NCBI RefSeq assembly: GCF_900119185.1
Contig: NZ_FPJE01000017.1
Coordinates: 1-64,000, forward strand
Length of the DNA: 64,000 bases
Direction: 5' to 3'
Source of the DNA: Sinomicrobium oceani
Lineage (GTDB): Bacteria > Bacteroidota > Bacteroidia > Flavobacteriales > Flavobacteriaceae
Below are positions 1-64,000 of this stretch, one piece after another. The notes beneath the pieces are model-generated. The model was not told the origin of the DNA, did not search any database, and worked only from the letters and a program-made list of their open reading frames with translations. Within the stretch, counting starts at the first letter, position 1, and each line of letters begins with the position of its first letter. A program made the position numbers and the translations under genes.

Positions 1-66
1 TCAAAAACTGTCTGCCTCAAACCGGTCGTATCGCTTTGTATCACGGTGCTTCTCTCGAGGCGGGTG

Positions 67-74
67 CAAATATA
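67..74 (-). promoter_or_regulatory. Possible -7 promoter element reading off the left edge
   Basis: On the minus strand this reads TATATTTG, matching the Bacteroidota -7 consensus TAnnTTTG. It would drive a gene lying left of the window. Positions 1-66 show no start I can defend, and I see no clear -33 TTTG partner, so this is a motif match only. Confidence 0.3.
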
Positions 75-127
75 TATATTATTTTTATTTTTTCCAGCAA
101 ATAAAATATTTTTTTAAAGAGGAAAAA

Positions 128-1483
128 TTACTTGAATAACCACCGGTAAATATCGTTCCCGTTAGCAAACAAAACAAGCGCCATCAAAAGGAAAAATCCG
201 GCAATCTGGGCATACTCCAAAAATTTATCACTCGGCTTTCTTCCGGAGATCATCTCGTAGAGCAGGAACATAACGTGCCCGCCATCCAAGGCCGGGATAG
301 GCAACAAGTTGAGCACCCCGAGCATGATAGACAGCAGTGCTGTAATCTCCCAAAATGCCTGCCAGCTCCAGGTCTGCGGGAATAAATCGAATATCGCTTT
401 AAAACCTCCTACACCTTTGTATGCCCCGGTCTCGGGAGTAAAGATCATTTTCAGTTGTTTTCCGTAACTCACCAGTCTGTTCTTCCCTCTGCTGATCCCT
501 TCCGGAATAGACTCCATAAAACTGTATTCCTCACGGCTTACATTATATACTCCCAAGCGCTCCAGATCGGTAAACCCAAGCCTGGAAGCGTACGCCACTC
601 CCATTTTCCCTTCCTCATTAACCTTAAGGTCCACAGCAACTTCTTTATCGTCACGCAATACCACTGCGGGCACGGTTTGGCCCTTCAGGTTTTTCACTTC
701 GCTCACCACTTCATCGGCAAAAGCGACTTTCTTCCCGTTGAGGCTTACCATGATATCCCTGGTTTTTAAGGCTCCTGTATTGGGAGATCCTTCCTCAATC
801 CCCGCCACCACAAAAGGTATGCGCAGGTTCAGTAGCATGGTTTTCTCATTTTCTTCCCTGCTCTTCATCAAACGGTCTATAAAGTCCACGGGCATCGTCA
901 GGGTTTTCAGATCTCCGTTGCGCTCTACCGTAATCACTCTTCCCATCAACAGGCTTTCCGTAGATCCGTAGAAGTCCTCCACCGGTTTCCCGTCTATAGA
1001 TACCAGTTTATCTCCGGTCCGGAAACCGGCTTCCTCCATAGCTTCATTGGTCACCCATATCCCGTTACTTACATCACTGTTTTTAATATAGTAATCACCA
1101 TACGTATAGGCTATACCAATATATATAATAAAAGCCAGTATAAAATTGACCGTAACTCCCCCAAGCATGATAATGAGACGCTGCCATGCGGGCTTGGAAC
1201 GGAATTCCCACGGTTGCGGGGGCTGTTCCATCTGCTCTTTATCCATACTCTCATCGATCATCCCGGATATTTTCACATATCCGCCCAGCGGCAACCATCC
1301 TATACCATAAACCGTATCTCCGATCTTCTTTTTGAAAAGGGCAAATTTTACGTCAAAAAACAAAAAGAACTTTTCCACCCGCGTACCGAAAAGCCGGGCC
1401 GGAATAAAATGTCCGAACTCGTGCAGAACGATGAGAAGCGAAAGGCTCAATAAAAACTGACTCAGTTTAATAACGATATCCAT
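128..1483 (-). CDS. rseP: RseP-type site-2 zinc metalloprotease
   Basis: A 451-residue intramembrane protease that, in the RseP/S2P family, cleaves transmembrane anti-sigma factors or leftover signal peptides inside the inner membrane. The zinc motif HEFGH is at residues 21-25 within the first membrane helix, and a second-metal-ligand motif PALDGGH sits near the C-terminus within another helix. Between them lie a further membrane segment around residues 100-127 and a periplasmic PDZ region (two PDZ-like halves, about 145-300). Length matches the family (about 440-450). The start ATG follows a good -7 motif by about 28 bp. It is transcribed divergently from thyA. Family assignment is firm; the substrate is unknown. 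Confidence 0.95.
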   Translation of the reverse strand: MDIVIKLSQFLLSLSLLIVLHEFGHFIPARLFGTRVEKFFLFFDVKFALFKKKIGDTVYGIGWLPLGGYVKISGMIDESMDKEQMEQPPQPWEFRSKPAWQRLIIMLGGVTVNFILAFIIYIGIAYTYGDYYIKNSDVSNGIWVTNEAMEEAGFRTGDKLVSIDGKPVEDFYGSTESLLMGRVITVERNGDLKTLTMPVDFIDRLMKSREENEKTMLLNLRIPFVVAGIEEGSPNTGALKTRDIMVSLNGKKVAFADEVVSEVKNLKGQTVPAVVLRDDKEVAVDLKVNEEGKMGVAYASRLGFTDLERLGVYNVSREEYSFMESIPEGISRGKNRLVSYGKQLKMIFTPETGAYKGVGGFKAIFDLFPQTWSWQAFWEITALLSIMLGVLNLLPIPALDGGHVMFLLYEMISGRKPSDKFLEYAQIAGFFLLMALVLFANGNDIYRWLFK

Positions 1484-1510
1484 AGTGTTATTTTATTCAT
1501 CCAAAACGCA

Positions 1511-1518
1511 CAAAAGTA
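1511..1518 (-). promoter_or_regulatory. -7 promoter element of rseP
   Basis: The minus strand reads TACTTTTG, a full match to TAnnTTTG, 28 bp upstream of the rseP start codon. The -33 region is only T-rich rather than a clear TTTG. Confidence 0.5.
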
Positions 1519-1747
1519 ATCTTTTCGGTTTACTTAATAAAACTTATTACACATAACCCCGATGGATTTAAGAATGTTTTGGCAAGGACAGTTCATAAAT
1601 TATGGATAATTTTGTGCCCGGGTTCTGTAAAACAGAACGTATGGTTTTATATTTTTAAAACCACCATACAACATCACATAACGCAAATACATGCTCCTCG
1701 GCTCCCCCTCGGGAAAACCAGGGAAGAACAATAAAAAGAACAAACAG

Positions 1748-2572
1748 ATGAAGCAATACCATCAACTGCTGAACCATATTTTAGAGCACGGCATTGACAA
1801 AGGAGACCGTACCGGAACGGGAACGCGAAGTGTTTTCGGATACCAGATGCGCTTTGACCTAAGTGAGGGATTTCCGCTGGTGACAACAAAAAAACTTCAT
1901 CTGAAATCCATCATACACGAACTGCTCTGGTTTCTCAAAGGCGATACCAACATCAAATACCTCCAGGATCATGGCGTTCGTATCTGGAACGAATGGGCCG
2001 ATGAGCATGGTGATCTGGGCCCGGTTTACGGCCATCAGTGGCGCAACTGGAACAGCAGGGACATCGACCAGATATCCGAAGTTATAGATACCCTTAAAAA
2101 CAGCCCTGACAGCAGACGTATGATCGTTACGGCCTGGAACCCGGAGGTATTACCGGACACTTCCGTTTCCTTTGCCGAAAATGTCGCTCACGGAAAAGCT
2201 GCACTCCCACCCTGCCATGCCTTTTTCCAGTTTTATGTGGCGGATGGCAAACTGTCCTGCCAGCTCTATCAGCGAAGTGCAGATGTCTTCCTCGGAGTAC
2301 CTTTCAATATTGCTTCTTATGCTTTATTTACCATGATGGTTGCACAGGTATGCGGATACCAGCCGGGCGATTTTATACATACCTTCGGCGATGTTCATAT
2401 CTACAACAATCACATGGAGCAGGTCAACCTGCAACTGAGCCGGGATCCGAGACCACTGCCCACCATGAAACTCAACCCGGAAGTGAAGAATATTTTCGAT
2501 TTTACCTTTGACGACTTTACACTCGAAAACTACGATCCGCATCCTCATATCAAAGGTGCTGTAGCCATATAG
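1748..2572 (+). CDS. thyA: Thymidylate synthase
   Basis: Converts dUMP to dTMP using 5,10-methylenetetrahydrofolate, giving dihydrofolate that FolA (encoded 1.7 kb downstream) reduces again. The 274-residue product carries the folate/phosphate-binding start (DRTGTGT, residues 20-26), the catalytic cysteine in LPPCH (Cys156), and the dUMP-binding stretch CQLYQRSAD. The open frame extends 19 codons further upstream, but that extension is low-complexity ([10 protein letters not shown]) and family members begin at MKQYH, so ATG 1748 is chosen. thyA and folA are probably old neighbours now separated by a repeat field. Confidence 0.96.
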
Positions 2573-2689
2573 AGAATTATTTTGTTTTCCGCGGCACGCA
2601 AAAGTACAAGATAACACGCAAGCCCGGGTTAGGATTTTTCAATCAAAAAATATGTACATTTGTTATACGTATAAGAGTAATGGTCAAGC

Positions 2690-3092
2690 CCGGAGACAGC
2701 AGCCCTTGTTCGCAGTGACGTATTGATCTTGATATGGATGTTTCCCAAATCTCACTGTCAAAGCGTCTCCCGATAATCATCGGGAGCGAATCCTGCCGCA
2801 AGCAGGGTGTGGCAATCTCATGGGATAGCAACAAACTCCGGTGGAAGGCGCATTCCAGCCACCAGACTGCCGCACTTCGCTCGCAGTGACGTATTGATCT
2901 TGAGTTGGATATTTCCCCAAACTCACTGTCAAAACGTCTCCCGATAACCATCGGGAGCGAATCCTGCCATAAGTAGGGTGTGGCAATCTCACAGGGAAGG
3001 TAACAATCCCCAATGACAGGCGCAAACCCGCCCGGGGAAGGCTGCCAAAGATCTCGGGGCTATCAGGATCACGGTGACACTTCTTTTATATT
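2690..3092. repeat. Hairpin-bearing dispersed repeat family A, left block
   Basis: Contains two near-identical copies of a roughly 171-bp unit, anchored by CGCAGTGACGTATTGATCTT at 2711 and 2882, followed by a decayed partial copy. Each unit has a strong dyad (TCCCGATnnnnATCGGGA) followed by GCAATCTCA. Related sequence occurs at 3402-3705 and 29463, and nowhere else that I noticed. The block runs up to the start of the small GIY-YIG gene. It holds no credible protein gene; open frames here are just translated repeat. Confidence 0.85.
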
Positions 3093-3098
3093 TATATA

Positions 3099-3401
3099 AT
3101 GACACAAAAGAGCTATGTATACTTTATGACCAACCAACGCAACACCGTTCTTTACGTAGGAGTAACCAGTGATCTCATTAAAAGAGTATATCAACATAAA
3201 ACAAAAGCATATAAGGGATTTACAGCTAAATACAACTGTGATAAACTGGTATACTTTGAAGAGTTTTCAGACATCAACGAAGCTATTGCCAGGGAAAAAC
3301 AGATAAAAAAGGGAAATCGAAAGCGAAAAGAGATATTGATACAGAAAACAAACACCGAATGGAAAGACTTGTCCGAAGGATGGATATTTGATGTATCCTG
3401 A
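3099..3401 (+). CDS. GIY-YIG nuclease superfamily protein (URI type)
   Basis: A 100-residue single-domain protein. It shows the GIY-YIG core (YVYFMTN at residues 6-12, then LYVGVTSD at 18-25), followed by the conserved Arg/Tyr/His helix (LIKRVYQHK) and the EAIAREKQIKKG segment with the metal-binding Glu, then a short W-containing tail. This is the stand-alone class common in Bacteroidota, with no DNA-binding domain attached. It is flanked on both sides by repeat family A, and the motif TTGCGAGGAG...GCAATCTCA starts about 10 bp after the stop. The family is presumed to nick DNA; no function has been settled for the stand-alone form, so a role in spreading the repeats is an inference. Confidence 0.88.
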   Translation: MTQKSYVYFMTNQRNTVLYVGVTSDLIKRVYQHKTKAYKGFTAKYNCDKLVYFEEFSDINEAIAREKQIKKGNRKRKEILIQKTNTEWKDLSEGWIFDVS

Positions 3402-3705
3402 ACCCGTATTTGCGAGGAGGCAACGCGGCAATCTCATGGGGTAGCAACAAAAATCCAGTGGAAAGCACGTTCCAACCACCAGACTGCCGCACTTCGCTCG
3501 CAGTGACGTATTAATCTTGATATGGATGTTTCCCAAACCTCACTATCAAAGCGTCTCCCGACAACCATCGGGAGCGAATCCTGCCACAAGCAGGGTATGG
3601 CAATCTCATCAGGCTGGCAGTAGTATCCAATGGTAAGTGCATCCCCACAGGATACTGCCACTTCCGGTCACGATAGCTATCAGTACATCGGGATCACAGT
3701 GACAT
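3402..3705. repeat. Hairpin-bearing dispersed repeat family A, right block
   Basis: Continues family A after the GIY-YIG stop codon. It has the GCAATCTCATGGGGTAGCAA segment, the anchor CGCAGTGACGTATTAATCTT at 3499, the dyad TCCCGACnnnnATCGGGA and the ending GGGATCACAGTGACA. The left block ends with a diverged form of the same terminal motif (GGATCACGGTGACA, 3078-3091), so the nuclease gene sits inside the repeat field. Confidence 0.8.
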
Positions 3706-3751
3706 TTTTGGAACTATCGGATTTATTTCGAACTAATATTATACTCATCTT

Positions 3752-4135
3752 ATGTTATTCAAAAGCAAAAAGACCAAGAGGGTTGACGAAGACCAGTACG
3801 AACTTCTCAAGAATGCAGAAGCACGGATACGTCAGAAAAAAAGATTGTATTATCATTTTGTGATCTTTCTCGTAGGTAGTGTCTTTCTTATTGTGATCAA
3901 TAAGGTACTCAAATACGGAGAGGAATACGACTGGTTTGTATGGGCCATAACCTTTTGGGGATTCCTGTTTGCCATCCATTTCTTTAACGTGTTCGTCAAT
4001 CATCGCTTTATGGGAAAAGAATGGGAAAGAACACAACGGGAAAAACTTGTTCGCCGGCAACGGGAGAGCATTGCACAACTCGAAAAAGATGTCCAAAAGG
4101 AATTTCTGAATTCAGACCTGGATAAAACGGAATAA
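3752..4135 (+). CDS. 2TM domain-containing protein
   Basis: A 127-residue small membrane protein. After a basic N-terminus, two hydrophobic helices (about residues 34-52 and 63-80) are linked by a short polar turn with YGEEYDW, and a charged C-terminal helix (KEWERTQREKLVRRQRE) follows. This is the layout of the 2TM domain family found mostly in Bacteroidota; its function is unknown. It lies 100 bp upstream of folA on the same strand, so the two are probably co-transcribed. Confidence 0.8.
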   Translation: MLFKSKKTKRVDEDQYELLKNAEARIRQKKRLYYHFVIFLVGSVFLIVINKVLKYGEEYDWFVWAITFWGFLFAIHFFNVFVNHRFMGKEWERTQREKLVRRQRESIAQLEKDVQKEFLNSDLDKTE

Positions 4136-4235
4136 ATCTGTTAATTGACCTGTTTGTGGATGTACTTATCCCACATAACCTTATCCTGGTTATGAGACAC
4201 ATCCTATTTCTAATCAGTGAATCTATCAAAACAAC

Positions 4236-4721
4236 ATGGTAACAATCATAGCTGCTGCCGCAGAAAACAATGCGCTCGGAAAAGACCAGGACCTGGTATG
4301 GCATCTTCCCGATGATTTTAAGCGCTTTAAGGCTCTTACTACCGGGCACTATATCATTATGGGACGAAAGACTTTCGAAACATTTCCTAAACCTCTTCCA
4401 AACCGCACACATATTGTCGTTACACGGCAAAAAGATTACCGGAAAGAAGGCTGCATTACAGTACACTCCATAGAGAAAGCCCTTGAATTAGCCAAAGAAG
4501 ATCCACAGCCCTTTATCATCGGCGGCGGGGAAATCTACCACTTGGGCATGCCCTACACAGATAAGATCGAACTTACGCGGGTTCATCACCGGTTCGAAGC
4601 CGATGCCTTCTTTCCCGATATAGATCCGGGGCAATGGCAACCGGTCGCATCCGAATATCATCCCAAGGACGAAAGACATGATTACGCCTTTACTTACGAA
4701 ACCTATCTCAGGAAGAAATAA
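4236..4721 (+). CDS. folA: Dihydrofolate reductase
   Basis: Reduces dihydrofolate to tetrahydrofolate with NADPH, completing the thymidylate cycle with ThyA. The 161-residue protein has the N-terminal TIIAAAAENNALGKD strand and Met20-like loop, the substrate motif W-H-L-P-D-D with Asp27 in the position of the E. coli catalytic Asp27, the MGRKTFE NADPH-binding motif at about residues 42-48, and the GGGEIY turn near residue 99. Length is normal. A strong bidirectional terminator follows its stop codon by 38 bp and separates it from the converging polysaccharide operon. Confidence 0.96.
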   Translation: MVTIIAAAAENNALGKDQDLVWHLPDDFKRFKALTTGHYIIMGRKTFETFPKPLPNRTHIVVTRQKDYRKEGCITVHSIEKALELAKEDPQPFIIGGGEIYHLGMPYTDKIELTRVHHRFEADAFFPDIDPGQWQPVASEYHPKDERHDYAFTYETYLRKK

Positions 4722-4759
4722 ACTTCAAACTCTCGTAACCGCGTATCTGACAAGGACAT

Positions 4760-4797
4760 AAAAAATCCGGAGGCAATATACGATCCGGATTTTTTTA
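4760..4797. terminator. Bidirectional terminator between folA and wzc
   Basis: The arms AAAAATCCGG (4761-4770) and CCGGATTTTT (4785-4794) form a stem with T-tracts on both strands. It sits exactly between two converging genes and can end both. Confidence 0.85.
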
Positions 4798-4819
4798 TTT
4801 TATATATTTCAATAACCAG

Positions 4820-7195
4820 TTATCGTTTTGTAAAGCGCTTCCACCAAGGTTGCTTTGTCTCCTGCCCGTAACCATAGCCATAACCGTAACCATAGCCTTT
4901 TTTGGAATCTGTATCGTTAACGAGTATAGACATGTTTGGCAGACGTCTTTCCTTATAAAGATTTTCCGGAATAACAAGCAAACGCTTATCGAGATATCCC
5001 GCACGGCAGACATACACGAATACATCGGCATACTTACTGATAAGCAACGTATCGGTAACCAGACTTACCGGGGCCGTATCCACCACGATATAATCGTAAA
5101 GATCTTCCAGTTCCGCAAACAGACTACCAACCTTATCATTCATCAGCAACTCCGCCGGGTTAGGCGGTACAGCTCCCGAAGCCAGCACATCCAGGTTTTT
5201 ATGCTCCTGGTCACTGAACTTAAAGATCAGGTCTTTCGGATCTGCTCCTCCGTTAGTTAGATAATTGGTAATCCCCCTGCCGTGCGGCAAATCGAGATAC
5301 TCTGCCAGTTTCGGGTTCCGGATATCCATACCTATCAATAATACTTTTTTCCCCGACAACGCCAAAGTTCCGGCCAGGTTAATAGACACAAAGGTTTTTC
5401 CCTCCCCGGATAGCGTAGAGGTTACAAATATCTTTTTAGCCTTGTCCCTGTCAGCATTAGCCAGCATAAAATCCAGGTTGGTCCGTAGGATACGGAAAGC
5501 TTCTGCGGCGCTGGTCCGGCTTCCCATGGAAATCACCTCCTCATTAGAATGGGATTTCGGGATATCTCCTAAGAAGGGTACGGAAAGCTTTCCTTCGATA
5601 TCCTTTCTGCCCTGTACTTTAGTATCCAACAAGTCCTTTAGGTATATAACTCCAAATGGGATAAGCAAACCTAAAACAAAAGATCCCAACAGCACTATTG
5701 CCTTTTTAGGTGATACCGGGATATCCGATCCGTAAGCACTATCAATAATTTTGGAATTGGGCGCCGTAACTTCCAGGGATATAGCGGTTTCCTCCTTCTT
5801 CTGTAACAGATACAGATATAGAGTCTCCTTAATTTGCTGCTGCCGTTGTATCCCCCTGAACTTCCGTTCCTGCCCGGGGACGTTGGATATTTTAGAGCTC
5901 AACAGCTTTTCCTGCTGTTTTAGCTCATTTAGTGCGATACGCTGTGAACTTTTAACATTATTCAATGTCTGTTTTATCGTCTGCCGCTGTGCTGAAATTT
6001 GTCCGTCCAGGTTTACAATCACCGGGTTGTTTTCCGTCGACCCCCGCATCAGGCGGTTACGTTCCTGCACCAGTTTGTTGTAGTCCATAATCATGGGACC
6101 AACACTATTATCTTCCATACTTACATTGGCAGGTATCAGCACACTGTTGTCTTCTATATCCGCCAGATATTCTATCAGAAAGTTTGTGAGCTGCAAGCGT
6201 GTCTCTGCTTCTACAATACGCTTGGCATAATCACTGGCATTATCCAGTACGATTCCTGCTTCTGCTGCTATATCGGTCAACTGATTAGATTCTTTAAAAC
6301 TCTCTGCACTTTGTTCTACTTCTCCAAGCTCAGACTCTATCAGTGCCAACCGCTTTTCGATAAACCGTGCCGTGTTTTCAGAGATCAAATTCTTATCCGC
6401 AACTACATCTATGTTATACTGCTCAATCAGCGTGTTCAATACATCCTCGGCCTTTTGTCTCACTGCACTGTTTAAGCTCAACTTTATGACGCTCGTATTC
6501 TTATCTACCGGTGCTACCTGTACTTTCTCCTGGTAAGCCAGAGTCACTTTTGCCAAAGGTTTAACCTGAACAAGGACCTCTCTGCTATTAAGCTCCTCCA
6601 GATTCTCAAACCTTGGCAATACTGTTATCTTACCATCCTGAAAATTCACTTTTTCCCCAAAACCATAATCACCGATATCATCACCACCTTGATTATAAAT
6701 CCGGAAACCGGTTTTAGAATTTATTTTTACCGTAAAACTGGTATCCGCTTTATGCAGCACGGAATCAGGTAAAGAAAAGTTCACAGAAACAGGAGTACTC
6801 TTATAAGCCTCAGAAGTACGAATGCTCCCTTTTGTATAATACACCACATTCAAACCCAGTTTTTTCACCACATTTTCCATCAGGGTGCGGGAACGCAGCA
6901 CCTCCATTTCATTATCTATGCTATTGGTCATGTTGCCAAACAAACCAATATCCTGGAAAGCCGAAAGCTCCGAATTCATCATACCACCTTTTTTATCATC
7001 CTTGATCATAATGGTGGCCGACACACTATACTGGGGCGTGGCATAACGCAAATAAACAAATGCCAGGGCCACACATAGTACTACACTAATCACAAACCAC
7101 TTCCAGTGTACCAGGTACGCATCCAGTTGATCCCTGAGATTAATTTCTTCATCGCCCGCCGGGCGTAACGGAGGTATTTGTTGCTCTGAATGCAT
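4820..7195 (-). CDS. Wzc-type chain-length regulator / BY-kinase
   Basis: Inner-membrane polysaccharide co-polymerase of 791 residues with a cytoplasmic bacterial tyrosine kinase. Membrane helices lie near residues 33-51 and 498-519 with a long coiled-coil-rich periplasmic part between them (Wzz domain, then GNVR region). The kinase shows Walker A SGEGKT (596-601), Walker A' LLIGMDIRNPK (619-629) and Walker B YIVVDTAP (702-709). The C-terminal tyrosine cluster is an alternating Gly-Tyr run with five Tyr at 768-776, the usual autophosphorylation site. It lies 15 bp downstream of wza and is surely co-transcribed with it. No Wzb-type phosphatase gene is present in the window. Confidence 0.93.
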   Translation of the reverse strand: MHSEQQIPPLRPAGDEEINLRDQLDAYLVHWKWFVISVVLCVALAFVYLRYATPQYSVSATIMIKDDKKGGMMNSELSAFQDIGLFGNMTNSIDNEMEVLRSRTLMENVVKKLGLNVVYYTKGSIRTSEAYKSTPVSVNFSLPDSVLHKADTSFTVKINSKTGFRIYNQGGDDIGDYGFGEKVNFQDGKITVLPRFENLEELNSREVLVQVKPLAKVTLAYQEKVQVAPVDKNTSVIKLSLNSAVRQKAEDVLNTLIEQYNIDVVADKNLISENTARFIEKRLALIESELGEVEQSAESFKESNQLTDIAAEAGIVLDNASDYAKRIVEAETRLQLTNFLIEYLADIEDNSVLIPANVSMEDNSVGPMIMDYNKLVQERNRLMRGSTENNPVIVNLDGQISAQRQTIKQTLNNVKSSQRIALNELKQQEKLLSSKISNVPGQERKFRGIQRQQQIKETLYLYLLQKKEETAISLEVTAPNSKIIDSAYGSDIPVSPKKAIVLLGSFVLGLLIPFGVIYLKDLLDTKVQGRKDIEGKLSVPFLGDIPKSHSNEEVISMGSRTSAAEAFRILRTNLDFMLANADRDKAKKIFVTSTLSGEGKTFVSINLAGTLALSGKKVLLIGMDIRNPKLAEYLDLPHGRGITNYLTNGGADPKDLIFKFSDQEHKNLDVLASGAVPPNPAELLMNDKVGSLFAELEDLYDYIVVDTAPVSLVTDTLLISKYADVFVYVCRAGYLDKRLLVIPENLYKERRLPNMSILVNDTDSKKGYGYGYGYGYGQETKQPWWKRFTKR

Positions 7196-7210
7196 TTATA
7201 TACTAAAAAA

Positions 7211-8011
7211 TTATCGGGTTAAAACAGAAATTAAAGCAATAATAACGGAGGCTATGGATATTACAACGGTGGCGTTGCGGTTATAGGTAGAAGCCTGTAC
7301 CTGGGCCTTGTTGGGTTCTACATAAATCACATCGTTTTGCTGAAGGTAATAATAAGGAGATTCCAGAATATCCTTTTTGGTTATATCTACCCGGGTGTAG
7401 GTTTTTTCGCCATTTTTATCCCGAATGATCAGGATATTATCGCGTTTACCATATACCGTCAGGTCGCCGGCAAGTCCTATAGCCTCCATAATGGTAATAC
7501 GTTCATTAGGTATGGTATAAGCCCCGGGCCTCACCACTTCTCCCAGTACCGTCACCCGGTAGTTCATAATCCGTATATTCACCACCGGGTTCTTCACATA
7601 TTGAGAGATTTCCTTACGCAATAAACTCACCGCTTCACTACGGGTTAATCCACCTAACTGTATTGTCCCTATTACGGGAAACTCTACATTTCCGTGACTA
7701 TCCAGTAAATAGGTTTGTAACTGCGGCGTTCCGCTTGCACGTTGTCCGGTATCCATATATGCCACTACCGGTAGATTGAACGGCATCACGGTTTCCATAT
7801 TTAATGCCGATACCGTAATTGTCAACAAATCATCAGGCTGTAGTACCGGATCATAGATCACACGGCTTGCCAGCTTATCGATGTCTTCAATATCCTGGAA
7901 ATACACGATGTCCTTACGCGAAGCACATGACACCGTAAGCAACACCAAAACAAAACATATTAAAAACCGGGGATAGATATAAGGACAAGACATTAAGTGT
8001 TTTACTTTCAT
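7211..8011 (-). CDS. Wza-like outer-membrane polysaccharide export lipoprotein
   Basis: Outer-membrane export channel subunit of 266 residues, partner of the Wzc homologue encoded next. A signal peptide ends in the lipobox LTVSC with Cys29 as the lipidated residue. A Poly_export domain (about 48-135, including LQPDDLLTITVSALN) is followed by an SLBB-type region with VTVLGEVVRPGAYTIP at about 153-168 and a C-terminal hydrophobic helix (about 243-264). The protein is shorter than E. coli Wza, as is usual in Bacteroidota. The start at 8011 gives a longish signal region; the internal Met7 is an alternative. Confidence 0.9.
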   Translation of the reverse strand: MKVKHLMSCPYIYPRFLICFVLVLLTVSCASRKDIVYFQDIEDIDKLASRVIYDPVLQPDDLLTITVSALNMETVMPFNLPVVAYMDTGQRASGTPQLQTYLLDSHGNVEFPVIGTIQLGGLTRSEAVSLLRKEISQYVKNPVVNIRIMNYRVTVLGEVVRPGAYTIPNERITIMEAIGLAGDLTVYGKRDNILIIRDKNGEKTYTRVDITKKDILESPYYYLQQNDVIYVEPNKAQVQASTYNRNATVVISIASVIIALISVLTR

Positions 8012-8076
8012 CTTCTATTCTTTACAAGCGTTACTTTTTAACGCTCAAAACATGCTTAAGCGTATATTCACAGCTG

Positions 8077-8084
8077 CAAATATA
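8077..8084 (-). promoter_or_regulatory. -7 promoter element of wza-wzc
   Basis: The minus strand reads TATATTTG, 66 bp upstream of the wza start, in an AT-rich stretch. No clear -33 TTTG was found at the right spacing. It implies that wza-wzc can be transcribed apart from the dehydratase gene upstream. Confidence 0.45.
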
Positions 8085-8178
8085 ATATTTGAGAATTAAA
8101 TTTCTTGGGGGATTACACAATTTTACCTACAAATTAAATTTATAGGTTGAAAAAAGTGATTGTATATTGCCATATTTT

Positions 8179-10236
8179 TCAACCCGAAAACCCTACCTCC
8201 GAGTCCTTAGATTCAAATAACGTTTTACTCTCTGCTTCTCCGGGGGTAGTATTTGAGGTCTGGACATCCGATTGATGATCCAGAGCTTCGAATAAGGAAT
8301 TCATGCTTTTATACTCCGGAACAAGTTCTTTCATAAGTTTTACGGTCTGATCATTCCTGTATTCGACAGCCACATTATAAATAGCCTGAATAGCGGTATG
8401 GATACAGTTATAATCCTCAGCAGTTTCCGTCGCAATCATGATCTTTTCATGATGTGTGGGTAAAGTTTTCGCTTTGTCGCTAAGCAATTCTTCATAAAGC
8501 TTTTCACCGGGTCTTAGCCCTGTCACTTTTATTTCAATATCGGATTGGGGAATAAAACCGGCCAGGCGTATCATTTTCGTGGCAAGGTCCATAATCTTTA
8601 CGGCTTCCCCCATATCAAAGATAAAGATCTCACCGCCTTTCCCCATAGCCCCGGCCTCTAAGACCAGTCTGCAGGCTTCCGGTATCGTCATAAAGTACCT
8701 GATGATATCCGGATGGGTAATAGTTACCGGGCCACCTTTGGCAATCTGCTCCTTAAACAGGGGCACTACCGAACCATTAGATCCCAACACATTACCGAAA
8801 CGCGTGGTAATAAACCGTGTAGTTTTCTTTTTTTTCTCTTTATTGGAAAAGTACAGGGATTGTACATACATCTCCGCGATACGCTTGGAGGCCCCCATAA
8901 CATTACTGGGATTAACCGCTTTGTCCGTAGAGACCATCACAAATTTATCCGTTTTATACTTAATGGCCAGGTCAGCCATATTTTTGGTCCCCATGATGTT
9001 TACAAAAACAGCCTCCGAAGGATTTTCCTCCATAAGCGGCACATGCTTATAGGCGGCCGCATGGTAGACCATCTGGGGAGCAAAAGCTTCAAAAACACGG
9101 TTCATCCGTTCATAATTACGCACATCGGCTATTACCGTCTCGTACTGCACCTTCCCGGACAGGTTATCCAGTTCCAACCGCAACTGATGCAGGGGAGTTT
9201 CGGCCTGGTCTACGATAATAAGTAATTCCGGATTGTATTTCAGCACCTGCCGTACGATCTCACTCCCTATGGAACCGGCAGCCCCCGTAACCAGCACCCT
9301 TTTTCCTTTCAGTTCTTTGGAGATCCCTTTATTATCCAGGACTATGGGTTTTCGCTCCAGCAGATCTTCAATCTGTATATTCTTGATCTGCCTTGAAAAA
9401 TCCTGTTCATTTTCCCAATCGGATATCAGTGGAGCCGTGAACACTTTATACCCGCTTTCCAGGCAATCGTCTACCAATTCTATCTTTTCCGCCTTGGTCA
9501 GGTGTTTGTCCGCAAGGATTACCCCCTGCGCACCGTGCGCCCTTAGGAGTACGGATATCCGTTTGTTTTTGCTGAGTATAGGCAGGTCCAGGATACGTTT
9601 GGTAGTATTGTGATTGCTCTTATCCACAAACCCTAATATTTTAAACCGGACCGGCTGTTCCGTGCGAATGGCATTGGCCACCGATATAGCATTGGAATCC
9701 GCCCCGAAGATAAGCACCTTTGTCTTTTCCTCTTTTCTTGTCTCCCCGAAAAAAGCATGAAATACCTGCTTTACGACTACCCGGAACAGGAACAGGAAAG
9801 CAAAAGAAATGATAAAATACATGAATAACCCGGGGACCAGGAAAAGCTTTTCCCCGGTGATAAAATAACTGGTATAACTAATCCCCGCCAGGGTAACAAA
9901 AGAAGCAAATGTAGAAAACAGTAATTTTAACCCGTCTATATATGAAGAGTAACGTATCAGACCGGCATAGGTTCGGAACAGGAGAAAATACACGATATTC
10001 ACTCCTACCACCATAAGCAATTCTTCCAGGCGGGTAAGGCGGGTATAAAAACTAAGCGTGAGCCCCTGGAGCAACACATAAGTAACTATAGCTGAAAATA
10101 CCAGTATGGAGATGTCGATTCCCAGAATGATCCACCTCGGCAGGTAGCCTATGTTCTTTAAGTCCAGTTTTCTCTTCCCGGGTTGAAACACCAGTTTCAT
10201 CCCTCGTCTCAACTTATCCCAACTTATTTTTTTCAT
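8179..10236 (-). CDS. Membrane nucleotide-sugar 4,6-dehydratase (PglF/WbpM/CapD family)
   Basis: A 685-residue protein with four membrane helices (about residues 33-152), a first Rossmann-like domain (KVLIFGADSNA, 173-183) and a second catalytic SDR domain starting at VTGAAGSIGSE (316-326). The catalytic TDK triad is in STDKAVNP (436-443), with MGASKR at 447-452. Family members make UDP-2-acetamido-4-keto-2,4,6-trideoxyhexose from UDP-GlcNAc. With the aminotransferase and phosphoglycosyltransferase encoded just upstream it forms a PglF-PglE-PglC-like trio for a 4-amino sugar on undecaprenyl phosphate. The C-terminal tail of about 25 residues is acidic and unlike the rest. The substrate is inferred from the family. 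Confidence 0.9.
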   Translation of the reverse strand: MKKISWDKLRRGMKLVFQPGKRKLDLKNIGYLPRWIILGIDISILVFSAIVTYVLLQGLTLSFYTRLTRLEELLMVVGVNIVYFLLFRTYAGLIRYSSYIDGLKLLFSTFASFVTLAGISYTSYFITGEKLFLVPGLFMYFIISFAFLFLFRVVVKQVFHAFFGETRKEEKTKVLIFGADSNAISVANAIRTEQPVRFKILGFVDKSNHNTTKRILDLPILSKNKRISVLLRAHGAQGVILADKHLTKAEKIELVDDCLESGYKVFTAPLISDWENEQDFSRQIKNIQIEDLLERKPIVLDNKGISKELKGKRVLVTGAAGSIGSEIVRQVLKYNPELLIIVDQAETPLHQLRLELDNLSGKVQYETVIADVRNYERMNRVFEAFAPQMVYHAAAYKHVPLMEENPSEAVFVNIMGTKNMADLAIKYKTDKFVMVSTDKAVNPSNVMGASKRIAEMYVQSLYFSNKEKKKKTTRFITTRFGNVLGSNGSVVPLFKEQIAKGGPVTITHPDIIRYFMTIPEACRLVLEAGAMGKGGEIFIFDMGEAVKIMDLATKMIRLAGFIPQSDIEIKVTGLRPGEKLYEELLSDKAKTLPTHHEKIMIATETAEDYNCIHTAIQAIYNVAVEYRNDQTVKLMKELVPEYKSMNSLFEALDHQSDVQTSNTTPGEAESKTLFESKDSEVGFSG

Positions 10237-10974
10237 ACATTACGAAAATTGCCCGGTAAAACTCAAAAAACAAGTACTTTTTGACCTTCACAATGAATAA
10301 AGATATTAAAAAAATACCTGTTTTGTTAAAATTAATCTAAAAATCAAATAGAAAACCTTATAAAAAGGGAAAAACACCCTTTTAAACGTGTTGTGTTTTC
10401 TTTCAATTACGCGTCTTATTTCCTTCTAAAAAAGATTTTTTTCTTTATATACGTTTAGATACGGTGAATTGCGTGTTATGAAATCGCATACCACATATTT
10501 CTTCCCTACTGTTAAATATCCAACCAAATATCGGTAGTTTCCCGGAAGAGATCATTTCAATACTGCTTACTCTCTGGTTTTTTAGGTCAATTGCAGTAAA
10601 TATCGTTAATCTCCACCCTATGTATCCGGGACCGGTAAAACATATCAAGCCTATCCCGAATATAAAAACGTCTCATACTAAAAATATTGCTCCCTACCCT
10701 ATAAATATCCTACAATTCTAAGGGCATCATTTATTTCTTTACAAAGCAAAACGGATAATAAAAAATATTTGTCGTTGCTCCCTTTAGGGCTGAGGTAACA
10801 AATCAAAGAATTGTCGAAATTCTATTTTTGACATCTACTAAGAAAACTTCCTTTCTATCAGGAAATATACCAATAGCAATGTGCACTATACCTCATTCAA
10901 GTTCTCATTTCAATCCCGAATCCGTATACCGCAAAATCCTAAAGCAAATAAGCAGAAAGTCAATGGGAGTAGTT
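10237..10974. other. AT-rich intergenic region, no supported gene
   Basis: This 738-bp gap lies between the dehydratase and aminotransferase genes. The only open frame of note (10445-10648, minus, 67 codons) has no recognisable features and I do not call it. Positions 10775-10800 hold GCTCCCTTTAGGG...GAGGTAAC, a decayed fragment of repeat family B seen at 31.5-32.8 kb. It may also contain the promoter of the dehydratase gene, but no TAnnTTTG match stands out. Confidence 0.6.
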
Positions 10975-12105
10975 CTATATACTTAGAAATTTTGTAATTG
11001 CCGAACGAATACGTTCCCTGTCCGTATCTGTAAGATTAGAGCCGGAAGGCAGACATAGGCCCCTGTCAAAGATATCTTCAGCAACCCGACCTCCGTAATA
11101 AGGTACGTCCTTAAAAACCGGCTGTAGGTGCATAGGTTTCCATACCGGCCGGCTTTCTATATTATCTTCGTCCAGGGCTAAACGCAAGGCTTCACGTTGT
11201 TCAAAGCTTTCTGTCAGGATCGCCGTCAGCCAGTGGTTGCAGAAGTAATCTGTACCAGGTGCTCTCAAAAGTGTAATTTCCTTAACACCCGAGAAGATCT
11301 CCGTATAAAAAGCATGCATCCCCCGGCGTTGTGCTACCCGCTCTTCCAGCACTTCCATTTGTCCCCGGCCTATCCCGGCACAAATATTGCTCATCCTGTA
11401 GTTATACCCAATATGGCTGTGTTGATAATGCGGCGCCTGATCCCTGGCCTGTGTAGCCAGAAACACCGCTTTTTTCTTTAAATCTTCATCCGGGCACACC
11501 AAAGCACCGCCACCCGAGGTTGTAATGATCTTATTTCCATTAAATGACAAAATTGCCATTGGCGCGAAAGTACCACAGTTTTGCCCCTTGTAATGACTCC
11601 CCAGGGCTTCCGCCGCATCTTCTATAACAGGTATGTCATATTTGCCTGCAACTGCATGTATCTCTTCCACTTTATAAGGCATCCCGTAAAGATGTACCGC
11701 AATAACAGCCTTGGGTTTCATCCCGAGAGCTGTCCTCTCTTTTATGGCATCTTCCAAAGCACCGGGACATATATTCCATGTATCCGGTTCACTATCCACA
11801 AAAACAGGAGTAGCTCCCTGGTATACGATAGGGTTGGCCGAGGCAGAAAAAGTCAGGCTCTGGCATATTACCTCATCACCGGCTTTAACCCCCAAAAGGA
11901 TCAGGGCCAAATGCAAAGCCGCAGTACCGGTACTTACCGCCGCTATCTTTTTTTCTTCTCCGAGAAAGCCTTCCAGGTCTGCTTCCAAACCATTGACATT
12001 AGGCCCCAATGGGGCAACCCAATTATGGTCAAATGCTTCTTTTATATATTTTTGCTCATTCTCTCCCATATGAGGAGAAGAAAGCCATATTTTATTTTTT
12101 GTCAT
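10975..12105 (-). CDS. DegT/DnrJ/EryC1/StrS sugar aminotransferase
   Basis: PLP-dependent enzyme of 376 residues that places an amino group on a keto nucleotide sugar. Visible are the substrate/PLP region STGTAALHLAL (58-68), the PLP-contact EDAAEALGS (162-170) and the Schiff-base lysine in SFNGNKIITTSGGG (Lys192). It resembles PglE, the UDP-4-keto-6-deoxy-GlcNAc 4-aminotransferase. It lies 44 bp downstream of the initiating transferase gene in the same direction, so it probably ends the long ugd-led operon; its expected substrate producer is the dehydratase at 8179-10236. Confidence 0.9.
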   Translation of the reverse strand: MTKNKIWLSSPHMGENEQKYIKEAFDHNWVAPLGPNVNGLEADLEGFLGEEKKIAAVSTGTAALHLALILLGVKAGDEVICQSLTFSASANPIVYQGATPVFVDSEPDTWNICPGALEDAIKERTALGMKPKAVIAVHLYGMPYKVEEIHAVAGKYDIPVIEDAAEALGSHYKGQNCGTFAPMAILSFNGNKIITTSGGGALVCPDEDLKKKAVFLATQARDQAPHYQHSHIGYNYRMSNICAGIGRGQMEVLEERVAQRRGMHAFYTEIFSGVKEITLLRAPGTDYFCNHWLTAILTESFEQREALRLALDEDNIESRPVWKPMHLQPVFKDVPYYGGRVAEDIFDRGLCLPSGSNLTDTDRERIRSAITKFLSI

Positions 12106-12149
12106 GACTACCTTTTATTTTCTTTCTCTTAGATTTCAAATTATTAAAA

Positions 12150-12743
12150 TCAGCATACGGTTTTAAAAATATAACCGATATCCCTGAACAAACTATAATC
12201 TTTAATATATTCCAGGTTTATTTTCACCTTCTCAGGCCAAATGACTTCACGGTTATACTTTTCCGGATCTTGTTGAGAGGCCAAAATTTCTTCCTCATTT
12301 TTAAACTTAATACTCGCCGGACCTGTTATGCCCGGCCGTATGCTAAGTAATAACCGATCTTCGCCTTCAAGCTTATCTGCATAACCGGGAACGTCCGGTC
12401 GAGGCCCCACAAAACTCATATTTCCCATAAGAACATTCCAAAGTTGAGGAAGTTCATCAATTTTGGTTTTTCTCCAAAAACGTCCGATTTTGGATATACG
12501 GGGATCTTTATCCGTTGTAACAGAAGTATTTACTCCTGATACAGGGCGCATACTTCTTATCTTTATCACCTTAAATAACCGACCATCCCTTCCAACCCGT
12601 TCCTGCTTAAAAAAACCACTTAGCCCCGTATCTATATAAGCCAATAAAGCAGCCACAACTATAAGCCACCACAAAAACAACAACCCGAAAAATGAAACCA
12701 CTACATCAAAAGCTCTTTTCTGAAATCGCTGGTATCCCGTCAT
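12150..12743 (-). CDS. Initiating phosphoglycosyltransferase (PglC/WcaJ catalytic family)
   Basis: Transfers the first sugar-1-phosphate onto undecaprenyl phosphate at the cytoplasmic face of the inner membrane. The 197-residue protein is the minimal monotopic form: a re-entrant helix (about 12-36), then FFKQERVGRDGRLFKVIKIR (44-63), the catalytic Asp-Glu pair in KIDELPQL (Asp96/Glu97), and the family signature SFVGPRPDVPGY. Start and stop overlap with the sulfotransferase gene as TAATG. The likely donor is the 4-amino sugar made by the neighbouring enzymes, but UDP-FucNAc is possible too. Confidence 0.92.
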   Translation of the reverse strand: MTGYQRFQKRAFDVVVSFFGLLFLWWLIVVAALLAYIDTGLSGFFKQERVGRDGRLFKVIKIRSMRPVSGVNTSVTTDKDPRISKIGRFWRKTKIDELPQLWNVLMGNMSFVGPRPDVPGYADKLEGEDRLLLSIRPGITGPASIKFKNEEEILASQQDPEKYNREVIWPEKVKINLEYIKDYSLFRDIGYIFKTVC

Positions 12744-13609
12744 TATTTTTCTATTTTATGGTATATATCAACCATTATGGGTTCTACAATCCTGTTCAAT
12801 TTTTCAAGATCATCAGGGGTTATATATTTTTTATAATTCCCAATACTCCGGGTAGATACCTTGTTGACTGAACCTTTAATTTCCTTCTCGCTTGCTTCGA
12901 GCCCGATAAAATCCATTACCTTTCCCATCTCTTCCACAGGATTGCCTACAAAAGTTTCATAATTCATCATATGAACCCTGTGAGAATCAATTTGCAATAA
13001 GTCCTCATATGCAGCTTCTACACATGTTGCCCATTGTTTACCACACACCTCTATTAGAGAATCCTTTTGGAGGTCTTCCTTCATTCCAGGATAAATCGGC
13101 CCCCAAAAGGCCAGTCGTTTTTCACTGGAAAAAAGTTTCTTAATCCGATTGATAAAATAACGAAAGCCATAATAAGGTATATCACTCACAGGAACATATT
13201 TCACCTTTTTCCATATATATTTAAGCTCTAAAGACGCCGTCCATCGCTGTTTTGCCGAACTGGCCACATCCCTGCCATCCCGTATCAGAAAAATATATTT
13301 TGCATTGGGGAAAATAGCCTCTATAAAAGGCACTTTTAAACTACTGGCACAGGTTTTTTCCACCACATGTTCTGCTTTTGATTTTCTTTCAAAACTCTCA
13401 AATGCCCCTTTTATATACTTTCTCACCCCCGGCCGGGCATCCCCGGCCGTAAAACGGTCCGTATTTTTGGCAATATTTCCATGACGCCAGATATAATTAA
13501 TCTCGTCACAGGGCCAGGTTTCAAACCCTTGTATAGAACAGATACTGTCCCTTAAAATATTGGTTCCGGAACGGCCGGCGCCTATGATAATTATAGGAGG
13601 ATTTTTCAT
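12743..13609 (-). CDS. PAPS-dependent sulfotransferase family protein
   Basis: A 288-residue cytosolic enzyme expected to move sulfate from PAPS to a hydroxyl or amino group. The 5'-phosphosulfate loop is GAGRSGT (residues 10-16) after the first strand IIIIG, and the 3'-phosphate motif is IRDGRDVASSAKQRW (109-123) with Arg110 and Ser117/118. Genes on both sides overlap by 1-4 bp, so it is an integral part of the polysaccharide operon. The PAPS it needs can come from the cysDNC operon at 37.3-40.1 kb. The acceptor sugar is unknown. Confidence 0.85.
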   Translation of the reverse strand: MKNPPIIIIGAGRSGTNILRDSICSIQGFETWPCDEINYIWRHGNIAKNTDRFTAGDARPGVRKYIKGAFESFERKSKAEHVVEKTCASSLKVPFIEAIFPNAKYIFLIRDGRDVASSAKQRWTASLELKYIWKKVKYVPVSDIPYYGFRYFINRIKKLFSSEKRLAFWGPIYPGMKEDLQKDSLIEVCGKQWATCVEAAYEDLLQIDSHRVHMMNYETFVGNPVEEMGKVMDFIGLEASEKEIKGSVNKVSTRSIGNYKKYITPDDLEKLNRIVEPIMVDIYHKIEK

Positions 13610-14829
13610 TGTTTTAATATTTCAAAAAACGCTTTTTCCAATTTTTCAGTACTTGCAACTATTGAAAGATTATTATCATAATATTCAATACCTTTTTTAC
13701 CCATATTTTTTCTCTCATCCCTACTCAAATGATACAGTTCATCTAATTTTTGTTTTAAATCATCTGCATCCTGAGGCTCAAATAAAAAACCCGCGCCCGA
13801 TGTTTTAATAATTTCCGCCGCATTTCCCTTTAACCCCATAAGAATAGGTTTCCCGGTTCTTAAATAGGATAATATTTTAGAAGGGATTGTTATTTCAAAC
13901 AAATCGGTGTTTTTTAAATGAACCAACAAAGCATCTGCCGAATTCAAATACTTAGTCACTTCTCCTCCGTCTACCCGCTCAATAAATTGAACGTTATCCA
14001 GTTCCATCTGTTTTCGCTTATTTTTTAGCCGCGCTTCATCAGCACCTCCACCCAGCAGTGTAAATTGAATATTACTATTACCTTCTTGTTTTAATTGTTG
14101 TGCCACTTCCAAAACAATATCAAGTGCCTGAACAACTCCAAGATTTCCGGCGTACAGAACGTGGAATTTATCACCAGGAAAATAGTTTTCCTTAAGTTCT
14201 TCATCCAACCCTGCTGTACTGTACTTATCCCTGCTCCAGTTTGGAACAAAAGAAATTTTAGATTCCGGCACACCTTTTTCAATCAATCGTTGCTTAAACC
14301 CAGGTGTTGCGACCGTTATTTTGGAAGCTCTTCTATAGTTAAAGTCGCACCAGGCATTAATCAATTTTAAAAGTCTCTTGTTTTTCATCATCCCTGATAC
14401 AGCTACGGTTTCGGGCCATAAATCATTAATGTCGTAAACAAAGGGAATTCCTCTGAACCATTTAAAAACCGTTGCAGGGATCCCTACGGGAATGGCGCCT
14501 TGGTATACAAAAGCTACATCAGGTCTTTTCACTAAAAAAGGCCCAAATAAAGACGCTGAAAAAGCATAAGAAAGGTAATGAAGCATTCGTTTCATTCCAT
14601 TGTCACTTTGGTTGGGATATATAGGAACACGTATTACCTCTATACCTTCCATAACCTCCCGTTTCCAAAGCTTCTGTTTATAGCCTTCATAAATTTCCCC
14701 TAATGGATATGAAGGGAAACCGGTAAGTACCTGTACTTCATGTCCTCTTTTCTTTAGTTCAAGGGCAAAGTCCAAACTTTTCGCTGTCGGCTCCGGGTTA
14801 AATAATTGCTTTATTAATAATATTCTCAT
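13606..14829 (-). CDS. Glycosyltransferase family 4 (WbuB-like)
   Basis: A 407-residue GT-B glycosyltransferase. The N-terminal half begins RILLIKQLFNPEPTAKS and contains FVYDINDLWPETV; the C-terminal donor-binding half has LYAGNLGVVQALD (about 240-252) and the EX7E-like stretch ending in PSKILSYLRTGKPILMG. This is the WbuB/colanic-acid type that often uses UDP-FucNAc or a related amino sugar, which suits the adjoining FucNAc genes. It overlaps the sulfotransferase gene by 4 bp (ATGA) and starts 7 bp after the 2-epimerase stop. Confidence 0.9.
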   Translation of the reverse strand: MRILLIKQLFNPEPTAKSLDFALELKKRGHEVQVLTGFPSYPLGEIYEGYKQKLWKREVMEGIEVIRVPIYPNQSDNGMKRMLHYLSYAFSASLFGPFLVKRPDVAFVYQGAIPVGIPATVFKWFRGIPFVYDINDLWPETVAVSGMMKNKRLLKLINAWCDFNYRRASKITVATPGFKQRLIEKGVPESKISFVPNWSRDKYSTAGLDEELKENYFPGDKFHVLYAGNLGVVQALDIVLEVAQQLKQEGNSNIQFTLLGGGADEARLKNKRKQMELDNVQFIERVDGGEVTKYLNSADALLVHLKNTDLFEITIPSKILSYLRTGKPILMGLKGNAAEIIKTSGAGFLFEPQDADDLKQKLDELYHLSRDERKNMGKKGIEYYDNNLSIVASTEKLEKAFFEILKQ

Positions 14830-14836
14830 ACTTTAT

Positions 14837-15970
14837 TTATTCACTCCAGACCACACGTTTCACATAATCCGTATAGCTCAATATGATACGTACTACTTTT
14901 TCCGAAACATTGGGCATTGAATAATCTGTTACCTGGCGGTAATTTCTATCCGTTCCTATTTGCTGTTGTTGGACCTGCACCAATCCCTGAAGTACTCTTT
15001 CAGGCTTTAGGCCCACCATCATCACCGAAGCCTCTTCCATTGCTTCCGGGCGCTCATGTGCCTGACGAATGTTCAAAGCACGAAAATTTAAGATCGAAGA
15101 CTCTTCGGAGATCGTTCCCGAATCTGACAATACCGCATAGGAACGCATCTGTAATGCATTGTAATCGTGAAATCCGAGCGGTTTGAGAAACTGGATTTCA
15201 GGGCGTGTTTCAATTTTCATTTTCTCTATCATATTTCTCGTGCGCGGATGTGTGGAAACAATTACCGGATATTCATATTTTCCTGCAATAGTATTCAACG
15301 ATTCTATCAGACCCCTGAAATTCTTTTCAGCATTAATATTCTCTTCCCTATGAGACGATACCACGAAAAACTTACCTTCTTCCAGTCCAAGTCTTCCCAA
15401 AACTTCAGAAGATTCGATTTGCGGCAAATAATGGTTCAAAACCTCAAACATAGGAGAGCCTGTTTTTATTATGCGATCAGCGGACAATCCTTCTCTTAAG
15501 AGGTATTCACGAGCAATATCCGAATAGGTTAAGTTGATATCGGCCGTATGATCAACAATCTTACGATTGGTCTCTTCCGGAACCCGCTGATCAAAACACC
15601 TGTTTCCGGCTTCCATGTGAAAAACAGGAATATGACGCTTCTTAGCCGGAATAGCACATAAGCACGAGTTGGTATCGCCCAGGACCAAAAAGGCATCGGG
15701 TTGCAATTCCTCAAGTAGAGGGTCTATCTTTATCAAAATCTTCCCAACTGTTTCCGTAGCATTTTTCCCCGCAGCCTCCAAAAAGTAATCCGGCTTTCTT
15801 ATCCCCAGATCTTCAAAAAAAACTTGATTCAATTCATAATCATAGTTCTGCCCGGTATGTACCAGGATATGCTCTACAGCTTCAGAATGGTCCAGTGCGG
15901 CTAAAACCCGGGACAAACGTATAATTTCGGGCCGGGTGCCCACCACCGTCATTACTTTTAGTTTTTTCAT
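14837..15970 (-). CDS. UDP-N-acetylhexosamine 2-epimerase (FnlC/WbjD/CapG-like)
   Basis: Non-hydrolysing 2-epimerase of 377 residues. It has the N-terminal VVGTRPEIIRLSRVL, the HTGQNYDYELNQVFF motif, HMEAGNRCFDQRVPEE (about 119-134) and DSGTISEESS near residue 282. Position next to FnlB- and FnlA-like genes points to the last step of UDP-L-FucNAc synthesis (UDP-L-PneNAc to UDP-L-FucNAc) rather than ManNAc formation, since no UDP-ManNAc dehydrogenase is present. It is 91 bp downstream of the FnlB homologue. Confidence 0.9.
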   Translation of the reverse strand: MKKLKVMTVVGTRPEIIRLSRVLAALDHSEAVEHILVHTGQNYDYELNQVFFEDLGIRKPDYFLEAAGKNATETVGKILIKIDPLLEELQPDAFLVLGDTNSCLCAIPAKKRHIPVFHMEAGNRCFDQRVPEETNRKIVDHTADINLTYSDIAREYLLREGLSADRIIKTGSPMFEVLNHYLPQIESSEVLGRLGLEEGKFFVVSSHREENINAEKNFRGLIESLNTIAGKYEYPVIVSTHPRTRNMIEKMKIETRPEIQFLKPLGFHDYNALQMRSYAVLSDSGTISEESSILNFRALNIRQAHERPEAMEEASVMMVGLKPERVLQGLVQVQQQQIGTDRNYRQVTDYSMPNVSEKVVRIILSYTDYVKRVVWSE

Positions 15971-16061
15971 GTGTTTAAAGAATAATTATCTTTACAGACC
16001 TCTTTTTTATTTTTATCTTTACTTGTTCAAAAAACCTGAAATTAAATTTCAGTGGACCTTA

Positions 16062-17180
16062 TCAAACCTCCTCAAAATAGGTATCCGCATCTTCCGGGTC
16101 ATATGGTTCATTGATCCAGAAATTGGTATAGAGCACCTCATCTCCGATATTTTTTATGTTGTGCGTATACCAGATAGGCATGTCCACATAAGCAGGTTCA
16201 TCTCCGTCCAAATAAAAATCATGAACCTCATCTGTTCCTATCTTTCGCAATTGAATCAGGGCCTTCCCCCTAATCACGGCAAACCGTTCAACCTTCCTGG
16301 TATGATAATGGTTCCCCCTGGTAATCCCGGGAACAGTGGTTGAAAAAGATACCTGTCCGCCAATTCCCAGACGTATAATCTCCACAAAAGATCCCCTGTC
16401 ATCCGTATGCTGCGTAAACTTAACAGGGAAATAGTTCTTAGGGACAATATAAGATCGAAAAGTATTAAATAAGTTAAGCTCAAAGGTTGAGTTGAGTTGT
16501 GGGATCTCCCCTTTCTCAAAATACTTCTCTTTATAATCGGTTAGCAGTGAAAGCACTTCTGAAACCTTAACAGAGGCCGTGTGTGGAACCTGATAAGAAA
16601 AATTGTTTTTACGTTTCCGTATTTTCCGGATTATCTCTTCTACCAATTCACCTACATAGATCAGTTTTACACTTCCGTCATTGTCGATCTTCGGAGTTTC
16701 TACATGTGTTAATTGATGACAAAATGTAGCTATAAAAGAATTATAGTAAGGCTGACCAAACGGACCAAAAACGTTGGGAACGATCATTCCCGAAAAAATT
16801 CCAGCTGAACTTTCAGCCCAGTTTATCAAGAACTCTCTTCCTTCCCTTTTGGACTTACCGTAAAGGTTATCTCTTTCCTCCTGAGATGATGAAGAGAACA
16901 GTACATGAGCTTTTGAAGCTGTTCTTTCCAGTGAAGCGACAAGTTGTTTTACCAACCTGATATTGGTTTCATAAATAAAATCCTGGCTTTGATGGCGGTT
17001 CATCGCCGCAAGGTGTACAACAACATCACATTGCTTAACGAATTCGTCTAGCTTTTCTGGGGTTTCGAAATATTCTTTTCTGAATTCAATTCTTTGAAAT
17101 TCTTCGGAACACAGCCCCAATGTATGGTAGAGGTGACTTCCTACAAATCCGTTTTGTCCTGTTATACCTACTTTTATCAT
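16062..17180 (-). CDS. UDP-2-acetamido-2,6-dideoxy-hexulose epimerase/reductase (FnlB/WbjC/CapF-like)
   Basis: Bifunctional enzyme of about 373 residues: an N-terminal SDR domain (VGITGQNGFVGSHL at residues 3-16, SSSSQEERDNLYGKSKREG) and a C-terminal cupin (GNHYHTRKVERFAVIRG). In CapF the cupin performs C3 epimerisation and the SDR domain reduces C4. The frame opens upstream with a TTG at 17198, but ATG 17180 gives the canonical start MIKVGITG and the usual length of about 370. It acts between FnlA and FnlC in UDP-L-FucNAc formation. Confidence 0.9.
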   Translation of the reverse strand: MIKVGITGQNGFVGSHLYHTLGLCSEEFQRIEFRKEYFETPEKLDEFVKQCDVVVHLAAMNRHQSQDFIYETNIRLVKQLVASLERTASKAHVLFSSSSQEERDNLYGKSKREGREFLINWAESSAGIFSGMIVPNVFGPFGQPYYNSFIATFCHQLTHVETPKIDNDGSVKLIYVGELVEEIIRKIRKRKNNFSYQVPHTASVKVSEVLSLLTDYKEKYFEKGEIPQLNSTFELNLFNTFRSYIVPKNYFPVKFTQHTDDRGSFVEIIRLGIGGQVSFSTTVPGITRGNHYHTRKVERFAVIRGKALIQLRKIGTDEVHDFYLDGDEPAYVDMPIWYTHNIKNIGDEVLYTNFWINEPYDPEDADTYFEEV

Positions 17181-17215
17181 AGCAATTATATTTGTCAACT
17201 ATGGTTATGTATCCG

Positions 17216-17635
17216 TTAATCATTAAAATAATCTACATCATAGCGGTATTCATCCTTGACTTCTCCTAAAGCGTGATCCACCATAACCAATAATTTCGAG
17301 TCTTTCTCCAAAGCCTGAATGCTACTGACATATCCAGGAGGAACAGCTAAGATATCCATTCCATTTCCTTTGAGCACAAACATCCGTTGTTGCAGATCTT
17401 TAGAAGGAGATTCCCAGTTGTCGATTCGGATCAACTTTATTTCAAAAGCCCCGTTTATTGAAGAGAACCACCGGCGTTCTATCTTATGACCCTGCCAGGC
17501 CCTGACAAATTCACTATCGACATTTCGAATGATATATATTCTTTTTGCCAGAAGCGCGTTAATATCATTATTAAAATCCAATCTACCTCGTTCGTCTTCA
17601 TAACAACCTCCTTTGATCAATTCAGGCAACTCCAT
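17216..17635 (-). CDS. WxcM/FdtA-like cupin (putative sugar ketoisomerase)
   Basis: A 139-residue single cupin. It opens with the family-like stretch GGCYEDERGRLDFNND, then KRIYIIRNVDSEFVRAWQGHKIERRWF (RGWHAH-like region in FdtA relatives), the strand pair LKGNGMDILAVPPGYVSSIQAL and a C-terminal DVDYFND. FdtA-type proteins isomerise dTDP-4-keto-6-deoxyglucose at C3/C4, but other members only bind sugars. The histidine content of the presumed site is low (one His in WQGHKIERRW). It sits between the FnlA and FnlB genes, so a role on the FucNAc intermediate is possible. I cannot assign its reaction. Confidence 0.75.
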   Translation of the reverse strand: MELPELIKGGCYEDERGRLDFNNDINALLAKRIYIIRNVDSEFVRAWQGHKIERRWFSSINGAFEIKLIRIDNWESPSKDLQQRMFVLKGNGMDILAVPPGYVSSIQALEKDSKLLVMVDHALGEVKDEYRYDVDYFND

Positions 17636-17660
17636 TATTTACAATTTTATTTTCCCGTCT

Positions 17661-18695
17661 TTATTTAGATTCTGTAGATATTTCAGAGTCGAAAGCTTGC
17701 TGTTGAACAATAGGAAGTTTTAACAACAGATGTTTCATTCCTTCCACATCTTGTTGTTCGGTATTATGGGAATTATAATCCTCAATCTTGGAAATGGCCT
17801 GCTCCCCTTCTGAGAAATATTGTGCATAATTCAAATCTCTGTTATCTGCAGGGATACGGTAAAAATCACCCATATCCTCGGCCTTGATCATCTCTTCCCT
17901 TGTGCAGAGCGTTTCGTACAACTTCTCTCCATGCCTTGTCCCTATTACTTTCACAGGGTTCTTGGCATTACATATCTCTTTAAGCGCCTGTGCCAGATTT
18001 CCAATGGTACCCGCAGGGGCTTTATTCACAAACAGATCTCCCGGGTTCCCGTTTTCAAAGGCAAAAAGTACCAATTCCACAGCTTCTTCCAAAGACATTA
18101 AAAACCGGGTCATCTCCGGATCCGTCACTGTTATAGGGTTACCTTCCTCTATCTGTTTTAAGAACAAGGGAATGACCGAACCCCGCGATGCCATTACATT
18201 ACCATACCGGGTTAAACAAACCGTGGTCTTTTTCAGGTTACGAGATGCCGCAACAGCTACCTTTTCCATTAAGGCCTTGGATATGCCCATGGCGTTGATG
18301 GGATACGCGGCTTTGTCCGTACTTAAACAAATCACTTTTTGCACCTTGTTATGGGCTGCAGCATCAATAACGTTTTGTGTACCTAACACATTGGTTCTGG
18401 TGGCTTCCAAAGGAAAAAACTCGCAGGAAGGCACTTGTTTTAAAGCTGCGGCATGAAAAACATAATCTACGTCACGCATGGCCCGTTCTATGCTATCATA
18501 ATTGCGTACATCACCTATATAAAATTTTAATCTAGGATTATTTAATGTATTACGCATATCATCCTGCTTTTTCTCATCCCTGGAAAAAATGCGGATTTCA
18601 CTAAAATGATCAGTATGCAAAAACCGGTTTAGAACCGCATTGCCAAAAGACCCAGTCCCCCCTGTAATTAATAGTATCTTATTTTGAATTTTCAT
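17661..18695 (-). CDS. UDP-GlcNAc 4,6-dehydratase/5-epimerase (FnlA/WbjB/CapE-like)
   Basis: Soluble SDR enzyme of 344 residues, the usual FnlA length, starting the UDP-L-FucNAc pathway. It has the NAD motif TGGTGSFGNAV (residues 10-20), DVRNYDSIERAM, and the catalytic STDKAAYPINAMGISKALMEK region with the TDK triad typical of inverting dehydratases. The frame can be extended to a TTG at 18725; ATG 18695 is preferred because the protein then begins MKIQNKILLITGG like relatives. A 176-bp AT-rich gap separates it from the GH56-like gene upstream in the operon. Confidence 0.92.
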   Translation of the reverse strand: MKIQNKILLITGGTGSFGNAVLNRFLHTDHFSEIRIFSRDEKKQDDMRNTLNNPRLKFYIGDVRNYDSIERAMRDVDYVFHAAALKQVPSCEFFPLEATRTNVLGTQNVIDAAAHNKVQKVICLSTDKAAYPINAMGISKALMEKVAVAASRNLKKTTVCLTRYGNVMASRGSVIPLFLKQIEEGNPITVTDPEMTRFLMSLEEAVELVLFAFENGNPGDLFVNKAPAGTIGNLAQALKEICNAKNPVKVIGTRHGEKLYETLCTREEMIKAEDMGDFYRIPADNRDLNYAQYFSEGEQAISKIEDYNSHNTEQQDVEGMKHLLLKLPIVQQQAFDSEISTESK

Positions 18696-18871
18696 ACACA
18701 ATAAATTGCTTTTTAGCTCATACAAGCTTCAAAAATTTTTAACCCTATATATCAATATTAAATTGTAAATAATTTTTATTGCAAAATTCAAGCTTACAAA
18801 TCGAAAAAGTTAAACCAAATCCATTTACTTCGATAATTGGTTATAACCAATATTTAATTTATCTCTCATCA

Positions 18872-19789
18872 TCAGTTTTTATGTATATACTTTTCAATAG
18901 AACCATAATATTCCTTAAACATATCATATTGATAAGTATCCAAATCCTTTACATTGAAATATTCTCTTTTTGCAACATCAAATCGTTTTCTATTTCTGTA
19001 AGAATAGCTTTCTGAATGCCACCAAAATATTCCTTTAGCCGTTTTTCCACTATACTCTGTACTCGAAATCAAATTAACCACATGTTCAAAAACTTCGACC
19101 GGAATAAATTCATGTCCCGTCTTTTTAGGAGTGCGGTGCCATACAAAAGGATAAACAGGTAAATTATATTTGTCTCCCATCTCTAAGGCTTGTAATAATT
19201 TTTTTCTCAAATACTTATGCCCGCTGATTTTATATCTCAATCCAGTATTATACACATAAAGTGAAGGTGCTATAAAATCCTGTTCCCTGATTATTGGCTC
19301 CAATTTCTTATTTTGTTTTCTAAAATCTGAAATTTTGCCCCAATACGAAATGTAAAGTATATGATAATACCCCCATTTGACATTCGGTCTAAGTTTTTTT
19401 GCTAATCTTATGGCCTTAAGGAATTCATTTATATAGAAATCTAATTTCTCCTGATCGTCTTGATTTTGAAAAACTTTAATAGCCTCCCCCTCCCAATCTA
19501 AAACTGCGAAACCAGTTGCAGTTTCAGAAGGAATTTTTGATTCAATTTGCCTCTTTAACTTAGCTTCATCAACTTTATTATCGGTAACAAAAAAGTTTTG
19601 ATAAAATATGGTATAGGTCGACAACTCATTTTCTTGAACAAATGTTTTTTGTCCTTTTATATCCGGATCTTGTATAAATAAAAGATCTAATTTACTTTGT
19701 CCCCAACTTAAAAAAGAAAAACTTAATAATAAAGCACTAAACCCAATCTTTACAATCTTTATTTTCTTTTTTGTATTTAAGTAACTCAT
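18872..19789 (-). CDS. Secreted GH56 (hyaluronidase)-like protein
   Basis: A 305-residue protein with a signal peptide (hydrophobic core about residues 14-29, likely cut after SFLSWGQ). It resembles the GH56 hyaluronidase fold by eye. FAVLDWEGEAIKVF matches the catalytic strand carrying a DxE pair (Asp-Trp-Glu), LRPNVKWGYYHILY matches the LRPxxxWGYY region, and IAPSLYVYN matches the ALYPSIYL region. A C-terminal FWWHSESY may supply aromatic substrate contacts. It is encoded inside the polysaccharide operon between the acetyltransferase and FnlA genes. It might trim or clear the polymer in the periplasm or at the surface. The family call is from motif memory and is moderate. Confidence 0.62.
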   Translation of the reverse strand: MSYLNTKKKIKIVKIGFSALLLSFSFLSWGQSKLDLLFIQDPDIKGQKTFVQENELSTYTIFYQNFFVTDNKVDEAKLKRQIESKIPSETATGFAVLDWEGEAIKVFQNQDDQEKLDFYINEFLKAIRLAKKLRPNVKWGYYHILYISYWGKISDFRKQNKKLEPIIREQDFIAPSLYVYNTGLRYKISGHKYLRKKLLQALEMGDKYNLPVYPFVWHRTPKKTGHEFIPVEVFEHVVNLISSTEYSGKTAKGIFWWHSESYSYRNRKRFDVAKREYFNVKDLDTYQYDMFKEYYGSIEKYIHKN

Positions 19790-19896
19790 AATTTCTTTCT
19801 CTTAATTAATTCGCTCCCTAAATTGTCTAAAGTCCCTCTTAAGATTCTTATAATACTCTAGGAACTCCAAAAACAAACAATATAAATCGAACTCTA

Positions 19897-20454
19897 TTAG
19901 CATAAGTCCTTGAGTCCAAATGACAATTGTTCGAAATTCTTCTCGAGCATTTCAATATGTACACGCTTATCAGCCTCACTCTGAAATCTATTTTTAATTT
20001 TTTTTGCCGGCACTCCACCGTATATAGCAAAAGGCTCAACATCCTTCGTAACAACCGAACCCAACGCAATAATTGCTCCATCTCCTATAGTAACGCCTGT
20101 CATGATTCTCGAATATGCCCCGATCCACACATCCTTACCTATTATTGTTTCTTTTATGGTTCCTCGTCCCGAAAAAATGACAGGAATTCCTGCCTTATCA
20201 AAAGCATGATCTCCTCCAATAATAGAAACGTTATGTGCTAGCATAGTATAATCACCTATTATTACTTTTGGGTAAATCAAACATCCCTTACCTATGTAGG
20301 AATACACTCCAGCTACCAAATCTGGAGATACTTGAGATTCACCTCCCATATAAAAAGTGGAATGGACATTACTAAGCTTAAATTTTTTTCTATAAAAGAA
20401 CATCTTAGCCGTCCTATAATATTTTCTTACCTTATCTTTTATCATTTTTATCAA
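19897..20454 (-). CDS. Left-handed beta-helix acyltransferase (CatB/WbbJ-like)
   Basis: A 185-residue hexapeptide-repeat protein, probably an acetyl-CoA-dependent O-acetyltransferase acting on the polysaccharide or a precursor. Repeating [LIV]-G-x4 units are clear (GVYSYIGKGCLIYPKVIIGDY, interrupted by the loop with the catalytic-type His in IIGGDHAF, then IGKDVWIGAYSRIMTGVTIGDGAIIALGSVVTKDV), ending in the family tail YGGVPAKKIKNRF. Its start overlaps the upstream glycosyltransferase gene by 23 bp; a second Met at codon 4 is possible. It is not PglD-like in sequence. Confidence 0.85.
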   Translation of the reverse strand: MIKMIKDKVRKYYRTAKMFFYRKKFKLSNVHSTFYMGGESQVSPDLVAGVYSYIGKGCLIYPKVIIGDYTMLAHNVSIIGGDHAFDKAGIPVIFSGRGTIKETIIGKDVWIGAYSRIMTGVTIGDGAIIALGSVVTKDVEPFAIYGGVPAKKIKNRFQSEADKRVHIEMLEKNFEQLSFGLKDLC

Positions 20455-21547
20455 TAACTTGTTTAATCATCTGACATTGATAATATGGATTATAATACAG
20501 ATCTATTACACTATAGCATTCTTGCCTTACTTTTTCTCTGTTGTTTTTCACATTAAACCATTTTACAATAGTATCCTCCAAACTTTGAATATCATCTTCC
20601 TCAAAAAAAGCACCTGTCTTACCAGGCATTATCGATTCAAATTCAGGCATTTGAGACTTAAAACCAGAATGTGTTATTACAGGAGTCCCATACATCAGGG
20701 AATGTATTGCGGTTAACCCCACATTTCCAGGAGAAACACAAATGGATGCATTTCCCAATAACTCTCCTATTTTTTCTTCATCATAACAAGGACCGTAAAA
20801 CCACGTTGAGTTATGTGTATTCTTTTCTTTCGATAATTCAATTAATTGTGTTTTATCCTCTCCTTCTCCTATCAAAACTAAATTACAATTGCAGCCTTTG
20901 CTTTCAAGATAGTGATGTGCTTTTATTAAAAGATGCAATTTTTTTACCTTAGTTAATCTCCCTATAAAAATTAATGTTGGATTATTGTTATTAAACTTCT
21001 TTTTAAAAATGTCGGTTGGCTTAAAATTCTCCCGTATTTCTTTTTGTTTATTATAATCTAGGGAGTTATAAATAACAGTCAATTTTTGAGCTGCCATCCC
21101 ATTGTTTATCAATAATTCTTTTGCATAATTACCATATAACAAAATCTCGTCACCTAACCCTAAGAACACCTTTTTTATTACTCTTTTTAATACCCCCTCA
21201 TTTCCGTACCAGCCATGTGTCCACAAATAGGTTTTTTTATTTGTAAATTTAGAAAGCAACAAGATTAACCATGTAGATAAACAAAAATATTCTCCAAGTA
21301 ATATATAGTGTTTATAGTTTTTAAAAAAAATAGGGAGAATTCCTTTTTGCCAATATATTGGACGTAAAATAACAATGTTTTTTAATTCTTTTTTGAAATG
21401 AGGCAATTCCTTATAATTTATTTTTTTTATGTCCATCAACTTATCCCCAAAATAAAAGTGACACCCTAACTCCTTATCTAACAACTTGAATATACCCAGC
21501 CGATAGTGTTGGGCATAATTATATACCAAGCAAATTTTACTTTTCAT
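20432..21547 (-). CDS. Glycosyltransferase family 4
   Basis: A 371-residue GT-B enzyme. The acceptor half is short and basic; the donor half has TLIFIGRLTKVKKLHLLIKA (about 189-208), VLIGEGEDKTQL and the region GNVGLTAIHSLMYGTPVITH, where Glu of the usual EGFG motif is replaced (PGNVGLTAIHSLM). It lies in the AT-rich core next to Wzy, typical for a linkage-specific transferase. Donor and acceptor cannot be read from the sequence. Confidence 0.85.
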   Translation of the reverse strand: MKSKICLVYNYAQHYRLGIFKLLDKELGCHFYFGDKLMDIKKINYKELPHFKKELKNIVILRPIYWQKGILPIFFKNYKHYILLGEYFCLSTWLILLLSKFTNKKTYLWTHGWYGNEGVLKRVIKKVFLGLGDEILLYGNYAKELLINNGMAAQKLTVIYNSLDYNKQKEIRENFKPTDIFKKKFNNNNPTLIFIGRLTKVKKLHLLIKAHHYLESKGCNCNLVLIGEGEDKTQLIELSKEKNTHNSTWFYGPCYDEEKIGELLGNASICVSPGNVGLTAIHSLMYGTPVITHSGFKSQMPEFESIMPGKTGAFFEEDDIQSLEDTIVKWFNVKNNREKVRQECYSVIDLYYNPYYQCQMIKQVIDKNDKR

Positions 21548-21618
21548 CTTCCTTATTTATAGAATTCTCTACGGACATAAAATTATTGCATTCGATACTT
21601 TTCCATAAGAAAATTATT

Positions 21619-22659
21619 TTATATACTAAAAACATATGGTACAACTCCAAACCTATTAGACAACAAATAATATACAAAATAGGCTATGGAATAAATAATA
21701 TAAAAAACACCTCCCTCAAGTTTTTTACTCCTTGGTAAAGAACGCATCATCCCAACAATTATAAACACTTCAAAAACGGATAAATACCAAACAAATCTTG
21801 AGATTTGAGGAACTGATAAAAACAAATTCAGAACAACCATACCCAACCAAAACAGTTTCTTTTGTAAATCACTAATATTTAATTTATACTTTTTAACGTA
21901 GTAAAAAGTATAAACAAAGAATATCGTTTTAGGTAATATAAACAAATAACTTGTTACCCTGTTAAATTCCACATCTATCTTGTGATCTACATAATGTGCA
22001 TATTTATCAAATGGAAGATATTCGAGATAAGTTCGGGCAGTATCAAAAAAACCTGAAAAACCAAATATATAGGTAATTATTAAAATTAAACAGTACCATT
22101 TATAAGAAAGGTTTATTCGTTTTAAAATAAGTGTTAATGGTAGTAATACTAATACCGAGTAATGAAACAAAGCACCAACTGCTATTGAAAGTATAAATTT
22201 TATATTTTTCCTTTCTTCAAGAAAATACACACTTAATACAAAAAAAGCTCCGGCTATAGCTTGTCTGATAATACTGAAAGAAAAAAAATAATGAAAAAGC
22301 AACACATAAAGAACAAAAGCCAATACGGGATTAAACGCGTTTTTCTTAAAGGTATAAGATAATGGAATTATAGTTAGGCTGGAAGATAAAAAAAGTAATA
22401 CATTGAAATTGTCAAAATATTTTTTAACAAATAAGTTCAAAAGCATCCACCCTATTTCCGTTTTCATTAAATAACTTAAAAAAGTACCCTCCTTGATTTG
22501 ATACTTATAATTATAGAAATAATTCATTGTATCAACACCAACAGAAACGTCCCTAAAAGTCGCTATAAAAATCAACAATGCAGTTATTAAAATCACATTC
22601 TTGACCTTAAGAACAAGAAGAAAAAGCAGAATTGTCAATATAAAAAAATAAGCTTCCAT
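21619..22659 (-). CDS. EpsG-family O-unit polymerase (Wzy)
   Basis: A 346-residue integral membrane protein with about ten hydrophobic segments. The signature near residues 35-55 (IFIATFRDVSVGVDTMNYFYNY) is the EpsG-type RxxxVGxDTxxY motif, and FSIIRQAIAGAFFVLSVYFL follows at about 128-147. It would join repeat units on the periplasmic side of the inner membrane. AT-rich and flanked by transferase genes, it is the expected serotype-defining polymerase; no other Wzy candidate is seen in the window. Confidence 0.87.
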   Translation of the reverse strand: MEAYFFILTILLFLLVLKVKNVILITALLIFIATFRDVSVGVDTMNYFYNYKYQIKEGTFLSYLMKTEIGWMLLNLFVKKYFDNFNVLLFLSSSLTIIPLSYTFKKNAFNPVLAFVLYVLLFHYFFSFSIIRQAIAGAFFVLSVYFLEERKNIKFILSIAVGALFHYSVLVLLPLTLILKRINLSYKWYCLILIITYIFGFSGFFDTARTYLEYLPFDKYAHYVDHKIDVEFNRVTSYLFILPKTIFFVYTFYYVKKYKLNISDLQKKLFWLGMVVLNLFLSVPQISRFVWYLSVFEVFIIVGMMRSLPRSKKLEGGVFYIIYSIAYFVYYLLSNRFGVVPYVFSI

Positions 22660-22669
22660 TTTAATTCTG

Positions 22670-23758
22670 TCAAAACAATTCTGAAATCCTTTTGCTGAGC
22701 AGTTTCTTTTGTTCCGAACGCACCAGTTTTATCTTACTAAATAGATCTCGTTCCGTACTGAACACCCTATCAATGTCCTCAACGGACAGTTTTTCATAAA
22801 GTAAATTATCGATTCCGATTCCCTTAAAAATATTAAATATTTTCATTGTCTTGCTATCCGAATTTAACACCCCAATAGGGATGGCTTCATATACCAATCC
22901 TAATAAAAGCACATGTAGCCTATTACTTAACACCAACCTAAAATCATTATAAAAAGACAAGTCTTCCCATTCCAGACACCTTTCTTCAAATGAAATATTT
23001 TTGTTACTCTGAAATATTTCGTACAATTCCTTAGTATAAATAAAATCGCTTTTAACTTGATGAAAAAAAACAATCTCTACATCTGAATTTTTATAATAGG
23101 TGATTAAATTATTTATCGATGTAACAATGTATTCGTGTAATTTTTCATCTTTCAAGTTCCTAAAAGAAATTCCTATTTTTTTCTTTTCCAAATTGTGGAT
23201 TGGTTCGGTTTTTAGCCCGAAACACATATCGGGTATGTAATTCACATTTTTAATTCCCAAACTCTTTAGCTCCTCAATATTGTTATGACTGCGACATAAA
23301 ATTTTTTCCGTACTTGTTGAAAAAAATCTCGCTCCAATTTTATCCAGTTTATGCTTATGCAACAAATCATTGCCTACCAAAAATGATTTTGTAGATTTTA
23401 ATCTAAAGGCAAAAAAAATAAGCCCAATTAATATATTTCTTAAAAATTTTTTTGTGTCTCCCCCGCTCCCGAAAGGTCCAGGGCTTTTAAAAACATGTGT
23501 AATTCCTGTTCTGGAAAAAAACAAGTTAGCTACTCCTACTCCTTTAAAGCTATAAGGAGTTAGCTCATCAAGCTCAAAAACATTTTGAGTACCGAACAAT
23601 AATTTTTCTTTAAAAGAATCAGGGACATTTTTTGTGTCTAAATAAACATCTGCATAATTGGATAGTTCATCTATCAGACATTTATTTATTAACAAATCCC
23701 CAACATTATCATATTGCGTGGCTACTATGAAAGCTATTCTTTTTTTCATAAAGTTCAT
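22670..23758 (-). CDS. Polysaccharide pyruvyltransferase family protein 1
   Basis: A 362-residue protein of the PS_pyruv_trans family (CsaB/WcaK-like). It begins with a Rossmann-type strand and QYDNVGDLLINKCL, has a glycine-rich GPFGSGGDTKKFLRN segment, and carries the family motif SNRLHVLLLG (about residues 285-294) with the conserved Arg-x-His. Members add pyruvate ketals from PEP, but the family also includes proteins of other function. The start overlaps the neighbouring glycosyltransferase stop (ATGA); Met4 (23749) is an alternative start. Confidence 0.82.
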   Translation of the reverse strand: MNFMKKRIAFIVATQYDNVGDLLINKCLIDELSNYADVYLDTKNVPDSFKEKLLFGTQNVFELDELTPYSFKGVGVANLFFSRTGITHVFKSPGPFGSGGDTKKFLRNILIGLIFFAFRLKSTKSFLVGNDLLHKHKLDKIGARFFSTSTEKILCRSHNNIEELKSLGIKNVNYIPDMCFGLKTEPIHNLEKKKIGISFRNLKDEKLHEYIVTSINNLITYYKNSDVEIVFFHQVKSDFIYTKELYEIFQSNKNISFEERCLEWEDLSFYNDFRLVLSNRLHVLLLGLVYEAIPIGVLNSDSKTMKIFNIFKGIGIDNLLYEKLSVEDIDRVFSTERDLFSKIKLVRSEQKKLLSKRISELF

Positions 23759-24963
23759 AATGTCTTTAATTCGCTTATAAACTTATTATAATTTGTTTCT
23801 GCATTAAAATTGTTTTTCCATACCTCTTTCACTTTACCTTTACTGAGATTTCTTTCTAATAATTCATGAATAGCTTCAACTACTTCCTGTATTGTTGGGT
23901 TGGATGGTAAGAGTATACCTATTTCCCGATTGACTATTTCTCCGCTGCCTCCAACATTGGTAGCAATTACCGGAATTCCAAATGATTGTGCTTCCATAAT
24001 AGAAACCGGTATTCCTTCTGAACTACTGAGATTCATAAATATTGAAACTGGAGTACCCTTATAAAAAGAATAAATCTGGCTATTTGGTACCGCTCCGTTT
24101 AAATTAGTCTTTAAATTACTTAATTCAGGAATGGCCCTTTTAATTTCCGGTAATTCTCTCCCATCCCCAAAATGTGTCCAAACTATTTTTTTATGAGTAT
24201 ATTTTGACGCATACTTAGTAATTGATTCCGCAATTAACCCAACGCGTTTCATTGGATCAACACGGGAAACAGAAACAATACTCACTACATCATCATCTGT
24301 ATCGGGAGAAATATTACCCCGATCGAAAACTCCTAATTTTGCAACCTTTATTTTATTGTAAACTTCATATTTATCTTCGATATATGTTTTTCCATTTTCA
24401 GAAATGGAAAAAACACAGTCAATGCTTTCTAATATATTTTTTCGGTATGGCCAAAATCTAGGAGTAGATGAAATTCCTTCGTATATATCATATCTATGAG
24501 CCCTTGATACTACTTTATACGTTTTATCATACCCCTCTCTAATTTTAATCATTGCATATGGAGCAGCATTAAACCAATACGAATAAACAATCGCCACATC
24601 TTCATTCAACAATGTATTCTTTTTGAAAAAATTCATATAAGTGGTAGCAAAAGAAACAAATTTAAAAAGCAAAAATATATCCTCAGGTTGTCGTAATTGA
24701 CTCTTATTATCTACAAGAGATTTCCAAAACATCTTCGTGAAAAAGGTTTGTAAAACTCTTTTTCTTTTATCTTTATAATAAACAGAAAAATCATTATTCA
24801 CCTTAACATTATCCGGAAGCTGCCTTCTTTCCTGGCTAATTTCTGCCGGAACAATTACTACTTCTTCAAAAGCATTTGCCAGTATTTTTATTTCCGCTTC
24901 CAAAAAAGCTTCCGTTTTAAAATAAGGAAACCTTTTTGTCAAAAGAATAAGTTTTTGACTCAT
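23755..24963 (-). CDS. Glycosyltransferase family 4
   Basis: A 402-residue GT-B enzyme. The C-terminal donor domain shows SVSRVDPMKRVGLIAESI (about 230-247), HFGDGRELPEIKRAI and the EX7E motif in SSSEGIPVSIMEAQSFGIPVIATNVGG, with both glutamates in place. The N-terminal half has LLTKRFPYFKTEAFLEAEI, a start seen in exopolysaccharide transferases. It overlaps the pyruvyltransferase-family gene downstream by 4 bp and is 11 bp from the one upstream, so it belongs to the same operon. Confidence 0.9.
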   Translation of the reverse strand: MSQKLILLTKRFPYFKTEAFLEAEIKILANAFEEVVIVPAEISQERRQLPDNVKVNNDFSVYYKDKRKRVLQTFFTKMFWKSLVDNKSQLRQPEDIFLLFKFVSFATTYMNFFKKNTLLNEDVAIVYSYWFNAAPYAMIKIREGYDKTYKVVSRAHRYDIYEGISSTPRFWPYRKNILESIDCVFSISENGKTYIEDKYEVYNKIKVAKLGVFDRGNISPDTDDDVVSIVSVSRVDPMKRVGLIAESITKYASKYTHKKIVWTHFGDGRELPEIKRAIPELSNLKTNLNGAVPNSQIYSFYKGTPVSIFMNLSSSEGIPVSIMEAQSFGIPVIATNVGGSGEIVNREIGILLPSNPTIQEVVEAIHELLERNLSKGKVKEVWKNNFNAETNYNKFISELKTL

Positions 24964-24974
24964 GAAATAAGAAT

Positions 24975-25967
24975 TTAGTTTTGAAAGTTCGTTACGAATT
25001 GTTCACATTTTTCAACTAAATCCTTTGCATAAGGAATGTGCAGGGTTTTGTTTGTTGGCAAATTATCTAGTCCAATTTTACCTTTTAAGTCAAAATTACG
25101 ACTGATTACATTGGTATTATCATCAATATCTATACGATTAAAAAAGTCGATTAACCCTTCGAACCTACTATTAAATCGATTATTATTTCCTCCAAAGCCA
25201 CCATTTAAAAACACAACCGGTGTTCCCATCGCTAAACAAGGTAAAGCACAATGAATTCTAGAAGTAACCACCAACTTTGCATTACATAATCTTTTTAGAT
25301 ATTCATCAGCAATTCTAAAATTATCTTCAACTGTGGTCCTTGGTATCGTTTGATCTATATATTGGGCCTTTTCTAATACTTCTGTCGTAAAATTCTCTCT
25401 AAGCACCTTTTTCTTCAACAAAAACTCAGCAAAACGTCTCTTTTTAATCCTTGCTCCCAATTTCTTTAAATCGGATAACATCGTTTTTAATGACCAGTAG
25501 TGAAATAATGGGTCTACAAACAACACTTCATCTGTAATATTTTTCTCTTCTCTTTTGTAAGATTTTCCCAAGGTCAAAGTCAAACACCCAGAAAAATACG
25601 CATCTACACCATTTTTATTTAAGATTTTCATAGTCCCTTTATCTCGACAACCGATAGGTTCGTGCTTTTTAAAATATGCTAAACTTTCCGAAGATGTCAT
25701 ACTATCATATACTGACGCATTTATATGCATAGACAATAACAACGGATCAATATCGTCAGAAGGTGGCCAATTTTCTGGTTGGTGCATATACCATCCATTC
25801 ATTATCATTTTAACTTTCTCTCCTTCATATTTTTTCAAGTCTAAATCTCTATCCATATACATATCTACTTTTGGTAGATATTGCTTACCTGCTATCGATT
25901 GAACAAAATCGCCAACATTGGTAATTTCTCTCGAGCAACCCATAACAGCATATTTAACATCTTTCAT
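24975..25967 (-). CDS. Polysaccharide pyruvyltransferase family protein 2
   Basis: A 330-residue second member of the PS_pyruv_trans family. Features are GCSREITNVGDFVQSIAGKQYL at the start (here a Gly-Asp pair as in family members), GCRDKGTMKILNKNGVDAYFSGCLTLTLG, and the motif VVTSRIHCALPCLAMGTPVVFLNGG near residue 235-260 with the conserved Ser-Arg-x-His. It differs clearly from the first copy, so it is not a recent duplicate. Its start overlaps the Wzx stop by 4 bp. It is either pyruvyl transfer to another residue or a different function within the family. Confidence 0.82.
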   Translation of the reverse strand: MKDVKYAVMGCSREITNVGDFVQSIAGKQYLPKVDMYMDRDLDLKKYEGEKVKMIMNGWYMHQPENWPPSDDIDPLLLSMHINASVYDSMTSSESLAYFKKHEPIGCRDKGTMKILNKNGVDAYFSGCLTLTLGKSYKREEKNITDEVLFVDPLFHYWSLKTMLSDLKKLGARIKKRRFAEFLLKKKVLRENFTTEVLEKAQYIDQTIPRTTVEDNFRIADEYLKRLCNAKLVVTSRIHCALPCLAMGTPVVFLNGGFGGNNNRFNSRFEGLIDFFNRIDIDDNTNVISRNFDLKGKIGLDNLPTNKTLHIPYAKDLVEKCEQFVTNFQN

Positions 25968-27355
25968 TTTTTAAATATTTTTTTAACAATAATTGATAAT
26001 TGGTTATAGTTCAGATATGCAAATAAAATCAAAGAACAAAAGACTGTAATCATAAAAAAGAAAGTATTATGAAGCAAATTGGTCAAGCTAAACAATATGT
26101 AAATAATAGTTAAAATTACAAACCAATCATAAGGAAAGTTAATCTTGATCAATTTTTTCATGTCATTTATTCTTAGCACTAACAAGATAAAATAACCGGC
26201 TAAAATAGAAATACTCACACCATATAAGCCAATAAGCGGTGTCAATATGAATGATAGAGCAATTGTTATTATCCCTCCAATCAAGGAAGAATAAAAAACA
26301 CCTCTTGTCTTCTTTGTAGTTAAGTACCCAACCCCATAAAAAGCTGATATGGCCTTAAGAAAAACTGCATATAGCAAAATTGGTATATACTTCCACGCTT
26401 CAAAAAAATTAGCATCGACAAATCCCATTAAAAATTTAGACATGCAAGTCAGAACAATAAGTGCTCCCAATAATAGCTTAATATATTTTTTTAACACACT
26501 ACTGAACACATCCATTGACCCACTATTCTCCGATGTTATAATTGCTTTTTCTTGCCATGCCAATGTAAAAACATTCGAAAGCATCAATATAATAGTGGGA
26601 TACTTATAGGATATCGCAAAAACACCATTATCATCAACACCTAAATATAATAATATGACGTATCTCGTTGCGGAACCTATTAACCACCAACTTAAAGTAT
26701 TAGGTAAAAGAGGTAAAGAATATTTAATCATATCCTTAATTAAATACTTATCATACCCCTTTAAACCAATATAATCAATCCAATTATTTTTTATAAAAAG
26801 GAAAATAATAATAATGGAAATGGCTAAGATATTTCCCATTAAGATCCCTTCTACTTTTAGGTTGAATAAATACAAGAAGCTAATGGTAAATCCAACAAAT
26901 AAAAATGAATAAAAAACACTACTAAAAGCATACAATTTATTTCTCCCTTCCCCCCTTGTCCCCTGTTGTACTAGAGGATAAAGTATCATAAATAAAGAAA
27001 GTATATAAATATGAAGCTTATAATTAAAATTCACATAATAAGAAATTATAAAATAAAAAATTGAATAGATAATTATATTAACCCCAATAACAAAAAAGAC
27101 ATTTTTAAATATCTCTTTTTTCCTATTTTTTTCATTTTTGTCTAACAACCATCTTAATAAAGATGAATCAAATTGTAAACTAACACATGGTACAATTAAA
27201 GATATTGTGGTTAATATTAAATCATACTCACCCATTTCTTTTTTAGTTAGAAAATAGGTCATAAAAAATACCAACACGAAAGAAATTATTCTAGACGAAA
27301 AATTCCCTATCATATAAATTCCCGTGAGTTTAGATAAACTTACTTCTTTCTTCAA
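25964..27355 (-). CDS. Lipid-linked O-unit flippase (Wzx)
   Basis: A 463-residue MATE/MOP-type flippase with 12-14 predicted membrane helices along its whole length. The N-terminal region (TGIYMIGNFSSRIISFVLVF) and the pattern of paired helices with short basic loops are typical of Wzx. It moves undecaprenyl-linked repeat units to the periplasm for Wzy. Very AT-rich with many AAA/ATA codons. It is 158 bp downstream of ugd. Confidence 0.9.
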   Translation of the reverse strand: MKKEVSLSKLTGIYMIGNFSSRIISFVLVFFMTYFLTKKEMGEYDLILTTISLIVPCVSLQFDSSLLRWLLDKNEKNRKKEIFKNVFFVIGVNIIIYSIFYFIISYYVNFNYKLHIYILSLFMILYPLVQQGTRGEGRNKLYAFSSVFYSFLFVGFTISFLYLFNLKVEGILMGNILAISIIIIFLFIKNNWIDYIGLKGYDKYLIKDMIKYSLPLLPNTLSWWLIGSATRYVILLYLGVDDNGVFAISYKYPTIILMLSNVFTLAWQEKAIITSENSGSMDVFSSVLKKYIKLLLGALIVLTCMSKFLMGFVDANFFEAWKYIPILLYAVFLKAISAFYGVGYLTTKKTRGVFYSSLIGGIITIALSFILTPLIGLYGVSISILAGYFILLVLRINDMKKLIKINFPYDWFVILTIIYILFSLTNLLHNTFFFMITVFCSLILFAYLNYNQLSIIVKKIFKK

Positions 27356-27513
27356 TTCTTAATAAATATTACAGCTATAAATTTAATTACTTAAAATCTT
27401 GTTTCTACACTAACTCACTATTTTCCTGAAGGAAGAAAATCACAAGTAAAAGCAAAAAATAATCTTAACACTAGATACTATCTCTAAAAATGGTCTTGTC
27501 ATTTCCACATTAC

Positions 27514-28932
27514 TCATCCACAGCTTCCCACACCAATGATATAAATCTCAAAACCAAAGTTTTTCAATTTTTCTCTATCCAACACTGCCCTTCCATCAAA
27601 CACAAACGAAGGTTTCAGCATCAAATCATATATCCTCTGCCAGTCATAGGCCCTGAATTCATCCCATTCCGTCAATACTGCAATAGCATGTGCTTCATCA
27701 GTGGCCTTATAAGGATCATTCACCACGGTAACCAGCTTCCTGTTTTCTTTTTCATCGCGGGTATTTAAATAGTCGAGGTCTGCATAGATCTGTTCTTCTG
27801 TAACCTTGGGATCGTATACCACGATCTCCGCCTGTTCATTCAACAAGTAGTCCGCCACATGGATAGCCGCGGACTCCCGGGTATCGTTGGTGTCCTTTTT
27901 AAAGGCCCAGCCCAGGAAAGCGATCTTTTTACCGGATACCGTATTGTACAGGGTGGTCACTATATTATCGGCAAACCTTCTCTTCTGGTGATCGTTCATC
28001 AGGATGACCTGTTCCCAGTAGTCCGCCACTTCATGCAGACCGTACGACTTGGCGATATACACCAGGTTGAGAATATCTTTCTGGAAACAAGACCCTCCGA
28101 AACCTACAGAAGCCTTCAGGAATTTTGGCCCGATACGGCTGTCCGTTCCTATGGCCCGTGCTACTTCATTGACATCGGCCCCAGTCTTTTCACACAGTTC
28201 CGAAAGCGCATTGATCGACGATACCCGTTGTGCCAAAAAAGCATTAGCGGTAAGCTTGGACAACTCCGACGACCATACATTGGTGGTGAGGATATTTGCT
28301 GCAGGCACCCAATGGGCATAAACGTCTACCAGTGCCTGTATGGCTTCGGGGTTATCCCCACCGATAAGCACCCTGTCAGGAGCATGTAAATCTTCTACCG
28401 CAGTACCTTCGGCAAGGAATTCCGGGTTGGAGAGGATATCGAACTGTACCCCGCCCTCCTTTCCGGCAGGCGAGCTCCCTGTGTTGTGCAGGATGCTCTT
28501 CAGCGCCTGTGCCGTACGTACCGGAAGGGTAGATTTTTCTACCACAATTTTATCATCTTTAGCTACTCTGGCGATCTGGCGTGCACAAAGCTCTATAAAC
28601 TTCAGGTCTGCAGCCATTCCTTTTCCTTTTCCGTAGGTCTTGGTCGGTGTATTTACCGAAATAAAGATCATCTCCGCTTCATCAATAGCCTTATCCACTT
28701 CGGTAGAAAAAAACAAATTTCTGCCGCGGGCCTCTTCGACAACCTTATCCAGTCCCGGTTCGTAAACCGGAAGTTTACCCAGGTCCTCGTCGTTCCAGGC
28801 CGCTATTCTCTTCTCGTTGATATCTACAACGGTGACTTTAACATCCGGACATTTCTGGGCTATGACGGCCATGGTAGGCCCTCCGACATAACCGGCTCCT
28901 ATACAACAGATCTTGGTTATTTTTTTACTCAT
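27514..28932 (-). CDS. ugd: UDP-glucose 6-dehydrogenase, eukaryote-like type
   Basis: Oxidises UDP-glucose to UDP-glucuronate. The 472-residue protein starts [20 protein letters not shown], very like animal UGDH, and has [11 protein letters not shown], the catalytic Cys motif [10 protein letters not shown] (Cys near residue 275) and [21 protein letters not shown] in the C-terminal domain. The frame continues 45 codons upstream, but that part is unlike any UGDH, so ATG 28932 is chosen. It appears to lead the long polysaccharide operon and follows a leader-like element at 29060-29257. It implies glucuronic acid in the polymer or a derived sugar. Confidence 0.95.
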
Positions 28933-29059
28933 TTTTGAACTTATGTGGATATATTGATAATCGTATTCTTCACTCTTTTTGAAAATCTCTATGATCAGAT
29001 TTTTCCTGAACTTTTTTAAGATAATATTCAAAACCCCAAAAGTACCATTATGCTTTGGC

Positions 29060-29257
29060 AAAAGCAATTAAAAAATCACAGTACCTACAACGGGCATTTC
29101 AGGCATAAATTATATTCCGCATTACACAATTTGAAAAACTTCCGTGTTCCTACCCAAAAAGAGCAAATCATAGCGAGAGCCTTAAAGTGACAAAACGCAA
29201 CGCTACAGTACTAAAAAATTACGTATTCTCCTACTTTTACGATAAGATTTAATAAAG
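29060..29257 (-). promoter_or_regulatory. Conserved upstream element 1 (JUMPstart/ops-like candidate) of the ugd-led operon
   Basis: Two blocks here match blocks upstream of the cys operon (40650-40830) in the same order and orientation. Read on the minus strand, the distal block (29194-29257) has TTTATTAAATCTTA, then AATACGT, a T-run, AGTACT and GCGTTGCGT. The proximal block (29060-29117) has ATATAATTTA and CGTTGTAGGTACTG. The GCGTTGCGT tail after AGT(A/G)CT recalls the end of the enterobacterial JUMPstart element (ops GGCGGTAGCGTG). Function as an antitermination site is inferred. Confidence 0.5.
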
Positions 29258-29269
29258 ACGTTACAATTT

Positions 29270-29520
29270 ATTAAAAAGTGAACAGAAGTTTTACGGGAAA
29301 CCAAGGACTGCCAGACATTTTCAAAGGAACGCGACCAGCAATTTTCTCAAGGGGCGTTCCGCATAAAAATGACCCTTATCACCAGGATGATGTAATCTTA
29401 TGTAGGGTGACTGCAACTCCGGGTGGCAGTGCAAACCCGCCACCAGACTGCCACGTTTCACTCGCAGTGACGTATTGATTTCGATTTGTGATCTTTTTAT
29501 AAACCACAGTAAATAATCAT
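29270..29520. repeat. Decayed copy of repeat family A
   Basis: CACCAGACTGCCACG and CGCAGTGACGTATTGAT (anchor at 29463) match the family A units at 2.7-3.7 kb. The left part is degenerate and has lost the strong dyad. No gene is present. Confidence 0.6.
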
Positions 29521-29765
29521 CTTTACCAGGAGCCCTTCTGCAAGCTTAGGAACCATCGACCAAAGGAGCTAAAGCCCACCCTGAGCACGGACCTAAGGCT
29601 GGCAGTGACATACCTGATTTTGGTTGGAACATTTCTTAAATCCTATATACAAACTGTGATTGGCAGCATGTACAAGGCATATCCGGATACGGAAAGCCTG
29701 TTAAGAATCCCCGGCTGAAAGTCCGAAAAACGGCCATTAAAGCAATCTCTTTGACACCGGAAGTA

Positions 29766-30270
29766 GTTGGGTTAGCGGCTAAACCATTCTCTTGAACCGC
29801 TAAACAGGTTACTTTGACGGCTAAACGGATTAGGTGGACCGCTTAACCGAATACGTTAACCGCGTAACCAGTTGGTTGAGCGGCGTAACCATTCCCTTGA
29901 GCCGCTAAACCGGTTACTTTGACGGCTAAACTGATTAGGTAGACCGCTTAACCCAATACGTTGACCGCGGAAGTAGTTGGTTGAGCAGCGTAACCATTTC
30001 CTTGAGCCGCTAAACCGATTACTTTGACAGCTAAACTGATTAGGTGGACCGCTTAACCCAATACGTTGACCGCATAACAAGTTGGTTGAGCGGCTAAACC
30101 ATTCTCTTGAGCCGCCAAACAGGTTGCTTTGACGGCTAAACTGATTAGGTGGACCGCATAACCAGTTGGTTAAGCGGTCAAACCAATGGCCTGTGCCGTG
30201 TACCCAAACACAAAAGCGGCGAACTTAATCAAGTCCGCCGCTAAACAGGTTGCTTTAGCCGCTAACCCAT
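29766..30270. repeat. Higher-order tandem array: 21-bp monomers in 105-bp units
   Basis: Units start with GTTGG at 29766, 29871, 29976, 30081 and 30165. The first three are exactly 105 bp, the fourth is 84 bp (one monomer missing), and the last decays. Each 105-bp unit is five 21-bp monomers sharing a core like TTGACCGCTAAAC or TTGAGCCGCTAAAC, while the five monomers differ from each other in their flanking 6-8 bases. It lies between rfbB and ugd. Because 21 is divisible by three, an open frame of heptapeptide repeats exists on the minus strand (29856-30080), which I regard as fortuitous. Confidence 0.9.
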
Positions 30271-30318
30271 CCTGGTCCGGTGTTAACATAACCTCTTACA
30301 TGGGGCTATCCGGGCCTG

Positions 30319-30338
30319 CCGGGGAATAAAAACCCCGG
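30319..30338 (-). terminator. Weak hairpin downstream of rfbB
   Basis: CCGGGG and CCCCGG arms flank an A-rich loop 69 bp past the rfbB stop. The T-run lies in the loop on the minus strand rather than after the stem, so termination is doubtful. Confidence 0.3.
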
Positions 30339-30406
30339 TAGTTTCCGCCACCGATAAACCCTAACATCCGTAAGATACTTTAAAAACGGGTCGTTTTAAC
30401 AAGCCC

Positions 30407-31444
30407 TTACGCCCCGGAATTTTCCCCCCGGTACTTCTCTACATACCACGCTACCGTCTTCCTGATACCGCTTTCAAAATTCTCTTCGGCTTTCCAGCCC
30501 AGTTTATTTTCTATTCTGGAGGCATCTATGGCATACCTCATGTCGTGCCCGGCCCGGTCTTCTACATAAGTGATCTGGTCCCGGTACGTGCCTGTTTCGC
30601 ACGGGCATTCTTCATAGAGCACATCGCAAATGGTACGGGCTACCGCATTGTTATCCTTTTCATTTTTACCACCTATATTATATACTGCTCCCGGTTCTCC
30701 GTTGTGAAAAGCCAGGTCTATACCCTTACAGTGATCTTCTACATACAACCAGTCCCGGATATTTTTACCGTCTCCGTAAATAGGTATAGGCTGCCCGGCC
30801 AGCGCTTTACGAATAATGGTAGGTATCAGTTTTTCATCGTGCTGCTTCGGGCCATAATTATTGGAGCAATTGGTAATCACTGTGTTCATCCCGTAAGTGT
30901 GGCGGTAACTCCGTACAATCATATCGGAAGACGCTTTACTGGCCGAGTAGGGTGAATTGGGGGCATACGGGGTCTCTTCGGTAAAAAGCCCCGTGTCACC
31001 GAGACTTCCGTAGACCTCATCGGTGGAAATATGGTGAAAACGACAACCTTCGTAAGGGGTTTTGCAGGAAAACGGGGCCATCATCCAGTATTTGTAAGCC
31101 ACATCGAGCAGGGTAAATGTTCCTTTGACATTGGTTTCTATAAACACGGCCGGGTTGCTGATGGAATTATCCACATGAGATTCGGCGGCAAAATGGATGA
31201 CTCCCTTGATATCAAAACGATGGAAAAGAGTCTCCAGTAATTCCCGGTCACATACATCGCCTTTGATAAAGGTGTAACGGGGATGCCCCTTCAGCTCCGC
31301 CAGGTTCTGTTCTTCCCCGGCATAAGTAACGATATCCAGGTTGACGATATGATATTCCGGGTACTTTCCCAGGAAATAGGGAATAAAATTGGAGCCTATA
31401 AAGCCCAATCCTCCGGTAACCAATATGTTCTTTTTTTCAGACAT
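30407..31444 (-). CDS. rfbB: dTDP-glucose 4,6-dehydratase
   Basis: Second step of dTDP-L-rhamnose synthesis. The 345-residue SDR protein has VTGGLGFIGSNFIPYF (about 10-25), the catalytic STDEVYGSLGD (Thr-Asp-Glu triad), and SPYSASKASSD with the YxxxK pair. RDWLYVEDHCKGI is the usual substrate-region motif. It is separated from rfbD by a repeat field and a DUF559 gene, whereas rfbD and rfbC overlap. A single copy of repeat family B lies 25 bp upstream of its start. Confidence 0.96.
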   Translation of the reverse strand: MSEKKNILVTGGLGFIGSNFIPYFLGKYPEYHIVNLDIVTYAGEEQNLAELKGHPRYTFIKGDVCDRELLETLFHRFDIKGVIHFAAESHVDNSISNPAVFIETNVKGTFTLLDVAYKYWMMAPFSCKTPYEGCRFHHISTDEVYGSLGDTGLFTEETPYAPNSPYSASKASSDMIVRSYRHTYGMNTVITNCSNNYGPKQHDEKLIPTIIRKALAGQPIPIYGDGKNIRDWLYVEDHCKGIDLAFHNGEPGAVYNIGGKNEKDNNAVARTICDVLYEECPCETGTYRDQITYVEDRAGHDMRYAIDASRIENKLGWKAEENFESGIRKTVAWYVEKYRGENSGA

Positions 31445-31468
31445 GTCTCTTGTTTATTTTTTTGTTTG

Positions 31469-31591
31469 CCCTCCGTCCCGGACCTCAGAAATGGAAGGGA
31501 ATCAATATCTCCATAATTGGCTTCACTCATTTCCCATGACAAAAACTTTCTCCGAAATTCCGCTCTCTTTAGGGCCGGGGTAACGGAATTT
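31469..31591. repeat. Single diverged copy of repeat family B
   Basis: Begins CCCTCCGTCCCGGACC and ends with the dyad AAATTCCG...CGGAATTTC, as in the array at 32061-32814, but lacks the middle CCCTAAAGGGTGGGACGG. It sits between rfbB and the DUF559 gene. Confidence 0.8.
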
Positions 31592-31616
31592 CACGCCTCA
31601 AACACTCTCTATTTCT

Positions 31617-32018
31617 TCATTCCGCATTAAGATTATATATCATTTCTCTAATCTCCAGCATTACCGTATCTATATTATTTAAAACCTGATCGTTTGTAAA
31701 TCTAATAACTTTTATTTCCTGGAATGTAAGTAACTCCTCCCTTTCCAAATCCAGTTTCTTCTGTTCCGGGTTGTTATGATATTCACCATCCAACTCAATA
31801 ACCAGCTTTAGTTTGTGACAATAAAAATCGGCAATAAATTTATGTATGGGGTGTTGTCTCCGAAACTTATATCCATCCAATTTATTTCCTTTTAATTCTT
31901 CCCATAGCAATTTTTCAGCTTCGGTCATGCTCTCCCTTAAGACTTTAGCTCTCGCAAAAATCTGAGCAAAGGCACCTTTCCACATGCTTTCATCGTGATA
32001 TGGGTGTTTTTTGTTCAT
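31617..32018 (-). CDS. DUF559 / Vsr-like endonuclease-domain protein
   Basis: A 133-residue protein of the DUF559 family, related to the very-short-patch-repair nuclease fold. Visible are the helix ARAKVLRESMTEAEKLLWEEL (about 23-43), GYKFRRQHPIHKFIADFYC, and the PD-(D/E)xK-like core KLVIELDGEYHNNPEQKK with Asp/Glu ligands. Stand-alone DUF559 genes are frequent in Bacteroidota and their role is unknown. This one is embedded in repeat family B, with one copy downstream and five upstream, inside the rhamnose operon and in the same direction. It is probably mobile or a passenger, not part of rhamnose synthesis. Confidence 0.87.
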   Translation of the reverse strand: MNKKHPYHDESMWKGAFAQIFARAKVLRESMTEAEKLLWEELKGNKLDGYKFRRQHPIHKFIADFYCHKLKLVIELDGEYHNNPEQKKLDLEREELLTFQEIKVIRFTNDQVLNNIDTVMLEIREMIYNLNAE

Positions 32019-32060
32019 TTCCTGTTTAAACCATAAAATCTGTTTATAGTAACCTGGGCG

Positions 32061-32814
32061 CCCTCCGTCCTGGACCCCAGCCCTAAAGGGTGGGACGGAG
32101 GGAAATCAACATCTCTACAACTAGCTGCACTCATTTCCCTAGACAAAACCTTCTCCGAAATTCCGCTCCCTTTAGGGCCGGGGGTAACGGAATTTCAAGC
32201 TCGTATCCTGCCCCCTCCGTCCTGGACCCCAGCCCTAAAGGGTAGGACGGAGGGGAATCAGTATCTCTATTTATTAATTTTGCCTCTTTCCCTCAACAAA
32301 ACCTTCTCCGAAATTCCGCTCCCTTTAGGGTCGGGGTAACGGAATTTCAAGTTCATATCGTCTGCCCCCTCCGTCCCGGACCCCCAGCCCTAAAGGGTGG
32401 GACGGAGGGGTATCAACATATCTACATATTAACTTCACTCATTTCCCTCAACAAAAACTTCTCCAAAATTCCGCTCCCTTTAGGGTCGGGGTAACGGAAT
32501 TTCAAACTCGTATCCTCTGCCCCCTCCGTCCTGGACCCCAGCCCTAAAGGGTGGGACGGAGGGAAATCAACATCTCTACAACTAGCTGCACTCATTTCCC
32601 TCAACAAAAACTTCTCCGAAATTCCGCTCCCTTTAGGGTCGGGGTAACGGAATTTCAAACTCGTATCCTCTGCCCCCTCCGTCCTGGACCCCAGCCCTAA
32701 AGGGTGGGACGGAGGGAAATCAACATCTCTACAACTAGCTGCACTCATTTCCCTATACAAAACCTTCTCCGAAATTCCGCTCCCTTTAGGGCCGGGGGTA
32801 ACGGAATTTCAAGC
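32061..32814. repeat. Tandem array of repeat family B (five copies, about 153 bp each)
   Basis: Copies begin with CCCTCCGTCC at 32061, 32213, 32367, 32522 and 32675. Each unit has two dyads: CCCTCCGTCC...GGGACGGAGGG and AAATTCCG...CGGAATTTC, the latter enclosing CCCTTTAGGG. The units are highly alike, so the array is recent or kept uniform by recombination. The last unit ends at the rfbD stop codon. No credible gene; open frames here are translated repeat. Confidence 0.92.
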
Positions 32815-33672
32815 TCACCCCACCCCTTCCAAACACTCCCTCAAACTATCTCTCCAGTACGGGATATCTGTTTTAAAGTCCCTTTTAAAAGCCTGCTTGC
32901 TCAACACGGAAAATTTCGGCCTTTTTGCTTTGGTCGGATATTCGGAAGACGGAACGGGGATGACCTTGCAGGGTAATTTACCGTATTCCATGACCGCCTT
33001 TGCAAAATCGTACCAGGAGCATACGCCTTCGTTGGTATAGTGATAGGTTCTTACCCCGTCGTGATCTGATTGCGGTACTATCCTTAGAATTGCTGCGGCC
33101 AGGTCGGCGGCATTCGTGGGGGTTCCTACCTGGTCGTCTACAACCTGGAGCGTATCCCGTTCTTTGCCGAGTTTCAGCATGGTCTTTACAAAATTGTTCC
33201 CGTGAAGACCATATACCCAGGAGGTACGAATAATTACGGACTGCGGCGGATTGATTGCCCGCATCGCTGCCTCCCCTTCCCATTTCGTTCTACCGTAAAC
33301 GCCCAGAGGAGCTACGGGGTCTGTTTCGAGGTAGGGGCTGTTCTTTTGTCCGTCAAAAACATAGTCGGTAGAGATATGTACCAGCTTCAGTCCGTATGCT
33401 TTGCTGGCCTCGGCAAGGATGGCTACGGCATGGCTGTTGATCTTTTCGGCTTCTACGGGGTGGTCTTCTGCGGCGTCTACAGCGGTGTAAGCGGCACAGT
33501 TGATAATGGCTTTTACAGGGTGTTCTTCCAGGAAGCGGGCTACCTGTCCGGCATCGGTAATGTCCAGGGTATCCCGCGAGACCAGGATAAAATCTTCCTC
33601 ACACCCCGCAGACCATGCTGCAAGGGCCCTCCCTACCTGCCCGGAAGCCCCGGTGACCAGTATTTTACTCAT
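32815..33672 (-). CDS. rfbD: dTDP-4-dehydrorhamnose reductase
   Basis: Last step of dTDP-L-rhamnose synthesis, NADPH-dependent. The 285-residue protein has the ILVTGASGQVGRAL start (residues 4-17), STDYVFDGQKNSPY, the YGRTKWEGE catalytic YxxxK, and RTSWVYGLHGNNFVKTML. It overlaps rfbC by 8 bp. Its stop codon directly abuts the repeat B array. Confidence 0.96.
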   Translation of the reverse strand: MSKILVTGASGQVGRALAAWSAGCEEDFILVSRDTLDITDAGQVARFLEEHPVKAIINCAAYTAVDAAEDHPVEAEKINSHAVAILAEASKAYGLKLVHISTDYVFDGQKNSPYLETDPVAPLGVYGRTKWEGEAAMRAINPPQSVIIRTSWVYGLHGNNFVKTMLKLGKERDTLQVVDDQVGTPTNAADLAAAILRIVPQSDHDGVRTYHYTNEGVCSWYDFAKAVMEYGKLPCKVIPVPSSEYPTKAKRPKFSVLSKQAFKRDFKTDIPYWRDSLRECLEGVG

Positions 33673-34237
33673 ATAACGCTGTTTTCGGTTCGAAATATTC
33701 GGCTTCCCTGAAAAGGGGTTGCTTCCGGTCTTTTGCGGACAGGGTCAGTGCCGTTTCGGGTAGTTTCCAGTTGATCTGTAGCTCGGGATCGTCAAAACGT
33801 ATCCCGCGTTCGTTTTCGGGATGATAGTAGGCATCGGTTTTATAGGAAAAAACGGCAGTCTCGCTGAGTACGACAAAACCGTGCGCAAATCCCCGCGGAA
33901 TGAATAGCTGTTTCTTATTTTCCGCGGAAAGCTTTATGCCTACCCACTGCCCGAAGGTAGGAGACCCGATGCGGATATCGAGCGATACATCCCATACGCA
34001 GCCTTCGACTACACGCACCAGTTTGGTCTGGGCATAAGGGGGAAGCTGGTAGTGGAGTCCGCGCAACACACCCCGGGCGGACCTGGATTCGTTGTCCTGG
34101 CAGAAATGCAGTGGTAATCCTGTAAAGGCTTCAAGCCGGTCCTTCCGGAAACTTTCCATAAAATACCCCCGGTGGTCTCCGTGTATTTCGGGTTCGCAGA
34201 TAATGACCTCCGGTATTTCGGTTCGGGTAAAGTTCAT
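33665..34237 (-). CDS. rfbC: dTDP-4-dehydrorhamnose 3,5-epimerase
   Basis: Cupin epimerase of 190 residues. It shows the family markers IPEVIICEPEIHGDHRGYFMESF, RGVLRGLHYQLPPYAQTKLVRVVEG with the catalytic His, and the PRGFAHGFVVLSE segment. It overlaps rfbD by 8 bp and is separated from rfbA by a 963-bp repeat-bearing gap. Confidence 0.96.
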   Translation of the reverse strand: MNFTRTEIPEVIICEPEIHGDHRGYFMESFRKDRLEAFTGLPLHFCQDNESRSARGVLRGLHYQLPPYAQTKLVRVVEGCVWDVSLDIRIGSPTFGQWVGIKLSAENKKQLFIPRGFAHGFVVLSETAVFSYKTDAYYHPENERGIRFDDPELQINWKLPETALTLSAKDRKQPLFREAEYFEPKTALYE

Positions 34238-34599
34238 ATATTCTATTTATTCTTTAACGGGTTATGTGTCCGGCCCCCCTCGTGTTTTTTAATATCTTCG
34301 GGTCTTTTATATTTTACAGGGCCACGGATACACGAATTGTTTATTTGTCCTGTATTGTAATTGATTATGGTTAAAGCGGGGATTGTTTTATCCTTTACAC
34401 CCGTGTGTTTTTCTATACACAAAGATCACCTCTTTTTAGTATTTGACAAAATCCGATTTTAATACTACTTAGTAAGAAGTCACTGCCCTTGTTCTGAAAG
34501 CCCCCGGCTTTCTTTATCTGAAATAAGCATGTATATGTTTTTATTTATTTCGTTTCTCCCGGCAGCTGCTTTCCAATAATAAATCCAACTAAACACCCC
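34238..34599. other. Intergenic, nothing recognised
   Basis: AT-rich stretch between rfbC and repeat C. I see no gene, strong hairpin or clear promoter motif. Confidence 0.5.
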
Positions 34600-35075
34600 T
34601 CTTCATACCGATGGTCCCGATGGTCCCGATGTGTATCGGGATCGGGATCGGGAGAAGAGGGGTAGACCGCTTTATGGGACGGGGAGTTTTGACAAGCCTG
34701 AACTTTAGCGTATTTGCCTTAACGTTTGGGAGTATCCCTATGGTCCGGGATTTCAAAACCCTCCCCCCATCGCTACGCTCGGGTACCTCCCTTTATCTAA
34801 AGGGAGGAGCCTTTTGTTTTTTTCTTCTGCAGCTGCCCCGTTATAACTCAACAGAGCTCCCCTCTTGTGATGAAGAGGAGTGGACCGCTTGCGGGACGGG
34901 GAGTTTTGATAAGCCTGAACTTTGGCGTATTTGCCTTAACGTTTGCGGTTATCCCTATGATTTGGGATTTCAAAACCCTCACCCCGTAGCTGCGCTCGGG
35001 TACCTCTACTTCGACTTCGCTCAGCACAACGCCTTCATCACAAGGGAGGAGCTTTTTTTATATGCCTTTTTCTAG
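34600..35075. repeat. Repeat family C, two copies about 219 bp apart
   Basis: GACGGGGAGTTTTGA, AAGCCTGAACTTT and GCGTATTTGCCTTAACGTTTG occur in order in both copies, with GAAGAGG anchors at 34653 and 34872. Each copy includes GGATTTCAAAACCCTC and CGCTCGGGTACCTC. The first copy is preceded by a short ATCGGG microrepeat. The open frame on the plus strand here is translated repeat, not a gene. It may carry the promoter of rfbC, but none is clear. Confidence 0.8.
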
Positions 35076-35200
35076 CATACTGCCTAAATAATCAAATAAC
35101 TCTCACTCCAAAACTCACAACTAAAAGAGCGGTACTCAGTTTACGGAAGGAACTTATTTGCTGTTAACTTAAAACCAAATACACTTTTAACCCTGCATTT

Positions 35201-36088
35201 TTACAGTTCTCCACTCCTATTCACTTTTCGCAATAAATACTGTCCGTACGCACTTTTATGCATGGGTTCTGCCAAGGCGAGTAACTGTTCACTGTTTATA
35301 TATTTCCGGTCAAAGGCTATTTCTTCGAGACAGGCTACTTTGAGGCCCTGCCGTTTTTCTATGGTCTGGATAAAGTTGGAGGCTTCCATCATGGACTGGT
35401 GCGTCCCGGTGTCGAGCCAGGCGTACCCTCTTCCCATGAGTTCTACTTTCAGTTGGTCGCGGGACAGGTATTCCTGGTTTACCGAGGTAATTTCGAGTTC
35501 GCCCCGGGCACTGGGATGTATCCGGCTCGCAATGTCTATAACGGAATTGGGATAGAAATACAGCCCGGTAACAGCGTAGTTACTACGCGGGTGCAGGGGT
35601 TTTTCTTCAATACTCAGGGCATGGCCCCGGTTGTCGAAGTCGATAACACCGTAACGTTCCGGGTCCTGGACATAATATCCGAATACGACAGCCTTACCTT
35701 CTTCTTCGACATGACGTACGGACTTCTGTAACAACCCGGTAAGTCCCTGCCCGTAAAAAATATTGTCGCCGAGGACGAGACATACGTTATCGTCGCCTAT
35801 AAAATCGCGCCCTATAATAAAGGACTGTGCCAATCCGTCCGGACTGGGTTGTGCGGCATACTGTATCTCAAGGCCGAGTTCGGAACCGTCGCCCAACAGT
35901 TTTTTGAAATTCCCGAGGTCTTCGGGGGTGGATATCAGCAGTATTTCCCTTATCCCGGCCAGCATAAGTACGGAAACGGGATAATAGATCATGGGTTTAT
36001 CATAAATAGCAAGCAACTGCTTGGAGACACTTTTGGTTACCGGGTATAAACGGGTACCGGAACCCCCGGCCAGGACAATTCCCTTCAT
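35201..36088 (-). CDS. rfbA: Glucose-1-phosphate thymidylyltransferase
   Basis: First step of dTDP-L-rhamnose synthesis: glucose-1-phosphate plus dTTP to dTDP-glucose. The 295-residue protein has the nucleotide loop [13 protein letters not shown] (6-18), [22 protein letters not shown] with the metal Asp, and [19 protein letters not shown]. It is first in the rml order (A, C, D, B) on this strand, but repeats break up the operon. Confidence 0.96.
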
Positions 36089-36390
36089 ACTATTCCTTTT
36101 TGTTATTTACCGTCATCATTGATCCTATAAATGTATAAATATATAATGAACCCATGTGAATTTTTTGGGAATAGGTGGTGGCTTCGGTACATACCGGCGG
36201 AGCCGGGACACTCAGCCACCTCTGTTCTGGCTATATATGGACGTTAGGTTACGGGGAAAAAGTAAAAGAAACCGGAACTCGACAGGAACAACACGGCGGA
36301 GCCGGGGCACACAGCCTCTTCTATGGCTTTAATGTGACACAATACCATATCCGTGTATCCGTGGCCAGAATACCCGGTATGCTATCTCAC
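36089..36390. other. Intergenic between rfbA and the cys operon
   Basis: Contains two short related segments about 115 bp apart (CGGCGGAGCCGGGACACTCAGCC near 36199 and a near-copy near 36293 differing at a few bases). No gene is supported. The rfbA promoter is expected here, but no clean TAnnTTTG was found. Confidence 0.5.
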
Positions 36391-36424
36391 AAAAAAAGCC
36401 ATTTCCTGTGCGAAAACGGCTTTT
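36391..36424 (-). terminator. Terminator of the cys operon
   Basis: On the minus strand AAAAGCC and GGCTTTT arms form a stem followed by a run of seven T, 22 bp past the cysQ stop. Confidence 0.75.
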
Positions 36425-36445
36425 CATGTATGACTATACCTTTAT

Positions 36446-37240
36446 TTACTGCACTAGGAACCAGTTATTCAGCAGGTTTTCCCTGTTGTATTTCATTTCT
36501 TCTTTAGTGGTATAATCGATGACCTTAAAACCGGCATGTTCACAGATCGCCTGCCCGGCTGCGGTGTCCCATTCCATAGTAGGGGCAAAACGGGGATAAC
36601 AATCCGCTTCTCCCTCGGCTACCATACAAAGTTTAAGGGAACTGCCTTTGGAAATGGTCTCTACCTGGCCGTGTTTTTCTTTTAACGAATCGATAAAATC
36701 TTTAGTTTCCCCGGACAGGTGAGACCTGCTTGCCACTACAGTATATATTCTGCCATTACGTTCCACAGGTAATTTTGCCGAAGCAGACTTCCAATCCTCC
36801 AGGGTCTCATAGCCTGGTAGATCCGTACATTTATAGGCTCCGATTTCTATCGTCGAAAAATAGAGTTCGTTTAAAGCCGGTACATAAATTACCCCGAGTA
36901 CAGGGGATTGTTCTCTTACCAGGGCAATATTTACCGTAAACTCCCCGTTTTTTTTAATGAATTCTTTTGTCCCGTCTATCGGGTCGACAATCCAAAGGGT
37001 TTCCCACAGTTTTCTTTCTTCATAGGGGAGTTCCTTTCCTTCTTCGGAGAGTACCGGAATATCGGTTTCCTGCAGAAAACGTATGATTTCATTGTGTGAA
37101 GCAATATCCGCTTTGGTTAAAGGGGAATCATCCGATTTGTAATCCACTTCAAAATCTCCGGTCTCATATATCTGCATTATTTTTTCTCCTGCACTGAGAC
37201 TCGCCTTAATGGCAACTTCCAAAAGCTTGTTGAGTTCCAT
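36446..37240 (-). CDS. cysQ: 3'(2'),5'-bisphosphate nucleotidase CysQ
   Basis: Inositol-monophosphatase-superfamily enzyme of 264 residues that hydrolyses PAP, the by-product of sulfotransferases and PAPS reductase. The metal motif DPIDGTKEFI is at about residues 87-96, with an upstream SEEGKELPYEER carrying the Glu ligand, and WDTAAGQAICEHAG near residue 222. It is encoded last in the sulfate-activation operon, 13 bp after cysN. With no reductase gene present, its likely job here is clearing PAP made by the sulfotransferase. Confidence 0.93.
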   Translation of the reverse strand: MELNKLLEVAIKASLSAGEKIMQIYETGDFEVDYKSDDSPLTKADIASHNEIIRFLQETDIPVLSEEGKELPYEERKLWETLWIVDPIDGTKEFIKKNGEFTVNIALVREQSPVLGVIYVPALNELYFSTIEIGAYKCTDLPGYETLEDWKSASAKLPVERNGRIYTVVASRSHLSGETKDFIDSLKEKHGQVETISKGSSLKLCMVAEGEADCYPRFAPTMEWDTAAGQAICEHAGFKVIDYTTKEEMKYNRENLLNNWFLVQ

Positions 37241-37253
37241 ATATTAAAAATAT

Positions 37254-38510
37254 TTACAGGATCATTCCTGCCGCTACGGTTTCATTGGTATCTTCATCTA
37301 TAAGGATCAAACTTCCGGTAGTACGGTTATCCCTGTAAGAATCAAACAGTAACGGTTTGGTAGTACGGAGTTTCACCTTGCATATATCATTCATGTTCAG
37401 GTCTTCTCCGTTCGGACTACGATCAAGGGTGTTGATATCTATTTTATATAAAATTTCCTTGATCATAGCTTTCTGATCATTAGTCGTATGCCTCACCGAA
37501 TACTTTGCCCTTGGTTTTGCGGGGCTATTGTTCAGCCAGCAAAGCATCACTTCAATATCCTGGGACGATTCGGGTTTGTTATTAGAACGCACTATCATAT
37601 CCCCTCTGCTGATGTCTATGTCATCTTCCAGCGTAACAGAAACAGACATCGGGGCATAAGCTTCTGTCAACGGACCATTAAGCGTATCTATGGTTTTTAT
37701 TTTTGATGTAAATCCGGACGGCAATACGGTAACCTCATCTCCCGGACGAAGCACACCACTGGCCATCCTGCCCGCATAACCACGATAATCCCTGTGCTCA
37801 TGACTCTGAGGACGCAATACGGTTTGCACCGGAAAACGGGCATCAACTTTATTAATATCGCTGCTTATGTGCATCGTTTCCAGCGTATGCAACAAAGTTG
37901 CCCCTTCATACCACGGCATATTCTCCGAACGGTTCACCACATTATCCCCCAGCAAGGCACTGATAGGCCGGAAGCGGATGTCTTTTACCAGCAACTTGGA
38001 AGAGAATTCCTCGAACTGGCTCACAATGTTGTTAAATACTTCTTCCGAAAAATCCACGAGGTCCATCTTATTAATGCAAACTATGATATGTGGTATTTGC
38101 AGAAGAGAGGCGATAAAGGCATGTCTTTTGGTCTGCTCGATCACCCCATGGCGGGCATCTACAAGGATAATGGCCGCATTGGCCGTAGAGGCACCGGTAA
38201 CCATATTCCGGGTATACTGAATATGCCCGGGAGTATCGGCAATAATAAATTTCCGTTTAGGTGTCGTAAAATAACGATACGCTACATCAATGGTAATTCC
38301 CTGTTCTCGTTCATCGCGAAGTCCATCCGTAAATAAAGCCAGATCCACACCTATATGCCCTTTTTTCTTACTGGTGGCTTCCACAGCTTCCAACTGATCC
38401 TCAAATATAGATTTGGAGTCATATAATAAACGCCCTATCAAGGTACTTTTCCCATCATCTACACTACCTGCTGTTGTGAATCGTAATAATTGACTGTTAT
38501 CAAGTTCCAT
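37254..38510 (-). CDS. cysN: Sulfate adenylyltransferase subunit 1 (GTPase)
   Basis: Large GTPase subunit of ATP sulfurylase; GTP hydrolysis drives APS formation by CysD. It has GSVDDGKS (15-22), DTPGHIQYTRNMVTGAS (G3), NKMD (G4) and an EF-Tu-like C-terminal half. The frame is open 34 codons further upstream into the intergenic and cysD end, but ATG 38510 starts MELDNSQLLRFTTAGSVDD as in relatives and gives 418 residues. There is no fused CysC domain; cysC is a separate gene upstream. Confidence 0.95.
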   Translation of the reverse strand: MELDNSQLLRFTTAGSVDDGKSTLIGRLLYDSKSIFEDQLEAVEATSKKKGHIGVDLALFTDGLRDEREQGITIDVAYRYFTTPKRKFIIADTPGHIQYTRNMVTGASTANAAIILVDARHGVIEQTKRHAFIASLLQIPHIIVCINKMDLVDFSEEVFNNIVSQFEEFSSKLLVKDIRFRPISALLGDNVVNRSENMPWYEGATLLHTLETMHISSDINKVDARFPVQTVLRPQSHEHRDYRGYAGRMASGVLRPGDEVTVLPSGFTSKIKTIDTLNGPLTEAYAPMSVSVTLEDDIDISRGDMIVRSNNKPESSQDIEVMLCWLNNSPAKPRAKYSVRHTTNDQKAMIKEILYKIDINTLDRSPNGEDLNMNDICKVKLRTTKPLLFDSYRDNRTTGSLILIDEDTNETVAAGMIL

Positions 38511-38541
38511 TATCTTCTTTCTTTTTAAATCGTTGGTTATA

Positions 38542-39447
38542 TTAAAAATACCCCTGTCGTTTTCTGTCTTCCATAGCCGTTTCCGAGCGTTTGTCATCCG
38601 AACGGTTACCACGCTCCGTCTGTCTCATGGCCGAAACTTCCTCGGCAATTTTCTCTACGGTATCTGCCTCGGATTCTATTCCTCCGGTAATAGTAATATC
38701 GCCAAGTGTACGGAAACGTATTTTTTTGGTGATTACTTCTTCGTGCTCCTCCAGTTTCAAGAATTCCGAATTGGGTATCCAGGAATTGTTGCGCCACACG
38801 ACCTCTCTTTCATGGGCAAAATAGAGGGAAGGAATCCGGATATTCTCTCTATTTATGTAGTTCCACACATCCATTTCCGTCCAGTTGCTTATGGGGAATG
38901 CCCGGAAGTGCTCTCCTTCGAAATGCTTACCGTTGAAGATGTTCCATAACTCCGGACGCTGGTTTTTGGGGTCCCACTGCCCGAAATCGTCCCGATGCGA
39001 AAAGAAGCGTTCTTTGGCCCTGGCTTTTTCTTCGTCACGGCGCCCTCCCCCTATGGCACAGTCTATCTTGTTTTCTTCTATAGCGTCCAGCAAAGTAGTG
39101 ATCTGAAGGGCATTGCGAGTAGCATTCTTTCCTTTTTCCTCGGCTACACGTCCGTTATCTATGGATTCCTGTACCGAACCTACGATGAGCCGCCCCTCCA
39201 GTTCTTTTATCAGGTCATCGCGAAACTGAATGGTTTCCGGGAAATTATGACCGGTATCTACATGCATCAGTGCAAAAGGAATTTTAGCCGGGAAAAATGC
39301 TTTACGGGCCAAATGGGTCACCACAATAGAATCCTTCCCGCCCGAAAAAAGAATTACGGGGTTTTGAAACTGTGCCCATACTTCCCGTAACACGTATATA
39401 GCCTCTGACTCGAGCTCATCCAGGTAATTCAAATAATACTTACTCAT
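38542..39447 (-). CDS. cysD: Sulfate adenylyltransferase subunit 2
   Basis: Catalytic subunit of ATP sulfurylase, 301 residues, forming APS from sulfate and ATP. The PP-loop is FSGGKDSIVVTHLA (about 34-47), followed by HVDTGHNFPET, GGGRRDEEKARAKER and the C-terminal GxRxGY-like tail MEDRKRQGYF. It lies 9 bp downstream of cysC and 31 bp upstream of cysN in the same operon. Confidence 0.96.
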   Translation of the reverse strand: MSKYYLNYLDELESEAIYVLREVWAQFQNPVILFSGGKDSIVVTHLARKAFFPAKIPFALMHVDTGHNFPETIQFRDDLIKELEGRLIVGSVQESIDNGRVAEEKGKNATRNALQITTLLDAIEENKIDCAIGGGRRDEEKARAKERFFSHRDDFGQWDPKNQRPELWNIFNGKHFEGEHFRAFPISNWTEMDVWNYINRENIRIPSLYFAHEREVVWRNNSWIPNSEFLKLEEHEEVITKKIRFRTLGDITITGGIESEADTVEKIAEEVSAMRQTERGNRSDDKRSETAMEDRKRQGYF

Positions 39448-39456
39448 GATCTTTAC

Positions 39457-40050
39457 TTAGCTTTCTAATTTAATTTTAATAGCATTCAATACTTTTTCCA
39501 CAGCTTCGGGAATCGATTCTATTTCCGTACGGATCTCCACATCCGGGTTTTCCGGGACCTCGTAAGGAGCCGAAACACCGGTCATATTACCTATTTTCCC
39601 TTCACGTGCTTTTTTATATAACCCTTTGACATCCCGGCGCTCACATTCCTCCAGACTCGTACTCACATAAATCTCTACAAAATTACTGGGTTTTACGGTG
39701 TTTGCAATAAATTCTCTATCTTTTTTATAGGGAGATACGAAAGCAGCCAGTACCACAAGGCCGGCATCTACCATTAAATTAGCTATTTCAGCAATTCTCC
39801 TAATGTTTTCCGAGCGGTCTTCCGGGCTGAAAGAAAGGTCACTGTTAATCCCCCTTCTTATATTATCGCCGTCAAGGACATAGGTTTTTATTCCTTCATC
39901 GTGAAGCCTTTGCTCCACGGCATTGGCAATGGTAGATTTTCCGGAACCCGATAGGCCGGTAAACCATATCAGAAAGGAATTGTGTCCGTTACCTGTGTTT
40001 CTCTCCTTTTTCGAAACCTTGTAATGATGTTTTACAACATTTTTTTCCAT
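39457..40050 (-). CDS. cysC: Adenylylsulfate kinase
   Basis: Phosphorylates APS to PAPS. The 197-residue protein has the P-loop GLSGSGKST (32-40), the APS-binding DGDNIRRGINSDLSFS and PEDRSENIRR (about 59-85), and YVSTSLEECERRDVKGLY. PAPS is the donor required by the sulfotransferase encoded at 12743-13609. Its start overlaps the DUF2061 gene by 19 bp. Confidence 0.95.
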   Translation of the reverse strand: MEKNVVKHHYKVSKKERNTGNGHNSFLIWFTGLSGSGKSTIANAVEQRLHDEGIKTYVLDGDNIRRGINSDLSFSPEDRSENIRRIAEIANLMVDAGLVVLAAFVSPYKKDREFIANTVKPSNFVEIYVSTSLEECERRDVKGLYKKAREGKIGNMTGVSAPYEVPENPDVEIRTEIESIPEAVEKVLNAIKIKLES

Positions 40051-40463
40051 CGTTTTAACCGTCTCCTTTTATTTAAACCATAATCTATTTTGTACCAGGC
40101 CCGCTCGTGAAAATAGTACAACAGCATCTTAGTCACTACTTCCGCCAGTCCTATTTGCATGCCTGTTGTAGGATTACCGGTAATGATCCATGCCAAAATC
40201 ATGGTATCTATAGTTCCCACAACCCGCCAACTCACGGTTTTCAACAAGTGTCGTTTTCTGCTGTCCGGCATGTTTACCTTGAACCAAACTCTTTCATGAA
40301 AGTAATAAAGGACCATTTTGGTGACCACTTCCGTAAGTCCTATTTTAAGACCTGCCATGGGATTCCCTGAAATAATCCAGGAAAGCAACATAGTGTCTAT
40401 TGTACCTATAATACGCCAGGTCATTGCTTTTACTATGTGTCTTTTTTGCGAATTATTTCCCAT
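40032..40463 (-). CDS. Tandem DUF2061 membrane protein
   Basis: A 143-residue protein made of two copies of the DUF2061 domain: residues about 8-58 and 67-117 align closely (KAMTWRIIGTIDTMLLSWII against KTVSWRVVGTIDTMILAWII, and each ends YYFHERxW). Each half has two short hydrophobic helices with a conserved Thr-Trp-Arg and Asp-Thr. Function is unknown. It is first in the sulfate-activation operon and overlaps cysC, so a role in sulfate or PAPS handling at the membrane is possible but unproven. Confidence 0.85.
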   Translation of the reverse strand: MGNNSQKRHIVKAMTWRIIGTIDTMLLSWIISGNPMAGLKIGLTEVVTKMVLYYFHERVWFKVNMPDSRKRHLLKTVSWRVVGTIDTMILAWIITGNPTTGMQIGLAEVVTKMLLYYFHERAWYKIDYGLNKRRRLKRWKKML

Positions 40464-40649
40464 ATAATCTTCTCTCCTGCAATTAACTTATCTTTTATCC
40501 GATTTCTGTAAATTATTTTTGGGAAACCAATTTTGAATCACTATGGTATAGCTTTTGCCGGCTATATTTACATCCATTACTCCTTATTTAACAGGAATTA
40601 TCGTATAAAATTTATAATCGAATTTTATAAAAATAGTATTCTCTAATTA

Positions 40650-40830
40650 CAAAAACAATTAAAAATGTCCAGTTCCTACAACGTCATTTGTAAGAGTAAA
40701 TTATATAATGAGAAAATATTTAATAAAAAATATCTTTTCGAACACAACATTACCTATTATGTTCACGCAACGCGATGCAATAGCACTAAAAAACACGTAT
40801 TAACCTACCCGCTATGTAAGATTTAATAAA
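40650..40830 (-). promoter_or_regulatory. Conserved upstream element 2 (JUMPstart/ops-like candidate) of the cys operon
   Basis: Counterpart of the element at 29060-29257. The minus strand reads TTTATTAAATCTTAC, AATACGTG, a T-run, AGTGCT and GCGTTGCGTG (40764-40830), then ATATAATTTACTC and CGTTGTAGGAACTG (40650-40706). The gap between the two blocks differs from copy 1 by roughly 20 bp, and flanking bases are unrelated. The rest of 40464-40929 holds no gene. Regulatory function is inferred. Confidence 0.5.
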
Positions 40831-40929
40831 TCTGTTGTTTTTTAGTTCTATACATAGAATGTCCATATCACCAAACAGGAATATAAAAGAAGTCCGCTGA
40901 ACGATAACATGGGCTTCTCCCAGATTCGT

Positions 40930-41979
40930 CTACTCCAAGTAATGTATATAATTTTCGGAATTCACGATATCTATAGGCAACAGTTTCTTTCCCGGAATTT
41001 TCTTGTCGAATGCGAAATATTCGGAGAGATAGCTCACCCCGAGATAGGCCTGTTGTCTCGGGTTCTGGTGTATGAGAAAATCGATGACACCAGACTCCAG
41101 GGCTTTGATGTTCTTCTCGATAAGGTCATACCCTACTACAGGGATGCCGGCATGTGTTTCCGGCAGCGCACCGTCCAGCAGGTACCCTTTGGAGGTCGTC
41201 ACAAAAAGCCCGGAAACATCGGGATGCTCCGCAAAGAAATGCTTCATGGATTGTGCCACGTTTTTGATATCCTTATGCGGCAGGGTCTGGGTGATAATGG
41301 TTGTGTTACCCTTCAATCCTTCGTAATAATCCCGGAAACCTTTTTCCTTCTCCTGCATGTGGATGGCATTCTGGTAGGCTTCATCGGCATGGATAACCGC
41401 GACTTTCTTATCGTCTCCGAGGAGTTGATGCAGCAGTTTGCCGGCTACCCTCCCGCTCTGGTGCAGATCCTGCCCGATAAAACTCCCGGCCTGGCCTTCC
41501 GGCAAGGAACCGTTGAAGGTGGCCAGGCCTATTTTTTTCTTTACACACTTTTCGGCAAATGCCAGGGATTCCTGGTAAAACAACGGTACAAATACTACAC
41601 CGTCCGGCTCCTGCTTGAGCACCTGCTTACAGGTGGCGTTAAAGCTTTTTGTACCGGAAGGGTCAAAGAAAACGGCCTCTACCATCACGCCGAAGGACTG
41701 GAATTCGCGCGAGGCTGCGTTGATCCCTTCCACACAGGGCGCCCAATACGGATCCTGTTCCGGATCGGGAAGCAGTACATATAGGGTATATGTTTTGTTC
41801 TTTTTGAGATTCCGGGCCACAAGATTGGGCTGATAATCGATTTCCTTCAGGATACGGGTGATCTTTTCATAGGCTTTTTTAGAGACCTTTCCTCTCTTGT
41901 GTATTACCCGGTCCACCGTCCCCTTGGAAATACCTGCCATATAAGCGATATCGGCTATGGTATATTTCTTCTTACTCAT
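40930..41979 (-). CDS. LacI-family transcriptional regulator
   Basis: A 349-residue repressor-type protein. The N-terminal helix-turn-helix and hinge are clear (YTIADIAYMAGISKGTVDRVIHKRGKVS, residues about 5-32, then YQPNLVARNLKKNKTY), followed by a periplasmic-binding-like effector domain (YVLLPDPEQDPYWAPCVEGI, VVGYDLIEKN) of the sugar-binding type. A TTG at 41988 opens the frame, but ATG 41979 begins MSKKKYTIADIA as expected. It is divergent from the DUF5009-kinase-nucleotidyltransferase genes. Its probable operator is the palindrome TGTGCTCGAGCACA and variants at 42161, 43640 and 53490. Confidence 0.92.
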   Translation of the reverse strand: MSKKKYTIADIAYMAGISKGTVDRVIHKRGKVSKKAYEKITRILKEIDYQPNLVARNLKKNKTYTLYVLLPDPEQDPYWAPCVEGINAASREFQSFGVMVEAVFFDPSGTKSFNATCKQVLKQEPDGVVFVPLFYQESLAFAEKCVKKKIGLATFNGSLPEGQAGSFIGQDLHQSGRVAGKLLHQLLGDDKKVAVIHADEAYQNAIHMQEKEKGFRDYYEGLKGNTTIITQTLPHKDIKNVAQSMKHFFAEHPDVSGLFVTTSKGYLLDGALPETHAGIPVVGYDLIEKNIKALESGVIDFLIHQNPRQQAYLGVSYLSEYFAFDKKIPGKKLLPIDIVNSENYIHYLE

Positions 41980-42110
41980 TGTGTACAATTATATCCCAAA
42001 TATAAAAAATATTGTTTTATACCGTCTGTCCATACCTTATATACTGTTATACAGGTATCCGTAAACCCGGATTGCAACACCCCGAATGGCCTGAAAACCT
42101 CGCGGGCCCG

Positions 42111-42118
42111 CAAATATA
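42111..42118 (-). promoter_or_regulatory. -7 element of the lacI-type gene
   Basis: The minus strand reads TATATTTG, 132 bp upstream of the regulator start. The operator at 42161-42174 lies about 43 bp further upstream. Confidence 0.4.
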
Positions 42119-42160
42119 AGTCAACCGGAAATAAAATACCTGCATCTGCATACAATTAAG

Positions 42161-42174
42161 TGTGCTCGACAACA
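42161..42174. promoter_or_regulatory. Candidate LacI-type operator 1
   Basis: TGTGCTCGACAACA is an imperfect palindrome with the central TCGA typical of Bacteroidota LacI sites. It sits in the divergent region between the regulator and the DUF5009 gene and could control both. Confidence 0.6.
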
Positions 42175-42190
42175 TTTCTGCCTGAAATTC

Positions 42191-42221
42191 TTGATTTTAA
42201 TCAAATCAAAGTTTACATTCG
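42191..42221 (+). promoter_or_regulatory. Candidate promoter of the DUF5009 gene
   Basis: TTG at 42191 and TACATTCG at 42214-42221 (one mismatch to TAnnTTTG) are 20 bp apart. This predicts a leader of about 165 bases. Confidence 0.35.
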
Positions 42222-42395
42222 TATAAATAACATTTTTACAACCCAAAAACCAACCGTCTGAAACCGTTAAGAAACCAAAACAAAGCTCCTATCACCTGAT
42301 ACAGGACATGTCTGTATACCATAGGCGTGTCCCGGGAATACGCTGCAACAGGTTTTTCCCGGCCCTGTTTTTGTTTCTTTTAATCTACTTATGTG

Positions 42396-43502
42396 ATGCA
42401 AAACCATACCATACAAAAATCTGGCAGACTTTACGCACTTGACATTTTCCGGGGAGCCACCATGTTTTTACTGATCGCCGAAGCTGCGGGGTTTCACGAA
42501 CATTTTTATGCCTGGTCAGAACATACTCCGTTCAGGGGATTGGCCGAACAACTGATCCATCATCCCTGGCATGGCCTGCGGTTCTGGGACCTGATCCAGC
42601 CTTTTTTTATGTTTATCGTCGGTGTCGCCATGCCGTTTTCACTCCGGAAAAGACTTCGGCCCGGTACACAGGGCGCAGCAACCCGGCATATCCTGAAACG
42701 CTGTTTTCTCCTGTTTGCTTTCGGGGTCCTCCTGCATTGTGTGTACAGCCATGCCCTGGTCTGGGAACTTTGGAATGTGTTGGTCCAGATGGCGTTTACC
42801 ATACTCATTGCCTACGGTATTATGAAACTTTCCGCACCTTGGCAGTGGGCCATTTCTGCAGGGCTGCTGGTACTTACCGAAATACTTTACAGGGCTTACA
42901 ACCCGTCTGATCCGTACGGACAGGAAACCAATTTCGGCAGCTTTACAGACCTGCTCACTATGGGAAAGACCAACAGCGGGCACTGGGTCTTTATCAATTT
43001 CATCCCTACGGCAGCCCATACGATATGGGGTGTTATATGTGGCAAAATACTTTTGTCCGACAGCAAAAAGCACCGCTATAAGCTCCGGTATTTCCTCGTG
43101 GCAGGAGCACTACTGTGCTGTACGGGAGTACTCCTGGATCTCATGCACATTACCCCGATCATCAAAAGGATCGCTACCACGTCTTTTACCTTAGTCTCGG
43201 GCGGAATTGCCATCTGGGCACTCACTTTCTGCTACTGGTTTATAGACCTCAAAGGCAATCATTACAAATGGCTTCATATATTTGCAGCGGTCGGAACGAA
43301 TTCCATCTTTATTTATCTCTTCTCCGAAACTGTCGGCATACAATGGTTCCGGGGATTTGGTATGATCTTTACCGGAGGCCTCCTCTCCCCCCTGGGCATT
43401 CCGGAAGGTGTGATCCTCGTATTCAACGCCTTATTCGTGCTTTTTATGTTCTGGTATATCACCCGTTTCCTGGATTCCAGGAAAATATATTTCAGAATAT
43501 GA
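42396..43502 (+). CDS. DUF5009 / heparan N-acetyltransferase-like membrane protein
   Basis: A 368-residue polytopic membrane protein with about ten helices. It begins with the family signature RLYALDIFRGATMFLLIAEAAG and has DLIQPFFMFIVGVAMPFSLRKRL at about residues 67-89, the conserved phase seen in HGSNAT/YeiB-type acyltransferases. Such proteins may acetylate a sugar using cytosolic acetyl-CoA. ATG 42396 is chosen; a GTG lies one codon earlier. It is the first gene of the plus-strand arm of the LacI regulon. Substrate is unknown; no catalytic residue is certain. Confidence 0.8.
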   Translation: MQNHTIQKSGRLYALDIFRGATMFLLIAEAAGFHEHFYAWSEHTPFRGLAEQLIHHPWHGLRFWDLIQPFFMFIVGVAMPFSLRKRLRPGTQGAATRHILKRCFLLFAFGVLLHCVYSHALVWELWNVLVQMAFTILIAYGIMKLSAPWQWAISAGLLVLTEILYRAYNPSDPYGQETNFGSFTDLLTMGKTNSGHWVFINFIPTAAHTIWGVICGKILLSDSKKHRYKLRYFLVAGALLCCTGVLLDLMHITPIIKRIATTSFTLVSGGIAIWALTFCYWFIDLKGNHYKWLHIFAAVGTNSIFIYLFSETVGIQWFRGFGMIFTGGLLSPLGIPEGVILVFNALFVLFMFWYITRFLDSRKIYFRI

Positions 43503-43638
43503 CGCCACAATTATCATATAACACATGGTTACAAACCGAAAAACTTATGGCAAACAAACTTTCAAACACACCTTAAAACAAACTAAATCAACATGATACA
43601 AGAATAATAAAAAAGTATAAAATAAAAGCTTCGAGTAA

Positions 43639-43669
43639 TTGTGCTCGAGCACATATTTTATTACATTTG
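43639..43669 (+). promoter_or_regulatory. Promoter of the sugar kinase operon
   Basis: TTG at 43639-43641 and TACATTTG (full match to TAnnTTTG) at 43662-43669 are 20 bp apart, 67 bp upstream of the kinase start. The perfect operator palindrome fills the start of the spacer, so repressor binding would block polymerase. Confidence 0.65.
43640..43653. promoter_or_regulatory. Candidate LacI-type operator 2 (perfect palindrome)
   Basis: TGTGCTCGAGCACA is a perfect 14-bp palindrome lying between the -33 and -7 elements of the kinase promoter. It is the best of the three matching sites. Confidence 0.75.
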
Positions 43670-43735
43670 CATAGATCGTTTTACAGATACTTTTAATTTT
43701 ATGATATTGTCATCATATCCATAACCATTTTATAC

Positions 43736-44848
43736 ATGGCCAATCATATCAATCCAGGAGAGGATATCTATTCCATTGCCCCGGGCAGGGTTTGTCTTTT
43801 CGGAGACCACCAGGATTACCTGGGTCTTCCGGTCATTGCCTGTGCAATAAACCGTTTTGTAAAGCTCCGGGCGGTCCCCAATGACCGTGGCGTATTTCAC
43901 CTCAACCTGAAAGACCTTGGAGAAGAACGTACCATTAACCTCGATGTCTCCACGGAAAAATTACAGTACAGGGATTACCTGTTATCGTCCCTGCGGGTAC
44001 TTCACCGTTACGGTTGTGTACCGGACCGGGGTTACGACATCGAAATACGCGGTGATGTACCGATGAATGCGGGGATTTCGAGTTCGACTGCCGTCGTTGT
44101 GGCCTGGATCAACTTCCTGGCTTCCACCTTTGGCATCAATCAACCTCTTACCCCCGAACTGCTTTCCCGTATTGCTTATGAAGCGGAAGTTACGGAACAC
44201 GGAGAACCGGGCGGCAAAATGGACCAGTACAGTATCGGGGTTGGTAACATCGTACATATCGAAACAGGAAAGCACTTTTCATGCAACATTATCGGACATG
44301 CCCTTGACGGACTGATCGTAGCGGAATCGGGGGTTCCGAAAGAGACCATAGGAACGTTGAGCCGCCTGAAAAACAATGCGCTCGATGCCGTGGCACACAT
44401 CAGGACCAAATATCCGGACTTCATACTGGCACACACAGCACCTGAAGATATCGAAAAATATCTTCACGCCCTGCCCGAAGCTTTGCACCCCTTCTTTGAG
44501 GCTGCGATAAAAAACCATGCCTGTACCCGCCAGGCCCTGGAGATATTGAAGCACAAAACACCCGACATGAAACGTCTTGGCGGGCTGATGAACGAGCACC
44601 ATGCGATTCTGCGGGACCTGCTCCACATCACGGTACCCCGTATAGATGACATGGTCAATGCCGCCCTGGAGGCCGGGGCTTTCGGAGCCAAGATCGTAGG
44701 GTCGGGAGGCGGGGGCAGCATCGTGGTCATCGCACCGGAAAAACAACAGAACGTTATAGAAGCACTGCGTCTGGCCGGGGCCCAGGATGCTTACCGCGTG
44801 TCGGTAGACCGGGGTGCCCGCATACCGGACAACGTATTAGAACCATAA
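43736..44848 (+). CDS. GHMP-family sugar kinase (galactokinase-like)
   Basis: A 370-residue GHMP kinase, expected to phosphorylate a sugar at C1. Motif 1 is APGRVCLFGDHQDYLG (15-30), the ATP loop is PMNAGISSST (109-118), the catalytic Asp lies in GGKMDQYS (Asp163), and motif 3 is GAKIVGSGGGGS near residue 325. The sugar motif differs from true galactokinase (GDHQDYLG rather than GEHTDYN), so galactose is not assured; GalNAc, glucuronate or another sugar is possible. It is 15 bp upstream of a nucleotidyltransferase gene, which suggests a kinase-plus-pyrophosphorylase salvage pair. Confidence 0.87.
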   Translation: MANHINPGEDIYSIAPGRVCLFGDHQDYLGLPVIACAINRFVKLRAVPNDRGVFHLNLKDLGEERTINLDVSTEKLQYRDYLLSSLRVLHRYGCVPDRGYDIEIRGDVPMNAGISSSTAVVVAWINFLASTFGINQPLTPELLSRIAYEAEVTEHGEPGGKMDQYSIGVGNIVHIETGKHFSCNIIGHALDGLIVAESGVPKETIGTLSRLKNNALDAVAHIRTKYPDFILAHTAPEDIEKYLHALPEALHPFFEAAIKNHACTRQALEILKHKTPDMKRLGGLMNEHHAILRDLLHITVPRIDDMVNAALEAGAFGAKIVGSGGGGSIVVIAPEKQQNVIEALRLAGAQDAYRVSVDRGARIPDNVLEP

Positions 44849-44863
44849 TAAACCACCAGAAAC

Positions 44864-45736
44864 ATGCACGACAATCTGATTATTTTAGCAGGAGGAGCTT
44901 CCTCCAGGATGAAAAAACCATCGACTTCTACCGCACTGTCGGAAGATGAGATCAACCAGGCTAACGAACGGAGTAAAGGACTTATCGGCGTAGGACCCAA
45001 CGGAAGGCCTTTGCTCGACTATGTCCTCTATAACGCCCGAAAAGCAGGGTATAAAAACATCTATATCGTAATCAGCGAGCAGGGAGCATTGTTTAAGGAG
45101 TTCTACGGCAGCCAACTGAAAGACAACGATTTTCACGGCATGAACATTTCATTTGCCATACAGTATATCCCGGAAGGCCGTGAAAAACCTCTCGGAACGG
45201 CTGATGCCCTGTTCCAGGCCGTAACACAGTTTCCCGAACTGAACGAACAGTTTTATTCCGTTTGCAACAGTGATAACCTGTATTCGGCCGAGGCTTTCCT
45301 GGAGCTCCGGAAATCCCGGGCGCCCCATGCTTTTATCGCTTATGACAGGGATGCCCTCGAATTCCCGCACGAAAGGGTCTCCAGGTTTGCCGTTGCCCAC
45401 ATGGACAACGACAATGCCCTGCTGAACATCGTAGAAAAGCCAGCCGTGGAAGACATTCCGAAATACGCGGATGAAAAGGGAAAGATAAGGGTGAGTATGA
45501 ATGCTTTTAAATTTGAAGGAAAAGCTTTTTATCCCTACCTTAAAAACTGCCCGATCCACCCGGAACGCAACGAAAAAGAGCTGCCTACCGCCTTACTCAA
45601 CATGGTCCATGATTTTCCGGGAACCGCTGTCGGTATTCCCTTTGCCGAACACGTTCCGGACCTTACGGCCAAAGATGATATCGTCGACGTTAAAAGATAC
45701 CTGGAAAAACATTTTCCGGAACTCCATTGGGGATAA
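44864..45736 (+). CDS. Sugar-1-phosphate nucleotidyltransferase
   Basis: A 290-residue NTP_transferase protein. It has the start LIILAGGASSRMKKP (nucleotide loop GGxxxRM with an intervening S), LLDYVLYNARKAGYKNIYIV, CNSDNLYSAEAFLEL with the metal Asp, and a late NIVEKPAVEDIP. An unusual insertion STSTALSEDEINQANERSKG follows the loop. It probably converts the product of the adjoining kinase to an NDP-sugar. The sugar is not evident. It is the last plus-strand gene before convergent terminators. Confidence 0.87.
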   Translation: MHDNLIILAGGASSRMKKPSTSTALSEDEINQANERSKGLIGVGPNGRPLLDYVLYNARKAGYKNIYIVISEQGALFKEFYGSQLKDNDFHGMNISFAIQYIPEGREKPLGTADALFQAVTQFPELNEQFYSVCNSDNLYSAEAFLELRKSRAPHAFIAYDRDALEFPHERVSRFAVAHMDNDNALLNIVEKPAVEDIPKYADEKGKIRVSMNAFKFEGKAFYPYLKNCPIHPERNEKELPTALLNMVHDFPGTAVGIPFAEHVPDLTAKDDIVDVKRYLEKHFPELHWG

Positions 45737-45783
45737 TCCCCTCGCAAAGACAATCCGTTACACCATAAAAAATCCGTACTACG

Positions 45784-45803
45784 CGCCCTCCAAAAAGAGG
45801 GCG
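45784..45803 (+). terminator. Hairpin after the nucleotidyltransferase gene
   Basis: CGCCCTC (45784-45790) and GAGGGCG (45797-45803) enclose an A-rich loop, followed by a weak T-rich stretch. It probably ends the kinase operon. Confidence 0.55.
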
Positions 45804-45935
45804 TGTTAAGTTTTATACGGTTTGGCGTCAGCCATACAAGAGCTGTGGTTGCCCGCACAGGCTATCTGAATCCTCGATGAGAATACCACACTACCCATCG
45901 CCCGCCCTGCACACTTGCGATAACCATAAAAAAAT

Positions 45936-45961
45936 AAAAGCTGCCTTTTACGGCAGCTTTT
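45936..45961. terminator. Bidirectional terminator between the two converging arms
   Basis: Perfect 10-bp stem AAAAGCTGCC / GGCAGCTTTT with loop TTTTAC and T-tracts on both strands, lying 50 bp past the DUF3472 stop. Confidence 0.85.
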
Positions 45962-46010
45962 AACTAATCAAATCAAAATAACTAAAAAACAAAGTTCAAA
46001 CATTGCATTG

Positions 46011-47336
46011 TTATTCGAGTCCGGACAAATCCACCACAGGCGGCACGCCCGAAGCTTCGCGGGTGTGATAGCTGTCTATTTCCGTATTCGTACTGAAAAA
46101 GCCGCAGTTTTGCATAAAGAACGCGTTACCTTCGGCTCCTCCCGCATAATCCATCCGGGCCTCTTTCCTGGCCGTGGCGTCGGCGGTAAATTTCGCCCTG
46201 GTGAGTTCGTGCCATGTACCGGACACATCTCTTACCCACTGATTGGCGTACATTCCTTTTCGGCTTTTAAAGCCTGTTTCCGTACGGAAATTTTCCAGGA
46301 ACGAGTGCGGTCTGGTCAGGTATGTGCTGGTATGCGGCCTGCGGAAGCTCGCTATAAGTTGCCAGTTCCCGGTCTCGGGGGCATAGAACCATGCCGTGAA
46401 ATCGGTGGAGTTGTTTACGGAGGGCTCTCCTTTAAGCAAAAACTTATAGGTTGTTCCGGCTGTCCACATGAATTTTTTATAACTCTGTCCCCCGGAACCT
46501 TCATTACCGAATTCTCCCGTCTGTACATCCGGTCCTTTATCGAGCAGAATAATCTTGTAATCATCCGGAATGGTAGAGGGGTCATCGGTTTCGTAAGGGC
46601 TCCATACGGAAAACAATATTCTGCGTTCCGACTCCGAATTGACCTGGATACCAAAATATCCCTGCCCGAAACCATTGGCCATAAAGTAAGATCCCAGGAC
46701 ATCTTCGCCTTCCGGTACGGTAACTTCGTTATAAAACCAAAGAATATCGGAAGAGGCCGGCACATCGTACGTCAGATGAACGGAAGGCCCCCGGCGTCCC
46801 CAGTAAAAATCGTCCTTTACATAATATACGGTATCTTCGGTTGCACTCCCCCCGATTAACACCTCATTAACATCGGCGATATAATCGGACGTCTTTTCCT
46901 TACCCTGTAATTCCACATAATAATAACCGGGATTTTCCACCTCGAATTTCCCGATGGAAACGTCTTCGTAATCCGTATTTTCGAGGGTAATCTCCCGGGT
47001 ATCACCGTCGAGGGTCACATTCAGTACGGATGCACCGGTTGGTGCTTTGGCATGGAGCCCTACATAAATCTCACCCGGAGCAGTCACCTTAAACCAGGTC
47101 CGGATCACTTGTCCGGTATCGGTCCAGTTATGGACCCCCGAATCGAAAATTACGTCTTCATTGGCCCCTGTATCGTTAACGATCCAACTGTTTCCGCCCG
47201 GGGGAATACGAATGGTGTATTCCGGCACTTCGGTTTCTTCATCGGTATTGCCGGGAATGCCGTTACCGTTAATACAGGAGGCAAAGAGCCCTGCCACCAG
47301 CAGTACATAACATTGTTTTATAAGATAATAAGCCAT
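46011..47336 (-). CDS. DUF5077-DUF3472 lipoprotein
   Basis: A 441-residue secreted lipoprotein (signal peptide with lipobox FASC, Cys21). The first part (about 45-165, IRIPPGGNSWIVND to VNEVLIGG) fits the DUF5077 beta-sandwich. The second (about 180-420), with GPSVHLTYDVPASSDILWFYNEVTVPEG, fits DUF3472. Both domains are frequent in Bacteroidota polysaccharide-use loci and are probably carbohydrate-binding or glycan-processing, but no activity is known. It lies 18 bp past the SusD stop as the last gene of the operon. Confidence 0.8.
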   Translation of the reverse strand: MAYYLIKQCYVLLVAGLFASCINGNGIPGNTDEETEVPEYTIRIPPGGNSWIVNDTGANEDVIFDSGVHNWTDTGQVIRTWFKVTAPGEIYVGLHAKAPTGASVLNVTLDGDTREITLENTDYEDVSIGKFEVENPGYYYVELQGKEKTSDYIADVNEVLIGGSATEDTVYYVKDDFYWGRRGPSVHLTYDVPASSDILWFYNEVTVPEGEDVLGSYFMANGFGQGYFGIQVNSESERRILFSVWSPYETDDPSTIPDDYKIILLDKGPDVQTGEFGNEGSGGQSYKKFMWTAGTTYKFLLKGEPSVNNSTDFTAWFYAPETGNWQLIASFRRPHTSTYLTRPHSFLENFRTETGFKSRKGMYANQWVRDVSGTWHELTRAKFTADATARKEARMDYAGGAEGNAFFMQNCGFFSTNTEIDSYHTREASGVPPVVDLSGLE

Positions 47337-47354
47337 AACATAAGTGGTTTTTGG

Positions 47355-49001
47355 TTAATCGTTCTGTGTCAATGTCGGCTGTGCATTGATCTGGTTTTCC
47401 GGGATAAATTCTATGACCCGTTTGTCTGTAGGCTGTACTTCGAAATACGGTTTGTTACCATTGAGGTGGGTTCCGGGATAGCGTCTGTTCAACACCCTGT
47501 TATTACGGAAAACATCGAACTTGCGGTGCCCTTCAAAGGCCAGCTCCAGACGGCGTTCTTCGAGAACGATATCCAGTACGTCTTTTCCGGACGGAATGTT
47601 CGACACATCTTCGTATTGCGGTATACCCGCACGCTCCCGGATGATATCGACATTCTTTATCGCTTCTCCCGCATTTCCCGCCTTGGCATAGGCTTCTGCC
47701 TTATTAAGGTACATTTCGGCCAGCCGGGATACGACGGGCGACCATAATTGCGGGATATTTTCCTGCATGGATGCTTTCAGGATATAGAATTTCGGATAGC
47801 CGTTACGTTTCTCCATATCGTAATCTTTGATCACGTATATTTTTTCCCCGCCGTACTCGATGTAATACCGGGTAAGATCACCATCGGTTTCGGACTGCAC
47901 AGGCACGTTGCTTCCGTCTTCGGTAAAATAGGTCGTTCCGTTTTGCTCGGATGTTCTGCGGAACTGGTATTTATAATCCGTATCCACCCAGTATACCGCA
48001 GGGATACGGTCGCCGTTTTCGTCGGTAAGGTACTGGGCTTCTATAAATGCTTTTCGCACATCTTCGGGGTGCTCATCGATTAGCTGCAGGTAAGACCACG
48101 ATGCATACATCTCTCCCCATCCTACATTCTGTATCGAAGCATAGAGAGACCCTACAGTGTACCACCCATTGCTGTAATCGGACTCCTTGCGATAGCGTAA
48201 ACAGAAAATAGTTTCGGTATTATCTTCAGGGACCTTGACGAAATATCTTCCCATTTCGGATTGTGGTACTAACTGAAAGCGCTGGGAATCGATCACCTTA
48301 TCGGCATAGGTTATGGCCTTTTCATTCTCGCCCATATACAGGTACACCCTGGACAGCAAGGCCTGTGCAGCTTCTTTGGTGGCGTATGCATTGGACTTGT
48401 CGAGCGTCATCAGGGATTCTGCCTTGAGCAGATCGGAGACTACCTGATCGTAGACTTCCCCTACCGTATTTCTGTCCGGAAGGTCTTCTACATCGGCGGT
48501 GAGTTTCAGGGGTATTCCGAGGTTGGAAGTTCCCTGGTTGTAAGGTCTGCCGTAGATATTTACCATTTCAAAAAACACATAGGCCCTCAGAAAATAGTTT
48601 TCCCCTATGAGCTGATCGGATTCGGGCGATTCTCCTTCGGCGATCAGCGATATGACCTTGTTACACCCTACGACAGCCCGAAAACCCGAAGACCAGAGAT
48701 CATTAGACCGGTAGCTGTTTACGATATTCTGATAATTATACGAATAAAACAACGGGTCTGTCGTTGTTCCGCTCAGGGCAATGTTATCACCGGGGTACTC
48801 GGTGTACCGGTGCAATTGCGGGGCAAAACCATAACCGTCGGGATCTCCTTTAAGGATAGAATAGTTTCCTAAGGTCACGGCCTCAATAGCGCCTTCGTTC
48901 TCAAAAAGTTCTTCTTCCCGGATATCCTCATACGGAAACCGGTCTACGTTACAGGCGACCAGGGTGACCGCCGTAAAGATGGTATATATAATGCGTTTCA
49001 T
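47355..49001 (-). CDS. SusD/RagB-family glycan-binding lipoprotein
   Basis: Surface lipoprotein of 548 residues that captures glycan for the SusC channel. The lipobox is TLVAC (Cys17). TPR-like helices and the typical SusD features are seen: NYFLRAYVFFEMVNIYGRPY (about 129-148), an AYATKEAAQALLSRVYLYMG helix, and the C-terminal RRLELAFEGHRKFDVFRNNRV. It follows the SusC gene by 18 bp, the standard pair order. Confidence 0.95.
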   Translation of the reverse strand: MKRIIYTIFTAVTLVACNVDRFPYEDIREEELFENEGAIEAVTLGNYSILKGDPDGYGFAPQLHRYTEYPGDNIALSGTTTDPLFYSYNYQNIVNSYRSNDLWSSGFRAVVGCNKVISLIAEGESPESDQLIGENYFLRAYVFFEMVNIYGRPYNQGTSNLGIPLKLTADVEDLPDRNTVGEVYDQVVSDLLKAESLMTLDKSNAYATKEAAQALLSRVYLYMGENEKAITYADKVIDSQRFQLVPQSEMGRYFVKVPEDNTETIFCLRYRKESDYSNGWYTVGSLYASIQNVGWGEMYASWSYLQLIDEHPEDVRKAFIEAQYLTDENGDRIPAVYWVDTDYKYQFRRTSEQNGTTYFTEDGSNVPVQSETDGDLTRYYIEYGGEKIYVIKDYDMEKRNGYPKFYILKASMQENIPQLWSPVVSRLAEMYLNKAEAYAKAGNAGEAIKNVDIIRERAGIPQYEDVSNIPSGKDVLDIVLEERRLELAFEGHRKFDVFRNNRVLNRRYPGTHLNGNKPYFEVQPTDKRVIEFIPENQINAQPTLTQND

Positions 49002-49019
49002 GTGTCTTTCGGCTTTACG

Positions 49020-51968
49020 TTAAAATGAAAGGTTTATCCCCAGTGTCAGTCGCTGCGATACGGGATATAACATACTGTAGTACCCCACTCCCTGGATCGG
49101 GTTGTTAGGGTCTACCCCCACTTCCGGATCCATTCCGGAAAAGTCGGTAAACGTCAACAGGTTATCACCGGACAGGTACAACTCGGCATTGGTGATCCCT
49201 ACCGAACTCAGCCAGGTTTGCGGAATGGTATATCCGACCCTTATATTTCGCAACCGGAGATAACTCCCGTCCTCGAGGTACCTGGACGATATCTTGTTGG
49301 ACAGGCTGTTTCCGCCATACACCAGCCGGGGGTGTGTAGCCTCGTCACCGGGCTGCTCCCACCTGCTCCATCCGTCGGCAAGCACTTGCTGATTGTAGGT
49401 GGGGTATGCCCCGTCCGCATCGTAAAGCTCCCTGCTCGAATTGTATATTTTCCCACCTTTACTGAATACGAAATTGGCTGAAAAAGTGATCCCTTTATAA
49501 GCCAGCCTGGTATTGAACCCTCCGTAGAAATCGGGAGAGGCCGTTCCTACTTTCTGCCGGGTTGCACTGTTGTAATCGGAAGTCTGTGATTTTTCACCGG
49601 TTTGCGGATCGACTACTTCCCACAACGGATCCCCGGTCTGGGTATCTACACCGAGCCACTTACGCATATACCAGGTATTGACATCTTCCCCTTTACGGAA
49701 GATCTTGGTATCGTTGTTTATAATATCCTGGTTTTCGAACAACTCGGTAATTTCGTTCTTATTGGTTCCGATGTTAAAACCTACACTCCAGGAAAAGGTA
49801 TCGGTAGCAAAAGCATCGAAAGAGGCGGAAGCTTCATATCCGATATTCTTTACGCCTCCTATATTCTCCCAGTAACCGTCATACCCGGAAGATGCAGGTA
49901 GCTTGACGAAGTAGAGCAGGTCGGAAGTATTTTTGTTATAGTATTCCAGGGAAAGGTTCAGTTTATTGAAAAACCTGGTATCTAAACCGATGTTGGTCTG
50001 ATAGGACTTCTCCCAGGCCAGGTCGTCATTGCGCAGTTGCTTGAGGGCAGCAGCGGGACGTCCGTCATAAGGGTTATCCACAGAATACAGCTCGAACTGC
50101 GGGTACAGGTTGTCCGGCCGGTTCCCCAGGGCGCCGTAACTGGCTCTTAACTTTAACTGATCTACCGCTTCGACATTAAAAAAATCTTCGTTGTGAATAT
50201 TCCATCCTCCACTGAAGGAGTAGAATGTTCCGTACTGGTTATCCAGCCCGAAGTTGGACGCTCCGTCCCTACGCAGGGAAACCTGGGCGAGATAACGATC
50301 AGCATAACCGTAATTGGCATTGACAAGAACGGACTGTAATGCATATTCGTTCTTGGTGCCGCCTACTGCTCCGGGGGTAACGGTATTTCCGAGAACCTCA
50401 TCGCCGGAGATAAGCCCGCGCCCCGTTGCCGACATGCTTTCATATACATAATCGTTGTATTCGTAAGCCACAAGCGCATTGATACTGTGATCGCCGAAGG
50501 TATTGGAGTACCGGAGCATCTGGTTGGTAAACCGCGTGATCCTTTTGGAATCGAACTGGTAAAGCTCACCGTTTACAGCCTGCCCGGAAGTAGATTGCGG
50601 ATCGGTGTATGACTTGTTGTCGCTGCGGAAAAGCGTATAGCTGTTGGTAGAAATAAATTTCAGATTAGGCAGTATTTCAAATTCGACGTCGAAATTGGAA
50701 TAGAGGTTAAACTCAGTGCCCTTCGTATAATTCCACTGCAGGTCATAGAGGTAATTACTCTGGTCCCTTCCGTACCAGCTCCCGGAAAAATCTCTTGGGT
50801 TAATAAGGTTTCCTTCCCCGTCATAAGGAGCATCCCAGGGCAGGTTGAGATACATCTGGTACAGGGAATGCTGCCTGTTTTCGCGCGTGTTATAGTTTAC
50901 GGCAAATTTGGGCTTCAGCGTAAGCCTGTCGTTTACTTTGTAGTCGTGGTTCAGACGAAAACTCAGACGATCGAATTCGTAGTCCTTAACCGTTCCGGTC
51001 TCATCATAGTATCCGAGTGAAATAAATGTTTTGGATTTTTCGGTACCGGCGGTAAACGTGAGGGTATGATCCTGTACGGTTCCGGTTTTGGTACTGTTAT
51101 CTATCCAGTTGTAATTGTTCTGCAACACCTCTTCCGAAAACCAGTCGGGAATATTACCGGGATTGGTAAACTTTCCGAAATAATCGTACAACTGGTTGCC
51201 GTTCATCACTTCGAAATTCCCCTGGTTAAAAAAGGAAAAACCGGTCTTGGAGGAGAGCGTAAGCTGACTTTTCCCTGTTTTTCCCTGTTTGGTGGTCACC
51301 ACGACAACCCCGTTGGCTCCGCGGGAACCGTAGAGCGAAGTCGCCGAAGCATCTTTCAGCACGGAGACCGACTCTATTTCGTTGGGATTGAGATTGGGCG
51401 TACCGTGAACAATGACCCCGTCCACAACCCACAGCGGACTTACATTTCCGTTAATGGCAGCAAGTCCCCGAATTCGGATGGAAGGAAGCGATCCCGGCTG
51501 TCCGGAACCCTGCATAACCTGTACCCCGGAGGCTTTTCCCTGAAGCATGGTAGAGACATCGGGTGAGGTGATGTCGGTAAGCTCTTTGGAACTTACACTT
51601 TGTACCGAAGCGGTTACATCCGACTTTTTCTGGGTACCGTAGGCAACCACGACAACCTCATCCAATTCCGAAACATCTTCCTTGAGTTGTACATCGATAG
51701 TGGTTTGTCCGTTTATCGTAATGACCTGGGTAATCATACCGATATACGATATTTCGAGGGCTTTGCCTTCTGCGGGAACCGTAATCGAATATTCTCCGTC
51801 CATCCCAGTGGAAGCTCCGACAGAAGTCCCTTTGACGACCACACTGGCCCCCATAATGGGAACCCCGGTATCGTCCGTAACCACTCCTTTTACGGTTAAA
51901 TTAGATTGTGCACGAACACATAAAAAACCGAAAAAGGAGAAGACCAAAAAGATCCATACATTTTTCAT
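49020..51968 (-). CDS. SusC/RagA-family TonB-dependent transporter
   Basis: Outer-membrane glycan importer of 982 residues. After the signal peptide (cut near RAQS) comes a CarboxypepD_reg-like domain (about 25-100), a TonB box region DEVVVVAYGTQKKSDV, the plug domain with SVLKDASATSLYGSRGANGVVVVTTK and a long beta-barrel with the family C-terminus LTLGINLSF. Length is normal. It pairs with the SusD gene downstream and lies 82 bp after the GH109-like gene, probably co-transcribed. Confidence 0.96.
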   Translation of the reverse strand: MKNVWIFLVFSFFGFLCVRAQSNLTVKGVVTDDTGVPIMGASVVVKGTSVGASTGMDGEYSITVPAEGKALEISYIGMITQVITINGQTTIDVQLKEDVSELDEVVVVAYGTQKKSDVTASVQSVSSKELTDITSPDVSTMLQGKASGVQVMQGSGQPGSLPSIRIRGLAAINGNVSPLWVVDGVIVHGTPNLNPNEIESVSVLKDASATSLYGSRGANGVVVVTTKQGKTGKSQLTLSSKTGFSFFNQGNFEVMNGNQLYDYFGKFTNPGNIPDWFSEEVLQNNYNWIDNSTKTGTVQDHTLTFTAGTEKSKTFISLGYYDETGTVKDYEFDRLSFRLNHDYKVNDRLTLKPKFAVNYNTRENRQHSLYQMYLNLPWDAPYDGEGNLINPRDFSGSWYGRDQSNYLYDLQWNYTKGTEFNLYSNFDVEFEILPNLKFISTNSYTLFRSDNKSYTDPQSTSGQAVNGELYQFDSKRITRFTNQMLRYSNTFGDHSINALVAYEYNDYVYESMSATGRGLISGDEVLGNTVTPGAVGGTKNEYALQSVLVNANYGYADRYLAQVSLRRDGASNFGLDNQYGTFYSFSGGWNIHNEDFFNVEAVDQLKLRASYGALGNRPDNLYPQFELYSVDNPYDGRPAAALKQLRNDDLAWEKSYQTNIGLDTRFFNKLNLSLEYYNKNTSDLLYFVKLPASSGYDGYWENIGGVKNIGYEASASFDAFATDTFSWSVGFNIGTNKNEITELFENQDIINNDTKIFRKGEDVNTWYMRKWLGVDTQTGDPLWEVVDPQTGEKSQTSDYNSATRQKVGTASPDFYGGFNTRLAYKGITFSANFVFSKGGKIYNSSRELYDADGAYPTYNQQVLADGWSRWEQPGDEATHPRLVYGGNSLSNKISSRYLEDGSYLRLRNIRVGYTIPQTWLSSVGITNAELYLSGDNLLTFTDFSGMDPEVGVDPNNPIQGVGYYSMLYPVSQRLTLGINLSF

Positions 51969-52050
51969 AAAATCTGAGTTTGAGTTAGTAGTTTAAAAGT
52001 AAACAACCTTTACCCGGTGCACGACCGGATGAAAGCTGCTGTGAGATCAG

Positions 52051-53409
52051 TTAATAGGTGTCTTTAATCCAGTTGTAGGGTTGTCTCCTTACCCACATTC
52101 CCCTGGTAAAATCGGGAAAATCCTGGGGCTCCCCGTTGTTTTCTATGGAAGCTTCGGAAAGCGGTGTTATGGCACTCCATGCCGCGGCATCGTAGGCATC
52201 CAGAGGCGGTGCTATATTTTGTTTTGCCGACTCTACAAAAGCGTTCAGCACGAAGAAATCCATTCCGCCATGGCCTGCCCCCGTAGCGTGTTCGCCATAC
52301 TTCTTCCAGAGCGGGTGATCGTACTTACGAAGCCATTCCTTATCGGAATCCCACCGATGTGGTTCGGATTTCCCTTCTATGTAGATGCGGTCGCCGTCAT
52401 TTTCCCAAAGCCCGTTTGCGCCCTGAACCCGGAAACCGAGCGAATACGGCCTCGGAAGGTTACAATCGTGTGTTACGATAATCGTTTCGCCCTTAGCGGT
52501 CTCTATGGTGGTTGTAATCACATCTCCCTGCTTGAATTTCACCTTCGCATTCGGATGATCCTCTCCACCGTGTTTTACGATATAATTGTGGAGTCCGATA
52601 GCTTTGGTAGCGTTGGAGGTAAGTGATACGAAACGGTTTCCCCTGTTGATATCGCACATCACAGCTATAGGTCCTGCGCCATGTGTGGGATACGTATCCC
52701 CGTTGCGGAGTACGGAATGCCAGGTTCTCCATTTGGCTTCGGAAATCGCATTGTCCCCGAATTCCACTCCCCCGCCATACGGTTGTTTGCCGTTGTTGAA
52801 TTTTACCTCACGGAGATCGTGCTGGTAACCGCAGCGGAAGTGGACGAGTTCGCCAAAGACATTTTGTTTGACCATATTAAGTACGGCCAGGATGTCTCTC
52901 CTGTAATTGACGTTTTCCAGGATCATAAGGTGCGAGCCTGTGGCTTCGTGTGTATTCACAAGGTCCCAGCATTCTTCGAGCGTATTGGCTGCAGAAACCT
53001 CGAGACCCGTGTACTTCCCGGCCTTCATGGCATCTACCGCCATCCGGGTATGCCACAGCCACGGTGTAGCGATAACAACAGCATCGACTTCTTTCAACTC
53101 CAGAAGATTACGATAGTCGTGGTCGGAATTACCGAAGAGCTTCGGTTTTTTAAAACCGGCATCTTCTATTTTCTTCACGGCAATCTTAATGCGTTCCGGA
53201 TCTACATCGCAGATCGCTGTGATCTCTACGTCTTTTCGCTGTAACGCATTGTTAAGGTGGTTCGTTCCGCGAAGCCCCACACCTATAAATGCAAGCCGGA
53301 GTTTAGTATCTCCTTTGCCGTATATGCTCCCGAAAGACATATTGGGCACAACGGAAATACCAGCCCCCGCTATGGCTGTTTTTTTGATAAAATCCCTTCT
53401 TGAACTCAT
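52051..53409 (-). CDS. GH109-like Gfo/Idh/MocA protein (putative alpha-N-acetylgalactosaminidase)
   Basis: A 452-residue exported NAD-dependent glycosidase candidate. A twin-arginine signal SSRRDFIKKTA opens the protein, followed by the Rossmann start LAFIGVGLRGTNHL (about 34-47), ICDVDPERI and the Gfo/Idh motif with ENVNYRRDILAVLNMV. The segment YPTHGAGPIAVMCDINRGNRF closely matches the GH109 active-site stretch YPTHGxGP, as does GHGGMDFF later on. GH109 enzymes cleave terminal alpha-GalNAc through NAD chemistry. Inclusion in GH109 is likely but other Gfo/Idh activities remain possible. An operator lies 81 bp upstream. Confidence 0.83.
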   Translation of the reverse strand: MSSRRDFIKKTAIAGAGISVVPNMSFGSIYGKGDTKLRLAFIGVGLRGTNHLNNALQRKDVEITAICDVDPERIKIAVKKIEDAGFKKPKLFGNSDHDYRNLLELKEVDAVVIATPWLWHTRMAVDAMKAGKYTGLEVSAANTLEECWDLVNTHEATGSHLMILENVNYRRDILAVLNMVKQNVFGELVHFRCGYQHDLREVKFNNGKQPYGGGVEFGDNAISEAKWRTWHSVLRNGDTYPTHGAGPIAVMCDINRGNRFVSLTSNATKAIGLHNYIVKHGGEDHPNAKVKFKQGDVITTTIETAKGETIIVTHDCNLPRPYSLGFRVQGANGLWENDGDRIYIEGKSEPHRWDSDKEWLRKYDHPLWKKYGEHATGAGHGGMDFFVLNAFVESAKQNIAPPLDAYDAAAWSAITPLSEASIENNGEPQDFPDFTRGMWVRRQPYNWIKDTY

Positions 53410-53489
53410 TTCAGTCAGTATTATGGTTTGTTAAAGTATTCCGGATTAATTTCTTTTACGAAGAAATAAATTTTTTACTAAAAAACAAA

Positions 53490-53503
53490 TGTGTTCGAGA
53501 ACA
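53490..53503. promoter_or_regulatory. Candidate LacI-type operator 3
   Basis: TGTGTTCGAGAACA, a near-palindrome matching the two sites at 42161 and 43640 around central TCGA. It lies 81 bp upstream of the GH109-like gene and overlaps a minus-strand ACATTTG that may be its -7 element. Confidence 0.65.
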
Positions 53504-53600
53504 ATTTTATATACAGAACAAAATTTTAACAGAATGTGAGAAGCCTGCGTTGCTTTTTTCTTGTATTTTTTGTAATAAAAAAAATACCGGATTCGTAATC

Positions 53601-55082
53601 TCAGATAAAGATCATTCCGAATCCCAGATAAAGTAATGTGGTTAAAACTCCCGCCACCAATGCATAGGGCAACTGGGTATTTACATGGTCGATATGGTCG
53701 CTTCCCGATGCCATGGAGGATATGATCGATGTATCTGAAATCGGCGAACAGTGGTCACCGAAAACCCCGCCACCAAGTGTTGCGGCAACAACCAGGGTAA
53801 GTTCGGCCTGATGTATTTCTGCCATAGGAATGGCAATAGCCATCATAATGGCAAAGGTACCCCATGAGGTCCCTGTAGAAAAGGCGATAAATGCACTGAT
53901 AATAAAGATTATCGCCGGCAAAAACTGCGGGGAGAGCCAATCTTTGGAAAAATCAGCCACAAACGCCCCGGTACCCAATGCATTACAGGCATTACCAATG
54001 GCAAATGCAAAAAGCATAAGTAGTGCGAGCGGCATAAGTTCACTGATCCCCTTTAGCGTAATGTCGATCATCTCCTTAGTACGCATAATTCCCTGTGCCC
54101 TGTACATGACCATAGCCGTTAACAGGGAAGCAAGTACGGCATATAGCACGGCAGAAGATCCGGACCCCTGCCCTATAGCCCTGAAGATATGATCGCCGGG
54201 CCCGGTGGGGTCTTCTACATTATCCCACCCCGTATACGCGAGGTTAACAGGCATCATAAAAACCATGACGGCCAGCGGAACGATCATATTAAAAGCCCTG
54301 GGGTTTACGCCTTCCTTTGATTTAAAGGAGGTAACTTCATCGGAAAGCATGGGCTTTGCATTGTCGTTCATCAGTTTTCCGGTCTCCCGTGTCCGCTTCT
54401 CCGCCCGGGCCATCGGACCGAAATCCTTTTTGGACACAATTACCGCCAGGACAATAAGTATTGTAATGAGAGGGTAAAAATTATAGGCAATAGACGACAG
54501 CATGAGTGCAAACGGCTGTTCGGTTCCCTGCGTGACCAGCAATCCCATAATAAATGCCCCCCAGGCATTAAACGGAATGAGAATAGAGGAAGGTGCGGAG
54601 GTCGAATCTGCAATATAAGCCAGCTTTTCACGGGGGATCTTCAATTCGTCAAACACCGGCCGGTATAACGTACCTACGGTAAGCGAACTGATATTGGTTT
54701 CTACAAAAAGTAAAAGCCCGGTTACCATAGCCAATAACTGCACAATGATCCGGCTATACCCTTTCTGTTTTTTCTCCACACAGGCAATAAGCTTATTGAG
54801 CTGTATGATAAAACCTTCCACGCCTCTCGAATACTGGATAAACAGCAACAAAGCGCCCACCAGGGCACTGAACATGATAGTCCTCGTATTTCCGGGCGAT
54901 TTAAATACATCTACAAAACCCTCTATTGTAGCCAGCGTACCGTCCAGTACATTCCAGTCGCTCATGATCAGCCATGAAAACCAGATCCCGAAAAGCAGGG
55001 CGAGATATACCTGTTTGGTGCGCAAAGCCAGGATAATCGCCAGCACCGGGGGTAAAACGGAGAGAAAACCATAATTGTCCAT
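53601..55082 (-). CDS. NhaC-family Na+/H+ antiporter
   Basis: A 493-residue polytopic protein with about 12 helices. NhaC features include TSAPSSILIPFNAWGAFIMGLL (about 164-185) and GGGVFGDHCSPISDTSIISSMASG (about 440-463), the latter a strong signature of the family. Members exchange Na+ for H+, or small organic ions in relatives. Although next to the glycan locus, the operator lies after its 3' end, so it is probably not part of the LacI regulon. Confidence 0.9.
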   Translation of the reverse strand: MDNYGFLSVLPPVLAIILALRTKQVYLALLFGIWFSWLIMSDWNVLDGTLATIEGFVDVFKSPGNTRTIMFSALVGALLLFIQYSRGVEGFIIQLNKLIACVEKKQKGYSRIIVQLLAMVTGLLLFVETNISSLTVGTLYRPVFDELKIPREKLAYIADSTSAPSSILIPFNAWGAFIMGLLVTQGTEQPFALMLSSIAYNFYPLITILIVLAVIVSKKDFGPMARAEKRTRETGKLMNDNAKPMLSDEVTSFKSKEGVNPRAFNMIVPLAVMVFMMPVNLAYTGWDNVEDPTGPGDHIFRAIGQGSGSSAVLYAVLASLLTAMVMYRAQGIMRTKEMIDITLKGISELMPLALLMLFAFAIGNACNALGTGAFVADFSKDWLSPQFLPAIIFIISAFIAFSTGTSWGTFAIMMAIAIPMAEIHQAELTLVVAATLGGGVFGDHCSPISDTSIISSMASGSDHIDHVNTQLPYALVAGVLTTLLYLGFGMIFI

Positions 55083-55290
55083 GTCGTATTCTATATGCAG
55101 ATTGCTTTTAGCATGTTACCGACCCGTCGACTATTTGTGATAGGCCTGCACAAAATAGGTGATTTTTGATTAAAATACTAATGGACGAGGCATTTGGAAA
55201 TTTTCTCAAAAAAATGACCTCCCTAAACCACTCATAACCAACACCTATACAACGCTTAAATGTATATATTCAAAAAATACCCGGTAATTA

Positions 55291-55321
55291 TTTGGTAAAC
55301 CATAAAAAGCTCGTATATTTG
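55291..55321 (+). promoter_or_regulatory. Canonical Bacteroidota promoter of tRNA-fMet
   Basis: TTTG at 55291-55294, a 19-bp spacer and TATATTTG at 55314-55321: both consensus elements present in full, 13 bp before the tRNA 5' end. Confidence 0.8.
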
Positions 55322-55334
55322 CCACCGCAAACAT

Positions 55335-55407
<73 letters not shown>

Positions 55408-55416
55408 CAACGGAAG

Positions 55417-55440
55417 AAACCTCAGTAAACACTGGGGTTT
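55417..55440 (+). terminator. Terminator after tRNA-fMet
   Basis: Ten-pair stem AAACCTCAGT / ACTGGGGTTT with loop AAAC, starting 10 bp after the tRNA, followed shortly by a TTTT stretch. Confidence 0.65.
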
Positions 55441-55742
55441 CGGCGTTTTATGACCCCTCGTTTTTTAGTGAAGAAAATGGATTTTTCTCACAAAATGAGC
55501 CAATAAACGAGCCAACTAATATCGAAAAGTTGATGCAGAAAAAATTTCTGCCCTCAAAACTACCAATTTGGAGAGTTTTTGGAGCATTAGAAGGACTCAT
55601 CGAACCGTTTCCATCGAAATTTCTCTCCCTGCTTGCGTCGAAGAAATGCGTTGCAATGAGCCCTGTCGAAATGTTTTTTCAGGTTTTCCGACTCATGTCT
55701 CGTGGGCTTACCCCAAGGTTGTTGACTAACCAACATTTGTGT
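55441..55742. other. Intergenic, no supported gene
   Basis: The one open frame here (55530-55760, plus, 76 codons) overlaps the end of the oxygenase gene and its sequence is unlike a protein family I know. The stretch GAGCCAATAAACGAGCCAACT near 55497 recalls sequence beyond tRNA attachment sites, but no integrase is present. Confidence 0.4.
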
Positions 55743-57902
55743 TTATTTCATCTTCCCTAACAAAGCCACATCTTTATACCAGTTTTTCATCAAGCGGTTA
55801 TAGGCATCTTGTGTTTTGGTAATACGAAGTGTATGTGGCGAGCCTTTTTTGATGGTTTCGGTCTTCAAATCAATGACGACGTTTTTTATAGCCGATACCA
55901 TTTCGTTTCTTTCATCCTGTTTTTTACGAAAGTCAAAGACCACTTCATCGGGTGATTCCAAAAAGGCTTTTAATATTTTCCATTGCGCCCCGTAATACCC
56001 GGTTGTATCAGGTACCGGGCGGCTCCAATCGGCAGGTGGTTGTGGTTTGTTATCTACACGTTGTTGCAGGTATTCGCGACAAAATGAAAACAGCTTTTCC
56101 GTAAGTTCAGATGATTTTGTTGTAGTTAACAATTTAGGGACCATCACTTTGTGCATGTATTCCCATTGCGCTTTTTTTGTAAGGGCTTCAACAATTGTTT
56201 TTATCCATTCTTTTTCGGTTAGAATTTGTGACAGTTGAAACAAATTGGAAAGTGCTACTGCATTAATCCCCTGTTTAGTATTGGCATACAACTTTTTAAA
56301 GTGATTGGGCAACAATGCTATTTGTTGCAAGGCAACAGACTTTAAAGCACCGGTATCTGTCATTGCGTTTAGCACGCCAAGCAATTTTTCCAGAACCGGA
56401 AATGTAATATCCACTGCTATTTTTTCAAACACTATTATTGCGTTCTCAACAGGCAGAAATTGAAAGAGTTTAACCCAATGATCCGAATCTATTTTTTTAA
56501 AAAAGAATTGCAAACGCTCCAGGTCTAATTTCATCAGAAAGACCTTTTCGTTTCTATTGATAAGCCAGTCGGCTACAGCGTTATAGTTTTCTTTTTTGTC
56601 CGACCGGGATCTGCCGTTTAATCCGCTGGTTAACATATCTTCCACCGCCGCAACTTCCGCATCGCTTATTTTCTGTGTACGATTGAAAAAGGCAATCCAG
56701 TTGAGTTGGGTTGCCGCATTTTGAGCATACAATAATTCTGCATTCGTCTCCGGCGACCAAATCATTACTGCCCCGTAGTGGTACCAATGCATGATGTCGG
56801 GGCCATAATTGCCCATATAGCCTGTCGACTCTTTAATGAGAGGTTCTCCTTCGTTAAGAAGAAAGGAAGTTATCAATTCGTCTTCTTCAAAATCCATCTG
56901 ATCGAAAGCCGGCAGTTCGTTTTCCAGCCAGTGTTCTATCGACAAGTATTCGTCATATACTTCTCCCATTTCGATGCTCTCGTCATCTCCATAATATCCG
57001 TCATATTCCGGAGTTCCGGTAAGATAAGATGTAACCAAACATAATTTTGTATAATACCCCGCCTGTTTTGCTGCCAGTAAAAGGGCTTCGGCTTTAGCAC
57101 GGTCGTTCAGTTTTAATGTCTCTTTCGAAAAGCTTTTGGGAGTGTATTGATGCCCGAGTAAGATGATATAAGGATTATTCAGCGGATTGTTTTCGACAAA
57201 TAATCCGGCGATCCTGCTGGCGTGGCTTTGCAAAGATTGCGGTTCGATTTTTTTTCCTGCCTTTTGCTGGACAAGATTATATACCAGGCAAACACGATAG
57301 CCCGAAGTAAGCGGTCTTACCTCGTGATCGCAATCTGCGTAAAAAGCGGCGTAGTTTAAGGTATGACCGGGATTTGTATTGGCAAAATCGGCAGTTACCT
57401 CATTTCCATCAAAACGAATTATCAATTCTCCGCCGGTGTATTGGGAAGGCAAACCAATGACAAGCGAACCAAACATTCCCTTTTCTTTTTCCGTATCTTT
57501 GTGCGATAGAAAAAAATCGCCTTCTTCGTAAATAAGCAGTTTATAAAGATGTGCCGTAACGATACAATTTTCCAGTCCGAGGTCGGTTTTGATATTCTTG
57601 ATGGCTTTTTCTAAAAAACCGTTCCAGTTCGGATTGTTGAAATGCAGTTTATCGGCATCAATTTCCCAGGCACTCCGCACGTTATTATCCACTATGGTTT
57701 GGCTGCCCTTCCCAAAGGGTGCTTTGTGTGCAGCCTCTATTAACGCCTTTGCCTGAAGTTGATTTATCGGATAGGCTATTTCGCCTATCGTTTCGACCTC
57801 CAGACCGGGAAATAAAAAATCTGCTGTGCGGATGCTTGCAAATTTCCCACTGCCTTTGATGTCTTGTAAACAGATAAGGATATTTTTCTTTAGCCGATTC
57901 AT
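55743..57902 (-). CDS. Large 2OG-Fe(II) oxygenase
   Basis: A 719-residue protein with an N-terminal prolyl-hydroxylase-like dioxygenase domain. The iron facial triad is His134-x-Asp136 (FFLSHKDTEK) and His193 (DCDHEVRP), with Arg203 (GYRV) as the 2-oxoglutarate ligand. The remaining 500 residues are mostly helical, with no motif I recognise, ending in KKGSPHTLRITKTQDAYNRLMKNWY. Bacterial prolyl-hydroxylase-type proteins are usually about 200-250 residues, so the extension is unusual. Substrate is unknown. It stands alone on its strand, 216 bp downstream of the ATPase gene. Confidence 0.8.
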   Translation of the reverse strand: MNRLKKNILICLQDIKGSGKFASIRTADFLFPGLEVETIGEIAYPINQLQAKALIEAAHKAPFGKGSQTIVDNNVRSAWEIDADKLHFNNPNWNGFLEKAIKNIKTDLGLENCIVTAHLYKLLIYEEGDFFLSHKDTEKEKGMFGSLVIGLPSQYTGGELIIRFDGNEVTADFANTNPGHTLNYAAFYADCDHEVRPLTSGYRVCLVYNLVQQKAGKKIEPQSLQSHASRIAGLFVENNPLNNPYIILLGHQYTPKSFSKETLKLNDRAKAEALLLAAKQAGYYTKLCLVTSYLTGTPEYDGYYGDDESIEMGEVYDEYLSIEHWLENELPAFDQMDFEEDELITSFLLNEGEPLIKESTGYMGNYGPDIMHWYHYGAVMIWSPETNAELLYAQNAATQLNWIAFFNRTQKISDAEVAAVEDMLTSGLNGRSRSDKKENYNAVADWLINRNEKVFLMKLDLERLQFFFKKIDSDHWVKLFQFLPVENAIIVFEKIAVDITFPVLEKLLGVLNAMTDTGALKSVALQQIALLPNHFKKLYANTKQGINAVALSNLFQLSQILTEKEWIKTIVEALTKKAQWEYMHKVMVPKLLTTTKSSELTEKLFSFCREYLQQRVDNKPQPPADWSRPVPDTTGYYGAQWKILKAFLESPDEVVFDFRKKQDERNEMVSAIKNVVIDLKTETIKKGSPHTLRITKTQDAYNRLMKNWYKDVALLGKMK

Positions 57903-58118
57903 TTTCTTTTTTATTTAATCCACTTATCGTTTATTTTATAGCGGAGTTCATTGATGTGCTTCGCAATTGTTTTTAATTAGGTCAGATGCCCGCCTGCCGG
58001 CAGAGCAGGGAATTCCCTAAGAACATTATCGGTTGGTTTGCTCGAATTGTTAATGGGCATTTCATAAGTATCTACCACATTAACTTATGGTGCTTATTTT
58101 TGTATATGTAGACCTGTT

Positions 58119-59477
58119 TTATAATTGGTATTGCGATATGAAATAATCCAAATATTCCGGGATCATTGTCCCCAGGAAATACGGGAGGTTCATTAAAATA
58201 TAAGGTGTGCCTTTAGGGGTTGTACTTTTTTGCACTTTAAATTCTCCGGCATAGACGCGAACTGCATACGGATGGTTCACGCTGTCCATAAATTGATGCA
58301 GTGATTTCAGCGAACCCGTACTCCCTGATTTGATTTCAATGGGAATTACCAGTCCTTTCGTCTCATAAATCAAATCTACTTCTGCTGAAGCCTGATTCTT
58401 TTCCCGAACCCAAAAAAGAGGTATCGTTTGCTTTCGGGACCGTATGGAAATAAGTTCCTGGGTGATGATGTGGGGAATGATGGCTCCTTTATAACTCTCG
58501 CTTAAATCCTCCATCATAACCATTTTGGAGGCAATGCCCAGGATATAATTGAGTATTCCCGTATCCAAAAATTGTAAGCGTGGATGCTTTTTTAAATCGG
58601 GGAGTATAGGTAGCTCAATAGCGGTGGTCGGATAAATGAGGTGTATGATCTTGACAAGGTCCAAGTTCCTGAATGCCTCCCCCACTTCCCTGGATCTGTA
58701 ATTTGAATTTCCGAAATTCTGGAACTTGACCCGTTGATCTACTGCGAATGCTGCAGTTGCCATAATATGTTTCAGTATGTTCCTCGCTGTGGCATTGCCT
58801 GCATATTTTTCGGTATCGCTTATATAGGCTCCCCAGATACTTTCATAAATGGTGGCAAGGTCGGAAATAAGCTCCCCACTGATATGGGCATCCACAATCT
58901 CCGGCATTCCTCCTATGATGGTATATTGATTGAACAGCTTTAAAAGGGTATGGTGTGCCGCCGGTTTTATGGGAATTTCACTTAAGGCCTCAAGTGCGGC
59001 CTTTTGTCCCATAGCTTCCAAATATTCCCTGAAATTAAAAGGATAGAGATATAGAAATTCTACCCTCCCTACGGGAAAACTTTGTACTTCCTTTAAGGCA
59101 AATTCCAGTAGGGAACCTGCCGCTATCACATGAAGTTCCGGTACTTCTTCGTAAAAATAACGTAATAGCTGAATGGCTTTGGGCTGTCCTTGTACTTCAT
59201 CAAGGAATAATAAGGTACTGCCCAGTTCCTTTGAAGTAATATTGTTGGATATCAATAAGGACTCAAGGATGGTATGGACATCATCGGTTTGCTCAAAATA
59301 GTTACTATCCTCTTTCTTTTCAAGATTCAGGTAAATGCTATGCTTATACGTTTTGGCAAAGTCCCTGACCAATGTCGTTTTTCCAACTTGTCTGGCCCCC
59401 CTTATGATAAGGGGCTTTCTATTGGATTTTTTTTTCCAACTGTCAAGTTCTACCGTAAGTTCTCGTTTATAGCTCAC
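58119..59477 (-). CDS. AAA_14 / DUF4143 ATPase
   Basis: A 452-residue protein of the stand-alone ATPase type common in mobile or accessory regions. Walker A is GARQVGKTT (27-35), Walker B is LLFLDEVQG, and the arginine-finger region AAGSLLEFALKE follows. The C-terminal DUF4143 domain has EVDLIYETKGLVIPIEIKSG, a PD-(D/E)xK-like core. The start codon is GTG. No partner antitoxin or nuclease gene is adjacent. Role unknown. Confidence 0.87.
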   Translation of the reverse strand: MSYKRELTVELDSWKKKSNRKPLIIRGARQVGKTTLVRDFAKTYKHSIYLNLEKKEDSNYFEQTDDVHTILESLLISNNITSKELGSTLLFLDEVQGQPKAIQLLRYFYEEVPELHVIAAGSLLEFALKEVQSFPVGRVEFLYLYPFNFREYLEAMGQKAALEALSEIPIKPAAHHTLLKLFNQYTIIGGMPEIVDAHISGELISDLATIYESIWGAYISDTEKYAGNATARNILKHIMATAAFAVDQRVKFQNFGNSNYRSREVGEAFRNLDLVKIIHLIYPTTAIELPILPDLKKHPRLQFLDTGILNYILGIASKMVMMEDLSESYKGAIIPHIITQELISIRSRKQTIPLFWVREKNQASAEVDLIYETKGLVIPIEIKSGSTGSLKSLHQFMDSVNHPYAVRVYAGEFKVQKSTTPKGTPYILMNLPYFLGTMIPEYLDYFISQYQL

Positions 59478-60107
59478 AGCCCATCAATTTGTAATGAAAT
59501 AAACCCAAAAATACAATTTTCTTGTAACAAAATAAGAGTTGTTTTTCTATTTTTTTGTAATAAAACAAAGGATGCTTCTCTGTCTATTAGGAATTAAACT
59601 TATAAGTACTTTCCTTCGGCCCATTCCCCTACATTCCATTCCTCTTCACCTACGGCTGACTTCCTAAGGTGTTTATTTCCACATTTTCCATACTGACCGG
59701 TTCAGACGATACTTTACATAAAATGAATTAGTCAATATTTAATCGGACAACGACAAGTATATGAGTAATTTCTACGACAGAGCAGAAGAATTAATATCAG
59801 CTGTTCTTACTTTCCTATTTTTTCCATCATTATTGTAAATTTTATGTACCTTTGGCTCCCTTTCAGAAGACTTAGGGAAACCCCTTTCCATCTTTTGAAG
59901 GATGTACTTTGATAAAACAAGAATGGACTGTAAAAATCGCTGCCTTTGTCATAGCCGTAGCTTTACAGGTACATTAGTCGTATATTGAGCCATTTAGTAT
60001 TTTAGGGTTTGGGCATTGCTAATCGCTTCAAATCCTCCAAAAAATGGTTCGAAAATTGTTTTGCTAAGGCTATTACGAAAAGCCTCAGGACATCCTGATG
60101 CGTTTTT
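59478..60107. other. Intergenic; hairpin just before tRNA-Val
   Basis: No gene is supported in these 630 bp. At 60085-60098 TCAGGA / TCCTGA form a short stem, followed by a five-T run ending one base before the tRNA. It looks like the terminator of a plus-strand transcript, yet no plus-strand gene precedes it. No clear promoter for tRNA-Val is seen. Confidence 0.5.
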
Positions 60108-60182
60108 GGGTCATTAACTCAGTTGGTTTAGAGTGTCACCTTGACAGGGTGGAAGTCACTGGTTCGAATCCAGTATGACCCA
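60108..60182 (+). tRNA. tRNA-Val (GAC)
   Basis: A 75-nt cloverleaf: acceptor GGGTCAT / ATGACCC, D-stem ACTC/GAGT, anticodon loop TTGACAG giving GAC (Val codons GUC/GUU), T-arm ACTGG TTCGAAT CCAGT, discriminator A. CCA is not encoded. Confidence 0.92.
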
Positions 60183-60307
60183 CGTTTAAGTATAATAAAA
60201 AAGGTCTAAAAAGGCAGCCTCGTTTTTTTCGGGTAGGTCCGAGAAAAATCTCAAATACGCAAATCTCACGTCACGTGGAAAAAACTTTTTAGACGCCTAA
60301 AGATATC

Positions 60308-61297
60308 CTACCTCAACCTTACCCTCACCACATACATATCATTCGTAATATACAATATCTTTTCATCGTCTGAAAGAGCTACATTCGAAGCAGATTCTTC
60401 CAGTCTTATTTTCCCCAGCACTTTTGCATTTTTATCGAATATCCATATTCCACCCGGGCCGCTGGCATAGACATTCCCTTTTTTATCAATCTTTAATCCG
60501 TCCGGAAGTCCTTTGAGTCCTTTTCGCTCGTTCGTCGCGCTGTAAAACAGTTCGGGGTCTTGTCCGGTTTTCTCCGGGTCCAGAAGATACCAATTGGCCA
60601 CACCGGGATCGGAACTGGCTACGAGGAGCTTTTGCTCCCCGGGAAAAAAGGCAATGCCGTTAGGCCTGGTAATCTTCCCGGTCAGTAATACGATTTCCCC
60701 GTTCTCTTTTAGCTTATACACTCCGTTAACATCAATTTCCTTTGCCGGATCGTCATCGTTCTGCATAGGCAGGCCGTAAGGCGGATCTGTAAAGAACAAT
60801 GCGCCGCTGCTGTTATATACCGCATCATTGGGACTGCTGAATTTTTTGCCTTTATACCGGTCGGCCAGGGTTTCAAACACGGGTTTCGGATTGTTGAGCG
60901 GGGCTTTCATACGCGCCATCTGCCGGTTACCGTGCTGACAAAGCACAAGATTTCCCCGGGTATCCAGTAACAAGCCGTTACTGCCGGGCTCTTTACTCTT
61001 GCTCGGTGTTGTTCCGGTATAACCGCTGGGACGCAGGTAAACTTCTTTCCCCCCGGTTTCCGTCCATTTGAATATCGTATTCTCCGGAACGTCCGAGAAC
61101 AGTAACATCTGTTCCGATTCTATCCATAAGGGTCCTTCACTCCAGGTAAAACCTTCGGCTATAACCGCTATCTCGGCATTGGTTTTAACAATGGCATCAA
61201 GATCCGGGTCGAGACGTTCGATATATCCGGAGATTTTCTGAGCCGTGACGGGGTTTATTATAAAAATCAGAATTGGTATAAGCAATGAGGCCTTCAT
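60308..61297 (-). CDS. SMP-30/gluconolactonase-like secreted protein
   Basis: A 329-residue beta-propeller of the SMP-30/LRE-like family with a signal peptide (cut near VTAQ). Typical markers are AEGFTWSEGPLWIESEQMLLFSDVP (Glu metal ligand), GSNGLLLDTRGNLVLCQHGNRQM, FSSPNDAVYNSSGALFFTDPPYG with the conserved Asn-Asp, and RPNGIAFFPGEQKLLVASSDPG. Relatives hydrolyse sugar lactones with a divalent metal. Substrate unknown. It is 55 bp downstream of the DoxX-like gene. Confidence 0.9.
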   Translation of the reverse strand: MKASLLIPILIFIINPVTAQKISGYIERLDPDLDAIVKTNAEIAVIAEGFTWSEGPLWIESEQMLLFSDVPENTIFKWTETGGKEVYLRPSGYTGTTPSKSKEPGSNGLLLDTRGNLVLCQHGNRQMARMKAPLNNPKPVFETLADRYKGKKFSSPNDAVYNSSGALFFTDPPYGLPMQNDDDPAKEIDVNGVYKLKENGEIVLLTGKITRPNGIAFFPGEQKLLVASSDPGVANWYLLDPEKTGQDPELFYSATNERKGLKGLPDGLKIDKKGNVYASGPGGIWIFDKNAKVLGKIRLEESASNVALSDDEKILYITNDMYVVRVRLR

Positions 61298-61352
61298 ACG
61301 ATATGATGTTTCTTTAGTGTATACGGGAGATTATTTTTTTTACCTTTTTTCT

Positions 61353-61712
61353 TTATAAGCTGAGATAGCTTACGGCCCACCATATCAGTAAAAACTGTAA
61401 GGGTATCCGCAATATCAGCAACCAGCGTGGAACACCGGCCCCGGCTTCCGGGGAGGAAAGCATGTGAAAGTGAACGGTGAAAAATACCAGGAGCATCAAT
61501 ATAATACCGTAAACCGCATAGTCTTTGGTTACCGGAAAACACAGAGCCATACCGAGCAGGATCTCTGCTACTCCACTCCAGTATACCATAGCCCGATGTG
61601 CAGGAATATACGGGGGCATGATCTTTATATACATGCGGGGGTTGATAAAATGGTTTATTCCGGCCAACACATAAAGCACAGCCATCAGGTAAAGATGCCA
61701 GGGGTCATTCAT
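61353..61712 (-). CDS. DoxX-like membrane protein
   Basis: A 119-residue protein with four hydrophobic helices and a HFINPRMYIKIMPPYIP loop after helix 1 plus GVAEILLGMALCF in helix 2, typical of the small DoxX/MauE-like family. Function unknown. It lies between the S9 peptidase and SMP-30 genes in the same direction. Confidence 0.8.
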   Translation of the reverse strand: MNDPWHLYLMAVLYVLAGINHFINPRMYIKIMPPYIPAHRAMVYWSGVAEILLGMALCFPVTKDYAVYGIILMLLVFFTVHFHMLSSPEAGAGVPRWLLILRIPLQFLLIWWAVSYLSL

Positions 61713-61790
61713 TATTTTTTTAAGGTAAGATACATTTTTTATCCGGCTTTACCAATGACCGCATAGACCACAAGGTAATTTTGTATACCA

Positions 61791-61823
61791 AAAATCCCCC
61801 GACACTTTCCGTGCACGGGGGAT
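61791..61823 (-). terminator. Terminator after the S9 peptidase gene
   Basis: ATCCCCCG (61794-61801) and CGGGGGAT (61816-61823) form an 8-bp stem; on the minus strand it is followed by a short TTTT. It lies 37 bp past the peptidase stop. Confidence 0.6.
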
Positions 61824-61859
61824 ATCAGCTGCTTTTTTAGCATTCCGGAGAACTACGGC

Positions 61860-64000
61860 TTATTGTGTCATCCCGTTATTTTCCAGCAGATAATTCGTGA
61901 TCAGCGTATATAAATGCCACTGGGTATTTGCGCCTTCATAGATACCGTGCGAACGGTTGGGATAGGCCATCATCCGGAATTGCTTGTTCTGTCGGATCAG
62001 CTCATTAACCAGGTATTCCATGTTCTGATAGTGCACGTTATCATCGCCGGTACCGTGAATGATGAGCAGGTTTCCTTCGAGGTTCCCGGCATGGGTAACA
62101 GGGGAACCTTCGATAAAATCTTCCGGGTTTTCCTGAGGAAGTCCCATATAGCGTTCCTGGTAGACGTTGTCATAAAAAAGCTGGTTGGCTACAGCAGCTA
62201 CGGCTATTCCCGTTTTGTATATTTCCGGGTAGCGGAACATGAGATTGAGCGTCATGGAACCTCCCCCGCTCCATCCCCAGACAGAAACTTTTTCTTTGTC
62301 TATAAAGTCCCATTTCAGCACTTCTTTTGCCGCCAGTGCCTGGTCGTCCGCATTGATTACGCCCAATTTCCTGTAAATACTCTTGCGCCATGCACTACCC
62401 TTAAGCGAGGGTGTACCGCGGTTGTCCATATTGATAATAACAAATCCCTTTTGGGCCAGGAAAATATCATAGAGACCTATCCAGCTATCGGTAGCCATCT
62501 GTCCCCAGGGTTCTCCGTATACATGAAATATTACGGGGTATCTCTTTGATGGGTCAAAACCGGAAGGTTTCGTCATACGTCCTTCTACCTCTACACCTTC
62601 TGAGGTTGTGACCCGGAAAAACTCAACAGACGGACGGTCCAGCGTTTGCAGTTTATTTTTTAATACCTTATTATCCACCAGGACACTTACGGTCTTATGG
62701 TCCGGTAAACGTACGAGCCGGGTAGTTATCGGGCTTTCGGCATCGGTATGGTGGTGAATGGCATATTTGCCATCCGGTGCTATATTGTAGGTATTCACCC
62801 CGCTGAAATCGTCCGGGGTAAGGCGCTTCAGCGTACCTTCACCGTTCAGCGGCACACTGTACAGGTAACGCTGAGCCGGATCGTCAGGCGAAGCGCTGAA
62901 CAGCATATCCTTACCGGTAATGGCATAATAAGCAGCCACATCGTATTCCCCCGGGGTAAGCAATGTTTTACTCCCGTCTTTCAGGCTTATTTTATAGATA
63001 TGCCTCCATCCGTCTTTTTCCGTCATCCGCAGGAGTGACGTATTGTTATCGGTCAGCAGAAAATCGTTGTTCCCCCATTGATTGGAAGATATGTCCGGAT
63101 ACCGCAGGTCTACCCAGGTATCTTCGGTTTCGGTATATATCTTTTGCAGATCGCCGGACGAAGGGCTATAGGTATAGATACGGAGTTCGTTTTGTTTCCG
63201 GTTGAGCTGCTGGATTAGCAGCAGGTCTTCATCCACCCATTGCATGGCCGGCAGGTAATGCTGTACGGGATCGCCGGGAACAGGTATCCAGGTAATTTCG
63301 ACGGAATTCACATCAACTACACCCACCCTGGTTTCGGAAGGGTCATACCCTACTTTGGGATATTGCAACGGAACGGGTTTGGCATAGACCGAATCGGTAT
63401 TGTTTATCATATAGAAAGTACCGATGTCCGAGGCATCGAGTTGCCAGAATGCTATTTTTGATGCATCCGGGCTCCAGCTGAACCCGTCGCGCATACCAAA
63501 TTCTTCTTCATATACCCAATCGAACGTACCGTTGATGATGTCTCCGTCACCATCTTTGGTAAGCTGTGTAACTTCTCCTGTTGTAAAGTCTTCTTTGTAG
63601 ATGTTAAATCCCTGCACATAAGCCACAAAAGCATTATCCCTGGAAAACTTGGCAAACATCAGGGAAGAGGAAGGGAAATCTTTTCCTATACGGCTCAGGT
63701 TACCGCTATCGAAATCATATACCCAGTAATCGCCCTTGGTATTGGAGCGCCAAACGCGGCTGGAATTGGTAAAGATCAGCACTTTGGATTCGTCGGGAGA
63801 CAAGGTGAAATCTTCGATATTCAGGCCTTTATCCGCACCTTCCGGTGTGATAGCCGATGCGGAAAGATATATACTGCTCTTGTTATTTTTGCTGATATAT
63901 TTTATCAACTGGTCTGCTCCTTTCTCATCCCGTTCTATGGTTACGAAAGCTGTACCGCCTTCGACCCAGAAAACAGGGCGTTGCCGCTCTGCACGGAATT
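61860..64000 (-). CDS. DPP-IV-type S9 peptidase, 5' end beyond the window
   Basis: A serine peptidase of the prolyl oligopeptidase family, probably exported, releasing N-terminal dipeptides. At least 713 codons are present; the frame stays open to the window edge, so the start is outside. The N-terminal DPP-IV beta-propeller has FTLSPDESKVLIFTNSS and DWVYEEEFGMRDGFSWSPD with the Glu-Glu pair that binds the substrate amino terminus. The catalytic domain has GWSGGGSM (nucleophile Ser), HGTGDDNVH (Asp) and SHGIYEG (His). A TTG at 63908 could open the frame, but upstream codons (FWVEGGTAFVT) are clearly still coding. Confidence 0.95.
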   Translation of the reverse strand, partial: FRAERQRPVFWVEGGTAFVTIERDEKGADQLIKYISKNNKSSIYLSASAITPEGADKGLNIEDFTLSPDESKVLIFTNSSRVWRSNTKGDYWVYDFDSGNLSRIGKDFPSSSLMFAKFSRDNAFVAYVQGFNIYKEDFTTGEVTQLTKDGDGDIINGTFDWVYEEEFGMRDGFSWSPDASKIAFWQLDASDIGTFYMINNTDSVYAKPVPLQYPKVGYDPSETRVGVVDVNSVEITWIPVPGDPVQHYLPAMQWVDEDLLLIQQLNRKQNELRIYTYSPSSGDLQKIYTETEDTWVDLRYPDISSNQWGNNDFLLTDNNTSLLRMTEKDGWRHIYKISLKDGSKTLLTPGEYDVAAYYAITGKDMLFSASPDDPAQRYLYSVPLNGEGTLKRLTPDDFSGVNTYNIAPDGKYAIHHHTDAESPITTRLVRLPDHKTVSVLVDNKVLKNKLQTLDRPSVEFFRVTTSEGVEVEGRMTKPSGFDPSKRYPVIFHVYGEPWGQMATDSWIGLYDIFLAQKGFVIINMDNRGTPSLKGSAWRKSIYRKLGVINADDQALAAKEVLKWDFIDKEKVSVWGWSGGGSMTLNLMFRYPEIYKTGIAVAAVANQLFYDNVYQERYMGLPQENPEDFIEGSPVTHAGNLEGNLLIIHGTGDDNVHYQNMEYLVNELIRQNKQFRMMAYPNRSHGIYEGANTQWHLYTLITNYLLENNGMTQ

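Follow-up and report, generated by a model that had tools for sequence, protein, structure and literature searches.

A polysaccharide locus with sulfotransferase and sulfate-activation genes

The window analysed here, 64,000 nucleotides of Sinomicrobium oceani contig NZ_FPJE01000017.1 (C55), holds what its gene content indicates is a Wzx/Wzy-type capsule or exopolysaccharide locus. The full set for this type is present, namely an initiating phosphoglycosyltransferase (PGT), a flippase, an EpsG-family candidate polymerase, Wza and Wzc. A predicted sulfotransferase (ST) lies in the same locus and on the same strand as cysC, cysN and cysD, with 23 kb between them.

4820-7195 (-), Wzc-type chain-length/tyrosine-kinase protein (Wzz, GNVR, AAA_31)
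7211-8011 (-), Wza-type polysaccharide export protein (Poly_export, SLBB)
8179-10236 (-), CapD-type nucleotide-sugar 4,6-dehydratase (Polysacc_synt_2 with CoA_binding_3)
10975-12105 (-), LegC/DegT-type sugar aminotransferase (DegT family; TIGR04181 below cut-off)
12150-12743 (-), small initiating PGT (Bac_transf, 197 aa; Pfam E 7.6e-54)
12743-13609 (-), predicted PAPS-dependent ST, 288 aa (Pfam, motifs, model, fold match)
13606-14829 (-), GT4-like glycosyltransferase (Pfam Glycos_transf_1, Glyco_trans_4_4; WcaI subfamily match below cut-off)
14837-15970 (-), UDP-GlcNAc 2-epimerase, FnlC/WecB type (TIGR00236 above cut-off)
16062-17198 (-), FnlB-type reductase (Polysacc_synt_C and Epimerase; NF047837 below cut-off)
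17216-17635 (-), FdtA/WxcM-like small protein
17661-18725 (-), FnlA-type 4,6-dehydratase/5-epimerase (TIGR04130 E 1.1e-166, below its cut-off)
20432-21547 (-), glycosyltransferase
21619-22659 (-), EpsG-family protein, probable polymerase in the Wzy role (PF14897 E 9.2e-45)
22670-23758 (-), polysaccharide pyruvyl transferase family
23755-24963 (-), glycosyltransferase
24975-25967 (-), polysaccharide pyruvyl transferase family
25964-27355 (-), Wzx-type flippase (Polysacc_synt)
27514-29067 (-), UDP-sugar dehydrogenase
30407-31444 (-), RmlB-like NDP-sugar 4,6-dehydratase
32815-33672 (-), RmlD
33665-34237 (-), RmlC
35201-36088 (-), RmlA (TIGR01207 above cut-off)
36446-37240 (-), CysQ, 3'(2'),5'-bisphosphate nucleotidase, which clears PAP (TIGR01331 above cut-off)
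37254-38612 (-), CysN, ATP sulfurylase GTPase subunit (TIGR02034 above cut-off, match from residue 43; the true start may lie nearer 38516)
38542-39447 (-), CysD, ATP sulfurylase subunit (TIGR02039 above cut-off)
39457-40050 (-), CysC, APS kinase (TIGR00455 above cut-off)
40032-40463 (-), DUF2061 membrane protein, first gene of the operon (PF09834 E 2e-46)

The ST matches Pfam Sulfotransfer_3 (E 4.8e-21) and Sulfotransfer_1 (E 5.6e-14), carries GAGRSGT at residues 10-16 and IRDGRD at residues 109-114, and overlaps the PGT reading frame by 1 base and that of the GT4-like transferase by 4, in agreement with the original prediction of a PAPS-type enzyme overlapping polysaccharide genes on both sides. 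In an alignment of 66 members, including 65 of 68 relatives (L023 was omitted, L067 runs off its contig and L071 is fragmentary), 5'-PSB residues G10, A11, R13, G15 and T16 and 3'-PB residues R110 and S118 are invariant and S14 is kept in 98%. The predicted model (mean pLDDT 93.5) has a whole-chain sulfotransferase fold (5wrj, Z 20.7, rmsd 3.3, 222 residues aligned). A genome-wide search with the two Pfam models, which the earlier note had called for, found no other ST.

The operon reads DUF2061-cysC-cysD-cysN-cysQ, and NCBIfam models above cut-off confirm the APS kinase, both ATP sulfurylase subunits and CysQ that had been predicted on the ST strand, with the DUF2061 gene now added at the head. 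The genome search yielded no CysD besides that of the operon, and no Sat-type ATP sulfurylase was detected in nine genomes including this one, so that cysD and cysN must serve cysteine synthesis too if sulfate is assimilated. We therefore reject the strong form of the original prediction, in which the operon has no role in cysteine synthesis, and CysDN, the only ATP sulfurylase found, would be common to a sulfation and a cysteine branch.

Reductase genes and the probable fate of APS

CysH is encoded on another contig of the same genome (C11), outside the window, and a 705-aa NIR_SIR protein on a third (C15), adjoining a CobA-like methylase, is a probable sulfite reductase (SiR). The absence of a reductase is therefore a property of the window and not of the organism: that cysH, cysI and cysJ are missing holds for C55, which has no NIR_SIR match, whose sole PAPS_reduct-family match is CysD and whose operon includes neither cysH nor a sulfite reductase gene, and fails for the genome. 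C35 carries a further, third match to PAPS_reduct, rejected as a CysH since DndC models match it (E 1.5e-143).

These genes could belong to a conventional assimilatory PAPS pathway, split among separate loci, with CysDN and CysC making PAPS, CysH reducing it, SiR producing sulfide and the ST borrowing PAPS. The presence of CysH and NIR_SIR alongside a single detected ATP sulfurylase fits such a pathway, as does the sequence of CysH, which most closely resembles E. coli PAPS reductase (1sur, E 2.6e-23) and the NCBIfam PAPS-reductase models (at scores below their cut-offs) and is without the CC/CxxC Fe-S ligands. However, those cysteine pairs do not separate the two classes into which CysH falls in the family, being missing in 21/21 proteins from both classes, all of which keep RECG[LI]H. 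The pairs are also missing from moss APR-B, an APS reductase without an Fe-S cluster, so that absence of the cluster is no proof of PAPS use, although this is a plant/algal enzyme and the relevant section of PMC2275785 gives no cluster-free bacterial APS user. What differs between the classes is the P-loop, TTNFRPYE in 15/15 proteins of the window's class versus TT[NS]FG in 6/6 of the other.

The distribution of APS kinase argues against the split assimilatory pathway. Among 149 Flavobacteriaceae genomes, ST and apsK occur together in 56, ST alone in 2, apsK alone in 13 and neither in 78 (Fisher p 1e-25), while the corresponding counts for cysH and apsK are 45 with both, 50 with cysH alone, 24 with apsK alone and 30 with neither (p 0.86), both tests treating genomes as independent and ignoring kinship. 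APS kinase thus tracks sulfotransferases (56/58 ST genomes vs 13/91 others) independently of cysH (45/95 vs 24/54). In 35 of the 56 genomes with both genes, the distance between apsK and an ST is at most 30 kb (approximately 2.9 expected at random). No ST was detected in 13 of the 69 genomes carrying apsK. Two genomes with an ST lack apsK, one of them 90% and the other 84% complete (G005 and G136 are this pair), and their three fetched ST loci gave no cys gene matches. Furthermore, 47 of the 71 genomes with a CysH of the window's class lack apsK (completeness of 95% or more in 39 of them), and at 15 fetched loci of this class cysD and cysN adjoin cysH in 11, nine of which also have SiR and cobA, and none has cysC. 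As this CysH so often occurs without an APS kinase, it probably reduces APS rather than PAPS, an assignment for which genomic context is the basis.

A second genome of the genus (G094, 99% complete) illustrates the same pattern: its CysH is 82% identical to that of S. oceani, the genome gives neither an apsK match above cut-off nor any match to ST, and the 18 kb fetched contain LacI-cysD-cysN without DUF2061, cysC or cysQ. Between LacI and cysD we found no credible cysC remnant, the best match being 14 identical bases (equalled in 2.5% of 200 shuffles, the best of which scored higher), and the difference fits either loss in G094 or gain in the lineage of the window. G094 is also the single exception to the association of apsK with type-B cysD (68-100% identical to that of the window), which holds in 59/60 genomes once the incomplete CysD matches in G103 and G022 are excluded from both CysD groups. 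In G103, which is 98% complete and lacks apsK, the match set aside was a partial one of 80% located at the end of a contig; were it type-B, the count would be 59/61. Of the 24 genomes whose CysH is of the other class, 21 also carry type-B cysD, a point in favour of the split assimilatory pathway, and there it may serve cysteine synthesis too.

Regulation may also differ. A dyad search returned only A/T-rich repeats, and the operator-like site described here was derived by Gibbs sampling from 20 of 21 fetched cysH loci (all but L113, which carries the second CysH of G142) and the SiR locus of S. oceani. It lies upstream of cysH in 20/20 loci tested (22.8 in S. oceani), of the S. oceani SiR (16.6) and of the G094 cysD (13.8). 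Two sites without known role score 14.0 and 14.8 in the same scan of approximately 162 kb of the S. oceani genome, so that the G094 site is notable only given the 0.2 kb of DNA upstream of that gene. A candidate upstream of ugd (11.7) was dropped, since it lies in the range of the best scores from the window itself (12.2, 11.7, 10.3). The region ahead of the window operon has no such site:

40464-40929 (-), upstream region of the cys operon, without operator-like site (best score 3.3, matched by 37% of 500 shuffles)

A weak match (9.4, 3.6% of shuffles) lies within cysC, upstream of cysD. Among 15 fetched cysC operons (one, G061, without cysD and cysN alongside), G142 has a strong site (19.1), G038 a weak one (8.6) and 13 none. 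The original prediction was to be doubted if an assimilatory reductase co-regulated with the operon came to light; the reductase exists, but the site it shares with SiR is absent upstream of the operon. Taking together this difference, the class-specific P-loop, the independence of apsK from cysH and the 47 genomes of the window's class (G094 included) that lack apsK, we consider the split assimilatory pathway unlikely.

We favour instead a branch at APS: the tracking of ST by apsK, the occurrence of this class of CysH without apsK and the gene set of G094 suggest that cysC and cysQ feed sulfation while CysDN is common to both branches. The proposal that the operon supplies a sulfated polysaccharide rather than cysteine thus survives in part, favoured by the capsule locus, the co-occurrence of apsK with ST and their proximity in 35/56 genomes, and qualified by CysH, SiR and the sole CysD.

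Relatives of the sulfotransferase and its likely acceptor

The ST belongs to a subfamily spanning eight phyla, mostly adjoining glycosyltransferase and PGT genes. In 51 of 65 relatives the reading frame upstream of the ST gives a glycosyltransferase group 1 match (65 reading frames from 67 loci, five on the other strand and kept in the denominator), and a PGT begins within 300 bp downstream in 47/66, as counted from tblastn hits because longest-ORF calling picked antisense frames in some loci. Only 10/67 relatives have cys genes at a distance of up to 10 kb from the ST. In a tree of 70 STs, that of the window groups with three from the same family (SH-aLRT 89, not starred), and phyla intermingle in part, a pattern that speaks neither for nor against transfer.

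The target of the ST might not be the capsule but a lipid, a sterol or a secreted small molecule. In Bacteroides (BT_0411-BT_0416) a putative PAPS operon adjoins an ST, as it shares a locus with one here, and that of B. thetaiotaomicron (BT_0416) acts on cholesterol, although the part of PMC9417993 concerned does not describe membership of a capsule locus; one Kordia species has cysC and a second cysND at an NRPS cluster (PMC7477175), and the top fold matches of the ST model are tyrosylprotein sulfotransferases and sulfotransferase domains of biosynthetic enzymes. However, the model also matches heparan sulfate N- and 3-O-sulfotransferases (NDST1, 3-OST; Z 15-16), the gene overlaps PGT and glycosyltransferase genes within a capsule locus, a setting that recurs across several phyla, and the fnlA-to-PGT block stays with the ST in three genomes of the family. 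We therefore regard a target outside the capsule as very unlikely.

Within the capsule, the position of the ST gene between the initiating PGT and the GT4-like transferase, here and in most relatives, points to the first lipid-linked sugars as the probable acceptor. The adjacent PGT is 46-65% identical to that of the window in 42 of 47 cases and WxCDEINYIW is invariant (66/66 aligned members), which suggest one common acceptor near the initiating step. Sulfation of the finished repeat unit or of another sugar such as rhamnose, which would change only this part of the explanation, is a serious contender at somewhat below even odds: rml genes lie within the locus, sulfated rhamnose is the published Cobetia case (PMC11766843), and outside the family the neighbouring glycosyltransferases are only approximately 21-30% identical to that of the window, so that the acceptor may differ there. 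On the other hand, rmlA, rmlC and rmlD occur together within 10 kb of the ST in only 2/68 relatives' loci (L027 and L065), and the conserved PGT and motif speak for the first lipid-linked sugars.

Proposed pathway, known systems and implications

The explanation we favour as a whole, with a probability of roughly 0.7, is intracellular sulfation of the capsule by one ST. CysD and CysN would make APS, which would then branch: CysC would phosphorylate it to PAPS for the ST, with CysQ removing the PAP released in the ST reaction, while CysH would probably reduce APS directly to sulfite, to be converted by the probable sulfite reductase to sulfide for cysteine. The ST would act inside the cell, probably sulfating the first sugar or the first two while still bound to the lipid carrier.

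PAPS genes together with sulfotransferases in capsule loci are already published, and what is new here is the proposed split between branches and the cassette. Vibrio sp. KMM 8419, whose sulfated product was chemically determined, has second copies of cysC, cysN and cysD with sulfotransferases inside its capsule cluster, a combination its authors consider a hallmark of sulfated polysaccharide loci; the capsule is however of the ABC-transporter type with rhamnose and glucose, and the part of PMC11641403 concerned does not describe an FnlABC-ST-PGT block. The capsule cluster of Cobetia marina KMM 1449 likewise contains cysN/cysC, cysD, cysQ and ST, with CysQ named as the PAP-clearing step, but is also of the ABC-transporter type, yields L-Rha 2-sulfate, has a sulfate permease gene in place of DUF2061 and combines cysN and cysC in one bifunctional gene (PMC11766843). 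Synechan (xss) of Synechocystis shares the combination of exopolysaccharide machinery and sulfotransferases, and an ST mutant (xssA) loses the polymer, but the system is cyanobacterial and the part of PMC13125312 concerned does not describe PAPS genes within the cluster. In Pontiella sulfatireligans, whose exopolymers are mainly N-sulfated, an ST lies among GT4/GT2 genes with a sugar transaminase, but in another gene order, and the corresponding part of PMC7356697 does not describe a PAPS operon. Our literature search for sulfated FucNAc polysaccharides of marine bacteria matched no report on all five terms together. Kordia has the same type of cysND-cysH-sir cluster, likewise lacking cysC, and one of its species also has cysC and cysND in a cluster of their own; the authors suggested an incomplete pathway, whereas we read it as complete via APS reduction (PMC7477175).

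Extended to the family and beyond, the same reasoning gives a joint reading that we place just short of even odds: the family's APS kinase would be a dedicated sulfation gene, the Fe-S-free CysH of the TTNFRPYE class, widespread in bacteria, would reduce APS without prior conversion to PAPS, a sulfur-regulated cysH-cysD-cysN-SiR set would make cysteine while cysQ-DUF2061-cysC-cysD-cysN feeds sulfotransferases, and the cross-phylum ST subfamily would sulfate lipid-linked sugars at capsule initiation. The acceptors of bacterial polysaccharide sulfotransferases are relatively little known, according to the authors of PMC11641403, and the glycosyltransferase-ST-PGT block recurring over eight phyla offers a testable one. 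If the branch at APS is true, the Kordia-type cluster (PMC7477175) becomes a complete pathway, and in Flavobacteriaceae cysC would mark sulfation and not sulfate assimilation, with cysH and cysDN to be reread accordingly.

The sulfotransferase and its capsule locus

The sulfotransferase (ST) ORF (12743–13609, minus strand) encodes 288 amino acids and matches the Pfam models Sulfotransfer_3 (E 4.8e-21) and Sulfotransfer_1 (E 5.6e-14). The first 4 bases of this ORF are shared with the tail of a GT4-like glycosyltransferase ORF, and its last base is also the first of an ORF for a 197-aa sugar phosphotransferase, the initiating phosphoglycosyltransferase (PGT); these overlaps would fit translational coupling. 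The same strand carries the following capsule-locus genes, for several of which the NCBIfam matches score below cut-off:

Capsule-locus features on the strand of the ST
minus strand: FnlABC-type set (some NCBIfam matches below cut-off), which we take to be the UDP-L-FucNAc pathway
minus strand: LegC/DegT-type aminotransferase and CapD-type dehydratase
minus strand: Wza- and Wzc-type proteins, EpsG-family protein, flippase
minus strand: two pyruvyltransferase-family proteins, further glycosyltransferases
minus strand: UDP-sugar dehydrogenase, rml genes

GC content is 30–34% in the locus core (approximately 18 to 28 kb) compared to 38–51% in the rest of the window, and low GC is frequent in variable capsule cores. 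A 305-aa protein within the locus (18872–19789), with a signal-like N-terminus and a match to Pfam Glyco_hydro_56 (hyaluronidase, E 2.8e-11), is possibly a glycan-cleaving enzyme. In the region 46011–53409 a SusC/SusD pair adjoins genes for a GH109-type protein and for one with DUF3472/DUF5077; a LacI regulator (40930–41988) is encoded nearby, and the group forms a small sugar-uptake locus adjoining the capsule locus. A 719-aa ORF (55743–57902) gave no Pfam hit at an E of 1e-5.

GTDB genomes were scanned for relatives of the ST, and 68 were identified (37–55% identity) in eight phylum-level groups, four of which are represented by one row each. An alignment of 66 rows contains 37 invariant columns, which include those of the PAPS motifs as well as WxCDEINYIW, beginning at residue 32. 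In 51 of 65 loci the ORF upstream of the ST has a match to glycosyltransferase group 1, a PGT starts within 300 bp downstream in 47/66, and matches to all three of fnlA, fnlB and fnlC occur in 27/67, with several Bacillota loci displaying the alternative order PGT-GT4-ST-fnlABC. The block fnlA-fdtA-fnlB-fnlC-GT4-ST-PGT is kept in three genomes of the same family, followed by degT and capD in two (nearby on the opposite strand in the third), and all three carry a cysC operon 14–21 kb from the block's ST. Since the ST so often accompanies the enzymes that start the lipid-linked unit, we propose that it acts at the initiation of that unit. Genes of the cys group lie within 10 kb of the ST in 10 of 67 relatives' loci. 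The APS kinase gene (apsK, cysC) was above cut-off in 47 of the 50 source genomes searched (out of 68), the three misses being metagenome assemblies, but this is weak evidence as apsK is common among bacteria.

Reductive genes and a predicted operator

The gene order of the cys operon is DUF2061-cysC-cysD-cysN-cysQ. The original prediction was that this operon, lacking any reductase, supplies PAPS and clears PAP for a sulfated polysaccharide rather than for cysteine synthesis. The lack of a reductase holds for the window but not for the genome (5.02 Mb in 57 contigs, 99.98% complete). A single CysH (210 aa) is encoded on contig C11, where a DUF2061 ORF and the gene of an Rrf2-family regulator adjoin it. 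Contig C15 encodes a probable sulfite reductase (SiR): this NIR_SIR protein of 705 aa also has a HEPN domain and adjoins a CobA-like methylase. Its top NCBIfam models, a NirA-family model and nitrite reductase, are both below cut-off, while relatives (64–72% identical) lie inside cysH-cysD-cysN clusters of nine other genomes, and it probably acts on sulfite rather than nitrite. The only CysD is that of the window, no Sat-type ATP sulfurylase was found genome-wide, and a genome-wide search for further sulfotransferases with two Pfam models (PF00685, PF13469) returned only the one. A 466-aa PAPS_reduct-family ORF (G000:C35:18851-19399, locus L003 of the window's genome) is DndC-like (E 1.5e-143 to DndC models) and may belong to a DNA phosphorothioation locus; a contig end lies approximately 3 kb away.

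Upstream of cysH, all 20 loci analysed share a palindromic site of 20 bp, about NYCTACTAAATCGATAGRNT, with leave-one-out recovery above 100 shuffles in every case; judging by neighbourhood, the site is probably bound by the Rrf2 protein. Using a matrix built without the window's genus and compared with 500 shuffles, the site scores 22.8 at the genome's own cysH (no shuffle as high), 16.6 at its SiR (0.2% as high) and 13.3 at cysD of G094, the second genome of the genus (0.2%). In a scan of ~162 kb of own-genome sequence, two sites to which no role is assigned reach a score as high as that of the G094 cysD site. Co-regulation of a reductase with the cys operon would speak against the prediction; the reductase exists, but the shared upstream site is absent, the best score upstream of the operon being 3.3 (equalled by 37% of 500 shuffles). 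A weak match (9.4; 3.6% of shuffles) lies inside cysC, upstream of cysD. Among other cysC operons the site is absent in 13/15, weak in G038 and strong in G142, whose cysC operon thus bears a cysH-type site.

Distribution of APS kinase and of two activation clusters

We compared 149 genomes of the same family from 148 genera, G094 being the sole second genome of any genus. APS kinase is above cut-off in 69, CysH is present in 95 and a sulfotransferase (PF00685 or PF13469) in 58.

Co-occurrence in 149 genomes (Fisher p values ignore kinship)
ST and apsK: both 56, ST only 2, apsK only 13, neither 78; p 1e-25
cysH and apsK: both 45, cysH only 50, apsK only 24, neither 30; p 0.86
cysH and ST: p 0.73

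A sulfotransferase lies within 30 kb of apsK in at least 35 of the 56 genomes with both, compared to a random expectation of ~2.9 in 3.3-Mb genomes. The coupling is an imperfect rule, as the 13 apsK genomes without a sulfotransferase tell against it. Genome G143 (locus L121) has an additional, divergent apsK (45% identical) that comes with its own cysQ and is ~3.5 kb away from a sulfotransferase, which suggests that this genome has two PAPS modules. G094 (99% complete) retains cysD (92% identical) and cysN (83%) after the same LacI-type neighbour (80%), and its CysH is 82% identical to that of the window's genome; DUF2061, cysC and cysQ have no match on the 18 kb fetched at this locus, and apsK and ST none genome-wide. 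Thus cysC and ST are present or absent together in this pair, around a retained cysDN, which is one event only.

We divided CysH into class A (≥ 59% identical to that of the window's genome) and class B (< 59%). Class A loci contain Rrf2-DUF2061-cysH-cysD-cysN in 11 of 15 fetched, followed by SiR-cobA in nine, with no cysC; in the other four (the window's genome, G094, G143 and one G142 locus) cysH has no adjoining cysD or cysN. The second cluster type, cysQ-DUF2061-cysC-cysD-cysN or the window's order, contains no reductase and often lies amid polysaccharide genes. Excluding two partial contig-end matches (G103, 80%; G022, 53%), CysD also forms two groups: one 68–100% identical to the window's (60 genomes, 82–93% in 58 of them), with apsK in 59/60, and another 57–64% identical (62 genomes), both occurring in five genomes. 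CysD of the cysH-bearing clusters is ~61% identical to the window's. DUF2061 ORFs adjoin cysC or cysH in both cluster types (window 40032–40463; locus L077, ~10978–11160). The encoded membrane protein is small, contains two repeats and may act as a sulfate permease or as its partner. Both CysH classes occur in G142 (L113, L112), one adjoining Rrf2 and the other SiR and cobA.

Proposed reduction of APS and sulfation from PAPS

Class A CysH occurs in 71 genomes. APS kinase is encoded in 24 of them; 39 of the remaining 47 are at least 95% complete. Class B occurs in 24, with apsK in 21, and the three without it are 73%, 87% and 94% complete. The P-loop reads TTNFRPYE in 15/15 aligned class A proteins and TT[NS]FG in 6/6 of class B, while RECG[LI]H is kept in all 21, none of which contains CC or CxxC. 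Barring an unknown kinase, a genome that has a full cysH-cysD-cysN-SiR cluster but lacks APS kinase would assimilate sulfate through this cluster only if its CysH takes APS. Against this, the solved structure nearest to the genome's own CysH is E. coli PAPS reductase, and its NCBIfam matches, below cut-off, are to PAPS reductase models. A cysC-less cluster of this kind in Kordia was taken by its authors to suggest an incomplete pathway (PMC7477175). An APS reductase that lacks an Fe-S cluster is known from moss (PMC2275785).

That a polysaccharide cluster with both PAPS genes and sulfotransferases points to a sulfated polymer is already published, with supporting chemistry (PMC11641403, PMC11766843), and the window locus itself is therefore of a known kind. 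The literature found, consulted in part and thin on subscription journals, describes neither the recurring ST cassette at initiation genes, which appears to be new, nor a division of sulfate activation into two branches. The latter, as predicted from these gene distributions, would also be new: a common ATP sulfurylase would produce APS, at which the reductive branch would leave, while the sulfation branch would leave at PAPS.
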